Positions 1 through 64,000 of a DNA stretch of 64,000 nt are shown here, one piece after another; positions within the stretch are counted from its first letter, which is position 1, and every line of letters begins with the position of its first letter. This stretch comes from Planctomycetota bacterium. Its GTDB lineage: Bacteria > Planctomycetota > UBA1135 > UBA2386. Made by a program: the position numbers and the translations under genes. Where the stretch lies: positions 1-64,000 of the forward strand of contig JAPYTD010000019.1 of NCBI GenBank assembly GCA_029936315.1, in the 5' to 3' direction. A model generated the notes under the pieces. That model searched no databases and was not told the origin of the DNA. It worked only from the letters and a program-made list of their open reading frames with translations.

Positions 1-1
1 C

Positions 2-160
2 CTGATCTGGGGCATGATGCCAGTCGCGTTCATGGTCGCGGCTTCGGCAGTCACCTTGATCGTTGTCAGCCTCGCCACCAAACCGCTGCCTGGCAGCACC
101 ATCGACCGCTACTTTGACCTCGGCCTGCAGGAAGCCGACCGGCAAGGTGAAGCCTCCTGA
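2..160 (+). CDS. C-terminal end of a membrane transporter, possibly sodium:solute symporter (5' partial)
   Basis: Open frame from the window edge: LIWGMMPVAFMVAASAVTLIVVSLATKPLPGSTIDRYFDLGLQEADRQGEAS*; hydrophobic helix plus short tail. Family call is weak. Confidence 0.5.
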   Translation: MIWGMMPVAFMVAASAVTLIVVSLATKPLPGSTIDRYFDLGLQEADRQGEAS

Positions 161-170
161 TCGCCACGAC

Positions 171-1238
171 ATGACTACTGCTCCGCAATCAGAACGGCCC
201 GACCTCGATACGCACGTTCGTGAGATCGTGCGCTTTCACTTCTCCGAAGAGACGGGTACTCCGCACTGGCTCGATTGGGCCAAAACCTGCGGCTGGGACC
301 CGAAACAAGAGATCAAGTCGTTTGCCGACATCGTCAAGTTTCCGCACTTCGACGGAGAACTGCTGCGCACCGAGCCGCACGAGCGTTGGGTGCCGCGCGC
401 CTACAAGGACCGCCCCTATACGATCTTCGAAACCGGTGGCACGACCGGCATGCCGAAGCAACGCATCGGTTGGGACGACTACAAGACGGACTACGAACAG
501 TTCTCGGCGTCGTTGAGCGACGAGTCGTTCCCCCCAGGCGGCAACTGGCTGATGATCGGCCCCACCGGCCCGCGCCGCCTGCGCCTCGCGATCGAACACC
601 TCGCCAACTTCCGCGGTTCGTCGTGTTACTTCGTCGACCTCGATCCACGCTGGGTCAAGAAGCTGATCAAGACCAAGCAGTTTGATCAGGCCAAGGCCTA
701 CATGGCGCACGTCATCGATCAAGCGGTCTTGATCCTCGAGCACCGCAAGGTTTCGGCACTGTTCACTACGCCGAAGTTGCTCGAAGAACTCGGCGACCGC
801 ATGTCGATCATCGACGCCGGCATCAAAGGCGTCTTCTGCGGCGGCACGACGATGACCCCGCAAACGACGCGGTTCATCTGCGAAGAGCTGCTCGAAGGCC
901 AGGCCGAGTTCGTGCCGACCTACGGCAACACATTGATGGGCCTCGCCGCGCACCGTCGCACGCTGCGCGAGGACAACTATTCGATCACCTACTACGCCCC
1001 GCAGCCGCGCGCGGTATTGCGGGTCGTCGACCCGGATGCGACCGACAACGTCGTCGACTACGAAAACTGGGGCCGCGTCGAACTGACGACGATGACCAAC
1101 GAGTTCTTCATGCCGCGCTTCCTCGAACGGGACGAAGCTCTGCGGCGGGCACCGTGTGACGCGTATCCTTGGGACGGCGTCGCCGAAGTGCGGCCGTTTG
1201 GGGCAGAAGCTGCGACCATCGTCGAGGGCGTCTATTGA
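171..1238 (+). CDS. ANL-superfamily adenylating enzyme (phenylacetate-CoA ligase / EhpF-like)
   Basis: A3-type motif ETGGTTGMPKQR; short (about 355 aa) ANL protein; ATG at 171 preferred over the ORF-track start at 63. Confidence 0.75.
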   Translation: MTTAPQSERPDLDTHVREIVRFHFSEETGTPHWLDWAKTCGWDPKQEIKSFADIVKFPHFDGELLRTEPHERWVPRAYKDRPYTIFETGGTTGMPKQRIGWDDYKTDYEQFSASLSDESFPPGGNWLMIGPTGPRRLRLAIEHLANFRGSSCYFVDLDPRWVKKLIKTKQFDQAKAYMAHVIDQAVLILEHRKVSALFTTPKLLEELGDRMSIIDAGIKGVFCGGTTMTPQTTRFICEELLEGQAEFVPTYGNTLMGLAAHRRTLREDNYSITYYAPQPRAVLRVVDPDATDNVVDYENWGRVELTTMTNEFFMPRFLERDEALRRAPCDAYPWDGVAEVRPFGAEAATIVEGVY

Positions 1239-2674
1239 GCGTTCCGCATATCCCGGTGCTGCGCCAAGGCGTTGCCTACACCAGCCTCGACCAGAGCGAG
1301 CTGGTCGGCATCGGCAGTGATGAGCCGCTGGCCCGCATCAGCCAATGCAATGCCGGCCTGATCAAGCGCGACCTGCGCCGCCAAGACCAGGCCGCCGCCA
1401 AACTGCGCGCGCTAAGCAGTGAGCAGCTGCTCGACATCTGCAAACGCGCCGGTGATCTGTTCCTCCATGGCGAGCTGCCGCTCAACGGCGAGGGCGACAC
1501 GCAGACTAGAGAGCAGTACATCGCGACGCTCAGCAAGACGAGCGGCCTGCCGCACGTGCTCGTGCGCCGCAACATGCAGAAGATCTTCACCGTGTTCGAT
1601 GGCATGCAAGGCATCCTCACGGGGCTCATGCGTGGTATGGACACCACAGTCGTCGAGACCGGCTTTGGCGAACACGGTGGCATTCCGGTGCACTACTCGC
1701 CGACCACCAGCGCGCTTGGCGTCGTGCTGCCCAGCAACTCACCGGGCGTCAACTCGATCTGGATGCCGGCGATCGCACTCGGCATTCCGGTCGTGCTCAA
1801 GCCAGGCCGCGAGGAGCCGTGGACGCCACTCCGCATCATGAGCGCCTTCATCGCCGCGGGCTGTCCCGCGGAGGCGTTCAGCTTCTACCCGACCGACCAC
1901 GAAGGATCGGCTGTCATCCTCGAGCGGTGCGGGCGCACCTTGCTATTCGGCGACGTCACCGTCACCGATGCCTATGCCAACGATGCCCGTGTGCAGATCC
2001 ACGGCCCCGGCCGCAGCAAGGTGCTGATCGGCAAGGACGAGATCGACAACTGGCGCAAACACCTGCCAGTGTTGCTCGATTCGGTGGCGGCGAACGGCGG
2101 CCGCAGCTGCATCAACGCGTCGTCGATCCTGGTGCCATCGCACGGTGATGAAATCGCCGCAGCACTTGCACAGGAACTCGCGAAGCACAAGCCGTGCGAT
2201 CCTGGCCACGACGACGCAACGCTGTCCGCGTTCGCCAACCGCAAGTTTGCCGAGTTTATCGATACCAAGATCAAGGCCGACATCGCGGCAGGCGGCGCCG
2301 TAGACGTCACAGCCCAGCATCGCGAATTACCCCGCGCGCAAGAGTTGACCGGTGCGCCCTACCTGCTGCCGACCATCGTTCGCTGCGACTCGATCGAACA
2401 CCCGCTGGCGAAGACCGAGTTCTTGTTCCCGTTCGCAGCCGTGGTCGAGGTGCCGCACGACCAGATGGTCGAGAAGATGGGCCCGAGCCTCGTGGTCACT
2501 GCGATCACGAAGGATGCAAATCTCATCGATGCGCTGACGCGTTCGCAAGACGTCGACCGCCTCAACCTTGGCCCTGTGCCAACCTCGCATGTTGAGTGGG
2601 ACCAGCCACACGAAGGCAACCTGTTCGAGCTCCTATACGAACGACGCGCCATCCAACGTGCCAAGGACTGGTGA
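1235..2674 (+). CDS. Aldehyde dehydrogenase-family acyl reductase (EhpG/LuxC-like)
   Basis: Catalytic-Cys context NGGRSCINASS; overall ALDH fold signatures; TTG start in a 4-bp TTGA overlap with the upstream stop. Confidence 0.75.
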   Translation: MSVPHIPVLRQGVAYTSLDQSELVGIGSDEPLARISQCNAGLIKRDLRRQDQAAAKLRALSSEQLLDICKRAGDLFLHGELPLNGEGDTQTREQYIATLSKTSGLPHVLVRRNMQKIFTVFDGMQGILTGLMRGMDTTVVETGFGEHGGIPVHYSPTTSALGVVLPSNSPGVNSIWMPAIALGIPVVLKPGREEPWTPLRIMSAFIAAGCPAEAFSFYPTDHEGSAVILERCGRTLLFGDVTVTDAYANDARVQIHGPGRSKVLIGKDEIDNWRKHLPVLLDSVAANGGRSCINASSILVPSHGDEIAAALAQELAKHKPCDPGHDDATLSAFANRKFAEFIDTKIKADIAAGGAVDVTAQHRELPRAQELTGAPYLLPTIVRCDSIEHPLAKTEFLFPFAAVVEVPHDQMVEKMGPSLVVTAITKDANLIDALTRSQDVDRLNLGPVPTSHVEWDQPHEGNLFELLYERRAIQRAKDW

Positions 2675-3819
2675 TGGACCTACCGATCTCGGTACGCACC
2701 AACCTGATCTCAGGGCAAGGCTCGCTCGCCGAAGCCGCCGACGTCGCCGACGGTCGCGTTTTTCTGGTGACCGATCCGGGCATCGTCGCCGCTGGCCATG
2801 TAGCGCGGCTTGAAGCACTGTTCCGCGCCAAGGGCACACCTTGCCAGCGCTTTGACGCCGTCACAGAGAATCCGGACGAAGCAGACGTGCAGGCCTGCGT
2901 TGCCGCCTTTGAGGCAGCGTTCGGAGACGAGAAGCCGGAGTGGATCGTCGCCCTCGGCGGTGGCAGCAGCATCGATGTTGCCAAGGGTTGTTCGATGCTG
3001 GTTGCCAGTGGCGGTCGCATGCGCGACTACATCGGCCACAAGACGACGCGCAAGCCGCAACTACCGGTGCTGGCGATCCCAACCACCGCGGGTACAGGCA
3101 GTGAAGTGCAGTCGTTCGCGCTGATCACCAACAGCGACACCGGGCGCAAGATGGCGTGTGGCGGCGAAGCTCCGGCAGTCGCCATCCTTGACCCGGATTT
3201 AACGCGCAGCCAACCGCCGTTTGTTGCGGCATGCGCCGGACTCGACACGCTCGCGCACGCCGTCGAAACCGCCGTGACCAAAGCGCGCACGGAAGCCTCG
3301 GTACAATACGCACGCGAAGCATGCCGCCTGGTCGAACGCAACTTCGAGACGTCCCTACGACGACCCGAAGACGTCGCGGCCCGCAGTGCCATGCTGCGAG
3401 CCTCTGCCGCCGCCGGGATCGCCATCGAAAACAGCATGCTCGGCGCGGCACACTCGATGGCCAATCCGTTGACGCGGCAATTCGGGGTCGTGCACGGACA
3501 GGCAGTTGGCCAGTTGCTACCGTTTGTCGTGCGCTTCAATGCAGAAGACTCCGCGGCCGCGGCCGCCTATGCCGAACTCGCCTACGACGCGGGGGTCGCC
3601 GAACACACCGACCCCATCCCCGTAGCCGTCAACAAGCTGATCGTGCGCCTGTCGGAGCTGGTTGCCATCGCTGGCTTCGAGCGCACGTTTGCCAACGTTC
3701 CGGCGTCCGCCATTGAGGCGCTGGCAACGGAAGCTGCCGAACAGTGGACCGCACAATTCAATCCTCGCCACGTCGACGTGCACGCATTCCGCGCCTTGTT
3801 CGCGCAGGTAACGGCATGA
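2674..3819 (+). CDS. Iron-containing alcohol dehydrogenase
   Basis: GGGSSIDVAK, PTTAGTGSEV, GLDTLAHAVE, AAHSMANPL and VVHGQA motifs (NAD and Fe ligands); ATG overlaps the previous stop by 1 bp (TGATG). Confidence 0.92.
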   Translation: MDLPISVRTNLISGQGSLAEAADVADGRVFLVTDPGIVAAGHVARLEALFRAKGTPCQRFDAVTENPDEADVQACVAAFEAAFGDEKPEWIVALGGGSSIDVAKGCSMLVASGGRMRDYIGHKTTRKPQLPVLAIPTTAGTGSEVQSFALITNSDTGRKMACGGEAPAVAILDPDLTRSQPPFVAACAGLDTLAHAVETAVTKARTEASVQYAREACRLVERNFETSLRRPEDVAARSAMLRASAAAGIAIENSMLGAAHSMANPLTRQFGVVHGQAVGQLLPFVVRFNAEDSAAAAAYAELAYDAGVAEHTDPIPVAVNKLIVRLSELVAIAGFERTFANVPASAIEALATEAAEQWTAQFNPRHVDVHAFRALFAQVTA

Positions 3820-5912
3820 GGACCGGTGACGTCATCAGGGCGGGGATCTTCGCCGTGGCCCTGCTAGTGCCAGCCGCGTCCGCAGCGACCCAAACCCCAA
3901 AGCCACCGACGCTTCGGCTCGACGTCACTGGCGCGTTCTTCACGGATCGCGTCAAGGGCAACAATACGACTGTCGTCGCAAGCACGACTGCTGGCGTCAT
4001 CACCGAGGACTCGTGGACCAGCTACGCCGGCAAACGCAAGAGCGCCCGCATGTTGGAGAACCTCGCGTTCGACTATCTGCTCGGACGCGAATGCGCCGCG
4101 CGTGCCATTGCCCGCACCGCGCCGACCTTTGCACGCTCCCTGGCGATGCGCCGCGCGCTCGAATCGCAGCAGAGCGCGGGCGGCAGGCCAATTGGCGGAT
4201 CCCTGGCGCGCTACGCAACGGACGAACTGCGCAACCTGCGCATGCGCGGGCTGGTCGGCGCGTCACGAGCCATCGACAACGAAGCACTGCTCGCGCGTTT
4301 CCATCATCGCTATGGCGTCGATGGCGTGCGGGTACGGGTGCGCCACATCCTGTGCACCGACGACATGTCGTCACCGCAGACCGCCCAACAACGAGCGCGG
4401 GCGCTACACGCACGTCTACTTGCTGGCGAATCGTTCGAAACATTACTGCACGAATCGCACGACCGGGTTGCCCGACGCCTGCTGCGTAACCCCAAGCGCA
4501 AGGCCGAGGCGGGCTTCCTTGCGGGTTACAACTACCACCGCTACGGCGAGAAGTTCGCGGCCGCCGTGCGCGCCCTCGCAATCGATGCCATCTCACAGCC
4601 CGTGCAATCGCCGGTCGGCTACCACCTGATTCAGGTCGTCAGTCGCAAGGTCACCGAACGAAACAAAGTGGCAGCGACGCTGCGCTTGGAGCTCGGTGGC
4701 GGCAAGGCGCGCAGTTCGGAGATCCTGGCACTTCGGCGTCAGTTGCTGGCGAAGTACGAATACCAACCGACGAAGCAACTCGCGCAGCCGAACCGCGTGC
4801 ACGTCGCGGCCAACACGCAAACACCAGCGACCGCCACCCCCACCGCGTGGCCACACTACCGCGGCAACCCGTCGCTGCACGGCACGTCGCCGGCGCACAT
4901 AGGCAAGCACCCGACGCTCGCGTGGACGTTCCCCACCAAGGACGAGATACTTTCGTCACCGGTAATCCAAGACGGCACGGTTTTCATCGGCTCCACCGAC
5001 AACTCGGTCTACGCAATCGACCTCGCCACCGGCAAGCAACAATGGGCCTACCCGACCAAGGACATGGTCGAAGCACCGCCGCTGGTGCTCAACGGCAAGG
5101 TTTACATCGGCTCGTCCGACTTCTTCTTCTATGCACTCGACGCCAAGACCGGCGCGATGCTGTGGAAGTTCGAATGCCAGGACAAGATCCTCGGCGGCGC
5201 CAACTGGTTCGTCGGCAAAGACGGCAAGAAGCGCATCGTCGTCGGCAGCTACGACGCCCACGTCTACTGCTTTGACGAAGCAGGCATGAAGTTGTGGGCC
5301 TACGAGACCGACAACTACGTCAACGGTACGCCGGCGATCCACAACAGCGAGGTCGTGTTTGGCGGCTGCGACGCGGGCCTACACATGGTCGACGGCGAAA
5401 CCGGCGATCGCATCACCAAGATCGACCTCGGCGCCGGCTGCCAGGTTGCCGGATCGGTGGCACTGCTCGGCGACAAGGCCTACTTCGGCCACTACGGCAA
5501 CGAGTTCCTGCGTGTCGATCTCGACAGCGGCGACATCGACTGGCGCTATGCAAGCAAACGCGAAGGCTTCTGCTCGTCGCCGGCCCTCAACGACAAGTAC
5601 GCCGTGTTCGGCGGCCGCGACAAGAACCTGCACTGCGTACGGCGCTTGGACGGCACGCCGCAGTGGCGATTCAAGACTCGCCGCAAGGTCGACGCCTCGC
5701 CAGTCATCACCGGCGACAAGGTGCTGTTCGGATCTGGCGACGGCCGGCTCTACATGCTGTCTCTCGATAGTGGCAAGGAGCTATGGAGTTATGATATCGG
5801 CAAGCCCGTCTACTCGTCGCCAGCCGTGGTCGACGGCATGATCGTCGTCGGTGCGAGCGACCACCGGGTCTACGCCTTTCACGCTCCGGTCGAAAAGCCG
5901 AAGAGGAACTAG
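3816..5912 (+). CDS. Secreted fusion: parvulin/SurA-like peptidyl-prolyl isomerase plus PQQ-like (BamB-like) beta-propeller
   Basis: Signal peptide MRTGDVIRAGIFAVALLVPAASAA; PpiC-type VRHIL...ARALHARLLAGESFETLL...QPVQSPVGYHLIQV; then repeats such as VFIGSTDNSVYAIDLATGKQQWAYPT; ATGA overlap with upstream gene. Confidence 0.85.
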   Translation: MRTGDVIRAGIFAVALLVPAASAATQTPKPPTLRLDVTGAFFTDRVKGNNTTVVASTTAGVITEDSWTSYAGKRKSARMLENLAFDYLLGRECAARAIARTAPTFARSLAMRRALESQQSAGGRPIGGSLARYATDELRNLRMRGLVGASRAIDNEALLARFHHRYGVDGVRVRVRHILCTDDMSSPQTAQQRARALHARLLAGESFETLLHESHDRVARRLLRNPKRKAEAGFLAGYNYHRYGEKFAAAVRALAIDAISQPVQSPVGYHLIQVVSRKVTERNKVAATLRLELGGGKARSSEILALRRQLLAKYEYQPTKQLAQPNRVHVAANTQTPATATPTAWPHYRGNPSLHGTSPAHIGKHPTLAWTFPTKDEILSSPVIQDGTVFIGSTDNSVYAIDLATGKQQWAYPTKDMVEAPPLVLNGKVYIGSSDFFFYALDAKTGAMLWKFECQDKILGGANWFVGKDGKKRIVVGSYDAHVYCFDEAGMKLWAYETDNYVNGTPAIHNSEVVFGGCDAGLHMVDGETGDRITKIDLGAGCQVAGSVALLGDKAYFGHYGNEFLRVDLDSGDIDWRYASKREGFCSSPALNDKYAVFGGRDKNLHCVRRLDGTPQWRFKTRRKVDASPVITGDKVLFGSGDGRLYMLSLDSGKELWSYDIGKPVYSSPAVVDGMIVVGASDHRVYAFHAPVEKPKRN

Positions 5913-5919
5913 CCGCACC

Positions 5920-7245
5920 ATGCGCGTGATGTTGCTGACACCCGGCACCGGCCACTTCTACTGCGGTAGTTGCTTGCGCGACGATGCACTCGGCCGCGGG
6001 CTGCAACGCATCGGCCATGAAGTCTCTGTGGTGCCATTGTATCTGCCGCTGCAACTCGAGCGGGAGCACCCGGAGGCAACGGTGCACATGGGCGGCATCA
6101 ACGTCTACTTGCAGCAGAAGACCCGCCTGGCGCGCTTTCTGCCGCGGTTCGTCGCCAACCTGCTCGACCGGCCCAGCCTCCTACGATGGGCTTCCAAACG
6201 CGGCAACATGACGAACGCCGCCGAGCTTGGACCGATGACCGTTTCGATCCTGCGCGGTGAGTGTGGCAAACAGGCGCTCGAAGTCGACAAGCTCGTGAAG
6301 TGGATCGCGACGCAACCCAAACCGGATGTCGTGATCGTCTCCAATGCGATGCTGATGGGCATTGTGCGCCGGCTGCGCCAAGAGATCTCCGCGCCGATCC
6401 TCGTCACCTTGCAAGGCGAGACGCCGTTCCTCGATGTGCTGCCCGACGTGCACGCGCAAGCTGCCTGGTCGGCCCTGCGCGAACGCAGCGCCGAAGTAGA
6501 CGGGCTGATCGCGGTCAGTGAGACCTACGGCAACCTGATGCGCGAGCGCCTCGGGATCTCCCCAGACAAACTGCACGTCGTGCACAACGGCATCGAGATC
6601 GAAGAGCTGCAAGGCTGCCCACAACCTGCAGCGGAGCGGCGTCCCAAGACGATCGGCTACCTCGCCCGCATGTGCCACGACAAAGGCCTGGACACTTTGC
6701 TCGACGCGTTCCTTCTACTCAAGCAACGCGGCACCATCGACGGCCTGCGGCTGCGCATCGCCGGCGTACAATTGGCGGAAGACCGACCCTACGTCACCGG
6801 CCTGCAGGCGCGCATCGCGCAGCACGGTTGCCAGGGCGACGTCGAGTTCCTGGCCAACGTCGATCGCCGGACGAAGATCGAATTCCTGCACACACTGTCG
6901 GTTCTATCGGTGCCTGCGCGCCTCCAGGAGTCGTTCGGCCTCTACCTGTTGGAAGCCATGGCGGCAGGGGTCCCAGTCGTGCAACCGCGCCACGCTGCAT
7001 TCCCCGAGATCCTCGCGGCAACGGGTGGCGGGTTGCTCTGCGAACCCGGCAGCCCGTCATCTCTGGCCGACACCCTGACAACCGTGCTCACCAACGACAA
7101 ACTGGCGGCCGATCTCGGCGTCAAGGCTCGCACCTCGGTCACGACAAAATTCACGGCCGAACACATGGCCCAACGCGTCGCAAGGATCTGCGAACAGTTG
7201 CTCGCACCCCCGGGTATCGCTGCTGCGACCAACATCGCACACTAG
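5920..7245 (+). CDS. Glycosyltransferase family 4 / GT1-like
   Basis: MRVMLLTPGTGHFYCGSC start; VVHNGIE; RLQESFGLYLLEAMAAGVPVVQP. Confidence 0.88.
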   Translation: MRVMLLTPGTGHFYCGSCLRDDALGRGLQRIGHEVSVVPLYLPLQLEREHPEATVHMGGINVYLQQKTRLARFLPRFVANLLDRPSLLRWASKRGNMTNAAELGPMTVSILRGECGKQALEVDKLVKWIATQPKPDVVIVSNAMLMGIVRRLRQEISAPILVTLQGETPFLDVLPDVHAQAAWSALRERSAEVDGLIAVSETYGNLMRERLGISPDKLHVVHNGIEIEELQGCPQPAAERRPKTIGYLARMCHDKGLDTLLDAFLLLKQRGTIDGLRLRIAGVQLAEDRPYVTGLQARIAQHGCQGDVEFLANVDRRTKIEFLHTLSVLSVPARLQESFGLYLLEAMAAGVPVVQPRHAAFPEILAATGGGLLCEPGSPSSLADTLTTVLTNDKLAADLGVKARTSVTTKFTAEHMAQRVARICEQLLAPPGIAAATNIAH

Positions 7246-7296
7246 TGCCTCGCTAGTTCGCTTGCGGACCACCCCCGCTCCCCAGAGACTCTCCGT

Positions 7297-7827
7297 ATGC
7301 AAACCTGGATCCTGTTCGCCTTGTTGACCGTGGTGTCGTGGGGCCTGTATGGCGTGCTACTGCACAGCGGACAGTCCAGCATGGGCGACCCCGAGAACGG
7401 GCGCTACAAAGCCTTCTTCTGGGTCGGTATCGCGTACTTCTTGATCGCTGTGCTCGCGCCTGCCGGCATGTTGCTGGCCGCGAAGGCGTCGTGGTCGATG
7501 CCAGGCAAGGCCATTGGGCTGTCGCTGGTGGCCGGCGCAGTCGGCGCCGTTGGCGCGTTCGGCGTGCTGCTCGCGTTTGGTGCCAAGGGCCATCCAGCCG
7601 CAGTGATGTCGATCATCTTTGCGGGGGCCCCAATCGTGAATGCCGTCGTCGCCATGTCGCTGCATCCGCCGGCCGGCGGCTGGGGCAAGCTCGACTGGCG
7701 CTTCTTGCTCGGCATCGTGCTCGCGGCCACCGGCGGCCTGATGGTCAGCCTGTTCAAGCCTGCCCCCGCCGCGCCTCAGAAGCCACCTGCCATCGAGCAG
7801 AGCCAACCGCCGAACAAACCTGGGTAA
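7297..7827 (+). CDS. Small DMT/EamA-like membrane protein
   Basis: About 5 predicted TM segments (WILFALLTVVSWGLYGVLL..., GAVGAVGAFGVLLAFGAKG), EamA-like. Confidence 0.65.
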   Translation: MQTWILFALLTVVSWGLYGVLLHSGQSSMGDPENGRYKAFFWVGIAYFLIAVLAPAGMLLAAKASWSMPGKAIGLSLVAGAVGAVGAFGVLLAFGAKGHPAAVMSIIFAGAPIVNAVVAMSLHPPAGGWGKLDWRFLLGIVLAATGGLMVSLFKPAPAAPQKPPAIEQSQPPNKPG

Positions 7828-7838
7828 GACGAAGCACG

Positions 7839-8528
7839 ATGAATCCACCCCTGGTCGAACTGCAGCAAGTCGACAAACACTTCGGTCGTCAAACCGAGGT
7901 GTTGCGATGCATCGACCTGGATGTGCACCCTCGCGACACCGTTGCTGTGCTCGGCCCATCCGGATCCGGTAAGAGCACGCTCCTCAACATCCTTGGTGGA
8001 CTGCTACCGCCAAGCAGCGGCAACGTGCGGTTCGATGGCCAAGACCTGCACGGCCGCGACCAGAAGGAACTCGCGGCCCTGCGCAACCGAGAAATCGGCT
8101 TCATCTTCCAGGCGCACCACTTGCTGCCACAATGCTCGGCTCTCGAGAACGTGCTGGTGCCAACGCTCGTGCACCCCAAAGGCGAACTGCGCAACTCGGC
8201 GCCAGAACGGGCGCGCCAACTGCTGACCGAAGTCGGGCTTGGTGAGCGATTGCAGCATCGACCAAGCGAACTGTCAGGCGGCGAGCAACAACGCGTCGCC
8301 GTGGTGCGCGCGCTGATCAACCAACCGCGACTGCTGCTCGCCGACGAACCCACCGGATCGCTGGACGAACAGGCAACCGATCATCTCGGCGATCTGCTGT
8401 GCCAACTCAACGAACGCCATCACGTCGCATTGGTCACGGTCACCCACTCCCGCCGTCTCGCAGCACGCATGAGTCGCGTCCTGACTCTGCGTGACGGTTC
8501 CCTGACCGAAGCGCCCGCGCCCCAATGA
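7839..8528 (+). CDS. ABC transporter ATP-binding protein (LolD/MacB type)
   Basis: Walker A GPSGSGKST, signature LSGGEQQRVAVVRALINQPRLLLADEPTGSLD. Confidence 0.93.
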   Translation: MNPPLVELQQVDKHFGRQTEVLRCIDLDVHPRDTVAVLGPSGSGKSTLLNILGGLLPPSSGNVRFDGQDLHGRDQKELAALRNREIGFIFQAHHLLPQCSALENVLVPTLVHPKGELRNSAPERARQLLTEVGLGERLQHRPSELSGGEQQRVAVVRALINQPRLLLADEPTGSLDEQATDHLGDLLCQLNERHHVALVTVTHSRRLAARMSRVLTLRDGSLTEAPAPQ

Positions 8529-11500
8529 ACGGCTGGCTGCTAGCGCGGCGCGGCATGCGTCACTATTGGCGCACGCACCTCGGCGTGCTGCTCGGCGTCG
8601 CGTGCGCCACAACCGTGTTGGTCGGCGCCTTGTCCGTCGGCGACTCGGTCCGGCACAGTCTACTCGAGCAATCCTTGTGGCGAATTGGCCAGGTCTCCTC
8701 AGTGCTGGCGACTGGCGACCGCTTCGTGCAGGAGGATCTCGGCACTCGCATCGCTACCGCGATTGGCACGACCAACGACAGCAGCATAGTGCCGCGATGT
8801 GTGCCCGCCATCCAACTGGCGGGTGTCGCAGCAAGCGCCAGCGGCAAGACCCGCACCGGCATTGTCGATGTGTTTGGTGTCGACAACCGATTCTTCGCAA
8901 TGAGCGCTGGTGGCAAGCAGCTGCCCGCCCTCAGCGCTGGTGAAGCCATCCTCAATGAGCGGCTGGCCGCGCAACTTGGCGTCACGGTCGACGAAGAGAT
9001 CGTCGTGCGCGTTGAGAAGCCGAGCCTGATGCCGCGGGAAGCGGCGATGGCAACGGTCGACGACGTCTCGTTCGCACTGCGCGTCAAGATCCTCGACATC
9101 GTCGACGAACAGGAGTTCGGCCACTTCGGCCTGCGCGCAAGCCAGGTGCCGCCGTTCAATCTGTTCGTGTCGTTGGCGTGGCTGCAGCAAGAACTGTCCC
9201 TGCCGGGCCGCGCCAACATGCTGCTGACCGACGCATCGGTCGAGGCAGCCGACGCAGCCCTTCGAACCAAGTGGACGATCGCCGACGCCGAACTGAAGCT
9301 GACGAAGCGAGACCTTGGCAGGACCGTTGAGCTGACCAGCACGCGCGTCTTTCTCGATTCCGCAGTGGTCGACGCCGTCGCAGAGATTGCACCTGAGTCC
9401 GTCGGCGTCGTGACCTACTTCGTCAAATCGCTCAGCACGAAGACCGCGAGCACGCCCTATTCGATGGTGAGCGCCATTGGACCGATCAGTTCGCACCCCC
9501 CGATTGCGAGTTCGCGCATACCTGCCGCCCTCGCCGCGACGCAGGCGTTGGTACCCGAGACCACGCGCGACGATCAGATCATCTGCAACCAATGGCTCGC
9601 GGATGACCTCAACCTGAAGGTCGGCGATGCGATCGAGATGGCCTATTGGGTCATGAACAGCCAGCTGCAGTTTGAGGAGCGTACTCACAGCCTACGCGTG
9701 CACTCGATCGTGCCCATGACCGGAGCCGCCGCCGACCCAAGCCTGATGCCGGCGTTTCCGGGCCTCGCGGAAGCGAGAAGTTGTTCCGATTGGGACACGG
9801 GCATTCCGGTCGATCTGCAGCAACTCAGCGACAACGACCAAAAGTACTGGGAAGAGAACCGGGGCACGCCCAAGGCCTTTGTCACCCTGGCTACTGGCCA
9901 GCGACTGTGGCGCAACCGCTTTGGCACATTGACGGCCGTACGTGTCTCTGCAAACGACGCCATACAACTCGCGCGACAGCTGCCGGAGTTGGTCGAACCC
10001 AAAGCGCTCAACCTGTTCTTCCAAGACATCCGCGGCCCAGCGCTCGCCGCCGGAGTTCCCGCGACCGACTTTGGCGCGCTCTATCTTGGGCTCAGTTTCT
10101 TCCTGATCGTCGCAGCGCTACTGCTCGCGGCCATGCTGTTCGCGTTTGGCGTCGAACAACGCCAGGGCGAGATCGGCACTCTGCTCGCGGTTGGCTTCGA
10201 ACCGCGCACCGTGCACTGGCTGTTTGCCCGTGAAGCGTTGGTGCTGGCAACGATCGGGAGCGCCATCGGGGCCATCGCCGGCGCTGGTTACACGCACGCA
10301 GTGCTTGCCGCACTCGACACTCTGTGGCGCGACACCATTGGCCAGACCACCCTGACAGCGCACATCGTGCCCTCATCCGTGGCGTTCGGCGCATGCTGCG
10401 CGGTGCTCGCCGCATTGCTCGCCATCGCGTGGGCGATGCGCCGCACGTTCAGCAGACCCGCGGTCGAGTTGCTTACGTCGGCATCCGGTGTCGAACTGCC
10501 GCGCGCGAGACGTCGCTGGCTGACAACCGCGTTGTCGTTGGCGGCGTTGGCCGGCGCCGCCTTCTTGATCGGGCGCGCCCAGCCCAACCGTGCCACGAGC
10601 GCGTTCTTCGGCGGCGGTGCCTTGTTGCTGATCAGCGCCCTGTTCGCCTGCCGCAACCTGGTAACGCAACTCGGCAAGAAGACATCCGTAGGCCTACGCA
10701 GCATCGCGGCACTAGGAATGCGCAACTGCGGCCGCCGTCCCGGCCGCAGCCTGGCGACGATCGCCCTGTTGGCCAGCGGCACGTTTCTGGTGGTCGCGAT
10801 CCAAGCCAACCGTTTGACGCCACCTGTGGATGCCAGCCAGCGCAGCGCGGGAACTGGCGGTTTCACGCTGTTTGGGCGCACCACGCTGCCGGTGTTGCGC
10901 GACCTCGATAGCACTGCGGGGCGCGAAGCGTATGGCCTCGACGACGACGAACTGGCGGGCGTCGCGATCGTGCCGCTGCGCGTTCGCAGTGGCGACGACG
11001 CCAGCTGCCTCAACCTCGCGACAGCGCAGAACCCACAGTTGGTTGGCGTCGAGGCAGACCAACTCGCCAGACGCGCATGCTTCCGCTTCACGCGCTTCGA
11101 AGCAGCGGCAGAACCAGTCAGCAACCCATGGCTGCTACTCGATCGTGACTTCGGCGCCAACATCGTGCCGGCGATTGGCGACGGCGGCAGCGTCGCTTGG
11201 GCACTGCACAAGAAACTCGGCGATTCGCTGACCTACCGCGATGAAGCGGGCAATGACTTCCAGGTTCGCATCGTCGGCACCGTGGCCGACTCGATCCTGC
11301 AAGGCAACCTGATCATCGCCGACCATCACCTGCAACAGCGGTTTCCGTCAGCGTCCGGCTACCGCATGTTCTTGATCGATGCGCCGAGCGAACGCACCGA
11401 GCAGGTCGCCGCCGATCTGAGCCGCGCGCTGCTCGATGTCGGCCTCGAACTGACGCCAACTTCCGAACGACTCGCCGCGTTCCAGTCGGTGCAGAACACC

Positions 11501-11875
11501 TACCTGTTGATCTTCCAATTGCTCGGCGGCCTTGGCTTGTTACTCGGCACGGTTGGCCTCGGAATCGTGGTCTTGCGCAACGCCTTGGAACGCCGCGGTG
11601 AGCTCGCCATCGCGCGTGCCGTTGGCTTCGATCATGCTGCCGTGCGCCGTCTCGTGTTCCATGAGCACGGCGTGCTGCTGGCACTCGGACTGGCAGTTGG
11701 CGCAGTTGCTGCAGGGCTCGCACTACTGCCGGCGCTGCGCGCAGAGCGGGCGATGCCCATCTTGCCGATCCTCGGGTTCCTGGCGGTCATTGCGCTGAGC
11801 GGAGTATTTTGGGTCTGGGCCGCGAGCGCCCTGGCAACCCGCGGCCGCATGATCGACGGCTTGCGCGGCGACTAG
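8525..11875 (+). CDS. Large FtsX/MacB-type ABC permease
   Basis: 1116 aa with N-terminal TM, large extracytoplasmic domains and two C-terminal-type FtsX TM clusters; 4-bp ATGA overlap with the ATPase. Confidence 0.88.
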   Translation: MNGWLLARRGMRHYWRTHLGVLLGVACATTVLVGALSVGDSVRHSLLEQSLWRIGQVSSVLATGDRFVQEDLGTRIATAIGTTNDSSIVPRCVPAIQLAGVAASASGKTRTGIVDVFGVDNRFFAMSAGGKQLPALSAGEAILNERLAAQLGVTVDEEIVVRVEKPSLMPREAAMATVDDVSFALRVKILDIVDEQEFGHFGLRASQVPPFNLFVSLAWLQQELSLPGRANMLLTDASVEAADAALRTKWTIADAELKLTKRDLGRTVELTSTRVFLDSAVVDAVAEIAPESVGVVTYFVKSLSTKTASTPYSMVSAIGPISSHPPIASSRIPAALAATQALVPETTRDDQIICNQWLADDLNLKVGDAIEMAYWVMNSQLQFEERTHSLRVHSIVPMTGAAADPSLMPAFPGLAEARSCSDWDTGIPVDLQQLSDNDQKYWEENRGTPKAFVTLATGQRLWRNRFGTLTAVRVSANDAIQLARQLPELVEPKALNLFFQDIRGPALAAGVPATDFGALYLGLSFFLIVAALLLAAMLFAFGVEQRQGEIGTLLAVGFEPRTVHWLFAREALVLATIGSAIGAIAGAGYTHAVLAALDTLWRDTIGQTTLTAHIVPSSVAFGACCAVLAALLAIAWAMRRTFSRPAVELLTSASGVELPRARRRWLTTALSLAALAGAAFLIGRAQPNRATSAFFGGGALLLISALFACRNLVTQLGKKTSVGLRSIAALGMRNCGRRPGRSLATIALLASGTFLVVAIQANRLTPPVDASQRSAGTGGFTLFGRTTLPVLRDLDSTAGREAYGLDDDELAGVAIVPLRVRSGDDASCLNLATAQNPQLVGVEADQLARRACFRFTRFEAAAEPVSNPWLLLDRDFGANIVPAIGDGGSVAWALHKKLGDSLTYRDEAGNDFQVRIVGTVADSILQGNLIIADHHLQQRFPSASGYRMFLIDAPSERTEQVAADLSRALLDVGLELTPTSERLAAFQSVQNTYLLIFQLLGGLGLLLGTVGLGIVVLRNALERRGELAIARAVGFDHAAVRRLVFHEHGVLLALGLAVGAVAAGLALLPALRAERAMPILPILGFLAVIALSGVFWVWAASALATRGRMIDGLRGD

Positions 11876-12018
11876 CCCACGCTCCACAGCAGAATACGGG
11901 CGCATGGGTGTCCTATGTACGTATGAGTCGCCAGCAAGGCCGCGGTGCCCCTTTCGCCGCCGCAACGACCCCTATATCCAATGATGTTAGCAAAGCCCTC
12001 CGTCCATAGGCCCTGACC

Positions 12019-13860
12019 ATGAACACCACTTCTGCCACGCTGTCGATTCCATTCTTGTTTGCTGGGGTCCTGGCCGCGCAAGCGCACGCAGGGTCAGCGG
12101 AAGAGGCAGCACTCGAGTCTGCGTTCCTGGCACAGATGGACGGCTGCCGCATGGTCGGTCACTTCACCGAAACCGGTTCAGACAAGCCACCGCAGAAGGA
12201 CAGCTACACGATTGCGGCGGTCAAGAAACTGCGCGATGAGAAGTGGCAGTTCGATGCCAAGATCGAATACGGCAGCAAGTCGGTGACGCTGCCGCTTGCG
12301 GTCGATATTTATTGGGCCGGTGATACGCCGACCATCCAGGTCAGCAGGCTACTCGTGCCAACGCTTGGCACGTTCGACGCGCGCATCGTTCTGCATGGCA
12401 ACCAATACGCTGGCCTTTGGTCCGGCAAGAATCACGGCGGCTACATGTATGGCGTCATCGAGCCACTACCCAAACCCAAGGAACAACAAGATCCAAAAGG
12501 CAAGGGCGCACGATGGGCGACGTGGCGCGGGCCGGATGGATCCGGCGTTGCACCAAACAGCAACCCGCCGACGGAATGGAGCGAAGACAACAACGTCAAG
12601 TGGAAGGTCACCGTGCCCGGCCTCGGCAACTCAACGCCGATCATTTGGGGAGACCGCATCTACCTGACGACCGCGGTCGAAACGGATGAAGAAGGTGCCG
12701 CGCCCAAGCTGCCGGACGCGAGTCCGCGCGCTGGCGCCGGAGGCGGTCGCACGCGACCCGGTAGCACTCGACCGGGCGGCAATCGCAGTGGCCGTGGCAA
12801 CCGGCGTGGTGGTCGACGCGGCGGCTGGGGCAGCAAGCCGGCACCGACCAAGGTGTTCGACTTCCGCGTCGTCGCCCTCAATCGTAACGACGGCTCGGTA
12901 ATCTGGAGCAAGAGCGTCAAGAAGGCGGTGCCACACGAAGGCGGCCACGCGACCGGTTCGCAAGCATCGGGCTCCCCCATTACCGACGGCGAACACATCT
13001 ACGCGCATTTTGGTTCGCGCGGCATCCACTGCCTCGATATATCGGGCGAACTGATCTGGTCGAAGGACTTCGGCCACATGCGCACGCGCAATCAGTTCGG
13101 GGAAGGCAGTTCGCCAGCACTGTCCGGCGACACGCTGATCATCAACTGGGACCACGAAGGCGATTCCTTCGTCTGCGCACTCAACAAGAAGACTGGTGAC
13201 GAGATCTGGCGCAAGCCGCGCAGAGAATCCACTAGCTGGACGACGCCGCTGATCGTCGAAGTCGACGGCAAGCGGCAGGCGATCATCGTCGCTACCGGTG
13301 CCACGCGTGCCTACGACGTCGCGACCGGCGACGTCATCTGGAGCACCACCGGCATGACGACCAACGCGATCCCGTCGCCGATCGTTCGCGACGGCATTGC
13401 TTACCTGATGAGCGGGTTCCGCGGAGCCGCGCTGCAAGCCATCAAACTGTCGGGCGCCAAGGGCGACATCACCGAGACCGAGCACATGCTGTGGCGCCAC
13501 AACCGCCAGACCTCGTACGTGCCTTCGGCCCTGCTCTACGGCAAGCACCTCTACTTTCTGCGCAGCAACACCGCGGTGCTGACATGCCTCGACGTCGAGA
13601 CCGGCAAGCCCGCGTTCGAAGGCCAACGCCTGTCCGGCCTGCGCACGGTCTATTCGTCCCCCGTCGGCGCCGGTGGCCGCATCTACCTACCGTCGCGCGA
13701 AGGCGTCACCAAGGTCTTCAAGGCCGGGGCAACGTTCGAAGAACTGGCAACGAACGAACTCGATGATGTGTTCGACGCGAGCCCAATCGTGATCGGCGAC
13801 GAGCTGTACCTGCGTGGCCACGAAGCGCTCTACTGCATCGCGAAGACCGAGAAGAAGTAG
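12019..13860 (+). CDS. PQQ-like beta-propeller repeat protein with RG-rich insert
   Basis: Signal peptide; WATWRGPDGSG, WKVTVPGLGNSTPIIWGDRIYLTTAVET, repeated propeller blades. Confidence 0.88.
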   Translation: MNTTSATLSIPFLFAGVLAAQAHAGSAEEAALESAFLAQMDGCRMVGHFTETGSDKPPQKDSYTIAAVKKLRDEKWQFDAKIEYGSKSVTLPLAVDIYWAGDTPTIQVSRLLVPTLGTFDARIVLHGNQYAGLWSGKNHGGYMYGVIEPLPKPKEQQDPKGKGARWATWRGPDGSGVAPNSNPPTEWSEDNNVKWKVTVPGLGNSTPIIWGDRIYLTTAVETDEEGAAPKLPDASPRAGAGGGRTRPGSTRPGGNRSGRGNRRGGRRGGWGSKPAPTKVFDFRVVALNRNDGSVIWSKSVKKAVPHEGGHATGSQASGSPITDGEHIYAHFGSRGIHCLDISGELIWSKDFGHMRTRNQFGEGSSPALSGDTLIINWDHEGDSFVCALNKKTGDEIWRKPRRESTSWTTPLIVEVDGKRQAIIVATGATRAYDVATGDVIWSTTGMTTNAIPSPIVRDGIAYLMSGFRGAALQAIKLSGAKGDITETEHMLWRHNRQTSYVPSALLYGKHLYFLRSNTAVLTCLDVETGKPAFEGQRLSGLRTVYSSPVGAGGRIYLPSREGVTKVFKAGATFEELATNELDDVFDASPIVIGDELYLRGHEALYCIAKTEKK

Positions 13861-14203
13861 CCGCTCGCCAACCCAGGCGTTAGGGGCGTTAGGGCGGGAA
13901 TCCAAAACGAAACTTCGCGACCGAACTTCGGACTACGCCGGGTTCGGTGTCGCCCGATTGGTCCGGTCAAGTGGTCACCGGGTAGGCCCATGTGCGACGC
14001 TGGCCGCACCCAATCTTGCGATGATCCGCTAGCTGAGGGCGAGCCCGGCTGCCACGCATGCACACCATCGAGCTACAACACGTGGAAGTGCAAGTTCAGC
14101 GCCGCCTTCCTAGAGGACGATGAATGACGAGAGTCCGCCCTCGAGCTGAGCGGCTCTCATTGCGGCAAGAAGATTCCCTCAGCGTCCCACCAATTCAGGA
14201 AAG

Positions 14204-15139
14204 GTGTCGCTGCTGGCGTTACCTTTCCCGAACCGCCCCGGCTCCCTACCAACAGTGAACATCCACAAAGCCGTCATTACGGCCGCAGGACCCGACCAAC
14301 GCTCGCTGCCTCTGCAGTCCTTGGTCGATCGCGACGGCACGGAAAAACCCGCCTTGGCGATCATCCTCGAGGAAGCCGCCAGTGCCGGCATCCAAGAGGT
14401 CTGCATCGTCGTGCACCGCGGGGACCGTGACGTCTACGCATCGACGCTGCCCGAAACGGGCGTGAAGATCCTCTACACGGAACAGCCGGAACCCCGCGGG
14501 TACGGGCATGCACTGTTCTGTGCCAAGGATTTCGTCGGGGATGATCCGTTCCTCCACCTCGTCAGCGACCACCTCTACATCAGCTATGGAGCTCGTACCT
14601 GCGCCCAGGAACTGGTCGAGATCGCCAGCCGCGAAGAGGCCGCCGTGTCCGCCGTGCAGCCGACCCGGGAGAGCATGTTGCCCTACTACGGAGTCGTCAG
14701 CGGAGTGCGCGAGGGCCGCAACAAGTCGCTCTACTCGGTTCGAGAAGTCATCGAGAAGCCGACTCCGACGCGGGCCGAACAATCCCTGGTGGTCCCCGGC
14801 CTGCGCGCTGGCCACTACCTATGCTTCCACGGCATGCACGTGCTCACCCCCACTGTAATGGAGATCCTCGCCGAGGACGTCGCCGCATCCGACACCTCGA
14901 CATCACCGAACAATGCACGCGTGCAACTGTCGACCGCCCTCAATCGCCTGGCCACCAAACAGCGCTACCTGGCCTTCGAGACGCTTGGCCATCGATACAA
15001 CATCGGCGTGAAGTACGGCCTCCTCAACGCACAACTCGCCCTCGCCCTGAGTGGCGACGACAGCGAGTTCGTTCTCTCGCAGATGCTTGAGCTGCTCGCC
15101 ACCCGTGAGCGCCAGATGATCTCGCAACGCGCCGACTAG
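14204..15139 (+). CDS. GalU-like nucleotidyltransferase (divergent)
   Basis: HKAVITAAGPDQRSLPLQ...KPALAIILEEAASAGI, EQPEPRGYGHALFCAKDFVGDDPFLHLVSDHLY. Alternative GTG start at 14255 is likely. Confidence 0.8.
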   Translation: MSLLALPFPNRPGSLPTVNIHKAVITAAGPDQRSLPLQSLVDRDGTEKPALAIILEEAASAGIQEVCIVVHRGDRDVYASTLPETGVKILYTEQPEPRGYGHALFCAKDFVGDDPFLHLVSDHLYISYGARTCAQELVEIASREEAAVSAVQPTRESMLPYYGVVSGVREGRNKSLYSVREVIEKPTPTRAEQSLVVPGLRAGHYLCFHGMHVLTPTVMEILAEDVAASDTSTSPNNARVQLSTALNRLATKQRYLAFETLGHRYNIGVKYGLLNAQLALALSGDDSEFVLSQMLELLATRERQMISQRAD

Positions 15140-15162
15140 CCGAACAACGGATTGTCCTCACG

Positions 15163-18100
15163 ATGGTCAGCGAACTGATTTCCGTCATCGAATCCAACGC
15201 GCCGGCAACTCGGAATACGCCGCTCGAATCGATCTGTGCTGGCTGGCCGCGCGACCAATTGCTGGCCGAGTGCCAGGAACTCGACGCCTTCCGTCGATCG
15301 AGCGACAACCTCTATCATCGCGTGCGGGCACTCTTCTTCCTGTACGCGATCCACCGGTTCCACCTCCCTGGTTGCGGCGATCTACCACCGCTGGGCTTGG
15401 TTCCGTTCCCTGGCTTCAAGCTGCTACTCTCGCGACGGTTCGAAGAAGCGATCGAGTTGTTCCTGCAGGCGCAGAAGAAGAACGGCCCCAGCGACGCCAT
15501 CAGTAGCGCGCTCAGCACGAGTTATCACCAACTCGCCTTCCAGACCCTGGCCGATCAGGTCCGCCACAGTGTGCGCTCCGCGACTGGCAACCAGTGGATG
15601 TTCCGCATCGGCCACCCGAGCGATCACCCCCTGCGCATACGGCGCGAGTTGCAGACCCGATCGAAGCACGGCCCCTACCCATTGCTCCGGGAGCAGACCG
15701 CGGTCCGCATGGACCTCACCCACAGCGCCTGGAGTGACATCTTCTTCCTGGGCATGGACTACCCCGAGGCCGCGAAAGTCCTCAACGTCTCCGTCGACCT
15801 CGGCGTGCACAACCGAGACCAAAAGCCGCAGCCGCCGATCGAAGCCTGGCTCCGGCTGATCGACGAGCCGGTCCTACGGTTGACGAGTGTTGATCTCGCC
15901 GCCACGGCCGACATCACGGAACTCAACGAAGTCTTCGACTACGCCAAAGACTACCTGGGCCTGATCAAGGCCGCGGTCATCGCGTCGGGCATCGTGCCGC
16001 CGGGCATGGAAGGCTCGGGCCAGAGCCTCGGCGATCTGCTCGCACGTCTCGCCGGCCACGGGCGCGGCATCGAGATCGTCAGCTACGTGCGCGACATTCC
16101 GAAGGGCTCGCGCCTGGCTGTGTCGACCAATCTTCTCGGTTCGCTGATCGCCGTCTGCATGCGCGCGACCGGGCAGACCCAGAACCTCGTCGGCGACCTC
16201 TCCGAAGCCGAGCGACGGATCGTCGCCGCTCGCGCGATCCTCGGCGAATGGCTCGGCGGCTCCGGCGGTGGCTGGCAGGATTCGGGTGGCGTGTGGCCGG
16301 GGATGAAGTTGATCACTGGCCAGCTCGCGACCCAGGGGGACCCCGAGTTCGGCATCAGTCGCGGTCGGTTGCTCCCGGATCACCAAATCCTCACCGACGC
16401 CGACGCCAGCCCCGAAGTCCGCCAGCGACTACAGGACAGCATGGTCTTGGTGCATGGCGGCATGGCCCAGAACGTCGGTCCGGTCCTCGAGATGGTCACC
16501 GAGAAGTACCTCCTGCGATCCGCCGATGAGTGGCTCTGTCGCCACGATGCTCTGCAGGTGCTCGACGAGGTGCTCGACGCGCTCCGATCCAACGACATCC
16601 CAGGCCTCGCTGCCGCGACCTCGCGCAACTTTGAGGGTCCGATCCAAGGCATTATCCCGTGGGCCTCCAACCTGTTCACCGAGACGGTGATCGAGAAGGT
16701 TCGAAAACGACACGGCACCGACTACCTCGGCTTCTGCATGCTCGGCGGGATGTCGGGCGGCGGGATGGGCTTCCTGTTCAAACCCCACGCACGCGCCGCG
16801 GCCCAAGAGGATCTCCTCGAGATCATGATCACGTGCAAACGCGAACTTGAGAGCGGTATGCCGTTCGCCATGGACCCGGTGATCTACGACTTCGAGATCA
16901 ACACACGCGGTACGTGGTGCACGATCCTCGAAGGCAAAGACGCGCTGCTGCCAGCCCAGTACTACACCCTGATCGTGCCCGGTCTGCTGCAACAGAAACG
17001 CCACCGCCTACCCGTACTGCGCCGCGCCGAACTCGACCGTTTCGGCAGCGCCTGCCGCAACCGTCCGGAACTCAAATGGGTCGTCGGATCCCTGTTCGAC
17101 CGACTCTTTCCCAGGCTCCAGGGCAAGCGATCCAGTGCCGAAACCCTGCCGGTCCTACTCGAAGCCAACGGCTTCGACGCCCACCTCCACGCGGAGATCC
17201 GCATCGACCTACGGGCGGGGAGGATCGGCCTGGCGCAGAATCGACTACCGGCCAATACGGAGATCCTCGACGCGCGGCCGGCAGATGTCATCGACACCCT
17301 CGACGGCCGCCCAAAGGCCGACCACGAGCGCGGCGCCGCGGCCCTGGCCGCGGGGCGAGTCGGCATCGTCACCTTGGCCGCCGGCGCCGGCAGTCGATGG
17401 ACCCAGGGCGCTGGCGTCGTCAAGGCCATCAACCCGTTCTGCAAGTTCGCCGGCCGGCACCGCACGTTCCTCGAAGCACACTTGGCCAAGAGCCGCCGTA
17501 CCGGCGAGCTCCACGGCACACAACCGACCCACGTCATCACGACGAGCTACCTCACCCACGGCCCGATCAGCGACCACCTGCAGCGGCGCTCGAACTACGG
17601 CTACCGAGGCCCGCTCCACCTCTCGCCCGGCCGCGCCGTCGGCCTGCGCCTGGTGCCGATGGAACGCGACCTGCGATTCGCATGGGAAGAGTTGCCCCAG
17701 CAGATGCTGGACGAACAGGCCCAGAAGGTGCAGGACAGCCTGCACAATGCGCTGATCGGTTGGGCCCAGGAGGCCGGCGAAGCCACCGACTACACGGACA
17801 ACCTACCGAATCAGTGCCTCCACCCCGTCGGTCACTGGTTCGAAGTCCCCGGCCTCCTGCGCAACGGCGTGCTCCGCACGATGCTCACCGAGCGGCCGCA
17901 ACTCGAGCACCTGCTGCTCCACAACATCGATACCCTCGGCGCGGACCTCGACCCCGCCATCTTGGGCGTGCACATCGACCGCGGCGCCACGCTGAGTTTC
18001 GAAGTCACCCCGCGGCGGCTCGAAGATCGGGGCGGCGGACTGGCCCGTGTCGACGGCCAACCGCGACTGATCGAAGGCCTCGCGATGCCGCGCGAAGAGG

Positions 18101-18489
18101 ATGAGTTCCAGCTCTCCTACTACAATTCCCTGACGACTTGGATCCACATCGACGGCTTGCTGGAGAAGTTTCAACTCGATCGCGACGACCTCGACGACAC
18201 CGCGAAGGTGGACAGTGCCGTGCGACGCATCAGCACCAAGATGCCGACCTACGTCACGCTCAAGGAAGTCAAGAAGCGCTGGGGTCACGGCCAGGAGGAC
18301 GTCTTCCCGGTGACCCAGTTCGAGAAGCTCTGGGGCGATATGTCCGCCCTACCAGGCTTGCGATGTGACTACATCGTCGTGCCACGGTTCCGCGGCCAAC
18401 AGCTGAAGGATCCAGACCAACTTGATGGTTGGCTGCGCGATGGGTCCGCCGCCCACGTGGACTCGCTGTGCTCGTGGACCGACGACTGA
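15163..18489 (+). CDS. Putative bifunctional GHMP-type sugar kinase / UDPGP-family nucleotidyltransferase
   Basis: N-terminal half: VRMDLTHSAWSD, PKGSRLAVSTNLLGSL, GGSGGGWQDSGGVWPG, GGMSGGGMGFLF (FKP/heptokinase-like GHMP motifs). C-terminal half: VTLAAGAGSRWTQGAGVVKAINPF and UDPGP-like downstream region. Confidence 0.75.
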   Translation: MVSELISVIESNAPATRNTPLESICAGWPRDQLLAECQELDAFRRSSDNLYHRVRALFFLYAIHRFHLPGCGDLPPLGLVPFPGFKLLLSRRFEEAIELFLQAQKKNGPSDAISSALSTSYHQLAFQTLADQVRHSVRSATGNQWMFRIGHPSDHPLRIRRELQTRSKHGPYPLLREQTAVRMDLTHSAWSDIFFLGMDYPEAAKVLNVSVDLGVHNRDQKPQPPIEAWLRLIDEPVLRLTSVDLAATADITELNEVFDYAKDYLGLIKAAVIASGIVPPGMEGSGQSLGDLLARLAGHGRGIEIVSYVRDIPKGSRLAVSTNLLGSLIAVCMRATGQTQNLVGDLSEAERRIVAARAILGEWLGGSGGGWQDSGGVWPGMKLITGQLATQGDPEFGISRGRLLPDHQILTDADASPEVRQRLQDSMVLVHGGMAQNVGPVLEMVTEKYLLRSADEWLCRHDALQVLDEVLDALRSNDIPGLAAATSRNFEGPIQGIIPWASNLFTETVIEKVRKRHGTDYLGFCMLGGMSGGGMGFLFKPHARAAAQEDLLEIMITCKRELESGMPFAMDPVIYDFEINTRGTWCTILEGKDALLPAQYYTLIVPGLLQQKRHRLPVLRRAELDRFGSACRNRPELKWVVGSLFDRLFPRLQGKRSSAETLPVLLEANGFDAHLHAEIRIDLRAGRIGLAQNRLPANTEILDARPADVIDTLDGRPKADHERGAAALAAGRVGIVTLAAGAGSRWTQGAGVVKAINPFCKFAGRHRTFLEAHLAKSRRTGELHGTQPTHVITTSYLTHGPISDHLQRRSNYGYRGPLHLSPGRAVGLRLVPMERDLRFAWEELPQQMLDEQAQKVQDSLHNALIGWAQEAGEATDYTDNLPNQCLHPVGHWFEVPGLLRNGVLRTMLTERPQLEHLLLHNIDTLGADLDPAILGVHIDRGATLSFEVTPRRLEDRGGGLARVDGQPRLIEGLAMPREEDEFQLSYYNSLTTWIHIDGLLEKFQLDRDDLDDTAKVDSAVRRISTKMPTYVTLKEVKKRWGHGQEDVFPVTQFEKLWGDMSALPGLRCDYIVVPRFRGQQLKDPDQLDGWLRDGSAAHVDSLCSWTDD

Positions 18490-18561
18490 TCGCGTCACAC
18501 GCTACTCGCAGTCGCCCGCGGCGCTCCGCGTTCTGACGAACTGACGCGGCCCTACTTCGGC

Positions 18562-19803
18562 CTATTTTCCAGTTGGCTTGCCGAGGCAGATCAGCTCATC
18601 CGCTGTGCGAACAAACATCGCACCCCGCGCCAACGCCGGTGTCGCGCACACGGAGGCACCGAGATCAAAGCCCCCCAGCACCGCGAACTTCGTCTTCGAG
18701 AACGTCCACAGCCTGCCTTCGCGATCGCAGATGTAGATCGCCTTGCCATTGCTTACGGGCGAACTGAAGAACTTGCCGTCGATGCGTTCGCGCCACAACT
18801 CCTCGCCGCTATCCGCATTGAGGCAGCTCGCAAAACCACTGTCCGCGAACAGGAAGAACTTGCCATGCAACGCGATGGCACTCGGCACGTAGGGCAAGCT
18901 GCGACGGCGCTTGTAGCTGATCTTCGGTTCATCCTTGGCGCCCTTGCCGATCTCAAACACAACGCACTGCTTGCCGGAGTTGCCGCTGCCCGTGTTGACG
19001 AGCAGTTTGTTGCCCGCAAGGCACGGCGCCGCGATGAAGCGACTCTTGAAGCCAGGATTGGCCCGCCAGCGAATCTTGCCGGTCTCTGGCTCGAACGCCG
19101 TTAAGCCGTGCGCCGCGCTCGCAACCATCATCACAGGCTTGCCATCCTTGGGTTCGTACAAGAACGGTGGCGAGTAGCACGCAAACCGCGGACTCTTCGC
19201 CAGTTCTTCGCGCCAGACTGTTTTGCCCGTCTTGCGATTGAGGGCCATCAGGAAGCAGTCGTCGCCTTCGTTTTCGTTCGCAATGACGACGAGCTCGCCG
19301 TGCATTACCGGCGAGTTGCCGCTGCCGTGCTGCGCGTAGTAGCCACCGAGTTCGCGCTGCCACAACTCTTGGCCGTCATGGCTGACTGCGAGCGCGACCA
19401 GCTTCTCAGCTGAACTCCACACCATGTAGACGCCATGGTCATCGGTAACGGGAGTTGCGGACGCAAAGCTGTTGAGCTTGTGCTGCTTGTGTCCCTCGAA
19501 CGCGCACGAGTAGGACCAAGACTCCTTGCCGGTGACGGCGTCGTAGCAGACAACATCGCGCGTATCCCGTTCTTCGCCGAGTCGCGTGATGTATACGTGC
19601 GCGCCCCACAGCACCGGAGATGAGTGGCCCGTACCACCGATCGTCGTGCGCCATCGGATGTGATCCTTGGTGAACGTGGTCGGAAGATCCGCAACACCAA
19701 CACCCTGACCACCTGGCCCGCGAAAGCGTGACCACTCCTGCCCTACCGCACAGTCAGTGGCGGCGACTGACAACAAGCAACCCAACACAAACGCGGATCT
19801 CAT
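18562..19803 (-). CDS. PQQ-like beta-propeller repeat protein
   Basis: Signal peptide MRSAFVLGCLLSVAATDCAVGQEWSRFRGPGGQGV; blades with WRTTIGGTGHSSPVLWGAHVYITR etc. Confidence 0.88.
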   Translation of the reverse strand: MRSAFVLGCLLSVAATDCAVGQEWSRFRGPGGQGVGVADLPTTFTKDHIRWRTTIGGTGHSSPVLWGAHVYITRLGEERDTRDVVCYDAVTGKESWSYSCAFEGHKQHKLNSFASATPVTDDHGVYMVWSSAEKLVALAVSHDGQELWQRELGGYYAQHGSGNSPVMHGELVVIANENEGDDCFLMALNRKTGKTVWREELAKSPRFACYSPPFLYEPKDGKPVMMVASAAHGLTAFEPETGKIRWRANPGFKSRFIAAPCLAGNKLLVNTGSGNSGKQCVVFEIGKGAKDEPKISYKRRRSLPYVPSAIALHGKFFLFADSGFASCLNADSGEELWRERIDGKFFSSPVSNGKAIYICDREGRLWTFSKTKFAVLGGFDLGASVCATPALARGAMFVRTADELICLGKPTGK

Positions 19804-21260
19804 TTGGTGGCACCCAGGCAGTAGAGGTGGCCGTAGGTGCGCAGCCAGATCTTGTCGTCAACGAGTGCTGGGGTCGCATAGCACGGTTCGTCGAAGTTCG
19901 CGGAGTGGATCGGCTTCAACTCCTTGCCGGCCGCGAGCACCGTCAGCAGGCCGTTCTCACTCAACAGGTAGACCTTGCCATCGCCGCAAACCGGCGCGGT
20001 GAAGTAGGCGTCACCCGCTTCCCCAACGCGATTCTTCTCGATCAACTCACCCTTGTCAGCACTGATCATCGTCATCAAGCCGCCCTGATCGGACAGCAGA
20101 TAATAGACGCCATTGGTGATCAGCGGCGACGGTAGTTGCGGAATCGAGCGGTAGTAGCGCCACAAGACGCTCTTGTCGGTCATGTCGCCAGTGCCGCCAA
20201 CGCGCACGGCCATCGCCGCATTGACCGACGCAAACGACAGCCGACACAACCGCCATTCGTCCTGGTCCAACGCCCCGCTCTTGTCGAGATCGAGGAACTG
20301 GTAGTAGCGCGCGATGCGCCGATCGGTCAGTTCTTTGCGCCCGATGAAGCCATCGCCGTCCTTATCCATCTTGGCGACGGCATCGGCAAACTCCGCTATC
20401 TTGATCTGCCTTCCCTTGTTGTTCTGCGGGCTACCAAAGCCGTGGATCCACAAGGTGTCGCCGAGCAGCACTGGCACCGACTTCATCTCGGATGGCAAAC
20501 CGCGGATCCACCAGATGCGCTTACCAGTCTTCGCGTCGTAGCCATCCAGCAAGAACGAACCTGGCAAGATGAACTGCGGATCCTCGCCCTCTGGTTCGTA
20601 GATCACCGGCGTGCAGTGGCCGCTGACAGCATTGGGTCGATCGACCTTGTAGCGCACGTCGCCCGAGTGCTTGTCGACCCCGATCACATAGGACGCCTTG
20701 CCGTCGTCGCATGGCAGCACGACCGTGTCGCCAACGATGATTGGCGAAGCTCCCATGCCGTAGATGTTGAAGAACGGACCGAGCGGCATGCGCCAGCGCT
20801 CTTTGCCGTTGAGGTCGTAGGCGAGCATGCCGTATTCGTCAAAGAACACCGCAACCGTGTCGTTGTCGACCGCTGCTGATGCGGCAGCCGGACCGTTCTT
20901 GCGGTGAAACTTGGTACGGCGCGGCCGCGGCGCCTCCACGCGCCAGACGATTTCTCCGTTGTCGCGGTTGATGCCGTAGGTGTAGAGCTTCTCGTCCTCG
21001 ACGGCGGTCAAGAACATCAGCTTGTCGCTGAACACCGGCGAGCTGTGGCCTTCGGGAAACGCACGCTTCCAGATCACGCCCTGCTGCGGCCCGACTTCGG
21101 CTGGATACTTGCCTTCGGCCATGCCAGTGCCGTTAGGACCGCGGAAGCGATTCCATGGCGATGTGCCATGCGATGTAGCCCCTTCCTGTGCGATGACAGG
21201 AATCGTTGCAAGGGTCGCGAGCAGGGCGGCCCGAACCGACAGGGACGTGCGTTGCAGCAT
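19800..21260 (-). CDS. PQQ-like beta-propeller protein with EF-hand pair
   Basis: WNRFRGPNGTGMAEG; propeller blades; EF-hand loops DKDGDGFIGRKEL and DLDKSGALDQDEW. Internal ATG (MLQRTS...) preferred; 4-bp overlap with 19803. Confidence 0.87.
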   Translation of the reverse strand: MLQRTSLSVRAALLATLATIPVIAQEGATSHGTSPWNRFRGPNGTGMAEGKYPAEVGPQQGVIWKRAFPEGHSSPVFSDKLMFLTAVEDEKLYTYGINRDNGEIVWRVEAPRPRRTKFHRKNGPAAASAAVDNDTVAVFFDEYGMLAYDLNGKERWRMPLGPFFNIYGMGASPIIVGDTVVLPCDDGKASYVIGVDKHSGDVRYKVDRPNAVSGHCTPVIYEPEGEDPQFILPGSFLLDGYDAKTGKRIWWIRGLPSEMKSVPVLLGDTLWIHGFGSPQNNKGRQIKIAEFADAVAKMDKDGDGFIGRKELTDRRIARYYQFLDLDKSGALDQDEWRLCRLSFASVNAAMAVRVGGTGDMTDKSVLWRYYRSIPQLPSPLITNGVYYLLSDQGGLMTMISADKGELIEKNRVGEAGDAYFTAPVCGDGKVYLLSENGLLTVLAAGKELKPIHSANFDEPCYATPALVDDKIWLRTYGHLYCLGATK

Positions 21261-21329
21261 GTGCCCAAGGTATTGCCATGCCGCCAGCCGCCCAGCAGCA
21301 AGCAAGCCGGCAGGCACCAAGTTACGAAT

Positions 21330-21761
21330 CTATCGCTGAACGGCGATGCCGATGATCTCGTAGCGGCAGCCCTTCAGCAGGGTGGGAGCCGCGAGGAAGG
21401 CGCGAGTCGGGAACGTCTCCTCGAAGCTCTGTCGGTAGACGTCATTGAACGTCTTGTAGAGTGAAAGGTCGGAGCACGACACCTGTACCTGCACCAGATC
21501 ATCCATGGTCATGTTGGCGCGAGCCATGGTCGCCGCAAAGGCATCGAGCATCATGCGTGCTTCGATCGCGGCATCGGCTGGCGGCTTGCCGGTCTCGGCA
21601 TCGATGCCGAGATGCCCCGACACGTAGAGCGTGTCCCCAACGAGCACCGCCTTGTTGAACGGCAGCTCCGGGTTGTCGGACGGGAAGTCCCGACGCGCAG
21701 CAGTACAACCAAGGGTCAGCAAGACGGGCAACCAGATCATCGAACGCACGAGCATTGCCAC
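21330..21761 (-). CDS. RidA/YjgF/UK114-family protein with N-terminal lipobox-like segment
   Basis: NKAVLVGDTLYVSGHLGIDAETG..., VQVSCSDLSLYKTFNDVYRQSF; leader MAMLVRSMIWLPVLLTLGC. Confidence 0.85.
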   Translation of the reverse strand: MAMLVRSMIWLPVLLTLGCTAARRDFPSDNPELPFNKAVLVGDTLYVSGHLGIDAETGKPPADAAIEARMMLDAFAATMARANMTMDDLVQVQVSCSDLSLYKTFNDVYRQSFEETFPTRAFLAAPTLLKGCRYEIIGIAVQR

Positions 21762-21793
21762 ATGCTATGCGCACCAGCCCGGACCATCGACCG

Positions 21794-23059
21794 TTACTTG
21801 CGTTGCGATTCTTCGATGCGATACAGATGGGTCTTGCTGCGCAGGATCAGCGCGTTGCCGAGTACTGCCGGTGACGACATGAAGCCATCATCAAGGCTGT
21901 TGGTCGCCAGCTTCTCAAACTTGTCGCCCTTCTTGATGACCACGGTCGTGCCACTGCGATCAAAGTAGTAGATGCGGTCTCCGATGCAGATCGGCGACGC
22001 GCAGTGCGTGCCGCCGACTCGTTCGCGCCAGACCGCTTTGCCGGTTAGGCAATCGAGGCACGTTGCGAAGCCACCGTCATCGATCATGTAGATACGGTCG
22101 CCGGCAAGAATCGGGGACGCCATCTTGGGAACGTTGCGCGAGTAGGACCAGATGATGTTCTTCTTCGTGACGTCGCCTGTGCCGCCTGTCTGCACGGCGA
22201 TCATCTGCGCACGCATGAACCCAGTAGTCAAAAACACCACGTCGTCTCGGACCAGCGGCCGTGGCGCCATCGAGAACCCCTTGAAGCCAACGCGCCACAG
22301 TTCTTTGCCGGTGCCGGGATCGTAGGCGTAGCTCGCTTGGGCGCCGCAGCTGATGATTTGGAACTTGCGGCCAACCTGGACGGCGATCGGCGTGCTGTAT
22401 GCCTTGCGCAGATCCGGAGGGTATCTGGTCAGATTCACCGATCGATCGGTGCGCCATTGGGTCTTGCCCGTCTCCTTGTCGAGCGCGACCACATACTGCA
22501 CGTCGCCGCCGTCGACATTGAAGATCAGCAAGTCCTGAAACAGGATCGGCGACGACCCCGGCCCTTCCATGTGGTCGCACTGCAGGTCGCGCCGTTCCCA
22601 GATCGTCTCGCAAGTCTCAACGTCGAGGCAGGCCGTACCATAGCTGCCAAAGTGCACATACACGCGGCCGGCCTCAACCGTCGGCGACGGGGAGGCAAAG
22701 CTGTTGAGAGAGTTCTTGGGCTCCGGCTTGGCGTTCTCAAAGACCACTCGCTCGAACAGTTGCTTGCCGGTAGTCACATCAAACGCGAGTACGTGCAACT
22801 TCTTGCCGCTGTCCGTCGACGTTGTCATCCACGCGATGCCGTCGTCAACAACCGGCGACGACCAACCGGTGCCGAGCACCTTGCGCTTCCAACGAACGTT
22901 GTCCTGCTCGCCCCACTCAAGCGGCACGTCGGCTTTGCGAACGTAGCCGCTGCGATCGCCGCCGCGATAGTCCGGCCAGGAGGCAACCTGGGCCGCCAGC
23001 GAACCGACAACCAACGCAAGCATGCCGAGACGCATGCCGCCACTCACCGAGATGAACAT
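21794..23059 (-). CDS. PQQ-like beta-propeller repeat protein
   Basis: Signal peptide MRLGMLALVVGSLAAQ then ASWPDYRGGDRSGY...VRWKRKVLGTGWSSPVVDDGIAWMTT. The long upstream ORF extension is rejected; start is 23059 or 23035. Confidence 0.87.
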   Translation of the reverse strand: MFISVSGGMRLGMLALVVGSLAAQVASWPDYRGGDRSGYVRKADVPLEWGEQDNVRWKRKVLGTGWSSPVVDDGIAWMTTSTDSGKKLHVLAFDVTTGKQLFERVVFENAKPEPKNSLNSFASPSPTVEAGRVYVHFGSYGTACLDVETCETIWERRDLQCDHMEGPGSSPILFQDLLIFNVDGGDVQYVVALDKETGKTQWRTDRSVNLTRYPPDLRKAYSTPIAVQVGRKFQIISCGAQASYAYDPGTGKELWRVGFKGFSMAPRPLVRDDVVFLTTGFMRAQMIAVQTGGTGDVTKKNIIWSYSRNVPKMASPILAGDRIYMIDDGGFATCLDCLTGKAVWRERVGGTHCASPICIGDRIYYFDRSGTTVVIKKGDKFEKLATNSLDDGFMSSPAVLGNALILRSKTHLYRIEESQRK

Positions 23060-23115
23060 TGCCCCCATCCTACGCGCCAGTCGGAACGAAGCCGCGCACC
23101 AGATACCTTTGCGAC

Positions 23116-24468
23116 ATGCGCTCCCCTTCCGTTCTGTTGCTCTCCTCGGCAATGCTGCTCGCGCAGGGCGCAAGCTGGCCGCAGTTTCGTGGCAACCAAG
23201 CGTCTGGCGTCGAGGATCAGCAGCCGCTGCCCGAATCTTGGGACATCGCCAAGAACTCAGGCCTGAAGTGGCGAACGGCGGTGCCCGGGCTGTCACACGC
23301 ATCTGCGGTTGTCGCCGGCGACCGGCTGTTTGTCGTGACAGCCGTGGCGAAGGGCGGAAAGGCGAGCCTGAAGATCGGAGCCTATGGAGCCGGCGATTCC
23401 GCGGAGGACATGGTCGAGCACAGCTTCCAGGTCTGGTGCCTGCGTCTGGACGATGGCCGCGTCGATTGGGTGCGAACGGCCGTTCGATGCGTGCCGAAGT
23501 TTGCGCGTCACACCAAGGCAACCCACGCGGATCCAACGCCCGTCACGGATGGCCAGCACGTCATCGCCGTGTTCGGCGCGCAGGGCATGTTCTGCTACAC
23601 GGTCGCAGGCGATCTCGTCTGGCAGGTGGACCTGGGGGAACTCGACGTCGGACCGCACAACTCGATGGATCTGCATTGGGGCTACGCGAGTTCGCCAACG
23701 ATCGCCAACGGCCTCGTCATCGTGCAGGCGGACGTCAAGACCAAGCCTTACCTGGCGGCGTGGCACATCGACACCGGTAAGCCCGCGTGGCGCGTCGATC
23801 GCGACGACACCACCAGTTGGGCGACGCCGACCGTTGTGTCGACCGACGCCGGAAAACTCGTCTACGTCAATGGCTGCAAACACATGGGCGCCTACCGACT
23901 TGAAGACGGCAGCGAGGTCTGGCGCATGGCCGGCGGCGGCGGCTTGCCCGTTCCTGCGCCGATCGTTGCTGGCGACCTCGTGCTGTTCACGAGTAACCAC
24001 CGGCCACTCAAGTCGAGCCACCCGCTCAAGCCGGTGTTCGCGGTCAAACGCAGCGCGACCGGCCAACTGCCGATGCCGAGCCGCAACAACACCGGCGAGC
24101 ATGTGGCGTGGATGCAGACGCGCGTCGGCAACTACATCCAGACGCCAATCGTCTACCGCGACCTGCTCTACCTATGCGCACTGTCCGGCATCGTCTCGGT
24201 GGTCGACACCAAGACCGGAGAGGTCTACGGCCGCCATCGACTCGGCGTCGGCAAGGCAACGTTCTCGGCATCGCCAGTTGCAGGCGACGGCAAGCTCTAC
24301 TTCACGAGCGAAGAAGGCGATGTGCACGTCGTAAAGGCCGGCAAGGACTTCGAGCAACTCGGCATCAACCCACTCGGCGAAATCTGCATGGCAACCCCCG
24401 CAATCGCAAACGGCACCCTGCTATTTCGCGCCCGCAGCCACGTAATCGCCGTGCATCACCAGAAGTGA
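23116..24468 (+). CDS. PQQ-like beta-propeller repeat protein
   Basis: MRSPSVLLLSSAMLLAQGASWPQFRGNQASG, LKWRTAVPGLSHASAVVAGDRLFVVT; divergent from 21794-23059. Confidence 0.87.
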   Translation: MRSPSVLLLSSAMLLAQGASWPQFRGNQASGVEDQQPLPESWDIAKNSGLKWRTAVPGLSHASAVVAGDRLFVVTAVAKGGKASLKIGAYGAGDSAEDMVEHSFQVWCLRLDDGRVDWVRTAVRCVPKFARHTKATHADPTPVTDGQHVIAVFGAQGMFCYTVAGDLVWQVDLGELDVGPHNSMDLHWGYASSPTIANGLVIVQADVKTKPYLAAWHIDTGKPAWRVDRDDTTSWATPTVVSTDAGKLVYVNGCKHMGAYRLEDGSEVWRMAGGGGLPVPAPIVAGDLVLFTSNHRPLKSSHPLKPVFAVKRSATGQLPMPSRNNTGEHVAWMQTRVGNYIQTPIVYRDLLYLCALSGIVSVVDTKTGEVYGRHRLGVGKATFSASPVAGDGKLYFTSEEGDVHVVKAGKDFEQLGINPLGEICMATPAIANGTLLFRARSHVIAVHHQK

Positions 24469-24475
24469 CGCACGA

Positions 24476-26326
24476 TCACTCTTGGACCTTCCGGGTGGCC
24501 AGGTTGAAGCGTTGGCCGTTCTTGAGGCGGAGGTAGTCGGGTTGGCCGTGCACGACGGGGAGGTTGCGGTCGTAGAAGTGCACGTTGCGGCCCTCGCGGC
24601 TGAAGCATGTCGCGATGGAACCTTGCACGATGATTGAGGAGGCTTCGTCGAGGCCGATGCCGAGCAGTTGTGGGTAGCGATTGACGAGCTTTGTCATGTC
24701 GGGTTGCCGACCGCGCTGCGTGAAGTGTTGGTCGATCGCCACTCCGGTCAGGAAGCCGAGACCGGTTTCATAGCCGGCAGCCATCGCGTCGACGTTGCCG
24801 AGCGAATTGCCGCGGGCCATGTACGAACCTTGAATCGACGCGCCGGCAGACGAACCAGCAATCACACCACCGCGCGCCAACACTTCGTGCATCAGCCGAT
24901 GCGCTTCGGTGTGCTGCCACGAGTCGACGAGGTTCCATTGCCGACCTCCACCAAAGAACAGGCCACCGGCCTTGCGCAACTTGGCGTGGATCTGCTCGCT
25001 CGTATCCGCCAAATGGCGATCCTTCGTGTGGATGAAGTCGACGTTGGTCGCGCCGGCCTTGCGCCAACGCTCAAGGGTTCGCTCGGCGGTGGCCGTCTCA
25101 CTCTCAGTGCACGGGATGTAGAGCAACAGTGCATCCTTGCCGCCGGCCAACTCCATGAACTTGTCCATGAAGCCCGAGGGGCTGCCGCCACCCCCGACAA
25201 TCATCAACGAACCTTTGGCGACGTTTGGTTCAGGTGGTTTGTCAGCCGGAAACTTGTCACGCGTGCGTGCGAGCGCGGCGCGACTCATCGCGAGCAGATC
25301 CTCAAGGCGTTTCGGGCGATAGCCTTGGTCGCGAGTGCGGCGCTGACGCCCCCGCCGTCGCGGCCTGGCACCACCATTTCTTGGCTGAGCACGCGGCGCC
25401 CTTCGCTGCGTGCGCGGCGAAACGTCGGCGTGGAGGCGCTCGACTCGAACGGGGAGGTGTAGGTTTGCGGCAATGCAGGCATAGCCGCTGCCTTCGCCAA
25501 ACACATCGAACCAGCGATTGTGCAAGACGAGCACCGTACTCGACTCGATGCCCAAGCCAACCAGACGCGGCTGGCCAGCCAAGACTCCGAGCAGTCGGCT
25601 CTGTTGCGATGCCGGAGAATAGTACGGATCGATCACCACGCCCGGAATGAGATCAAGGCCCTTGCCGAGCTTCGCATGCACCTCACCGCCGGTGATCGTG
25701 GTTTGCGCAAACGCTCGCACGGCATCTCCGTTCGCGCCGAGCACGCCCTTGCGCAGCAGCAGGCCGTGCAGCGCGGTTTCGACGACGCTATCACGCAGCA
25801 TCGCGGCCATCTGTTCGCCCGTATCGGCAACCAACCAGACACCGCTGGCATTGCCGACGGCAGCAACCGCGTCACTCAGTTGCTTGCCCTTGCCGGAAGT
25901 CACCGAGACGGTCGTCACCCCAGCAAGTGGCTCGGGCACCACAGCCGTATCCGACACAGTGACGACGACGAGTTTGTCCTTGTCACCGCCGGCAAGTTGC
26001 ACAAAGCGATCGAACACCTCGGCAGGCAGGTCGCCGCCACCACCGAGGAACACCGTGCCGCCAACTGGCATCAGTGGTTCGGGCGCGGCCGGGTCAAACT
26101 GCGCGACCAGCGGCGCGCCGAGTATGGTGAAGACAACGAGTGGGGCGAGACCAGTTCGAACGGCAGGATGCATTATTGGAGCACTCGGTTCACGAAGGTG
26201 CTGACGAAGTCGAACAGACAGTGTAGGCCCATGCAGCCGAACGCGGGCGCTGGGACACGCATGAGACTGCTGCTTGGGTCCGTGTAGCCACTGTGCTTTC
26301 TCGCTACCATCACGGCGCGACCGCAA
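24476..26326 (-). CDS. Secreted cyanophycinase-like (S51-family) protein with two related domains
   Basis: C-terminal: SLMIVGGGGSPSGFMDKFMELAGG, GGLFFGGGRQWNLVD, GGVIAGSSAGASIQGS. N-terminal: GGTVFLGGGGDLPAEVFDRFVQLAGG. Signal-peptide start is probably MHPAVRTGLAPL (26173). Confidence 0.8.
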   Translation of the reverse strand: MRSRRDGSEKAQWLHGPKQQSHACPSARVRLHGPTLSVRLRQHLREPSAPIMHPAVRTGLAPLVVFTILGAPLVAQFDPAAPEPLMPVGGTVFLGGGGDLPAEVFDRFVQLAGGDKDKLVVVTVSDTAVVPEPLAGVTTVSVTSGKGKQLSDAVAAVGNASGVWLVADTGEQMAAMLRDSVVETALHGLLLRKGVLGANGDAVRAFAQTTITGGEVHAKLGKGLDLIPGVVIDPYYSPASQQSRLLGVLAGQPRLVGLGIESSTVLVLHNRWFDVFGEGSGYACIAANLHLPVRVERLHADVSPRTQRRAPRAQPRNGGARPRRRGRQRRTRDQGYRPKRLEDLLAMSRAALARTRDKFPADKPPEPNVAKGSLMIVGGGGSPSGFMDKFMELAGGKDALLLYIPCTESETATAERTLERWRKAGATNVDFIHTKDRHLADTSEQIHAKLRKAGGLFFGGGRQWNLVDSWQHTEAHRLMHEVLARGGVIAGSSAGASIQGSYMARGNSLGNVDAMAAGYETGLGFLTGVAIDQHFTQRGRQPDMTKLVNRYPQLLGIGLDEASSIIVQGSIATCFSREGRNVHFYDRNLPVVHGQPDYLRLKNGQRFNLATRKVQE

Positions 26327-26353
26327 ACACGCACACCCCCCCCAGCAGCACTA

Positions 26354-27088
26354 GTGACCATTCGAATCGGCGGAGTCCCCTACGGCGTCGGCGCCCCCTT
26401 GCTCGGAGGGCTCGATCAAGACCCAGACATTGAACTCGTGCTGGCACCGCCAACCGAGATGATCCCCGACCTGCGCGCGGGCAGGCTGGACGCGGCCCTG
26501 TTGTCGTCGATCGAAGCCATCCGCTATCCCGGTTACACCGTCGCGGCCAAGCTCGGCATCGCCTGCAAGCAAGAGATCCGCTCGGTACGTGCGTTTCGCA
26601 AGCGTGGCACGAAGATCAAGACGGTTGGTTGCGACCAGAGTTCGGCAACGACCGTCGCGCTGTTGAAGCTACTGCTGACGCACGTGCACAAAGATGAGAC
26701 CGACGGCGAACCGGAGTTCTCAACGATCGTGCCAACGCGTCAGCCCGATGCGCTACCGCACGACCTGGTGATGCTGATCGGGGACGTCGGGCTCGAGGCA
26801 GATCCCGGCGAACGGGATGAGTGGGACCTGGGCACCGAGTGGGTCGAGTGGACTGGCTTGCCATTCGTATTCGCGGTGTGGGTTCTGCGACCTGCGGTCG
26901 AGCACGAACTGGTGCTGCCCGCCTTACATCGAGGCCGAGAACTTGGCCGTGCGCGCGGCGCGATAGACGGCACCGAGGGTGCAGCGCATTACGAACTCGA
27001 CGACCAGGACATGGCAGGCCTGCGTCGGTTCTGGAACGAGTGCCGCGCGCTTGGGCTCGCAGACCAGCCAGACCCTGAGTTCTGGTAG
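26354..27088 (+). CDS. MqnA/MqnD-family menaquinone (futalosine pathway) biosynthesis-like protein
   Basis: IRIGGVPYGVGAPLLGGL, LVLAPPTEMIPDLRAGRLDAALLSSIEAIRYPGY, GCDQSSATTVALLKLLL; GTG start. Confidence 0.75.
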   Translation: MTIRIGGVPYGVGAPLLGGLDQDPDIELVLAPPTEMIPDLRAGRLDAALLSSIEAIRYPGYTVAAKLGIACKQEIRSVRAFRKRGTKIKTVGCDQSSATTVALLKLLLTHVHKDETDGEPEFSTIVPTRQPDALPHDLVMLIGDVGLEADPGERDEWDLGTEWVEWTGLPFVFAVWVLRPAVEHELVLPALHRGRELGRARGAIDGTEGAAHYELDDQDMAGLRRFWNECRALGLADQPDPEFW

Positions 27089-27162
27089 GCCGACAGTAGT
27101 CTCCCAGAAGTAGTCGCCCAGAATGGAACCGCCCCTGGCCGTTTCGGGCCAAGGGCAGTGAC

Positions 27163-27238
27163 TGGTGGAATCGAGGGGGCTCGAACCCCTGACCTCTGCA
27201 TTGCGAACGCAGCGCTCTACCAACTGAGCTACGACCCC
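27163..27238 (-). tRNA. tRNA-Ala (anticodon CGC)
   Basis: Minus strand GGGGTCGTAGCTCAGTTGGTAGAGCGCTGCGTTCGCAATGCAGAGGTCAGGGGTTCGAGCCCCCTCGATTCCACCA; full cloverleaf, CCA encoded, G3:U70 Ala identity pair, loop TTCGCAA. Confidence 0.96.
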
Positions 27239-27283
27239 GCATTGGGGGCGGATACGCTAGCGACCGATCACCGCCTCGTAAAG

Positions 27284-28471
27284 TTAGCGACTACGGAATT
27301 CCAAACGGCTCGGTCGGGGCTTGCCCGTGACCAGAAACCCGGGGACCGGGTCTCGGCCCACACCAAACACCCACTGGCGCCGCCTTGCTGACCTGCCCGG
27401 CAGCCGGCTCGCCGTCGCAGCCAACGGCGCAGTCAACGCTGGAGCCTCAAGGTGCTCGCCCGACAAGAATGTGCAGCCGAACCGCAGCAATAGCGGGCCG
27501 CGCACATCGGCACGCACAGCTACGTGCAACTCCCCGCCCACCAGAATGCCGGCATCACACGCCAACGTCCCGCCCGCGCCGGGCAAGCCGAGGTAGACAT
27601 TTCCCGAGCCTTCGACTTGCCCCGCAAACGCAGCCCCCCGGTGCAGGCGGTCACCGGTGGTCCAGCCGCCACTGCCATCGATATCCGCAAAGACAACGCC
27701 CGCATCCGCCGTGTCGGTGGCCAAGAGCAAACGGCCTCGGCCGCGCACGTGCAGGGAACGCAGGAGGTGCAGGTTGCCCTCGATGATCACGACCAGGTCC
27801 TTCGCCAAGTTGAGGGTCAGGGCGTGCTCACGATCTTCGAGCCACAGATTGCCCGGCACGATGAGCAACCCACCACTCTGATACTTCGCCAGATCTACCC
27901 TGTTTGACGACCAAACATAGTCTGGCCGATCCGAACCACTGGCCAGGTGCCGCAGGGCAATCTCGGGGTCCCGCCGAAAGCCAAGCGACTCGGTTACGCG
28001 CGGCGCGCTCGCGATCGCCGACAAGTCCAACTCGGGCCAGTTGTCTGGCGCCTCGCACAGTTTGCCACCGATCTCCGCCAATGTCGCCGCGTCAGTCGCG
28101 GCCCGGGCATGCGAAAAGACACTGGGCGCCCCCCCCGGCAACTGCCTACTAGCCAGTACGGTCTCTCCGCTCGCCCCAGTCACATAGACCGTGCACAGAT
28201 CCCGTTGCCAGGCGACCCCGACGTGCACACCGGCAACCTGCAACTGGCCACCCTTATCACCCGCCGCCACCTGTTCTATCAACGCAGTCTCGGCGGCGAT
28301 CTGGGCACGCACGACTTCCAGTTGGCGATTGATGTCGCGAGCACGGTGCGCAACGTCAGCCTGCTCAAGAACACTGACGACAAGAAACGTAACTGCCGCG
28401 ATGGCGATCATCGTGGTTGGCGAAAGCGCGCGCACCGCGCAAGCGACAAACGAAGGGCGCTTGGCGTTCAT
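27284..28471 (-). CDS. Uncharacterized membrane-anchored protein (N-terminal TM, beta-rich C-terminus)
   Basis: TM ALSPTTMIAIAAVTFLVVSVL followed by coiled region; C-terminal GNLWLEDREHALTLNLAKDLVVIIEGNLHLL...; 4-bp overlap with upstream ORF. Confidence 0.65.
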   Translation of the reverse strand: MNAKRPSFVACAVRALSPTTMIAIAAVTFLVVSVLEQADVAHRARDINRQLEVVRAQIAAETALIEQVAAGDKGGQLQVAGVHVGVAWQRDLCTVYVTGASGETVLASRQLPGGAPSVFSHARAATDAATLAEIGGKLCEAPDNWPELDLSAIASAPRVTESLGFRRDPEIALRHLASGSDRPDYVWSSNRVDLAKYQSGGLLIVPGNLWLEDREHALTLNLAKDLVVIIEGNLHLLRSLHVRGRGRLLLATDTADAGVVFADIDGSGGWTTGDRLHRGAAFAGQVEGSGNVYLGLPGAGGTLACDAGILVGGELHVAVRADVRGPLLLRFGCTFLSGEHLEAPALTAPLAATASRLPGRSARRRQWVFGVGRDPVPGFLVTGKPRPSRLEFRSR

Positions 28472-28797
28472 CGAGCGTTCATCGAAAGCACGTTGCGATT
28501 TGCACCACTGCCATGGGTTGCAAAGGTCAGGTAGAGCGCATCGCCAATCGCAGCGCAGCGAAGCTGCATGCCCGGGAAGAGCACAGCAGCCGCTTCGAGT
28601 TGGCCTTTGTCCGGCCGAAGACCGAGTTCACAAGCGCGGTGCAACTCATGAACCGCATGCACTTGGCACTGGCGTCGCGCCAGCACCTCCCGCGTCTCGC
28701 CGACGCGCACATGCAACCACGTTGCCAAGCCACCCATGACGGCAAGAGCCGACAAGGTCGCCGACCGGTACAGCAGACGTTCGCATGAGATCTTCAC
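28468..28797 (-). CDS. Small uncharacterized membrane protein
   Basis: Single TM near the N-terminus (SATLSALAVMGGLATWLHV); 4-bp overlaps with both neighbours. Confidence 0.6.
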   Translation of the reverse strand: MKISCERLLYRSATLSALAVMGGLATWLHVRVGETREVLARRQCQVHAVHELHRACELGLRPDKGQLEAAAVLFPGMQLRCAAIGDALYLTFATHGSGANRNVLSMNAR

Positions 28798-29279
28798 GCG
28801 AGCTCATCCTCGTCGTCCGCATCGAGGTCGAACATGTCTCTGTCAACGTTCACTCCACTAGGTGGATTGTGATTCAGCCACTCGAGCAAGCCGTTGCATT
28901 CCTGGACAAGGCGCGCCATCGGCTCCCCCGGCCGGCGAGCAACTCGGAAGCCGACATCACCAGCTCGAATGCGCTGCATCGCGACGCGAACTTGCTGCTC
29001 CGGTGCTCGGAATCTTCGCGTCATGTTGCAAACCTCGACGAGCAACACGATGAGAAGACTGGCGACGAAGGCAACGACCGAAATTGCCAACGTAGAGAGA
29101 CTCGACAACGATCCCGATTCGAGATCGTGCAATTGGCTCACGCACTGATGCGCAAACACTGTCGCAGCGCCGCACATTGCGACAATTGCTGCGATCCGCA
29201 CCGCCAGAAATCGCGACAGCCATTGCGCTGTCGAAGGGTTGTCATAGTGCGTGGAGGGCTTCGTAGCAGAGTTCAACAC
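28794..29279 (-). CDS. Two-TM protein with HAMP-like domain
   Basis: Two TM segments, then RRFRAPEQQVRVAMQRIRAGDVGFRVARRPGEPMARL (HAMP-like). Confidence 0.65.
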   Translation of the reverse strand: MLNSATKPSTHYDNPSTAQWLSRFLAVRIAAIVAMCGAATVFAHQCVSQLHDLESGSLSSLSTLAISVVAFVASLLIVLLVEVCNMTRRFRAPEQQVRVAMQRIRAGDVGFRVARRPGEPMARLVQECNGLLEWLNHNPPSGVNVDRDMFDLDADDEDELA

Positions 29280-29463
29280 TGATCAATCGGTGGTCAGACA
29301 GGATTACCTCACCATTGGGGTCCCTGGCATATGCATCGGCTAAACCCGCATTTTGCATGCGTTCAAGGACGCAAATCGTCCCGGACTTGGACGCAAGGTC
29401 AGCGCCTTGAACGGCCGATGGAGCGTGCGAACGAGCCAAAACTCGCCGGACATCAATAAGCAC

Positions 29464-30345
29464 ATGGTCGAGCAATCCAATGAGCCGCAAGAGAGCGGCA
29501 AACGAGCAACGATCTTCGCGGTGACGTCTGGGAAGGGTGGCGTTGGCAAAACGTCGTTGGCGGTCAACCTTGCATGCGAATTCAGTAGACGCGGTTACCG
29601 CACGATCATCATTGATACCGACCTTGGCTTGGCCAACGCGCACATTCTCGCTGGCATCAAGCCTGAGAAGACGTTGTCGGACTACATCAGTGGCAATGCG
29701 GAACTCGCCGACATCATTGTCGACGGCCCGTGCCAAGTGAAGTTCGTCAGCGGCGGCAGTGGCGTCAAAGACATGGCCAACCTCGATGACAATGGCCGCG
29801 CCCAAATCTGCGTTGCAATCGAGGACCTGGCAAAGTTCTGCGACGTCATCCTGCTCGACACCGGTGCCGGTGTTTCGAAGGGCGTGACCGACTTCGTCGG
29901 CTTGGCAGATCAGGTCGTGCTCGTAACGACAAGCAACTTCGCAGCCATCGCCGATGCCTACGGCATCGTCAAGGTGATGGTGCAGGATGGTTTTGACAAG
30001 CCCATCCACGCCGTCGTCAACCGAGTCCGATCGCCCGAAGAAGCTGAGCAAGTTTTCCTCAAACTGAAGGGCTGCACGGAACGATTTTTGGGGTTTGACC
30101 TCAACTGGCTCGGACTGCTGCCGGAAGATAGCTCCGTTGAGGGTGCCGTTTTGAAGCGTGCACCATTCAGCGAAGTCTTCCCGGGCAGTGTGGCATCACG
30201 CTACCTCGCAAAGCTGGTCTCAGGTCTCGAACGATACGTCGGGACACCGAAGCCAGTGCCGCAAGCTGCCAAGGATGACGGTGGATCTAGGGTGGCAGTT
30301 TGCACGAGCGAACTGCAATTGGGACCAACAGGGAAAAAGGATTGA
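29464..30345 (+). CDS. MinD/ParA-family P-loop ATPase (FlhG/FleN-like)
   Basis: FAVTSGKGGVGKTSLAVNLA deviant Walker A; IIDTDLGLANAHILAGIKPEKTLSDYISG; DVILLDTGAG. Confidence 0.9.
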   Translation: MVEQSNEPQESGKRATIFAVTSGKGGVGKTSLAVNLACEFSRRGYRTIIIDTDLGLANAHILAGIKPEKTLSDYISGNAELADIIVDGPCQVKFVSGGSGVKDMANLDDNGRAQICVAIEDLAKFCDVILLDTGAGVSKGVTDFVGLADQVVLVTTSNFAAIADAYGIVKVMVQDGFDKPIHAVVNRVRSPEEAEQVFLKLKGCTERFLGFDLNWLGLLPEDSSVEGAVLKRAPFSEVFPGSVASRYLAKLVSGLERYVGTPKPVPQAAKDDGGSRVAVCTSELQLGPTGKKD

Positions 30346-30348
30346 AGG

Positions 30349-30777
30349 ATGACCCGCACTACGAAGCAAGACGCTACGGCAAGCATGGATCAGGCGACGG
30401 GCAAGCTCGCAGCCAACGAAGAACAGTTCGGCCGGCAGGCCAACAAGGGTATTCTCGCCGACAAGGTCGCCGAAGAACTCAACGTGCCGCGGCGTACCGC
30501 AGCACGCGTTCTTGACGCGGTGCTAGATGCGGTCAGTGAATTGCTACAATGCCGCGGCAAAGTCGCGGTCAAGGGCTTCGGCACTTTCGAGCGCAGGATC
30601 CGCAAGGGCCGTGCCTACAAGCACCCCCTGACCGGTGAGAGCATTGAAGTCGCCAACAAGGAGACCATTGTCTTCAAGCCGAGCGACCAACTGGTCGCCG
30701 AGACGAAGTCCAACGCCGTCCCGAAGGCCAAAAAGCCAACTGGGACCCCTACCGACGACATCCTGTTCAAGGGTTAA
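30349..30777 (+). CDS. HU/IHF-family DNA-binding protein
   Basis: VAEELNVPRRTAARVLDAVLDAVSELLQCRGKVAVKGFGTFERRIRKGRAYKHPLTGE. Confidence 0.9.
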   Translation: MTRTTKQDATASMDQATGKLAANEEQFGRQANKGILADKVAEELNVPRRTAARVLDAVLDAVSELLQCRGKVAVKGFGTFERRIRKGRAYKHPLTGESIEVANKETIVFKPSDQLVAETKSNAVPKAKKPTGTPTDDILFKG

Positions 30778-30886
30778 TCGGAAAGCAACCGAATCATGTG
30801 ACCGGGAGGCAGGCCAATCGCCAGCCTCCCAGTTTCGTACCTTGAGAAGGTTCTCGGCGACACGCAACCGAGCTATCGTTTCGAAC

Positions 30887-31774
30887 GTGACCGCGTCCGA
30901 CGAATACCAAGCCGCCTGCGTCCAGTTCGATGTCGCCGCAGGTGACGTCGCCGCCAACGTTGTGTCGATGCGAAGTGGCATCGAAGAAGCGGTGGCTGCT
31001 GGCGCCCGCCTGTGCGTGCTACCCGAACTCTGGTCGACTTCGTTCTTGACCGAGTTCGACGACGCGCTGTTTACCGCAGCGCGCGAGGCAGACACGAGCC
31101 TATGTGAACTGTCCCGCGAGCACTCGCTCGTGGTCGTCGGGAGTTCAATCGAAGCCGACGGCGACAAGGTCTACAACACGGCGCGCGTCTACCAGCGCGG
31201 TGAAACCCTGGCGACGTATCGCAAGATTCACCTGTTCTCGCCGAACATCGAACACCGCCACCACGACTCCGGTGACCAACCGTGTGTCGTCGACACCGAG
31301 CGCGGTCGACTAGGCGTGCTGATCTGCTACGACATCCGCTTTCCAGAGTTGTCGCGCCATTGCTTCTACGAAGGCGCCGAGGTCCTGGTCGTGCCTGGGC
31401 AGTGGCCGGAAGCACGCAGCCAACACTGGCGCACGCTGCTACGTGCTCGCGCCATCGAAAACGAGCTGTTCGTCATCGGCTGTAACCGCACCGGCCAAGA
31501 AGCGTCATTGCGCACCGGCGAGGCGGTTTCGTTCCCGGGCGACGGACGCATCATCGATCCAACGGGTGAGATCCTGGTCACCGGCAACGGCGATGCTGGT
31601 GCCGTGACGGCGCTCATCGAACTGCGCAAAGTTCGCACCATGCGGCGCATCTTGCCGGTCGCCGCCGATCTGCGACCGGAGGTCTACCGGCAGCTGCTCG
31701 ATTCTGTGCACGACAAGATTGTTGCTGGCACACGTAGCGCGCAGAAGCGCGAATCAGTCGACGAACGCACGTAG
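30887..31774 (+). CDS. Carbon-nitrogen hydrolase (nitrilase superfamily, omega-amidase-like)
   Basis: ARLCVLPELWST (Glu), TYRKIHLFSP (Lys), GVLICYDIRFPEL (Cys). GTG start inferred. Confidence 0.88.
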   Translation: MTASDEYQAACVQFDVAAGDVAANVVSMRSGIEEAVAAGARLCVLPELWSTSFLTEFDDALFTAAREADTSLCELSREHSLVVVGSSIEADGDKVYNTARVYQRGETLATYRKIHLFSPNIEHRHHDSGDQPCVVDTERGRLGVLICYDIRFPELSRHCFYEGAEVLVVPGQWPEARSQHWRTLLRARAIENELFVIGCNRTGQEASLRTGEAVSFPGDGRIIDPTGEILVTGNGDAGAVTALIELRKVRTMRRILPVAADLRPEVYRQLLDSVHDKIVAGTRSAQKRESVDERT

Positions 31775-32959
31775 GCGGCTGAGCTTGCCCGGCCGCTTGA
31801 TGCGACCGAGAGCCGCGTTCTGTAGTTGCCGCACGCGCTCTGCTGTGATGCCCAGGTCGTCGGCGATTTCGCCGAGCGTCTCAGGTTCCCCGCCATGCAA
31901 ACCGAACCGTCGCGACAAGATGCGCCGCTCACGTTGCGGCAGATCCGCCATGACATCGTCGAGGACCTCGCGCAGATCACCGGCAGGAATCGCTTCGTGC
32001 ACCGGAACCTGATCTTCGTCCGGTAGCAATTGGCCGAGCGTCGCACCATCTTCACCACCGACCGATGCGTCCAAACTGACGGCGTAGCGGCGCGTAGCGA
32101 GAACCCAGGCAATCTTCGATTCGGACACGCCAATGCGGGTCGCAATCTCGGCATGGCTGGGTTCGCGCCCTTCACGGCGACCAGCTTCTTGCGCACGACG
32201 AATCTTGCCGAGGATCTTCTGCACCCAGATCGGCACGCGAACCGTGCGCGAACTGTTGTAGAGCATCTTCAAGACTGCCTGATGCACCCAGTACTGCCCG
32301 TAGGTCCGGAAGCGAACTTCGCGGCGCCAATCAAAGCCATCGATGGCCTGGAACAGCGACGCGTTGCCTTCCTGCACCAGGTCTTGCGCATCGACACCAA
32401 GGTTGCGGTAGCGATTGACGGTGCTCAACACGATGTAGAGAGCGCCCTCGACGTAGAGGTTTCGCAGCTCTTCAAACTGCAGCACCATCTTCAGCACCCA
32501 AAGGCGATCGAGTTCCTTCACGTTTGCTTGCGACATGATCGCAGTCTTGATGCGATTGGCCGGCTGCTTGAGCAGGTCCGCGATGGTTGCCTTCTCGATC
32601 CCGTAGCGGGACATGGTCCACGACAGCAAGCCGTGCAGGAACTCGTGGCGCCGCGCCATGCGGAACTCTTCCTCACGGTCCATTTGCGGCATGCGCTTCA
32701 AATCGGCCGAATAGAGGGCGTCACGAATGTCAGGCACGTCCGGCATACCTGACAGCTTGACAGCCTCGGTGCGCTGTTGGCGGAAGGACTCGAGGTCGAG
32801 AGTTGCCTGCGCCTTGGCGAACACCTTGGCGAGCTTCTTGATGTTCGAACCGAAAGCATCGGTATCGACATCGAGGAACTCGTCGAGTTCGACCAGCGCA
32901 ACAAGCTGTTGCGGTCGCAGCTTCGGAAGCGAACGACGGAGGATCTTTGCTAGCACCAT
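31754..32959 (-). CDS. Sigma-70 family RNA polymerase sigma factor (group 1/2-like, divergent)
   Basis: Region 2: DAQDLVQEGNASLFQAIDGFDWRREVRFRTYGQYWVHQAVLKML; region 3: EPSHAEIATRIGVSESKI; region 4: LPQRERRILSRRFGLHGGEPETLGEIADDLGITAERVRQLQNAAL. Confidence 0.92.
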   Translation of the reverse strand: MVLAKILRRSLPKLRPQQLVALVELDEFLDVDTDAFGSNIKKLAKVFAKAQATLDLESFRQQRTEAVKLSGMPDVPDIRDALYSADLKRMPQMDREEEFRMARRHEFLHGLLSWTMSRYGIEKATIADLLKQPANRIKTAIMSQANVKELDRLWVLKMVLQFEELRNLYVEGALYIVLSTVNRYRNLGVDAQDLVQEGNASLFQAIDGFDWRREVRFRTYGQYWVHQAVLKMLYNSSRTVRVPIWVQKILGKIRRAQEAGRREGREPSHAEIATRIGVSESKIAWVLATRRYAVSLDASVGGEDGATLGQLLPDEDQVPVHEAIPAGDLREVLDDVMADLPQRERRILSRRFGLHGGEPETLGEIADDLGITAERVRQLQNAALGRIKRPGKLSRLRAFVD

Positions 32960-33025
32960 GGTTGTTTCACCAGTAGGGGTCGCAGGTGATACGACTCAAT
33001 CAGGCAATCGGAACTTCAACTGACT

Positions 33026-33048
33026 ACGTAAGTCGCACGCACTTACGT
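33026..33048. promoter_or_regulatory. Perfect inverted repeat ACGTAAGT-N7-ACTTACGT upstream of the sigma factor gene
   Basis: Direct sequence reading: ACGTAAGT CGCACGC ACTTACGT, about 67 bp upstream of the sigma factor start codon. Confidence 0.6.
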
Positions 33049-33227
33049 CCAAAACAGAACAACAAGCGTGCCTGTTCCCGGGGTTTTCAGGCGCAAACAC
33101 CCCCTTGTGCGCACGCATCGCCCGCCAACGCCCACACTTGGGAGGCTGAGTCTGATCCTTGGCCCGCGAAGTTGCCGGCCCGCGTCCTAGTTTGGGACAG
33201 CTCTAAAAGTGCCACAATTGCACACAA

Positions 33228-33265
33228 CTGCCATCTGGTCTGCCATCTGGACCTGCCATCTGGAC
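33228..33265. repeat. Short tandem repeat, about 3 copies of a 12-13 bp unit (CTGCCATCTGGAC)
   Basis: CTGCCATCTGGT-CTGCCATCTGGAC-CTGCCATCTGGAC read directly. Confidence 0.85.
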
Positions 33266-33297
33266 CTGACAGACTGCCCTTACTTCCTGACTGCGCC

Positions 33298-34251
33298 TTA
33301 CTTCTTGCGCATCATCAGCAGAAGGATCACCAGCAAGAAGGCACCACCACCGATTATCATGCCGAGTGGCAAACCACCTTCGTCCGTCTCGGTCGGCGGC
33401 AAATCACCACCACCGGTTGGCTCCGTGACTTCGCTGTTGTTGGTGCTGACGTTGTTGGGAACCGGGACCACGGCCGGCGTGCCACCCATGGCATCTGGAC
33501 CCTTCGGCTGGTTGGCGTCGTTGGTCGCGCCCTTTGGCTCGGTCGTCGTGCTGATAACTGGACTTGGCTCGGTCGGCTGCGGCGCGCTGCGGCCGGCAAC
33601 CGGCGGATCAATGTACTGACCAACTTCGATCTTGGTCGTCACGCGTTCTATGAAGCGACCGACGACTTGCGCCGATGTGCCATCGAAGATGTCGAACTGA
33701 AGGTCGAGCGCAACGGGTTGCTTGCTGCCGAGCTTGGCGTCGGTGCCCATCGTCACCGGCACTCTCAACACGGCCGTATTCTCATAGACGGGTCGTCCGA
33801 GGTAGCCCTTGGCCAGGACACCAAGTTGCGCCGGATGCGGAACCATGTCGCCGAGCGCGACCGAACCCCGCGGATTGCGCGCAATCATCGTCATCTGCAG
33901 AGGCGCGGGCAACACGGCGGCACCCTGAAGGATGGCTGTGATCAGGAGCATGCCTGATTCACCCGGCATAAGCTTCGGCGGGCGGCACGTGGCAACAAAG
34001 CGGCACTGGCCCTTGGAATTGCGACGGATGCTAGCGTTGAGCCGCTCTTCGGGCGTCAGGGTCGCCCACTTACCGCCCTTGCTTTCTTCGCCCCTTTGCT
34101 TGTCAGAGACCTCCTGCCGAGCCTTGCGCAGACCAACACCTGGAGGCTGGGAGCCTCGCGCACCTTCTTGGGCAAACAGGGCGGTGGTAAGGGGCAGGAC
34201 GGCGGTCAGGAAGACCACGAGCGGCGAGAGACGTGAAAAGCGAAAAGTCAT
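33298..34251 (-). CDS. Secreted protein with C-terminal TM anchor, uncharacterized
   Basis: Signal peptide MTFRFSRLSPLVVFLTAVLPLTTALFAQ; Pro/Thr/Asn-rich linker; C-terminal GLPLGMIIGGGAFLLVILLLMMRKK. Confidence 0.7.
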   Translation of the reverse strand: MTFRFSRLSPLVVFLTAVLPLTTALFAQEGARGSQPPGVGLRKARQEVSDKQRGEESKGGKWATLTPEERLNASIRRNSKGQCRFVATCRPPKLMPGESGMLLITAILQGAAVLPAPLQMTMIARNPRGSVALGDMVPHPAQLGVLAKGYLGRPVYENTAVLRVPVTMGTDAKLGSKQPVALDLQFDIFDGTSAQVVGRFIERVTTKIEVGQYIDPPVAGRSAPQPTEPSPVISTTTEPKGATNDANQPKGPDAMGGTPAVVPVPNNVSTNNSEVTEPTGGGDLPPTETDEGGLPLGMIIGGGAFLLVILLLMMRKK

Positions 34252-34401
34252 GCTGGCGTGGCCCGAAGTTCGGGGCGACGAATAGTACAGGGTGGAAGGC
34301 AACCTTAGACGCATAGCCCGGCCAATACTTCCCGGTGCGAGAACCGGTGCGCAGGACCGCCCCTTGATATGGCCCTAGATTGTGGCTAATTACGGCCATT
34401 C

Positions 34402-35463
34402 ATGTCCTCTGCAGCGACCACTACCGAAGCCCAAGTTCTCGACGCACTGCGGGCAGTGCAAGATCCCGACCTCAACAAGGACATCGTAACCCTAGGTTTT
34501 ATCAAGGACTTACGGGTCTGCGCGGGGTCGATCGCGTTCTCGATCGAGCTGACAACCCCAGCCTGCCCGGTGAAGGACCTGATGAAGGCCCAGGCCGAGA
34601 AAGCCGTGCTTGCCCTTCCCGGGGTGCATGAAGTTGCCATTGAAATGACCGCACAGGTCACTTCGAGCCGGCCGGTGCTGGGCGACAAGGGCCTGATCCC
34701 GGGCGTAAAGAACGTCATCGCGGTGTCCTCGGGCAAGGGTGGCGTCGGCAAATCGACCGTCGCCGTCAACCTCGCCTGCGCGCTGTCCAAGACGGGCGCC
34801 AAGGTCGGCATCCTCGACGCCGACGTCTACGGGCCGAACGTGCCACTGATGCTTGGCGTCAAGGGCGAGCCGACCGTCGTCGACAAGCGCATCGTGCCGT
34901 TCGAAGCGCACGGCCTGCAGATCATCTCGATGGGCCTGCTCGTCGCAGAAGACCAGGCGGTCATCTGGCGCGGCCCGATGCTGCACTCAGCGATCCGACA
35001 GTTCTTGTTCGAAGTCGCGTGGGACAACCTCGACTACCTCATCGTCGACCTGCCGCCGGGCACCGGCGACGCGCAATTGTCGCTGAGCCAATCGGCACAC
35101 CTGATGGGCGTCGTCATCGTGACCACGCCACAAGCCGTGTCCGTACTCGACGTCAAGAAGTCCATCCGCATGTTCCAGACAGTGAACGTGCCGATCCTGG
35201 GCGTCATCGAAAACATGTCGTGGTTCACGCCGCCGGGCTCGACCGAGCGCTACTGCCTGTTTGGCGAAGGCGGCGGCAAGATCATCGAAGAACAGTTCGG
35301 TGTGCCACTGCTCGGCCAGATTCCGCTTGAGGTGCAGGTGCGCGAAGGCGGTGACCGCGGCGAGCCAATCGTGATAGCCGCGCCGGAGACCGCAAGCGCG
35401 CAAGCAATCTTCCAACTCGCGGGCCGACTCGCCCAACGTGTCAGTGTGCTCAACGCCGAATAA
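34402..35463 (+). CDS. Mrp/NBP35-family Fe-S carrier ATPase with N-terminal DUF59/MIP18 domain
   Basis: VLDALRAVQDPDLNKDIVTLGFIKDL; VSSGKGGVGKSTVAVNLACAL; DADVYGPNVPLMLGV. Confidence 0.93.
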   Translation: MSSAATTTEAQVLDALRAVQDPDLNKDIVTLGFIKDLRVCAGSIAFSIELTTPACPVKDLMKAQAEKAVLALPGVHEVAIEMTAQVTSSRPVLGDKGLIPGVKNVIAVSSGKGGVGKSTVAVNLACALSKTGAKVGILDADVYGPNVPLMLGVKGEPTVVDKRIVPFEAHGLQIISMGLLVAEDQAVIWRGPMLHSAIRQFLFEVAWDNLDYLIVDLPPGTGDAQLSLSQSAHLMGVVIVTTPQAVSVLDVKKSIRMFQTVNVPILGVIENMSWFTPPGSTERYCLFGEGGGKIIEEQFGVPLLGQIPLEVQVREGGDRGEPIVIAAPETASAQAIFQLAGRLAQRVSVLNAE

Positions 35464-35504
35464 CCTGCTAGACCCGCAACACAGCCAAGCAACACAGAAT
35501 AGAC

Positions 35505-35735
35505 GTGACTATGGACGACCAACAGAAGAGCGACGCTACCAAGTTCACTGCGGAGACCACGATGCTCGAAGCCCTGACGGCCGACCCTTCGCTCGGCATG
35601 GTTCTGATGCGCGACTTCCACCTCGGCGGCTGCACCAACTGCGGTTTTGAGCCGAATGAGTCGATCGCGAACGTTGCCGCCGAAAACGGCATCCCGACAG
35701 AACGCCTGTTGGCGGCCCTGAATCGCCAAGCCTAG
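35505..35735 (+). CDS. DUF1858-like small CxxC protein
   Basis: MLEALTADPSLGMVLMRDFHLGGCTNCGFEPNESIANVAAENGI. Confidence 0.72.
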   Translation: MTMDDQQKSDATKFTAETTMLEALTADPSLGMVLMRDFHLGGCTNCGFEPNESIANVAAENGIPTERLLAALNRQA

Positions 35736-35786
35736 CAGCCCGTTGAAGAGGTGCTTTGCTCGCGTGCGGTGCCTGGCACCGTAGTG

Positions 35787-36737
35787 CTAGACGTTCGCGG
35801 GAGATTGGCAGTCGGGAGACTGGATCTCAGAAGCCGAGGTCTCCAACTCGCAAGCATCAGAAGCTGGCGCTTCGACCAGGTAGTCCTCGAGTCGTTCGCG
35901 CTCATCGCCACTCGCGGCGCACATCCCCCACGACTCCAACGTTGGGTTGCCCGGACCATCTGGCCGCAGTAGCGCCGCCGGCAAGTGCACATGCGCATGG
36001 ATTGGGGCGCTGCCGAGATCACGCGGTTGACGCTCCCACTTCATCGAGTCCGGCTTGCGCTTGCTCGAACGCGGATGGAACGAAAAGTGCAAGAACCACA
36101 GCCCAGGCAGCCACAGCGTGTGCGGTGACGCCTGGAGGCACTGATCCCCGGTCTCGACGAAACCATGCTTGCCCCACTTGAGCCCATTGCCACGCAGATT
36201 GTTCACCGACGTCACACGGACCAGGTAGTTGTAGGCCGAGTGGTCGGTGTCTGATGACACGTAGTCGATCGGTCGGCAACTGTCGGGGCCGAGGAAGCCC
36301 GGGCAGATCGGCCGCATGCCGATGTTCTTGATCAGGATGCCGTCGGTCGGCGTCGGATCCATCGCACGACCATGGTTCTGCGACGGATCGTTGAGCCCCG
36401 GATAGTGCGTATGCACTTCGAGCAAGCGCCGCGTAAACGAAAGCACGTCGTCGGCGTAGATCTCGTCACCGTCCAAGGTCAACACATGCGTCGCACCGCG
36501 ACGACGAGCTTCTTCGAGCATCGCTTCGCGGTTGTCCTGCTCGTTGTCGCCGCCAAACCCTTCAAACAGGGTCAACTTGTCGCCGAGGTGGCGCATGCCC
36601 CGAACGATCTCCGGAGTGCGATCGGTGCTGTGGTTATCGAAAACGAGCACCTCGTCCACGTGGGGCGCCACGGACGTCAGGGCGTACCAGATCCAGTACT
36701 CCTCGTCCTTCACCATCGATATCGAAATGAGCTTCAT
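35787..36737 (-). CDS. Glycosyltransferase family 2
   Basis: MKLISISMVKDEEYWIWYAL...VDEVLVFDNHSTDRTPEI; HVLTLDGDEIYADD. Confidence 0.82.
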   Translation of the reverse strand: MKLISISMVKDEEYWIWYALTSVAPHVDEVLVFDNHSTDRTPEIVRGMRHLGDKLTLFEGFGGDNEQDNREAMLEEARRRGATHVLTLDGDEIYADDVLSFTRRLLEVHTHYPGLNDPSQNHGRAMDPTPTDGILIKNIGMRPICPGFLGPDSCRPIDYVSSDTDHSAYNYLVRVTSVNNLRGNGLKWGKHGFVETGDQCLQASPHTLWLPGLWFLHFSFHPRSSKRKPDSMKWERQPRDLGSAPIHAHVHLPAALLRPDGPGNPTLESWGMCAASGDERERLEDYLVEAPASDACELETSASEIQSPDCQSPANV

Positions 36738-36875
36738 ATGCCTTTGCGACCGGACTGTTGCAACGATCGACACTCTGGCCCCCAGCACTTGAGACAGACC
36801 TTGCCATGGGGCCTCCGATGGTCGAGATTCCCCCTTCCCCCGGGAACCTCGCTCCCCTATCTAGCGAACACAACA

Positions 36876-37196
36876 ATGGTCACTGAACTCACCGACGCCG
36901 ACTTCAAGAGCACTCTCGACGCCGCCCAGACTCCGATTCTCGTCGACTTCTCGGCGAGTTGGTGCGGCCCCTGCAAGGCGCTCGCCCCGACAATCGACAA
37001 AGTCGCCGGCGACTACGACGGCAAGATCGCCGTCTACAAAGTCGACATCGACAACGCTCCCGAATCCGCCGCTAGCTTCGGCATCATGAGCGTGCCGACG
37101 TGCATCTTCTTCCGCGACGGCAAGGAAGTAGACCGCTTCATGGGCAACGCGGATCTGCGCACGGTCAAAGGCCACGTCGATCGCGTGCTGGCCTAG
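36876..37196 (+). CDS. trxA: Thioredoxin
   Basis: VDFSASWCGPCKALAPTIDKVA; SVPTCIFFRDGKEV; ATG at 36876, upstream ORF extension rejected. Confidence 0.95.
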   Translation: MVTELTDADFKSTLDAAQTPILVDFSASWCGPCKALAPTIDKVAGDYDGKIAVYKVDIDNAPESAASFGIMSVPTCIFFRDGKEVDRFMGNADLRTVKGHVDRVLA

Positions 37197-37209
37197 CTGG
37201 TGTGCTGGC

Positions 37210-37608
37210 CTAGTTGGGCGAGATGCTACGCGAGCGAGCAAACAGCCGCCGCGCATGCACCCAAAGCAGAGCCAAACCGAGTGGCAGGCACACGATCGCG
37301 AGCATCCACGTCTTGCGGGCCGCCCCAAAGGCGACACTCGCAACGCAGCGCACGCCGCCGATCGTCGCCGAAAACACATGCGGTCCGACCGCCTCGGCGG
37401 TGAAGCTGACAACCCCCTGCGTATCGGTCGCGCCGAGCGCTCGACGGGCGCCATCGGGGAACTCCACCGTGACTTCGAGCCCGGGCGCTGCTTCGTCAGC
37501 CGCCGAGGTCGCGCGGACCAAAACGGTCTGGCCGACGAAGGCCGGCACGGGATCGACGGCAAGTTGCTGCACCGCGAACAAACAAGTCAGGACCACAGAA
37601 GTGCTCAC
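37210..37608 (-). CDS. Uncharacterized membrane-anchored protein with Ig-like domain
   Basis: PAFVGQTVLVRATSAADEAAPGLEVTVEFPDG...TDTQGVVSFTAEAVG; C-terminal TM TWMLAIVCLPLGLALLWVHARRL; GTG start 37608. Confidence 0.6.
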   Translation of the reverse strand: MSTSVVLTCLFAVQQLAVDPVPAFVGQTVLVRATSAADEAAPGLEVTVEFPDGARRALGATDTQGVVSFTAEAVGPHVFSATIGGVRCVASVAFGAARKTWMLAIVCLPLGLALLWVHARRLFARSRSISPN

Positions 37609-37626
37609 GTCCGCTAGTCTGCCCTC

Positions 37627-38232
37627 TTGGCCGTCGAAGTCGAGAATCTTGGGCAGAAGCCCTACGAACCGCTGCTGCTCCAGATGCGTGAACTGCACGA
37701 AGCCGTGCAGCGCGGCGCCGATGGCCGCATCTGGCTCGTAGAGCACGAACCCGTCTACACTGCGGGCCGCGCCACGCCCAAGCACGAGATCACCGAGGGC
37801 ATCGTAGAGATCGAGCGCGGCGGCCAGATCACCTACCACGGCCCAGGCCAGCTGACGATCTACCCGATCGTAAGACTGCCCAAGCGCGATCTACGCGACT
37901 GGCTCAAGCGCATCGAAACCTATGGCGTGCGCATCGCCGAGGCACTTGGACTTGAGGCCGAGCCGTCGGTGGACGGCACTGGAGTGTTCGTCGCCGGCCG
38001 AAAGTTCGCGTCGATCGGCGTCGCGGTGAAGCGCTGGGTCAACCTGCACGGCATCGGCGTCAATGTCACGGTCGACAAGGCGCCGTGGCAGAAGGTCCGA
38101 CCGTGCGGGCTATCACCGGACATCATGACCGACCTCAGCACGGCAGCCGGTCGTGCTGTCTCGATGCAAGAAGCCGCGGAGCACGCGACCGCAGCGGTTT
38201 CCGTGCTACTCGACCCAAGCGATCCCTTATGA
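37627..38232 (+). CDS. lipB: Lipoyl(octanoyl) transferase
   Basis: LVEHEPVYTAGR, RGGQITYHGPGQLTIYPI, GRKFASIGVAVKRWVNLHGIGVNV, RPCGL. Confidence 0.93.
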   Translation: MAVEVENLGQKPYEPLLLQMRELHEAVQRGADGRIWLVEHEPVYTAGRATPKHEITEGIVEIERGGQITYHGPGQLTIYPIVRLPKRDLRDWLKRIETYGVRIAEALGLEAEPSVDGTGVFVAGRKFASIGVAVKRWVNLHGIGVNVTVDKAPWQKVRPCGLSPDIMTDLSTAAGRAVSMQEAAEHATAAVSVLLDPSDPL

Positions 38233-38242
38233 ACGCGACTCG

Positions 38243-39940
38243 ATGACCGGAACAGTCGAACTCGACCCAGACGGTACGCACCTGCTGATCCGCTTCCCGT
38301 ATCGCGAAGACCTCGTCGCGATGATCAAAGGACTGCCCGGACGACGGTGGGATCCCAAGCAGAAGGTCTGGCGGGTGCCGGCCAAGAACGTCGCCGTCGT
38401 CTACGACCAGTGCTCGCGGCATCTGTTTGAGTTTGGCAGTGAGATCGCCTCGTTGCTCGCCGGCACGCTCAAGATTCCAGAGCCCAAGAAAAAGGCCAAG
38501 GCGATTCCGAAGCAAGGGCAACTGGCACTGCCGACGGTTGCGGCCCTTGCTGGCAACGATGCTGCTGCCAGAGACGCTGGTGGCAGCGACGATGCCGCCA
38601 GAGATGGCGACGCGGCGACACCCAACGCGCTGACGATCTCCGAACTCAACAACCGGGTGCGTGATTGCCTGCGCGAAACGTTTGCCGATTCGTTCTGGGT
38701 GACCGGTGAGATCATCGACTTCGACAAGTCAGCCGGCCGCGAGCATCGGTTCTTCCAGCTCGCCGAGAAAGCACCGCGGGCGCAGCGTGCGAAGGCAGTG
38801 GTCGAAGTCGCGTTGTTTGGCCGCACTGCCGACGCGCTACTGCCCAAACTCGCAGAAGGCGAACCGCCACTGACGTTGCGCGACGGGCTCGAGATCCGCG
38901 CGCTGGTGCGGGTCGACTTCTACCCGGCAAGCGGGCGCTTTCAGGTCATCGTGCAAGACATCGACCCGAGCTTCACGCTCGGCAAGATCGCGCTGACCAA
39001 AGAACAGATCCTGCGCGAGCTCGTGCAGATGGGTTTGACCGAACGCAACCGCATGCTCGGCCTGCCGGTGCCCGCGTTGCGCATCGGCGTGCTGACGAGT
39101 CCCGATGCCGACGGCTGGAAGGACTTCCAGCGCCACCTCGAAGAGTCGCGATGCGGCTTCGCCATCACGCTGTTTCCCATCAAGGTTCAAGGCACCGAAC
39201 TGAAGTCGACGCTGCTCGCGGGCCTGCAGTGGTTTGGCGAACACCAGGACAAGTTCGACGTGCTCTGCGTCATGCGCGGCGGCGGTTCTCGCTCGGATCT
39301 TTCGTGGTTCGACGACAAGGACATCGCCGTCGCCGTCGCGCAGCACCCACTGAAGCTGATCGTCGGCATCGGCCACCAACGGGATCAATCGGTGCTCGAC
39401 GTGATCGCGCATTCGGAGAAGACCCCAACCGCGGTTGCGGAGTTCTTGGTGCGCGGCATCGAATCCGCGCGCGAAGACGTGCAAGAACGCGGTGTGCGCC
39501 TGGCCGCCGCCGTCGCCGATCTGCTCGCCGATGAAAACAACCGCCTCAAAGAACTGAGCCGCAGCATCGCCCGCGCCGGCAACGAACGCCTGCGCGACGC
39601 CAACCGCCGCCTCGCCACCGCCGGCCGTGAACTCGCGGGACAGACCACGCTGCGGCTGGCGCATGAGCGCAGCCAGCTTCGCCAAACCGTGATGCGCCTG
39701 ACCCACAGCAGCCTGCGAATGTGCGAACGCAAGGGCACAGTACTGCAGCAAGCAGAGACGCGACGACGTCTGCTCGATCCAACCCGCGTGCTGCAAAGAG
39801 GCTTCGCGATCGTGCGCGGCCAGGACGGCCGAATCGCCCCATCCGTCAACCGCCTCTCCCCAAACCAAGACCTGCGTGTACAGTTCCGAGATGGTTCTGC
39901 CAACGTTCACGTCGACAGCATCGAACCCAACGACTCATGA
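38243..39940 (+). CDS. xseA: Exodeoxyribonuclease VII large subunit with N-terminal HARP-like domain
   Basis: LTISELNNRVRDCLRETFADSFWVTGEI, RIGVLTSPDADGWKDFQRHL, VMRGGGSRSDLSWFDDKDIAVAVAQHPLKLIVGIGHQRD; extra N-terminal ~75 aa LLIRFPYREDLVAMIKGLPGRRWDPKQKVWRVP. Confidence 0.93.
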   Translation: MTGTVELDPDGTHLLIRFPYREDLVAMIKGLPGRRWDPKQKVWRVPAKNVAVVYDQCSRHLFEFGSEIASLLAGTLKIPEPKKKAKAIPKQGQLALPTVAALAGNDAAARDAGGSDDAARDGDAATPNALTISELNNRVRDCLRETFADSFWVTGEIIDFDKSAGREHRFFQLAEKAPRAQRAKAVVEVALFGRTADALLPKLAEGEPPLTLRDGLEIRALVRVDFYPASGRFQVIVQDIDPSFTLGKIALTKEQILRELVQMGLTERNRMLGLPVPALRIGVLTSPDADGWKDFQRHLEESRCGFAITLFPIKVQGTELKSTLLAGLQWFGEHQDKFDVLCVMRGGGSRSDLSWFDDKDIAVAVAQHPLKLIVGIGHQRDQSVLDVIAHSEKTPTAVAEFLVRGIESAREDVQERGVRLAAAVADLLADENNRLKELSRSIARAGNERLRDANRRLATAGRELAGQTTLRLAHERSQLRQTVMRLTHSSLRMCERKGTVLQQAETRRRLLDPTRVLQRGFAIVRGQDGRIAPSVNRLSPNQDLRVQFRDGSANVHVDSIEPNDS

Positions 39941-40176
39941 CCAAGAAGAAAACTGAAGAGCCGAGTTACGCCGAACTGAGCACGGAGCTCGAACAGATCC
40001 TCGATGAGATCGAGTCGGGTGAAATCGACCTCGACGAACTCAGCGACAAGGTCGAGCGGGCGGCGACGCTGTTGAGCAAGTGCCGCAAGAAGCTCGCGGC
40101 AACCGAGACCAAGGTGAAGAAGGTCACGGCTGAGCTGCAGACCGCGATGGACGAGCAAGAAGGCGAAGACGAGTAA
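39937..40176 (+). CDS. xseB: Exodeoxyribonuclease VII small subunit
   Basis: SYAELSTELEQILDEIESGEIDLDELSDKVERAATLLSKCRKKL; ATGA overlap with xseA. Confidence 0.93.
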   Translation: MTKKKTEEPSYAELSTELEQILDEIESGEIDLDELSDKVERAATLLSKCRKKLAATETKVKKVTAELQTAMDEQEGEDE

Positions 40177-40820
40177 TGGACTGGGAGAAGGTCATCACCC
40201 TGTTCGTCGTGCTGATCATCAGCCTGACGGTTCACGAGGCGTCGCACGGGTTGTTCGCATGGCTCGGGGGCGATCGCACCGCCAAGGACGCCGGGTTGGT
40301 CACGATCAACCCGATCCCGCACATGCGGCGCGAGCCCATCGGCATGATCCTGATTCCGGTGGTCGTGCTCTACCTCAGCAAGGGCGCCTACTGCTTTGGT
40401 GGTGCCAGTGCGCCAATCGATCCGTACTGGGCCGCACGCTATCCGAAGAAAGCGGCGCTGATGTCGGCGGCCGGGCCCTTGGCCAATGTCGTATTGGCCG
40501 CGATTGCGTTTGGCGTCCTGTACTTCATCGGTCGACCAGTGCCTGAGTCCACCGAAATGGCCATCGGCCAAATTGCATGGGTGTTCGTGTGGCTCAACAT
40601 GCTCCTCGCCTTGTTCAACCTGATTCCGCTGCCGCCATTTGATGGCGCGGGAATCGTGCACGGCCTGCTGCCGTCGAGTGGCCGCATTTACGGTGCGTAC
40701 CAGAAGCTCCCTCTCTACTTCATCGTGTCGATGATCGCCGCCTCGTACCTGGTTGGCCTTGTGCTGTTCCCAATGGCGCGCGAAGTCAGAAGCTGGTTGC
40801 AGTGGCCTTACTGGCAGTAG
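40176..40820 (+). CDS. Site-2 protease-like (M50) membrane metalloprotease
   Basis: SLTVHEASHGLFAWLGGD (HExxH), NLIPLPPFDG; TAATG overlap with xseB. Confidence 0.88.
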   Translation: MDWEKVITLFVVLIISLTVHEASHGLFAWLGGDRTAKDAGLVTINPIPHMRREPIGMILIPVVVLYLSKGAYCFGGASAPIDPYWAARYPKKAALMSAAGPLANVVLAAIAFGVLYFIGRPVPESTEMAIGQIAWVFVWLNMLLALFNLIPLPPFDGAGIVHGLLPSSGRIYGAYQKLPLYFIVSMIAASYLVGLVLFPMAREVRSWLQWPYWQ

Positions 40821-40824
40821 GGAC

Positions 40825-42090
40825 CTAGCGCCCAGTCAACGCCCGTCGCACCCGCTCCCCAGCCGACCGACACGGGCTCATCGACCGCTCATACGCATAC
40901 AGCGGATCGATCGCTTCCTGATCGCGCATCAGGTAGCCAACCTCGTCGTCACACAAACCAAAGATCACAAGGTCCGGCTTGCCGAGTTGGCCGCGCAGTT
41001 GTTCGGCCAGTGCCGGCTCCATCTCGCCGGGGATGGCGACGGCTTCAAACGCCCCCATGCGCAGATAGCCAACTGACGTGCGCGCGGCACCCGAGAACAC
41101 ATCGCGTTGCAATGCTGTGGTCAAGCGACCGATGCGGAACGCCGCCGCAGCCATTGGCAGGTAGACATCCGCACGGCGAACTTCGATGGCATCAACCGGC
41201 ATCAGTTCGCTGTGGTCGAGCGCGGCTTCACAAAGGTCACACGCGGTGAGCCCAAAGTCCGTGACACCGTCCATGTTCCGCTGCTTGACGTGCGGCGAGA
41301 TCATGGCGCCGAGCGCCCCGTTGACGAACACCGCCTGGCCGTGGCCGCGACGACGCCACTCGTCACACAGAACGCCAACGAAGTCTGAGCTGATCAACGT
41401 ATTGCGCCGCGGCAACACTTCGGGATGGCAGGCAAAGTGCAACAACGTGCCCAGCGGTCGGCCGTCGTCGATGGCTTCGGCGTGCAGGACCCGCACGCGC
41501 CGATCAAATACGAAGCTGCGGTTGGCATTCTTGACCAAGCCAGCCTCGGGCAGCATGGACTGGCCACGCCGCCAACGAGCCGGCGCCGCGTTCTTGCGCG
41601 CCTCGAGCACGGCTGCCCTCGCCGCGGCCCGAATCACACCGGCGTAAGCACTGTCGCGGCCCGACGTCAGGAAATACCACCCCCAGATGCCAATCGGATC
41701 CGGCCCGGCGTGCGTGTGGCTTGAGCAGACGAATACGTCGCCGTTGGCAAACCCACCCAACCCCGACTTGATGAAGTCGACATCGCCGCGCATCAAGCCC
41801 AGGCTGTCGATCCCGAGGATCGCGAAGCGACGATTGCCGGTCTCGATCACCAACGCGCGCACCTTGAGAGGAGATCCGATCGCAGTGCTCGTGCGGGCGA
41901 TGTCGAAGCCGCCCATGTACTCGCCAACCAGCGGCGTGATGTCGCGCTCGGCACTGCCGACGCGCAGCTCGCGCACCGGCTCGGTCACGGCATAGCGCAT
42001 GACCTGGTCGGGTGCTGCGTGCTGGAAGATCCCTGCGCAGGCAGCCAAGACGGGAAGAACGGCAACGGCAATGCTTGGCCGTACCTGCAC
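40825..42090 (-). CDS. Neutral/alkaline ceramidase-family-like lipoprotein
   Basis: SAERDITPLVGEYMGGFDIA, FVCSSHTHAGPDPIGIWG, FACHPEVLPRRNTLISSDFVG; leader ...VAVLPVLAACAG (lipobox) from GTG 42090. Confidence 0.75.
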   Translation of the reverse strand: MQVRPSIAVAVLPVLAACAGIFQHAAPDQVMRYAVTEPVRELRVGSAERDITPLVGEYMGGFDIARTSTAIGSPLKVRALVIETGNRRFAILGIDSLGLMRGDVDFIKSGLGGFANGDVFVCSSHTHAGPDPIGIWGWYFLTSGRDSAYAGVIRAAARAAVLEARKNAAPARWRRGQSMLPEAGLVKNANRSFVFDRRVRVLHAEAIDDGRPLGTLLHFACHPEVLPRRNTLISSDFVGVLCDEWRRRGHGQAVFVNGALGAMISPHVKQRNMDGVTDFGLTACDLCEAALDHSELMPVDAIEVRRADVYLPMAAAAFRIGRLTTALQRDVFSGAARTSVGYLRMGAFEAVAIPGEMEPALAEQLRGQLGKPDLVIFGLCDDEVGYLMRDQEAIDPLYAYERSMSPCRSAGERVRRALTGR

Positions 42091-42141
42091 CCTGCCAGTG
42101 TTCGTCACGCTGCAAGTCGTAACGACCACGCGCTCATCGCG

Positions 42142-43017
42142 TCAACTGGTTTCGAGCAGGTCGAGTGCTTTGCCCAGCGTCGCGCGGGCATGCGGCGACG
42201 GCCGACGATTCGAAGCGCGACGCAAGCTACGCAAGTAGTGGATCAATACTTCGCGGTCGGTCAGATCGCGCAGGTGTGCGCGAACGCGATTGTAGCCACT
42301 CGCGCGCAGGTAACGCGCGCAGTCGGCCTTTGGAATGACGCGCCCACCGTGGAACGGATCCAGCAACAACGGACGCGGGCCGTGCACCCGCACGAGGAAG
42401 TGGTTCGGCAACGCTACTCCCGCGGCCGACAAGCCAGCCCATCGGGCAACGAGTAGGTAAACCAACGACAGCGCGATCGGGGCGCCGACACCGTTGACCA
42501 AAGCACGATCGATGAGCACGTGCTCGACATCCAACTCGTCGGCATCACAACCACTGAGGCCAAGTTCACCATGCAGTCGTTCGGCCAATAGACGGGCACA
42601 CATCGGCAAACTGCGGCCCTCGCAATCGCGACGCAGCTTGTTCGCGACGCGACGCAACTTCGCCGCGAGACTACGCAACTCCGGCACGAACGTGCGCACC
42701 ATCTGTGCAGCCATCACGGCACCGTCGAGCAAACCTGGGGCCGACGAACGGCCGATTTGTTCTAGACGCAATCTGGCGAAACGGTGCAACAGGTCGCGCA
42801 CTTCGATTTCGCGAAGCAGTGAACGACAACGCGTGCGCGTGGCCATGTGGGCTGCTTCGGCGCCTTCCTTGAGCAGTGGCACGGCCATCGCGCCCCACGT
42901 CAACAGTCGACGATGCGCCGACTCTTGCAACGGACCACGATCGTCGCCGAGAACGGCGATCATTGCCCGTATCTGGGCAAAGGTGGGTTCAGAGGGCTGT
43001 GGCTTATGATTAGTCAT
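42142..43017 (-). CDS. SirB1/transglutaminase-like protein
   Basis: LIDRALVNGVGAPIALSLVYLLVARWAGLSAAGVALPNHFLVRVHG...LLDPFHGG. Confidence 0.8.
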   Translation of the reverse strand: MTNHKPQPSEPTFAQIRAMIAVLGDDRGPLQESAHRRLLTWGAMAVPLLKEGAEAAHMATRTRCRSLLREIEVRDLLHRFARLRLEQIGRSSAPGLLDGAVMAAQMVRTFVPELRSLAAKLRRVANKLRRDCEGRSLPMCARLLAERLHGELGLSGCDADELDVEHVLIDRALVNGVGAPIALSLVYLLVARWAGLSAAGVALPNHFLVRVHGPRPLLLDPFHGGRVIPKADCARYLRASGYNRVRAHLRDLTDREVLIHYLRSLRRASNRRPSPHARATLGKALDLLETS

Positions 43018-43217
43018 GCGGGACCGGGGTTCGCGAGCATACACACGAGGAGGGCCGCGTCACGTGCGTTACCACGTTCGAATTGCCAAGGTTTGCGAGC
43101 ACCCGGGTAGCTTTGCCCCATAGCTTGATGAACGGCGCACAGCACTGCACTTGGAACCTCCCGTCGCAAGGTCCCTGCGCCAACGACTGTCGATAATCGC
43201 GTCACTACATCTTCCCC

Positions 43218-44678
43218 ATGGCCGAATCTGCATTGAATTCTTCACTCTCCATGTCCGCCGAAGAGTTCCGGCGACTAGGACATCTCGTCGTCGACTACCT
43301 CGCCGACTACAGAGCGAACGTCGCAAACCAACCGGTGGCTTGCAGCCCAGCACCTGGTGATCTGCTCGCACAATTGCCACTTACGCCGCCCGAGCATGCC
43401 GAGGGCTTCGAAGCCGTTCTGCGCGACGTAGAAACGCACATCGTGCCGCACCTCAGCCACTGGCAGCACCCGAACTTCTTCGCCTACTTCCCCTCCAACG
43501 GCGACCTGTCGGCCGTTCTCGGCGACTTCCTCAGCACGGGGCTCGGTGTGCTTGGGTTGACGTGGCAGTCCGCGCCTGCGTTGACCGAACTGGAAGATCG
43601 TTGCTGCGATTGGTTGCGGCAGATGTCGGGGCTCGCGGACAGTTGGCAGGGCGTAATCCAAGACACGGCTTCGTCATGCGCGGTGATCGCATTGGTTGCG
43701 GCACGCGAACGCACGACCGGGCACGGCGCCGTCACAACCGGCATGCAGCACGGCGAGGCACCACTCGTGATCTACACGAGCAGTGAAGCGCACAGTTCCG
43801 TACAGAAGGCGGCGATGCTCGCTGGTTTTGGCTGCGAGCACGTTCGCAAGGTTGCTGTTGACGATGCGCGCGCCTTCGACGTCTCAGAACTTCGAGGTGC
43901 CATCGAAGCGGATCGCCAGCGCGGCCTGCGCCCGTGTGCGATCGTTGCGACAACCGGCACAACTACGACTACCGCGTTCGATCCGATCGATGCATTGGCT
44001 GACGTTGCCGAGCAACAGGGTCTATGGCTGCACGTCGATTCGGCGATGGCCGGCACCGCGATGATCCTGCCCGAATGCCGTGATCTCTGGCGTGGCATCG
44101 ACCGCGCCGACTCGCTGGTCGTGAATCCACACAAGTGGCTCGGCGTATCGTTCGACTGTTCGGTGTTCTACGTTCGCGATGATGAGCACCTGGTCCGTGT
44201 CATGCGCACCGATCCAAGCTACCTGCGAACGGACTTCGACGACCAGGTGAAAACGTATCGCGATTGGGGCATCGCGCTCGGTCGGCGATTCCGCGCACTC
44301 AAGTTGTGGAGCCTGATTCGCACGCATGGAACCAAGAAACTGCGTGCCCGCATTCGTCGCGACCTCGACAACGCCCGTTGGCTGCTGCAACAGGTCCAGC
44401 AATGTCCGCCGTGGCGCGTGTTAGCGCCAATGCAACTACAGACCTTGTGCATCCGGCACGAGCCCGTTGGAGTAACCGGAGATGCACTCGACGCGCACAC
44501 GCTCGCATGGCTCGAACGCGTGCACGCAACCGGGCGCGCCTGGATGACGCCGGCACAACTGGACGGTCGCTGGATGGTGCGCGTCTCAATTGGCTCGCTG
44601 GACACCGAACGGCAGCACGTCGAAGAGCTATGGCAGCTACTGCAGGCCGCAACGCAGCAGAAACCGCCGGGCGCCTGA
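43218..44678 (+). CDS. PLP-dependent aromatic-L-amino-acid decarboxylase family
   Basis: HWQHPNFFAYFPSNGDLSAVLGDFLSTGLG, LWLHVDSAMAGTAMI, SLVVNPHKWLGVSFDCSVFYVRD. Confidence 0.94.
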   Translation: MAESALNSSLSMSAEEFRRLGHLVVDYLADYRANVANQPVACSPAPGDLLAQLPLTPPEHAEGFEAVLRDVETHIVPHLSHWQHPNFFAYFPSNGDLSAVLGDFLSTGLGVLGLTWQSAPALTELEDRCCDWLRQMSGLADSWQGVIQDTASSCAVIALVAARERTTGHGAVTTGMQHGEAPLVIYTSSEAHSSVQKAAMLAGFGCEHVRKVAVDDARAFDVSELRGAIEADRQRGLRPCAIVATTGTTTTTAFDPIDALADVAEQQGLWLHVDSAMAGTAMILPECRDLWRGIDRADSLVVNPHKWLGVSFDCSVFYVRDDEHLVRVMRTDPSYLRTDFDDQVKTYRDWGIALGRRFRALKLWSLIRTHGTKKLRARIRRDLDNARWLLQQVQQCPPWRVLAPMQLQTLCIRHEPVGVTGDALDAHTLAWLERVHATGRAWMTPAQLDGRWMVRVSIGSLDTERQHVEELWQLLQAATQQKPPGA

Positions 44679-46520
44679 TCAGCCCAGGTCCGAAGCCACC
44701 GCTACCACCGGCAGCGTGACCCGAAACGTCGAGCCCGCGCCGAGTTTGCTGCGCACGGTGATCGAGCCACCGCAGGACTCGACCGCGTTGCGAGCCAACG
44801 TCAGGCCGAGACCGGTGCCATTCGCCTTGTTGACCATCTGGTCGTGGCCAACCTGCAAGAACGGCTCAAACATCGTCTCGAGATCTTTGGCCGCAATCCC
44901 CAGGCCTTGATCCACCACATCGACCACAACCTGTCCATCGATGACGTCGGCACGCACCTCGACCGCGGTATCCGGCTCGCTGAACTTCCCGGCGTTGTCG
45001 AGCAGGCGATTCCACACCTCCACGACCCGCCGGCTGTCGCCCATGATCGTCGGCAACGATTCCGCAAGGTCGCAACGCACACGATCCTTCAGTGCCGGAT
45101 CCAAATCCGAGACGGCTTCGCGAATGGTTGCCGCGATGTCGATCGGCGCATTGGTGTCGTTCTCAACAGAACCGAGTTCGAGCACGTCATCGAGCAACTT
45201 CGCCAACCGCTGCGCGCCATGCAGGGCGATGCAGGAGAACTCTTCCCGCACGGATGCGTCCTCGTCCTTACCCGGGTCGACTTGCGTCAGGATTTCGGTA
45301 GCCCCGAGAATCTCGGACATCGGCGTGCGGAACTCGTGGCTGACGTTGGTCACGAACTCAGCTTTGGCCTGCACCGCCAGCAGTGCCGCATCGCGCGATG
45401 CCACCAACTCGATCTCCGTCTTCTCGCGCTTCGCGATGTTCTCTTGGAGGCGCTCGGCCATTTCGTTGAACGCAGTGCCGAGTTCACCGAACTCATCTGG
45501 GCTCTCAATGCTCACGCGAACGTCGAGGTCACCGCGACCAATGCGTTGCGTGGCTTCGCGCAGCGAGATGATCGGATCGAGCGTACGGCGAATCTGCACG
45601 AGACTGCCGAGGATTACAAACAGCAGGGTGCCGATCGCCGTCAGCCAAAAGAAGCGCACGAACTCGGTGTCCACGGCGAGTGCTTCGGCGCGCGACCGTG
45701 ACTGGATAACCCAAATGTCCATCGCGTAGTGCGGCGACAGGAACGCTTGCCAGAAGCGACCGAGATGCGGCTCGCCAGCAATCGACCAGTCCAGCCCCCC
45801 CGACGAACGGGTCTTCCCGGTCGAGCTCTTGTCGAACACACCCGCACCGATAACCTGCGAAGCCGTGAGGTTCTCAAACGTGTGGTACAGCACGCGGCCA
45901 CGCCGATCACATGCGGCGAACTCACAGCGAGTCCCACGCAATTCCTGCGGATCCCAAAGCCAATCGGAGTTGATCAGTGCTACGACTCTGGTGTCCGTGC
46001 CGTCCTTTGGATCGATGTCGAGCGACATGCGCAACTCGACTGGATCACCACCGCACTGCAAGACCGGCTTGCCGGCGGCCAGGTGCGCTCGTTCGGCGCT
46101 GTCCATCTCGATGGGCACGAACTCCCCATCCCCACACAACACCTCGACACGGTCGCCATCGCCGTCGACCAACCACATCGCGGTGCAGTGCAACGAGACT
46201 TGGCCCTTCAACGCATCGCCGCCGGCCCTCGCGCCTTCCGTGCGCCAGCTCTGCACAAGATCACTGGCCAAGGACACATCACTGGCGACTTGATTCAGCC
46301 TGGCCGCGATCGCCATACCAGAACTCTTCGCCCCGTTACGCAGGCCCTCCTTGGTGTCCTGGCGAACCTGGTCACTGACCTTGCTCACCGACAACGTCGC
46401 GAAGATGATCAGTGGCAACAACGCGCAGACGACAAACAACAGCACGAAACGCCGACCCAACTTCGACGTGAGCGCACATGCTGTTGCGTGAGTACGCCGC
46501 GCGTGCTCTCTATCCGTCAA
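44679..46520 (-). CDS. Membrane sensor histidine kinase (HAMP-HisKA-HATPase)
   Basis: HAMP LDPIISLREATQRIGRGDLDVRVSI; FVTNVSHEFRTPMSEILGATEIL; HATPase DNAGKFSEPDTAVEVRADV...DQGLGI. Confidence 0.94.
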   Translation of the reverse strand: MTDREHARRTHATACALTSKLGRRFVLLFVVCALLPLIIFATLSVSKVSDQVRQDTKEGLRNGAKSSGMAIAARLNQVASDVSLASDLVQSWRTEGARAGGDALKGQVSLHCTAMWLVDGDGDRVEVLCGDGEFVPIEMDSAERAHLAAGKPVLQCGGDPVELRMSLDIDPKDGTDTRVVALINSDWLWDPQELRGTRCEFAACDRRGRVLYHTFENLTASQVIGAGVFDKSSTGKTRSSGGLDWSIAGEPHLGRFWQAFLSPHYAMDIWVIQSRSRAEALAVDTEFVRFFWLTAIGTLLFVILGSLVQIRRTLDPIISLREATQRIGRGDLDVRVSIESPDEFGELGTAFNEMAERLQENIAKREKTEIELVASRDAALLAVQAKAEFVTNVSHEFRTPMSEILGATEILTQVDPGKDEDASVREEFSCIALHGAQRLAKLLDDVLELGSVENDTNAPIDIAATIREAVSDLDPALKDRVRCDLAESLPTIMGDSRRVVEVWNRLLDNAGKFSEPDTAVEVRADVIDGQVVVDVVDQGLGIAAKDLETMFEPFLQVGHDQMVNKANGTGLGLTLARNAVESCGGSITVRSKLGAGSTFRVTLPVVAVASDLG

Positions 46521-46522
46521 TG

Positions 46523-47167
46523 CTAGACGCTCCCGGCTTGCCCAACGAGGGCAGGCTCAGCAGCGGGTTCCTCGACGGGCGCGGGCTGTGTGCCTTCCTC
46601 CACCTGCTGGAACGTGCCAACGGCTCGGTCAACGCCATCGCATGCCAACACGACTGCCGTCAGCTCTTCGCGCGTCTCACCGGTCGTAGCCATGTATTCC
46701 GTCAACTTGACGCGCAACTCGGCCTGGGCACGACGAATGGCATCGACGCGCTCACCAACTCCGACCACCGCCTTGTTGAGGCACGAGACTTCTTCCTTCA
46801 TGAAGTCGGCCCGGCGCGTGCGCAGCGGCGGCGGCAACTTGCCCTCGGCCAAGAGCTTCAGGTTGCGCTTGTAGCGCACCATCGGCCCGGCAACTCGGTG
46901 CGAGTAGCGCACCGATCCGAATACCACGATGACCAGGCACATCGCAGCAAGCATCCAGAAACGCTCGTGCAGGTAGAGCATGACGATCGCCTGCTCTTCG
47001 TAGCCACCGGCCAGGTCGACGGAGCCCAAGTCCCACAGCAGCGGCGAGAAGATGCCGAGGCTGACGGCCAACAGAACCATGCCGCCATAGGTGAGGCCGT
47101 GAATGATCAGGCTGCCTTGCAGCTTCCAATCAACGATGTACCGCCAACGTTGGATGCGAGTGTTCAT
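46523..47167 (-). CDS. Two-TM protein with HAMP-like domain, no catalytic output
   Basis: Two TM helices; VRYSHRVAGPMVRYKRNLKLLAEGKLPPPLRTRRADFMKEEVSCLN. Confidence 0.65.
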   Translation of the reverse strand: MNTRIQRWRYIVDWKLQGSLIIHGLTYGGMVLLAVSLGIFSPLLWDLGSVDLAGGYEEQAIVMLYLHERFWMLAAMCLVIVVFGSVRYSHRVAGPMVRYKRNLKLLAEGKLPPPLRTRRADFMKEEVSCLNKAVVGVGERVDAIRRAQAELRVKLTEYMATTGETREELTAVVLACDGVDRAVGTFQQVEEGTQPAPVEEPAAEPALVGQAGSV

Positions 47168-47169
47168 GA

Positions 47170-47919
47170 TTAGTAGTTCGCTGCGACTCCGAAGAAGGCG
47201 CCATTGTTGGCACGAATCACATCATCCAAGCCAGTTGGCTCGCCGAGTGAAATCGCGGTGGAACGGTCCGGTCCGAGGCTGAACAAATCGAAGTCGGTGT
47301 TCAGTGGGAACATGTAGCGGTCCCGACGACGCGTGATTTCCGTCGGCACACCCGAGAAGATCGAGAAGTTTCCTTCGGTAGAAACCGACTGTTGGATCGC
47401 GGACCGCTCCATGATGTCAATCGGGCGGCCGAGCTTGATTTGGAGGGCGTTGTAGTCGAGCGTCACGTTGGAGTCGTGCACTGCCATCGCCTTCTGCGGC
47501 AAACCAGTCGCGGCCATCACACCATCGCCGCCATCTCCGCCATCGCCCGAACCAACCAGCGGCCCAAACGCCGATGGATCGACGAGCCCCGCAGCGATCG
47601 CCCACTCAAGGCCATCACCAGTGCCATCGGCGTAGTTCAGGTAGCAGTACGGAACACCCCAAGGATCGTTCTTGCCGCCATAGCCAACCTGGTAGAGCGA
47701 CAGCGGCAGCTTGCCGCCGTTGTTCGCCGTGTAGGAGCTGACCGCGTTCGAGATCGTGACCAACTCATGCTTGGCCTTGCCGACGCGAGCGACGCGAAGA
47801 GCCGACACGTACTGCGGAATCCCGATCGACGCGATGATGGCCAGAATCGCCACCACGATGATCAACTCCAGCAGCGTAAAGCCAGCGGTTTTGCGAACGT
47901 TGGAATCCCCCAAGCACAT
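47170..47919 (-). CDS. Type IV pilin/type II pseudopilin-like protein
   Basis: Prepilin motif KTAGFTLLELIIVVAILAIIASIGIPQYVSAL. Confidence 0.9.
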   Translation of the reverse strand: MCLGDSNVRKTAGFTLLELIIVVAILAIIASIGIPQYVSALRVARVGKAKHELVTISNAVSSYTANNGGKLPLSLYQVGYGGKNDPWGVPYCYLNYADGTGDGLEWAIAAGLVDPSAFGPLVGSGDGGDGGDGVMAATGLPQKAMAVHDSNVTLDYNALQIKLGRPIDIMERSAIQQSVSTEGNFSIFSGVPTEITRRRDRYMFPLNTDFDLFSLGPDRSTAISLGEPTGLDDVIRANNGAFFGVAANY

Positions 47920-48101
47920 GTCTTGAGCTATCGGACTCCGGGCGCAGCGGTCCTGAGCTTTGTCAGAACGGTCGGTGAATACCCCTAGCCACGGGCGCAA
48001 TCACGGTCCGGATCGCTAAGCTGGCCATCCCGAGCCGCAGCGGCGGCACTCCTACCTCGGTGGAACGAGCTTGCCACTCCCTCGCATTGCGAAGGGGAAA
48101 G

Positions 48102-48189
48102 TGGTGCCCAGGAGAGGACTTGAACCTCCAATCCCATAAAGAGAACTAGCACCTCAAGCTAGCGCGTCTGCCAATTCCGCCACCTGGGC
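48102..48189 (-). tRNA. tRNA-Leu (anticodon GAG)
   Basis: Minus strand GCCCAGGTGGCGGAATTGGCAGACGCGCTAGCTTGAGGTGCTAGTTCTCTTTATGGGATTGGAGGTTCAAGTCCTCTCCTGGGCACCA; class II variable arm, CCA encoded. Confidence 0.96.
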
Positions 48190-48288
48190 GTTCCAGCGAG
48201 GGCCGGAGACCGTAGCGGACCGACGCGGCTTTTCAAGCCCGTGCCCCACCCGATCTGGCACGCGATCTGACCTGGGCCATAACAGCCG

Positions 48289-50418
48289 CTACTTGAGGTT
48301 GGTCATGATCCGAGCCTGGTACCGGATGTAGCTATTTTCGAGCTCCACCTGGATCGCCGCTACTCGCAGCATCTTCGCCATGCCACGGAACCGCAGCAGG
48401 GTCTTGCGATCGTCTTCGGTGAAGTTGCTGCGCTCCTTGGCCCACCGTGAATCGAGCCAGGACCTGACGCGCTGGTCGAACTCGCCGCCCTGCCGGGTCA
48501 GCGTGTCCGGCAGACTCGCGATGCTGGGGTAGCGCGGGTAGTACTTGCGGCGAACCTCTTCCTCGGCGGTAGCACGCATTTGGCGCATCCAGCCCTGGTC
48601 GGCCATCTCCGAACTCTGGTCCGCGAAGTTCAGGTAGTCGTCGAGCACCGGCACCATGTTCGCGCCGTTGATCCAAACCAGCCCGCTGAGCGACTGCGAC
48701 AGCTCGGACTCAAGCTCGGCGAACTCAGGCAAGTCGCGAATCGACTTCGCGTTGGTGATCGAGCTGTATTTCGTCAACAGGATGTCGCGAATCAACGGAC
48801 CCGAGTTGGACACGATGAAGAACTCGCGGAACACGAGCATCGCGATCGTGCCGGTAGCCGGAATCTGCGGGTTGGTGAACTCGGTCACCGGCTCGTCGAG
48901 CTTGCGATCACCGAACGGCACCGGCAGGTGCCAGACTCGCTGGAAGCCGAAGCTCTTGTGGTAGTTGCTCAGCATCGAGACCAGGGACTCGACCAGCGGT
49001 GCGCCGTTCGGCCGCAGCCAGAACACCCACGCAACCTGCGGCATCGGCGACTTGGCAGTCACCGGGATCATCAGCTCTCCGGTCTCTTTGTCGATCGACG
49101 TGTCCGGAATGTTGCGGCGGAACACGAAGCCCGTGCGCGGCTTGAAAGCCAGACGCAAACGGTCGACGAGATCGCGCACGTCCTGAACCTGTTCACCGTT
49201 GAAGGTCGCGCGCCGCAGCGCGTCGTTGATCAGACTCTTCTCATCGACCTCCAACGCATCAAACATCGCGTGCAAGAACTCGCCCGCCGGCATGCGCAAG
49301 GCAGCCGCAGCACAGGCACTCGCTGGCACGAGCTTCAAGAACGGATCAAGCCACTGCGAGCGACGCTGCTTCTCCGCCGTGTAGAAGCTGCTTTGGAACG
49401 CCGTGTGCTGCTTGCTGTTCAGGCCAATCAGGCCAGTCGCGCCCAACACGTTACCTTCAAACATGATGCCGCCCGCAACCTGCATCCAGCCTTTCAGGTT
49501 GAGGAAACTGGCGAGCACGCGCTCGTTCATGCTGTCGCGGTTCTGCGGGTCGGGCCAGCTGGCCGCCTTCCTACGGAAGCCGTCAAACGCGTTGGGCTCG
49601 ATCAAATACTCGATCACGTTGGGGGCCGAGACGGCGTTGTCCTCAGCCCACTGCATGATGCGCTTCTCCGCGCCATCGGTGTAAGCCGGCTGTTGGCCAA
49701 TCGGTTGTTCATCGCGGCTGCCATCGATCAGCCTCTGTGCCTGGTCGAGCAACCCCGTGTAGTTCGAGACCATGACCGCATCTTTGTGGCGCTTGATATA
49801 CAGCGGCGGTTGGTTCGGCAGTGTGATAACCAGCAGGTCATCCTGCGAAGTCACCTTGACGCCGTTTTCCTCGGCCATGCCCTGCACGTAGCCAAAGCCC
49901 ATCAAGCCGAGCGCAGCCTTGGCGCGCCAACCAACGCGCGTGTAGAGACACCAACGAGGCTCCGCCAGCAGTCGCGCAGGCACCACGGAGTAATCCATGT
50001 TCGTGCCCGCGAAGATGACCTCGGTGCCAATCAAGTCGCGCATGACGTCGATTACGCCATTGGTCTGCGTGCTGATTTCGTCGAACTGCTCGCGCGCCTG
50101 GTCGATGTAGCCGTCGACGTCATCAGAACTAAGCCCACCGCCCGCATCCTGAAACTCGCCGTAGCCCTCGGAGTTGAGCAGCGCTTGCCAGAACCGAGGT
50201 TCGGGGAACGGATCAAAGTCCTCGGCGAGGTTTTGTTTGCGCACGAAGAAGTTCACGCCACGAGGCACGATGTCGCGCAGCTCCGGCAGGGATCCTTCGA
50301 AGGGATTGAAGATGAACGCCGCGACGAACATCAGCAGGAAGACCCCCAACCCGAAAACGGAGATCAGCAGGGTCCGCCAAATACGGCGCTTCTTTTGTTT
50401 GGGCTTCGACTTGGCCAT
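48289..50418 (-). CDS. Large membrane-anchored extracytoplasmic protein, uncharacterized
   Basis: Basic N-terminus plus TM (RRIWRTLLISVFGLGVFLLMFVAAFIF), 709 aa; no motif I recognise. Confidence 0.75.
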   Translation of the reverse strand: MAKSKPKQKKRRIWRTLLISVFGLGVFLLMFVAAFIFNPFEGSLPELRDIVPRGVNFFVRKQNLAEDFDPFPEPRFWQALLNSEGYGEFQDAGGGLSSDDVDGYIDQAREQFDEISTQTNGVIDVMRDLIGTEVIFAGTNMDYSVVPARLLAEPRWCLYTRVGWRAKAALGLMGFGYVQGMAEENGVKVTSQDDLLVITLPNQPPLYIKRHKDAVMVSNYTGLLDQAQRLIDGSRDEQPIGQQPAYTDGAEKRIMQWAEDNAVSAPNVIEYLIEPNAFDGFRRKAASWPDPQNRDSMNERVLASFLNLKGWMQVAGGIMFEGNVLGATGLIGLNSKQHTAFQSSFYTAEKQRRSQWLDPFLKLVPASACAAAALRMPAGEFLHAMFDALEVDEKSLINDALRRATFNGEQVQDVRDLVDRLRLAFKPRTGFVFRRNIPDTSIDKETGELMIPVTAKSPMPQVAWVFWLRPNGAPLVESLVSMLSNYHKSFGFQRVWHLPVPFGDRKLDEPVTEFTNPQIPATGTIAMLVFREFFIVSNSGPLIRDILLTKYSSITNAKSIRDLPEFAELESELSQSLSGLVWINGANMVPVLDDYLNFADQSSEMADQGWMRQMRATAEEEVRRKYYPRYPSIASLPDTLTRQGGEFDQRVRSWLDSRWAKERSNFTEDDRKTLLRFRGMAKMLRVAAIQVELENSYIRYQARIMTNLK

Positions 50419-50582
50419 CGGGCGGCAGCGTAGCGAACGAGTGCACCCGGCTGCACGGTCGTTCTGCCAGGGTTCTCAGATGAGGCATCCTTGAAGAGAT
50501 CTAGTTGCCCCTCCGACGCCTGGGGCAGCAAGACCTTCCCGCAGGTTTGCTATGGCCTTGGCTGACCGGTCTACTCGCCTAC

Positions 50583-51770
50583 ATGACTGGTCTCGTCCCG
50601 AACGCCCGCTCCCGCCTTATCGAAGCTTCGGCGACTCTCGCCATGACGGACATGGCGAACAAGTTGCGGGCCGCGGGCCGCGACGTCGTCTCGCTGGGCG
50701 CCGGCGAGCCGGATTTCCCAACGCCAGAACCAATCGCCAAGGCCGGAATCGAAGCCATCGAACAGGGTAACTACCGCTACACGTCAGCCGCCGGAACTCC
50801 CGAACTGCGTCAGGCCGGCGCCGAGTGGTTGTCGTCGAACTTCGACCTCGATTACTCAAAAGACGAAGTCATGGTCTGCGCCGGCGCCAAAGCAGCACTG
50901 CACATGTCCTTGGCGGCCATTGTCGAGCCCGGCGATCGGGTACTCGTGCTCGCCCCCTACTGGGTCTCCTACCCGGCCCTGATCACCTTGGCCGATGGCG
51001 AGCCGGTTATTGTGCCGCCAAATCCCGAGCGCAGATTCGTTCCCGACGCAGCGGCCATCGAAGCGATGGCGAAGGAACACAACGCCGCCGGCGTCATCAT
51101 CAACTTCCCCAGCAACCCATCGGGTGCCGTTCCAAGCAAGGACGATCTGCAGGCCCTGGTCGACGTGTGTGCACGGCACGACATGTGGATCATCTCCGAT
51201 GAGATCTACTCGACGCTGCTTTACGACGATGCCGAGCACATCTCGCCAGCCAGCCTCCGAGGTGGCCGCGAACGCACGATCGTCGTCAACGGCTTCACCA
51301 AGAGCCACACGCTGACTGGTTGGCGCACGAGCTTCCTTGCCGCATCGAAGGACGTGGTAGCGACCGCGGCGCGCCTGCAGAGTCAGGTGCTCGGCAACCC
51401 GTGCACGATCAGTCAGGCGGCGATGCTCAAAGCCTGCCAACTACCGCTACCCGACGAACACAAACGGCGCATGGCAGCGTTCACCGAACGTCGCGACTAC
51501 CTGGTGCGCGAGGTCAACCAGCTGTCGAGCGTCTCGCTCGCGACGCCGCGTGGTGCCTTCTATGCGCTGATGGACATGCGCCCCATCTGTGAAGCGCGCA
51601 ACATCACCGACCTGCAGGCGTGCCACGAACTGCTCGAGCAACACCACCTGGCGCTCGTTCCTGGTGCCGCATTTGGGGCGCCAGGATTCATCCGCGCCAG
51701 CTTCGCAGCAAACATAGACACGCTGAAGAAGGCCGTCGTGCGCCTCGCTGCGTGGGTAGGTGCCAAATGA
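50583..51770 (+). CDS. PLP-dependent aminotransferase (class I, aspartate aminotransferase-like)
   Basis: VSLGAGEPDFPTPEPI, NFPSNPSGAVPSKDDL, ISDEIYSTLLYDD, VNGFTKSHTLTGWRTSF (PLP Lys). Confidence 0.94.
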   Translation: MTGLVPNARSRLIEASATLAMTDMANKLRAAGRDVVSLGAGEPDFPTPEPIAKAGIEAIEQGNYRYTSAAGTPELRQAGAEWLSSNFDLDYSKDEVMVCAGAKAALHMSLAAIVEPGDRVLVLAPYWVSYPALITLADGEPVIVPPNPERRFVPDAAAIEAMAKEHNAAGVIINFPSNPSGAVPSKDDLQALVDVCARHDMWIISDEIYSTLLYDDAEHISPASLRGGRERTIVVNGFTKSHTLTGWRTSFLAASKDVVATAARLQSQVLGNPCTISQAAMLKACQLPLPDEHKRRMAAFTERRDYLVREVNQLSSVSLATPRGAFYALMDMRPICEARNITDLQACHELLEQHHLALVPGAAFGAPGFIRASFAANIDTLKKAVVRLAAWVGAK

Positions 51771-52858
51771 ACAACGACGAACAGAAGCTACGCATCGTGC
51801 AGGCAACCAATCTCGCCGCCTTGGATGCGACCGAACACGAATGGGATGTCTACGCGCAACTGCGCTCGGTCAAGCAACTGCAGACCAAGACCGGCAAGCC
51901 CTACCTGGTCATCGAACTCGCCGACCTGCACGCGGTCATCGAAGGCAAGATCTGGGACAACACCCCCGACGCCATGAGCGCTGCCGTCGAGGCCGCGGTT
52001 GGCAACGTCGTCAAGGTGCGCGGCAAGATCAAGATGTGGAACGACCAAGCGCAGATGGTCGTGACGCGACTGCGCGTGGTCGAACCAGGTGAGAACCCCG
52101 ACGACTTAGATCCCGACCAGCTGACCGACCCGGCGTTGGCGAACGTTGAGGATCTGATCTGCCGCACGATGGTCTTCGACATCGAAACCGTGCCGGCGCT
52201 CGACCTGCGCGAACTTCCCGCCACGGTTGCGAAATCGCTGTCCGATAACGCAGCCAAGAAGGACATGGACACCGGGGCCGTCATGGGCATGTCGCCGTTC
52301 TTCGGCAAGGTGGTGTCGCTAGCGGTTGGCGATGGCGATGCCGAGCCGGGCAGCGAAGCCGACCAAATCACGGTGCTGGCTGTGCCTCCCGACGACTTCG
52401 ACACCTCGGATTGCCCACCGTGGCTGCGCTACATGAGTGAACCGGATCTGCTGCGCGCGTTCTGGGCACTCGCCTCCAAAGCTGAGTGCGTCGTGTCGTA
52501 CAACGGTCGCGGCTTTGACGTGCCGTTCATCGTGGCGCGCAGCTTGATCCACAACATCCCGGCGCGCGTCGACCTCGTCTCCGGCAAGTGGTCGTTGCGC
52601 CCCCACCTCGACCTGTTCGAGTTGGTCACGCAGCGCGGTCGCGGCCCAAGCAAGCTCGACGTCGTATGCTGGGCGCTCGGCATCGAGAGCCCCAAGGGTG
52701 TCATGGATGGCTCGATGGTGGCGCCAGCGTATGCCGCCGGCGAGATCGTCAAGATCGCCGAATACAACGCGCACGATGTGCGGGCCACCAGCGCGGTCTA
52801 TCGCAAGTGCCGCGATTTGATTCTGCGTTATCGTGCCGACTGGACGCCGCGTAAATAG
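51767..52858 (+). CDS. OB-fold (YhaM/CBF1-like) plus DEDDy 3'-5' exonuclease (PolB-exonuclease-like) fusion
   Basis: LQTKTGKPYLVIELADLHAVIEGKIWD (OB); FDIETVP, SYNGRGFDVPF, YNAHDVRAT (DEDDy motifs); ATGA overlap with aminotransferase. Confidence 0.82.
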   Translation: MNNDEQKLRIVQATNLAALDATEHEWDVYAQLRSVKQLQTKTGKPYLVIELADLHAVIEGKIWDNTPDAMSAAVEAAVGNVVKVRGKIKMWNDQAQMVVTRLRVVEPGENPDDLDPDQLTDPALANVEDLICRTMVFDIETVPALDLRELPATVAKSLSDNAAKKDMDTGAVMGMSPFFGKVVSLAVGDGDAEPGSEADQITVLAVPPDDFDTSDCPPWLRYMSEPDLLRAFWALASKAECVVSYNGRGFDVPFIVARSLIHNIPARVDLVSGKWSLRPHLDLFELVTQRGRGPSKLDVVCWALGIESPKGVMDGSMVAPAYAAGEIVKIAEYNAHDVRATSAVYRKCRDLILRYRADWTPRK

Positions 52859-53004
52859 CGCGTAAGAAACTCGACAAGCCAATGACTCGAGGAGTAAGGG
52901 TACGACACAAAGCCGCGCGCACATTGCCAGCAAGGTGCTGCTTGCTGGGTTTCTCCTGACTTTGCGCGTGGTTCACGGCGCCGGTTCAAGGATTCACCGG
53001 GCTG

Positions 53005-54348
53005 CTAGATCACGAGCGCGTTGCGACACTGAGGCGGCAACGCAGCAAGACACAGTTCTTGCAGCTTCCGGCGCTTCGCCTTGTCCTCAACCGAAGTGAA
53101 TACGAACAGCTTCCACATGCGCGGGTAGCTGTCGGAGAGGTCACGCAAGCGCGGGATGTCATCGACGAAAGCATCGAGTGGCAACGTGCGCTCACCACTA
53201 CCGGGGAACCGCACGAGCGTCTTCGCTTCCTTCAGCTGCATCTTGCGCTTGGGGCAGTAGAGCAGGATGTCGACTTCCTCGCCCAAGACCTTTGACGCCT
53301 GCTGTTCGAGTTGCTGCTCCCACGCGAAGCGGGCCTCGTGCTTGCCCGGGGCGAAGTAGGTGTCGACCAACTCATCCTGCACGCCCTGGTTCTGGTAGTA
53401 GGGCAAGGTAAGCACGCGCTTGGGCAGCGCACGTCGCCGGAACCGCTGCACAAACCGCTGCAGCCGTTCGGTCGTTTGCGCATCGCCCAGATCCAACTCG
53501 CTCAGTCGCATGACCAGCGACTCGTCGGTCATGACCTGCAATTCGCTTGCCTGCAGCGCACCGGCTCGCATCGCCAATTCGACCATGCGCGAGAGCAGCG
53601 CACCGGCGGCGACCTTGGCGTGGTGGTAGTAGACGCGTTCGCTGAAGTGGTAGCGGCACTCGAGCACGCGCAGCAACTCACTGACGATGTCCTCGCGCAG
53701 CATGCCGTTCTTCTCGCAGTCGACAAACATCTCACCAGTGCTGCGATCGATGCGGAAGTAGTCGATGACGCGTTGATCGTAGCGCAGCTCAAGTCCAGTG
53801 AAGTGCGCATCACGGCGCAGGTAGTCGAGCAGGTCCGCATCAACCGTGTCGCTGACAACCTGACGCCAGAACTTAGGCACGGGGCGGCCCTTGCCGGTCA
53901 ACACCGCGAGCACACTGCTGCGTAGGTCTTGACGGTCGAGCTCTTCGCCGAGTTCCGTATCGCCGAGAACCGTCTCAAACCGCTCCGGCAAGTCGTGCCT
54001 AGGCAACAAACCGGTCTGGTCCTCGATGTTGTGGCCATACGGAATGTGCGTAACGTCGTGCAGCAACGCCGCCGCGCGCAGGATGCGACGCTCGTCATCG
54101 GTGACGCGATGACAACCGGCGGAATCCTTGGACGCATTCTTGGTGCACGCATCAAGCAAACGATCACAAACGTGCAGCGTGCCGATCGAGTGCTCGAAGC
54201 GAGTGTGCACCGCACCGGGGTAAACCAACGCGGCACTGCCGAGCTGCTTGATGCCACGCAGCCGTTGGAACTCAGCCGTGTCGACGAGCCGAAGCTCGTC
54301 GCGCGTCAGTTCGATGTCGCCGTGGACGGGGTCGCGGAGGATGCTCAA
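53005..54348 (-). CDS. HD-domain phosphohydrolase (dNTPase/SAMHD1-like)
   Basis: RDPVHGDIELTRDELRLVDTAEFQRLRGIKQLG, HTRFEHSIGTLHV, LLHDVTHIPYGH, DTVDADLLDYLRRDAHFTGL. Start uncertain; the ORF remains open to 54540. Confidence 0.87.
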   Translation of the reverse strand: MSILRDPVHGDIELTRDELRLVDTAEFQRLRGIKQLGSAALVYPGAVHTRFEHSIGTLHVCDRLLDACTKNASKDSAGCHRVTDDERRILRAAALLHDVTHIPYGHNIEDQTGLLPRHDLPERFETVLGDTELGEELDRQDLRSSVLAVLTGKGRPVPKFWRQVVSDTVDADLLDYLRRDAHFTGLELRYDQRVIDYFRIDRSTGEMFVDCEKNGMLREDIVSELLRVLECRYHFSERVYYHHAKVAAGALLSRMVELAMRAGALQASELQVMTDESLVMRLSELDLGDAQTTERLQRFVQRFRRRALPKRVLTLPYYQNQGVQDELVDTYFAPGKHEARFAWEQQLEQQASKVLGEEVDILLYCPKRKMQLKEAKTLVRFPGSGERTLPLDAFVDDIPRLRDLSDSYPRMWKLFVFTSVEDKAKRRKLQELCLAALPPQCRNALVI

Positions 54349-54425
54349 GTCACGCAGGCTAGCCCGCGCGGCCCAAGGTTCCAATCGGCGTCCGGCGCCA
54401 GACGCTGGCCCGGCGAGCAATCCGG

Positions 54426-54656
54426 CTAAAATCGGAACGGCAGGCGCAGGAAGCGCAGTTCTGGCAGCGACGGCGACGCCGTCACAAACGGCGGCACCGG
54501 GCCACCTGGCCGGTATTGCAAGTCGAACATCACGTCCCACATGACGAAGCGCGGCGCACCGCTACCTAGCCAAGTCTGCAGATCGCCGTCGGTGAGGTCG
54601 TAGACGAACTCTTGCTCACCTTCGGAATACCGCTCACCAGTCGCACTGTTCGGCAC
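54426..54656 (-). pseudogene. Possible C-terminal gene remnant (about 76 codons) or short ORF
   Basis: GERYSEGEQEFVYDLTDGDLQTWLGSGAPRFVMWDVMFDLQYRPGGPVPPFVTASPSLPELRFLRLPFRF has native-like composition, but the frame is closed by a TGA inside the hairpin at 54677-54714. Confidence 0.4.
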
Positions 54657-54676
54657 TTGGTGGGCAGTACATAAAA

Positions 54677-54714
54677 GTGGGGACCGGACCCGAAATCAGA
54701 TCCGATCCCCCCAC
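54677..54714. repeat. REP-like imperfect palindrome/hairpin
   Basis: GTGGGGACCGGACCCGAAATCAGATCCGATCCCCCCAC; on the minus strand the arms differ mainly by T/C changes that would remain G:U wobbles in RNA. Confidence 0.5.
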
Positions 54715-54905
54715 CACACAACGAAGCCACACGAGGCGGAACGATGCGCGAGATGCACATCGAACCCACCTAAGTATACACCTCGAAAAGTAGTGCGGTC
54801 GGCGGCGACAACGTCGTGCGGCAGCGCATTCACCAACGCCCCGATGACATCGCAGCGTCGCGCGCTCTCCCTCTGAGACTTCTCGCAACAAGGCCTGGTG
54901 GCCGA

Positions 54906-56474
54906 CTAGTTAGGCGATGGTGTCGCGAGCTCCAAGGGCCCCGTCACCATCAGCCGCTTCACGTCGTGCGATCCGCGCTGCTTGCCATCGATGCGCAAGA
55001 CCATCTTGATATCGAACGAACCAACGTGCGGCAATGCGATCACGAACGCATCGTCGGCGGCGCAGGTCTCGTCGATGCCGTCGCCGAGGTTGATCGACAC
55101 GCGCCACACTTTGCCGGCAACCGGCGGAAGGATGCGCAAAGCGGCATCACCACCACGCCACTTGGGCAACACGATCACCGTTTCTTTGGCGAGGGCACTC
55201 GGCACGTTCCGGCCCGCGTAGCCATGCGCGCGCACCGTCAACGTTGCTTCCGCGTCATCGACCGAACCGATGAGGAATCGGCCGTTCGCGTCCGTCTGCG
55301 AGTAGCAGGCACCGAGCACATTCAGGTGTGGCGGCAACAGGCGCAACGATCGCGCCGAGTCGAGCCGTTGCCTCTCACGCAACGCCCACACCGATGCCAA
55401 CGCGATGCCATTGCCATCGTCGTCAGTAACCACGCTGTGCATGCGAGTCTCGACCATTCGCGCTGGCACGGTTGCACGCACCGGCTTCGGGCTCAGCCTG
55501 ATCTCAGCGGGCGCAACCAACGGCGCCAGCGGGTGCCGGATCACCACGCCAACAGTACCTACTTGGGGCAGATCGTCGATCCGCACCTGGCCGTCTTCGT
55601 TGATCGCGTAGCCGCCAGAGAGGCACTGCCGAAAGAACGGCCACTGCGACACACCACTCGACACCTGAGCACGGGTCACGACAAAGGCGCGCGCCTTGTC
55701 TATCTCGATCGCGCGAGTAGCAAGCTGGATCTGCACGGTCGCCCCGGGTTGCAGCATCTCGGTCAGCGCCCGCATATCCGACGTGACCTCGATCGGGCGC
55801 CACTTGCTGGCAAAGCCCTTCGCCCGCACAACCATCGGCACGCCTTGACCTGCCGGTACGTCAGCTTCGAAGGCGCCTTCCTCATCGACGCCAAACTCAC
55901 GCGCAGTGCCATCGGCCGTGAGTTCGCCAAACCAGACGAAGGCCGCCTGGACCGGTATTTTCTCGGCATCGAACACCGTGCCGCGCACGACGATGCGCGG
56001 CCCGATTCGCGCGGGGTTGGGCGCTTTGGGGTTCCAGGCGACCTGTCGCAGCAAGCGACCAGGTGGCACGTCAACCGAGATCATGGCAACGCCACGATCG
56101 TTGCTCGGAGCATCGAAACCGGCTCCGACTCCGGCAAGGATTTGCGCCGACAGTGCTTCGCCGGCGGCCGTGGTAGCCAACGGAGGCGGATTCGGCGGTG
56201 GTATGAAGCGTTCCATAGACGTCACGGTGATGGTGACGTGCGGAGCATCCGGCGGTACCGATCCCTCATGAGGTGCCTGCAACCCGGTCTCGGATGGCGC
56301 CGAGCCGGCCGAACCGTTCTGATTGGAGTTCGCGTCCGACGCCTTGGCACCGGGGCCACCCCCCGTTCCTGGCGGCAAGACCACTTCACCGGGGCCAGAA
56401 AACGCAATAGCCGCCACCACCGCGACTACGGCGCCAGCGAGCAACAGAAATAGAACCGTGCTTCGTTGCATCAA
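54906..56474 (-). CDS. Membrane-anchored carboxypeptidase-regulatory-like (CarboxypepD_reg) domain protein
   Basis: MMQRSTVLFLLLAGAVVAVVAAIAF anchor; RIVVRGTVFDAEKIPVQAAFVWFGELTADG...GAFEADVPAGQGVPMVVRAKGF. Confidence 0.8.
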   Translation of the reverse strand: MMQRSTVLFLLLAGAVVAVVAAIAFSGPGEVVLPPGTGGGPGAKASDANSNQNGSAGSAPSETGLQAPHEGSVPPDAPHVTITVTSMERFIPPPNPPPLATTAAGEALSAQILAGVGAGFDAPSNDRGVAMISVDVPPGRLLRQVAWNPKAPNPARIGPRIVVRGTVFDAEKIPVQAAFVWFGELTADGTAREFGVDEEGAFEADVPAGQGVPMVVRAKGFASKWRPIEVTSDMRALTEMLQPGATVQIQLATRAIEIDKARAFVVTRAQVSSGVSQWPFFRQCLSGGYAINEDGQVRIDDLPQVGTVGVVIRHPLAPLVAPAEIRLSPKPVRATVPARMVETRMHSVVTDDDGNGIALASVWALRERQRLDSARSLRLLPPHLNVLGACYSQTDANGRFLIGSVDDAEATLTVRAHGYAGRNVPSALAKETVIVLPKWRGGDAALRILPPVAGKVWRVSINLGDGIDETCAADDAFVIALPHVGSFDIKMVLRIDGKQRGSHDVKRLMVTGPLELATPSPN

Positions 56475-56520
56475 GAATCCGATCGCTCGAAGGATACCGC
56501 GCTAACGTGCAACTGACTGC

Positions 56521-57603
56521 ATGCCTCTACCGATCGCACTCGACTATCGACCAGCCTTGCTCTCACGAGCTGGTATCGGTCGCGCAACCCGCGAACTCGC
56601 GCGCGCCCTGGCGAACTGCGACGACATTGCCCTGCATCTGTTCGGGCACAGCCTGGCACGCGCCCAAATACCGGTCGATGTGCCCGAGGGCGCCCAACTC
56701 CATCGTCTGCCGATTCCTGGCCGCAGCCTGCCACTGCTGCGACGATTCGGTCTCGGTGCGGACCGGCTGGCGGGCAATGTCCGAGTCTTCCATTGCACCG
56801 ACTACGTGCATCCGCCTGTAAGCAAGGCGCGCACCGTGCTGACCGTGCACGACTTGGCGTTTGTGCGCAACCCGAGTTGGCACGGCGACCAGGCGCAGGA
56901 GCTAAGCCAACGCACCAAGGCAGCCATCGCGGCCGCCGACGCGTTGATCGTGCCGTCGACGACGACTGCCAACGACGTGCGCCGATTCGCGCCTGATGCG
57001 CCGCCGACGCGCGTGATCCCATTCGGGGCCGACCACGTGCCCACCACCACGGTGCCAAAGCCACTGTCCGGCCGACCCTACGGGCTCACAGTCGGCACCA
57101 TCGAACCACGCAAGAACCACCAACGGCTGTTGGCCGCCTGGCGACGCTTGCCCGAACCGCGGCCACTGCTCGTGGTCGTAGGAGCGATTGGCTGGGCATG
57201 CGACGAGATCGTCGCCGACTTGGAAGCGGCCGAACGAGAGGGTCTGGTGCAATGGCGTCGGCACTGCCACGACCAAGAACTGTGGGCGCTGCTGCAACAC
57301 GCGCAGGTGCTCGCGTACCCGTCACTATGGGAAGGCTTCGGGTTTCCGCCGCTGGAAGCAATGGCCCTTGGGGTGCCCGTGGTCGCGCACCATTCTGACC
57401 CGTTGCGTGAATTGGGTGACAAGGCATTGATGCTGGCCGATGCCACCGACGTCGATGCGCTGGTAGCCGAACTGGATCGCGCGCTGCATGACGACAGCCA
57501 TCGCCGGCGCCACATCGCCGCCGGCAGGTCTCGAGCAAGCTCGTTCGTTTGGAAGGAATGCGCCGAAGCCCACGCGGAACTGTACCGCGAGGTTGTTTCG
57601 TGA
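56521..57603 (+). CDS. Glycosyltransferase family 4
   Basis: GIGRATRELARAL; YGLTVGTIEPRKNHQRLLAAWRRL; YPSLWEGFGFPPLEAMALGVPVVA. Confidence 0.92.
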   Translation: MPLPIALDYRPALLSRAGIGRATRELARALANCDDIALHLFGHSLARAQIPVDVPEGAQLHRLPIPGRSLPLLRRFGLGADRLAGNVRVFHCTDYVHPPVSKARTVLTVHDLAFVRNPSWHGDQAQELSQRTKAAIAAADALIVPSTTTANDVRRFAPDAPPTRVIPFGADHVPTTTVPKPLSGRPYGLTVGTIEPRKNHQRLLAAWRRLPEPRPLLVVVGAIGWACDEIVADLEAAEREGLVQWRRHCHDQELWALLQHAQVLAYPSLWEGFGFPPLEAMALGVPVVAHHSDPLRELGDKALMLADATDVDALVAELDRALHDDSHRRRHIAAGRSRASSFVWKECAEAHAELYREVVS

Positions 57604-58616
57604 CGACGATTGCCTTCGACGGCGCATGCTTCGGCGATGGGCCAATCACCGGAGTCGGCCGTTCGTTCGTCAACGCCTTGGAGAGCTATGCCGAGGTCAG
57701 CGGCGACGACTGCGTGCTACTGCTGCCAAAAGGTGCAACCATCGACCCAATCGCCAACGTGCGCTGTGTCGATGCGCCGCGTGGCAGCGTTCGTCGACAA
57801 CGACAACTACCGGGGCTGCTGCGTTCGCTGCAGGCAGACATACTGCACAGCGCCGTCGCGTCGGTGCCCATGCGCGCACAATGCCCGACCATCGCAACGG
57901 CACACGACCTGCCGTGGATGCACCCAGACCTCAACGAACCGGGCAACGCGTGGCGGCAGTTTGCGACCCGATACGCCCTGCGCACCGCAGCACGGATCCT
58001 TGCTCCGTCGACGATGACGAAACTCGACGTCAAAAGGTTGCTTGGCAAACGCTGCCCGACGATCGAACTGGTCCCGCACGGAACCGCACTCGGCATTGCG
58101 ACGAGCGAATCGGGCACGATCAACCGGTCTGGCCCGTTCCTCGTTCTCGGCGATGATCGCCCGCGCAAGAACCTGACCCGTCTGCGGGCGGCCCACCAAC
58201 TCGCCAAACAACACTGCCCAGGCTTGCCTGACATCGAGTTCGTGGGGCCACCCGAACGCTACATCGGCGAAACCGAGAAGAACATGCTGCTGCAGTCGTG
58301 CCGCGCGGTGGTGCACGTCTCCTTGTTCGAAGGGTTCGGTATGCCGGTGCTCGAGGCACTCGCCTTCGGCGCGCCAGTAGTGTGCTCAGACCTTGCCCCT
58401 CACCGCGAGATCGCCGATGACAGCGCGCTGTTCGTCGACCCGCGGTCGATCAAGTCGATTGCAGCAGGTCTCGAACGCATTCATCAAGATGCGGAACTTC
58501 GATGGCAGATTGCGCGCCTCGGCCACGAACGCGCAGCCACGATGCAACCGTCGAACACCGCAGCCCATTGGCAGCGCATCCATCTTGACGTGATCACGTC
58601 TGGAGACACTGCGTGA
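57600..58616 (+). CDS. Glycosyltransferase family 4
   Basis: ITGVGRSFVNALESY; LVLGDDRPRKNLTRL; HVSLFEGFGMPVLEALAFGAPVVCS; GTGA overlap. Confidence 0.9.
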   Translation: MTTIAFDGACFGDGPITGVGRSFVNALESYAEVSGDDCVLLLPKGATIDPIANVRCVDAPRGSVRRQRQLPGLLRSLQADILHSAVASVPMRAQCPTIATAHDLPWMHPDLNEPGNAWRQFATRYALRTAARILAPSTMTKLDVKRLLGKRCPTIELVPHGTALGIATSESGTINRSGPFLVLGDDRPRKNLTRLRAAHQLAKQHCPGLPDIEFVGPPERYIGETEKNMLLQSCRAVVHVSLFEGFGMPVLEALAFGAPVVCSDLAPHREIADDSALFVDPRSIKSIAAGLERIHQDAELRWQIARLGHERAATMQPSNTAAHWQRIHLDVITSGDTA

Positions 58617-59731
58617 GCATGCACGCCGTAGTCTCGGGATGGCTGCTCGGCCCACACTCCGGCGCCAACAAGCGGCTGCTCGAAGTGCTATCGGAACTGG
58701 GCAAGTTCCTCAGGGACGACGAACGCGTCACGGTGCTACACCGTGCCGAGTTCTCACCACCAAAGCTGGCACGCATTGACTGGCTGCCAATTGATATCCC
58801 GGCCAGGCCGACGTGGAAGCGCGCCATCCGCGAACAGTTTCGCGTCGGCACCATGCTGAAGGAACTCGGCGCAACGGTCTACGACCACGGCTTCCTGCCG
58901 CCGCCACGAGTGCCGGTGCCGACGTGCCTGACGATTCACGACCTGCGCGCGGCCGACGGACACACGCGTTGGCCACGCTGGTTCTCGCAGAAAGTGCTGC
59001 GCAAGGCATGTCGTCGCGCCGACGTAGTCATCACGCCAAGCGAGTACACGGCGCGACGCCTACAAGAACTCGTTCCCGAGACGACGGCCAAAACTCACGT
59101 CCTGCCCAACGGCTTCACGCTACTACCCGACGATCAACTACAGTTGCCGCACAGCAAACCGCCAAGCGGATTCGTGCTGCATGTTGGGCATCTCGAAGCG
59201 CGCAAGAACCTGACCGTTGTGCTGCGTGCGCTGGCAACCCTTGCCGATGACGAAGCTCCCGAGCTGTGGCTGGCGGGACAAGACGCTGGCGTCGGCGCTG
59301 AGCTGACCCAACTCGCCAAGCAACTCGGCATCACAGCCCGCGTAAAACACCTCGGCGCCGTGGATGACGCGACCCTCAACACGCTCTACAGCCACGCGCG
59401 CGCCGTCGTGATGCCTTCGATCTACGAGGGCTTCGGCATGCCCGCGCTGGAGGGGCTCGCCTACGGACTTCCCGTCTTGGCCGCCAACGCCACAGCACTG
59501 CCTGAAGTCTTGATGGGGCATGGAACGCTATTGCCACCCGACCAGCCAGAAGCTTGGGCTACGGCAATGCGCGCGGCCTTGGCCGAATCCACCGACCCCG
59601 AGCAAAACCCAGCGATTGCCGAACGCACGGCTCACGGCCGGTGCACGTATCGCTGGGACAAGGTGGCCGAGCAGTATGCAACCCTATGGCGCAAGCTCAG
59701 CAGCGACGGCCTTACTGCATCGCGGTCATGA
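58613..59731 (+). CDS. Glycosyltransferase family 4
   Basis: LHVGHLEARKNLTVVLRALATL; MPSIYEGFGMPALEGLAYGLPVLA; GTGA overlap. Confidence 0.92.
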   Translation: MSMHAVVSGWLLGPHSGANKRLLEVLSELGKFLRDDERVTVLHRAEFSPPKLARIDWLPIDIPARPTWKRAIREQFRVGTMLKELGATVYDHGFLPPPRVPVPTCLTIHDLRAADGHTRWPRWFSQKVLRKACRRADVVITPSEYTARRLQELVPETTAKTHVLPNGFTLLPDDQLQLPHSKPPSGFVLHVGHLEARKNLTVVLRALATLADDEAPELWLAGQDAGVGAELTQLAKQLGITARVKHLGAVDDATLNTLYSHARAVVMPSIYEGFGMPALEGLAYGLPVLAANATALPEVLMGHGTLLPPDQPEAWATAMRAALAESTDPEQNPAIAERTAHGRCTYRWDKVAEQYATLWRKLSSDGLTASRS

Positions 59732-60665
59732 TGCCGTAGACGACGCCGCCGCCAACAGCTACCACGGCGAGCACGACAAACAGCCGCATACCACCAGACA
59801 TCTGGCCAAGGTCATCGCCGAGTGCACTCTTGCCGCCGGCCTTCTTCGAGTATTGCAGGATGCGGCCGGACGTTCCGGACACTTCGCCCGCACCACCCGA
59901 CGCGGGCTTTGCCTTGGCCGCAGGTGGGTCCTGTCGCGGCTTGCGAACTTCCACGACCGCTTCCGATGCGCGACGAGCAGGCGGCGGTGCCGCGGGCGCT
60001 TTCTCGACATCGACCACTTCGTCTTCAAACTCGACGACGTTGCCCGACGTTGGCGCGGGATTCGGTGGTGGCGGCTGCACAGGCGTGGGCTGAACTGGCT
60101 CCGGGGCCTTGGCAGGCGCGGGTTCGCTGCCTAACAAGTCATCGCCGTCATCTAGCAGGTCATCACTCGGTCGAGCAGCCGGTGGTTCAGCAGGTGGCGG
60201 TGTCACAGGACGCGCGGGCGGCGGAGGAGGCGCGGGAGACGGCGTGACTGCTGCCGGTGACGCTGCTGCCGGCGGGGCCGAGTTCTGCGAACTCGAGTCG
60301 CCGAACAGATCATCATCGTCTTCGAAGATCGAAGCACTGGCACCTGACGAACGACTCTTGGATTGCGATCCGGGCAGCACACCTTCGCGGTACTTGATCA
60401 CCGCCTTGCCGATGCGTACTTCATCGCCATCGCGCAGCATGCGGCGATCGATCGACTTGCCGTTAAGCAGCGTGCCGTTGCTGCTGTCCATATCCTCGAT
60501 CTCGACTACGCCGGACTCGACGATCAGCCGCGCGTGGCGCCGCGACGCCTTGGTGTCGTTGACGACCACATCGCAGCTCGCCACGCGACCAAACACGAGG
60601 CCGTGCTTCACGCCAAGGAACCCGCCATCAGGTAATTCTAGGTATCCACTCATCGGCTCACCCAT
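59712..60665 (-). CDS. FHA-domain protein with Pro/Ala-rich linker and C-terminal TM
   Basis: GLVFGRVASCDVVVNDTKASRRHARLIVESGVVEIEDMDSSNGTLLNGKSI; C-terminal RLFVVLAVVAVGGGVVYGIMTAM. Confidence 0.92.
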   Translation of the reverse strand: MGEPMSGYLELPDGGFLGVKHGLVFGRVASCDVVVNDTKASRRHARLIVESGVVEIEDMDSSNGTLLNGKSIDRRMLRDGDEVRIGKAVIKYREGVLPGSQSKSRSSGASASIFEDDDDLFGDSSSQNSAPPAAASPAAVTPSPAPPPPPARPVTPPPAEPPAARPSDDLLDDGDDLLGSEPAPAKAPEPVQPTPVQPPPPNPAPTSGNVVEFEDEVVDVEKAPAAPPPARRASEAVVEVRKPRQDPPAAKAKPASGGAGEVSGTSGRILQYSKKAGGKSALGDDLGQMSGGMRLFVVLAVVAVGGGVVYGIMTAMQ

Positions 60666-61016
60666 CGCTCACGGGCACGCAAGAGAAACTGCATGCCGAC
60701 ACGTATACCACCGCACGAGCCAATAGTTGGCGAGGAAGGCTATTCAGGCTGCGACGGCGGCCGTTGGGCTTAGTCCCACAACTCGAAGTACATGCGCACG
60801 TAGCTGTACATGTTGTCGCCGAAGCCTTCCGTTAGGTCATTAGCCCTGATCAACGTTAATCGCGTCGGCGTGATCCAGGCGATCCGGCGCCGACAAGCCG
60901 CCGGTGAGTTTGCGTTCGATCAACTCATTGCCTGTGGCACCATGTCGGTGAAGGGGGATCGCGCTCTTCCGTGTTCGCCAGGACACAAGAAGCCGCGCCG
61001 TATACCATCGCGCCAC

Positions 61017-61901
61017 ATGGCAACCGCCATTTCGGCTCAGCAACTCGCAGTGACATTCCCCGGCCGGGGCAAAAAGGCCGCGGTCCGAGCGCTGCTGCCA
61101 CTCGACTTAGAAGTCGGCAAGGGTCGCATTGTTGGCGTCCTGGGGCCGAACGGCTCGGGCAAGACGACGTTGTTGCGGGTGTTGGCGGGTCTGCAGCAAC
61201 CGACTAGCGGTACGGTCACGCTGCTCGGAGAATCGCCGAAGCACCGCTCTTTGCTCCGGCGAGTCGCCTTCCAGAGTGAAGGCGCGCTGCCGCTCGCCGT
61301 TTTGTCCGCACCCGAATACCTGGCGTTCCTCGGTGCCGAACTCGGCCTGAGCAACGCAGAATCGGACCAGCGGGCTGGCCAGCTACTCGAACGGCTCGAG
61401 CTGACGCACGCCAAGAATCGTCGCATCCGTACATTCAGCAGTGGCATGTGCAAACGCCTGGCATTGGCCGGCGCGTTGATCGCCGAGCCCGAGGTTCTGC
61501 TGCTGGACGAGCCAACCGCCGGCCTCGATCCGTTCGGCACGGCGACGGTCATGGAGATCCTGCGCGAACTCACCGACAAGGGCACGGCGATCCTGATGGC
61601 GTCGCATCATCTGCTCGAAGTCGAAGAGATCTGCGACGAAGTTCTGCTGCTCTACCAAGGCGTGGTGCACGCGCGCGGCACGCTGCAAGACCTGTTGGCA
61701 ACCGACGAGCAATCCCTGATCGTGCGTGGGCTCGACCCCGAAGCGATGCAGCAGCTTGCCGGAGATGCCAGGCGACGCGGCGGCGACGTCGTTCGCATCG
61801 ACCGACCACGTGACCACCTGTTCGCTCTGTTTCGGCGGCTCGGTCGCAGCGGCGATGTGGACCGAACCCAAACTGACGATTCGACGGGAACGCAATCGTG
61901 A
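61017..61901 (+). CDS. ABC transporter ATP-binding protein
   Basis: GVLGPNGSGKTTLLRVLAGL, FSSGMCKRLALAGALIAEPEVLLLDEPTAGLD; internal ATG (MATAIS) preferred. Confidence 0.93.
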   Translation: MATAISAQQLAVTFPGRGKKAAVRALLPLDLEVGKGRIVGVLGPNGSGKTTLLRVLAGLQQPTSGTVTLLGESPKHRSLLRRVAFQSEGALPLAVLSAPEYLAFLGAELGLSNAESDQRAGQLLERLELTHAKNRRIRTFSSGMCKRLALAGALIAEPEVLLLDEPTAGLDPFGTATVMEILRELTDKGTAILMASHHLLEVEEICDEVLLLYQGVVHARGTLQDLLATDEQSLIVRGLDPEAMQQLAGDARRRGGDVVRIDRPRDHLFALFRRLGRSGDVDRTQTDDSTGTQS

Positions 61902-62839
61902 CGTGGGCAGTGATTTGGCGCGGCCCAACGGGCCTCAGTTTCCGACAGTGTTTGCGCGTCAGTGCGGCACCAACCGGCATCGCGTTGCTCGTTGCGGTCA
62001 TCGCACACGCAACCAGCACTCCAAAACTTGTGCACGGCAATGCCGCCGCCGCGGCGACGCCGTGGCTGACTCTGCCGCTCATGGTTGTCGCAGTTGCCTG
62101 CTGCCTCGCCGCCGCGCACACCTGGCCGCTGTTTGCGCAACAACAACCCGGCGCGGACTCGATTCGCAGGATAGAACGCGGCCTGTTCGGAGGTCGTCTC
62201 GCAATCATCGCCGGCGCGTTGTTCGCACAGTGCCTGCTGTCGATACCACTTGCTGTGGCGCTGAGTGCCTGGTTTGACGCACCGAGCGCAGCCCGCCGCC
62301 ACCACGTCGCCACGAGCTCCAACGACGCCTACCTAAGCCGGGTCGGTGACAAGCTGACGTTTGTGCTAACGGACGCGCCGCAGGTAGAAGCCCTGTGGTT
62401 GCGCCCGCGCGCCAACATGCCAACAGGTATTGGCGCAACCGAAGTCTCGATCACGAACAATGGCAAGTTGCTGGCCACGACGCCCGTCGCGTTTTCCGAA
62501 TCGGGCGCACTGTTGCGCATTGCGATCCAACCGCAGCAATTGCATCAGATCGAACTGACCAAGACGGCCGGGAACGTGCCGCTGTGGTTCAACAAAGCCA
62601 GCGTGATCGCGGTCGGCCCTGCCAACTTGCCGACGTGGTGCAACAGCATACTCGCAGCTCTGATCGCGACGTGGACGAGTGCCTTGACGTTACTCATCGC
62701 CGCGATCGTTGGCACCGGTACAGGCTGGGCGACGCTGGCGACGACGATTTGCTGTGCACAGTTCGTGCAGTGGATCGGCGGCACCGGGCCAATCGACGAT
62801 GCATTGCTGCAGTTGATGCGTGGGCAAGGGTTGTGGTGA
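61898..62839 (+). CDS. Multi-TM protein, probable ABC permease partner
   Basis: GTGA overlap with the ATPase; N- and C-terminal TM clusters around an extracytoplasmic domain. Confidence 0.65.
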   Translation: MTWAVIWRGPTGLSFRQCLRVSAAPTGIALLVAVIAHATSTPKLVHGNAAAAATPWLTLPLMVVAVACCLAAAHTWPLFAQQQPGADSIRRIERGLFGGRLAIIAGALFAQCLLSIPLAVALSAWFDAPSAARRHHVATSSNDAYLSRVGDKLTFVLTDAPQVEALWLRPRANMPTGIGATEVSITNNGKLLATTPVAFSESGALLRIAIQPQQLHQIELTKTAGNVPLWFNKASVIAVGPANLPTWCNSILAALIATWTSALTLLIAAIVGTGTGWATLATTICCAQFVQWIGGTGPIDDALLQLMRGQGLW

Positions 62840-62903
62840 GCAGGCACGGTGCCTTAGAGGCACGTGCCCGGCACAAGAACAACTCATCGGGATGGTGCGC
62901 GCG

Positions 62904-64000
62904 CTACCGATCACCCTCACCAGCACCGGGCGCCTTGGGCAGCGCCAACTGCCGCCCCTGTTCCTTGACCACGCGCCGCAGCCACTCTTCGGAGTAGCCG
63001 ACGCCGCGCGAACGCTGCCCGTCGCGCATGTAACCGTCGACGTGCTTGGCGATGATGCCGCCCGCCAACGTGCGCCAATCAGCGAATAGGCGATCAGCAG
63101 CAGCGACCGAGCAATCCGTCAGAAAACGGCGCGCGTGTTCTTCGTTGGTCTCTAACAACGCCGCGGCAGCCTGGTCGATCGCCGGCATCATCGCGACGAA
63201 GCGTTGTTCGTTCTCGGCCTGCGCGGCAAGGACGTCCGGCAGCACGCGCGACCAACGATCGTAGGTCAGGTTGGAGACGAGGTTGCTCACCCACCACGCC
63301 GAATCGAACGAGAACTGTTTGTAGTCGCCAGTGATGTAAGCCTCCGGCAGCCGCGTCATGCCGCAATAGAGCGGCACAAAGCACGACGTGTAGGGATCGT
63401 CCGGCGTGAACCAGTAGACGCCACCGACGGGATCCGGCAACCACGCGCGGCACTGCGCCAACATGACGAAGCCGGCCTGCTGGGTCGCGATCGGTCGCTC
63501 CCATGCATACTGCTCACCATCGACCGAGAACCGTAAGCCACGGCAACGCAACGGACTGTTGAACGGTCCCGCAGACAGTCCCTTGGTCATGTCGTAGGCA
63601 GTGCCTTCATAGTGATCGCGCATCAGGCCCATCACGTCGCGCACCGACAGCTTGTCATCGACCGTGACAAATAGCGGGTACGGCTTGGCTCCAGCCACGC
63701 CGCGATGAAAGTCCGGCGACAACTCCGTGCTCGGCGATGCACGCCGCAACACACTCCAAACGCGCGTCGCGCACGCACGCTTGCTGCTCGCGGACGGGTT
63801 GGGGTGGTAGGCGTCGCGCCACGAGAACGGCTTGCCGGCGGCGGGATCGTAAAATCCCTTCGCCGTCGCGAAGTCGACGACGTCCTTTGCGTAGAGCCAG
63901 TTGTCGGGGTCATCCATCGGAAACTCGCCGATGCGACTCATGTTCGCCGACACCGAGATGCACCCTTCGGGCACGCGCGCGGCAACCCACAGCGCACCCT
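62904..64000 (-). CDS. C69-family dipeptidase-like protein (5' end outside window)
   Basis: ARVPEGCISVSANMSRIGEFPMDDPDNWLYAKDVVDFA; GPFNSPLRCRGLRFSVDGEQYAWERPIATQQAGFVMLAQCRAWLPDPVGGVYWFTPDDPYTS. Frame open to window end. Confidence 0.85.
   Translation of the reverse strand, partial: GALWVAARVPEGCISVSANMSRIGEFPMDDPDNWLYAKDVVDFATAKGFYDPAAGKPFSWRDAYHPNPSASSKRACATRVWSVLRRASPSTELSPDFHRGVAGAKPYPLFVTVDDKLSVRDVMGLMRDHYEGTAYDMTKGLSAGPFNSPLRCRGLRFSVDGEQYAWERPIATQQAGFVMLAQCRAWLPDPVGGVYWFTPDDPYTSCFVPLYCGMTRLPEAYITGDYKQFSFDSAWWVSNLVSNLTYDRWSRVLPDVLAAQAENEQRFVAMMPAIDQAAAALLETNEEHARRFLTDCSVAAADRLFADWRTLAGGIIAKHVDGYMRDGQRSRGVGYSEEWLRRVVKEQGRQLALPKAPGAGEGDR

Follow-up and report, generated by a model that had tools for sequence, protein, structure and literature searches.

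A kinase-first fusion of a fucokinase-like GHMP kinase and a UDPGP-type nucleotidyltransferase, and its GalU-like partner, in a planctomycete genome

The fusion gene and its distribution

The window, i.e. the whole stretch of 64,000 nucleotides of the Planctomycetota contig that was analysed, harbors on its plus strand a single uninterrupted ORF of 1108 aa (15163–18489), which starts with ATG at 15163 and terminates at 18487–18489. As judged from the ORF, profile matches, homologues, an AlphaFold2 model and Foldseek, it encodes a helical N-terminal domain, a GHMP (fucokinase-like) kinase, a linker and a UDPGP-type nucleotidyltransferase. An uninterrupted ORF of 1108 aa had been proposed in an initial annotation of this DNA; it was borne out with the exact coordinates given above, and all motifs quoted there were found.

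The window is high in GC and contains many long spurious ORFs, which could favour a chance ORF, an assembly chimera or a misread frame at this position. This reading is already refuted by the relatives that were recovered, and its remaining probability is practically nil. Among 84,980 genomes of bacterial and archaeal species, 549 candidate stretches encoding relatives were identified, the best 80 of which are near full length with 59–70% identity in the best segment. Eighty-four homologues, about 60–73% identical, could be aligned end to end with a mean column identity of 61%. They originate from Verrucomicrobiota, Chloroflexota, Planctomycetota, Acidobacteriota and other phyla, include the isolate Chthoniobacter flavus Ellin428, and share an identical full-length two-domain build. 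Therefore, the 1108-aa ORF is a real gene. Every one of the 84 aligned rows has both halves joined, and a search of 61 genomes gave no relative consisting of the kinase alone.

In the phylum of the window only 19 of 392 genomes contain the fusion, with a patchy distribution, and it was not found in the three sampled genus-mates of the window's genome. A search of plasmids returned only one Hymenobacter plasmid, on which the copy is frame-disrupted. In the phylogenetic tree, the window copy groups with that of a planctomycete MAG (L022) in a starred clade. The phyla are clustered, yet not every phylum forms one clade, so that some transfer of the fusion gene between phyla is possible, although not proven.

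Domain architecture and structure model

The AlphaFold2 model of the fusion, calculated from the alignment of 84 rows, has a pLDDT of 85.2 and a pTM of 0.85. Residues ~1–156 (15163–15630, plus strand) fold into an all-helical domain with nine helices within residues 4–147, for which no family match was obtained in Pfam, NCBIfam or PDB sequence searches. The GHMP kinase domain comprises residues ~171–600 (15673–16962, plus strand), and the UDPGP-type nucleotidyltransferase domain residues ~655–1101 (17125–18465, plus strand).

Residues 179–535 match the kinase half of the NCBIfam model NF009948 for FKP of Bacteroides (E 2.5e-16); the score of 58.6 bits, to which only the kinase half contributes, lies below the family cut-off of 721. 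In PDB searches with phmmer and with a profile, the N-terminal half leads to the FKP fucokinase and the C-terminal half to UDP-glucose/UDP-GlcNAc pyrophosphorylases. Foldseek superposes the kinase half with the FKP kinase 9iip (E 1.5e-18, TM 0.85 by target length) and, at the same TM of 0.85 by target length, with the heptokinase WcbL. The C-terminal half matches UAP/UGP structures with E about 1e-12 and TM 0.5–0.6. At the sequence level, Pfam UDPGP (PF01704) is recognized at residues 884–999 with 29.6 bits, above the gathering cut-off of 22, and hhalign aligns the C-terminal domain with stand-alone bacterial UDPGP at E 7e-36. An N-terminal GDP-fucose pyrophosphorylase domain gave no Pfam match in the fusion at E ≤ 1.

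By the concordant results of profiles, AlphaFold2 and Foldseek, the kinase half belongs to the GHMP kinases and most closely resembles the fucokinase part of Bacteroides FKP. The initial annotation had placed a GHMP kinase first and a UDPGP nucleotidyltransferase second, i.e. in the reverse order of FKP and with a nucleotidyltransferase of another family, and all three approaches concur with this arrangement. The N-terminal half, for which the annotation had proposed a check by AlphaFold and Foldseek, is GHMP-like, and both active sites, on which the proposed bifunctionality depends, are kept in the alignment.

Active site of the kinase half

In FKP (PMC11982464), W599 stacks on C4–C6 of fucose, D601 and T602 bind O3/O4 and Q761 binds O4. 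D762 acts as general base and R592 as stabiliser of the leaving group; ATP is bound by the loop 712–720, and E751 is an essential residue. An HMM alignment assigns W599, D601, T602, Q761, D762, R592 and E751 to W190, D192, I193, Q372, D373, R182 and E362 of the fusion, and the ATP loop to residues 312–322. All of the fucokinase active-site residues R592, W599, D601, E751, Q761 and D762 hence have counterparts; the exception among the sugar contacts is T602, the C3-OH contact, which is Ile193 in the fusion. Conservation and the HMM alignment locate these residues in motif 1 (R182-x-D184...W190-S-D192; 15706–15738, plus strand) and in the segment E362...GGGWQD373-S-GGVWPG (16246–16305, plus strand). 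R182, W190 and D192 are invariant in 84 of 84 rows, as are E362, Q372 and D373 in all 83 rows with residues there, and the active-site residues persist in relatives at 44% identity. Conservation also delineates motif 3, GGMSGGGMGF (residues 528–537; 16744–16776, plus strand). GGGTD-type heptokinase-like GHMP kinases of the same phylum lack the tryptophan found at position 190.

Motif 2, the ATP loop (residues 312–322 with flank; 16096–16134, plus strand), reads IPKGSRLAVST and is altered from PxxSGLGTSS. Neither the GHMP consensus PxxxGLGSSAA, in place of which the fusion has PKGSRLAVSTN, nor the glycine-rich loop GSGLGTSS of FKP, replaced by GSRLAVST in 84 of 84 rows, is present. In every member GLG is changed to RLA and both glycines are gone (R317, A319), while S321 holds the position of the Mg-binding S719 of FKP. 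The atypical motif 2 pointed out in the initial annotation is thus a family-wide trait: residues 312–322 are invariant in 84 of 84 rows and are also kept in relatives at 44% identity.

Active site of the nucleotidyltransferase half

Key residues of A. nidulans UGP are Lys135, His228, Lys403, Asp258, Asn256 and Glu307; Gln198 and Gly227 are located at the uridine (PMC10470519). Their counterparts, obtained with hhalign and by aligning the fusion to 27 bacterial UDPGP sequences of the stand-alone type, are K754 (Lys135), H891 (His228), D923 (Asp258), N921 (Asn256), E971 (Glu307) and G890 (Gly227). Together with K1082, the proposed equivalent of Lys403, the first five are invariant in 84 of 84 rows. 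K754 lies in the segment of the NTP-binding loop and lysine, LAAGAGSRWTQGAGVVK754A (17368–17430, plus strand), which, according to conservation and alignments, contains a 3-residue insertion compared to stand-alone UDPGP. The domain is further distinguished by an extra β-hairpin at 1029–1055. Stand-alone bacterial UDPGPs of ~380 aa are also encoded in the window's genome.

The segment R1075-x-RGQQLK1082 (18385–18420, plus strand) is the proposed counterpart of the region around the catalytic PVK lysine of UGP/UAP, on the grounds of hhalign register, spacing, invariance and the model. hhalign registers QFEKLWGDM...VVPR1075 of the fusion with QIEHLIGEM...IRR, which brings RGQQLK1082 in place of RFLPVK. 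The alignment itself stops at R1075 and K1082 was assigned by extension, since it is invariant in 84 of 84 rows, has the right spacing and lies just before the helix 1084–1092; it is also retained in divergent members. A first MAFFT alignment had placed the PVK lysine at T1051, an assignment that was rejected because the profile-profile alignment, the invariance and the divergent members all give K1082. With the catalytic lysine at K1082 and not at T1051, a dead nucleotidyltransferase was no longer considered.

The uracil-contacting Gln198 of UGP corresponds to position 824, which is Arg in 67, Lys in 16 and Gln in one of the 84 rows. An altered nucleobase specificity due to the exchange of Gln by Arg/Lys824 is suggested with restraint, since distant members carry Gln or Ala at this position.

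The GalU-like partner

Upstream of the fusion, on the same strand, ORFs, profiles, a fold model and linkage define a partner with a GalU-like nucleotidyltransferase fold (14255–15139; longest ORF from 14204), the stop codon of which lies about two dozen bases 5' of the ATG of the fusion. The longest ORF starts with GTG at 14204 (311 aa). An alternative GTG at 14255 (294 aa) is the likelier start, because it agrees with the extent of the conserved part and with the N-terminus of the relatives (MxIxKAVIT). This conserved gene was absent from the initial annotation.

Of 79 loci in which its presence could be judged, 71 carry the partner gene upstream of the fusion, and the two genes frequently overlap by 4 bp. 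Ten genomes show no adjacency or have a contig end at this place; in 8 of them the partner is encoded at another site. In the phylum (392 genomes), the fusion accompanies the partner in 14 of the 15 genomes that encode the latter (p about 1e-20 in a hypergeometric test that ignores shared ancestry); in five divergent fusion-bearing genomes of this survey no partner was detectable. The one-protein salvage route from free sugar to NDP-sugar envisaged in the initial annotation is probably incomplete, because a GalU-like protein adjoins or co-occurs with the fusion in almost every carrier genome.

The partner adopts the fold of GalU (pLDDT 93; structure match E 4e-23), and its score of 100.5 bits against TIGR01099 (GalU) is below the cut-off of 326.8. 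The motif GxGTRxLPxTK of GalU, in which the change to GLGMH in E. coli GalF lowers activity (PMC6888414), reads xxQRxLPLQ in the partner: the second glycine and the threonine are absent and the lysine is replaced. The uracil-binding Gln (Q94), the metal-binding Asp (D122) and the EKP lysine (K185) are retained in 61 of 61 sequences, and Q32, Q38 and D42 are conserved in the partner. GMPPA is described as a paralogue of GMPPB that binds GDP-mannose but is non-catalytic (PMC11228364). By analogy, the partner appears to be a GalF/GMPPA-like regulatory or structural protein.

Genomic context

As a guide to the sugar the neighbourhood is silent: nothing is conserved nearby save the partner, sugar-metabolism genes included. 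A 'conserved family' on the minus strand (10 loci) overlaps the position of the partner and was rejected as probably antisense to the partner gene. GH29 α-L-fucosidases are not enriched in fusion-bearing genomes (6 of 19 versus 127 of 373; Fisher p = 1), and none is encoded in the genome of the window; a fucose-salvage role thus gains no support from the GH29 side. PADLOC gave no match that would indicate a defence-system role, and a search for intrinsic terminators and sigma-70 promoters returned nothing noteworthy.

Proposed function

With a probability of about 0.6, the fusion is a bifunctional sugar-activating enzyme that works in an FKP-like manner, originated from a separately evolved fusion and acts with the GalU-like partner. 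The sugar is probably of the L-fucose/D-arabinose type. As deduced from the conserved residues, in a first step D373 as general base, together with R182 and Mg-ATP, would phosphorylate the anomeric hydroxyl of the free sugar, whose L-galacto arrangement (L-fucose, D-arabinose or L-galactose) could be read by W190, D192, Q372 and D373. In a second step, K754, H891, K1082 and D923/Mg may join the sugar-1-phosphate and a nucleoside triphosphate to give NDP-sugar and pyrophosphate. UTP would be the default of the UDPGP family, but the base-contacting Gln is mostly Arg/Lys. The partner, the linkage of which is observed, might then bind the NDP-sugar as a non-catalytic or weakly catalytic protein and regulate or assemble the enzyme. 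The pairing of GMPPA with GMPPB, or an altered GalU like GalF, could serve as a model for a protein that has lost the triphosphate loop but kept the residues for base, metal and sugar-phosphate. A bolder version, in which a hitherto undescribed two-protein system of many phyla makes an unexpected NDP-sugar from free sugar (e.g. UDP- instead of GDP-activated L-fucose or D-arabinopyranose) with a modified ATP loop and under the control of a GalU-like protein devoid of a triphosphate site, is rather unlikely.

The GHMP half might be only distantly related to fucokinases and the protein might convert some other free sugar, such as L-arabinose, a heptose or a uronic acid, to a UDP-sugar, as the overall identity to the FKP kinase of only ~18–19%, the equally good superposition of WcbL, the changed substrate contact (T602 to I193) and the missing GH29 association would allow. 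However, by sequence FKP is the only match among PDB kinases and the FKP model the only one among NCBIfam. Moreover, the Trp that in FKP covers fucose C4–C6 as well as Asp601, Gln761 and Asp762 are all retained, whereas GGGTD-type GHMP kinases of the same phylum lack the Trp. A sugar unlike fucose is hence unlikely, though by no means negligibly so.

Two further readings would deprive one half of the fusion of its activity. The substitution of two loop glycines in all members (RLA for GLG) could mean that the kinase half has turned into a regulatory or binding domain and that the protein is solely a nucleotidyltransferase. A dead kinase would not be expected to preserve the base D373, the Mg-binding S321, Glu362 and every sugar contact except one, which stay invariant down to 44% identity. 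In addition, the backbone NH used by FKP at G717 is available from Ala319; we regard this reading as very improbable. Alternatively, fusion and partner might constitute the nucleotidyltransferase jointly, either with an active GalU-like protein of changed triphosphate site or with a shared active site, so that the fusion alone would be inactive in the second step. The near-obligate co-occurrence of both proteins is in line with this, as is the strong constraint on the partner, which keeps Q94, D122 and K185 and has invariant residues of its own (Q38, D42, H123). But every catalytic residue of UGP has an invariant counterpart in the fusion itself, and five fusion-bearing genomes are without a detectable partner, which renders a joint nucleotidyltransferase improbable. 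The bifunctional FKP-like enzyme is preferred.

Comparison with known systems

The closest analogue is FKP of Bacteroides fragilis (NF009948), which likewise combines on one chain a nucleotidyltransferase and a fucokinase-type GHMP kinase, whose sugar-binding and catalytic residues, except T602, recur in the fusion. The order is opposite, with the kinase at the C-terminus of FKP and at the N-terminus of the fusion, and the GDP-fucose pyrophosphorylase/β-helix domain of FKP is replaced by a UDPGP-type domain. In addition, the fusion differs in its altered ATP loop, the extra helical N-terminal domain and the conserved GalU-like partner. By score, domain order and type of nucleotidyltransferase, it falls outside the FKP family. 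HldE, which is also kinase-first, joins a sugar kinase of the ribokinase type to a nucleotidyltransferase of the cytidylyltransferase type on a single chain; neither domain type was found in the fusion by Pfam. A sugar kinase and a nucleotidyltransferase on one polypeptide are also reported for a vertebrate protein, the zebrafish glucuronokinase with its putative pyrophosphorylase part (PMC3938481).

A phylogenetic study of 2025 traced FKPs to one ancestral fusion of a fucokinase and a GDP-fucose pyrophosphorylase (PMC12732313); the kinase-first family, its phyla and UDPGP are not mentioned there. Among open-access papers, neither a report on a GHMP kinase–UDPGP fusion nor an experimental study was found. 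If the predicted activity holds true, a salvage fusion of kinase and nucleotidyltransferase arose at least twice, in reversed order and with a different nucleotidyltransferase, and the fusion would be a candidate biocatalyst for the synthesis of L-fucose or D-arabinose derivatives in activated form, the nucleotide of which might be a different one.

With the UDPGP family (UGP/UAP, PF01704) the C-terminal half shares the fold and the catalytic K754, H891, D923 and K1082, at an identity of ~28–36%. It departs from this family by the attached kinase, the 3-residue insertion in the NTP loop, the exchange of the base-contacting Gln by Arg/Lys and the hairpin 1029–1055. The partner has the fold of GalU and, as in GalU/GalF and GMPPA/GMPPB, an altered nucleotidyltransferase is paired with a presumably active one. 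Compared to E. coli GalF with its GLGMH sequence (PMC6888414), the GxGTR loop is more completely lost in the partner, and in contrast to both pairs the presumed active member belongs to another family (UDPGP) and is fused to a kinase. Provided that the predicted activity is correct, the partner would provide an example from bacteria, accessible to testing, of an active nucleotidyltransferase accompanied by a catalytically altered one.

Genomic surroundings of the two-gene unit

In the window, the unit formed by the GalU-like partner gene and the kinase–nucleotidyltransferase fusion is flanked on both sides by genes for PQQ_2 β-propellers, five in number. These are located at 12019–13860 (+), 18562–19803 (−), 19800–21320 (−), 21794–23536 (−) and 23059–24468 (+), the third of which displays an additional EF-hand match. 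The start of the window (63–11875, +) is occupied by genes that all run in one direction, from an AMP-binding enzyme to an FtsX-like permease of 1116 aa, and this run includes an aldehyde dehydrogenase, an Fe-alcohol dehydrogenase, a 722-aa protein combining a rotamase with a PQQ/ACSF4-type propeller, a GT4-type glycosyltransferase and an ABC ATPase.

Four Thermoflexus-type Chloroflexota loci (L025, L032, L043 and L053) have in common a gene of about 1190 aa that lies on the upstream side of the pair. Among the 36 neighbours scanned, CHAT domains were found in 3 and NACHT domains likewise in 3, counts which refer to the whole set and are not tied to particular genes.

Relatives of the fusion and of its C-terminal half

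Partner and fusion are also carried by a Bacteroidota plasmid, NZ_CP095065.1 of Hymenobacter volaticus (locus L168, 15001–18318). The plasmid's annotation lists the partner as a sugar phosphate nucleotidyltransferase; the fusion copy is broken across three frames and has no gene entry. Two further relatives may be mislabelled or mis-binned: in the tree, L028, titled Akkermansia muciniphila, groups within a set of other Verrucomicrobiota MAGs, and L079, titled Candidatus Nealsonbacteria, is placed beside Planctomycetota.

The window's genome additionally encodes two stand-alone UDPGPs of about 390 aa (contig C94, 77702–78601, handles L002/L004; contig C5, 16262–16573, handle L003), both with the motif LNGGMATRFGGVVKG, and the stand-alone form with this motif is frequent in related genomes.
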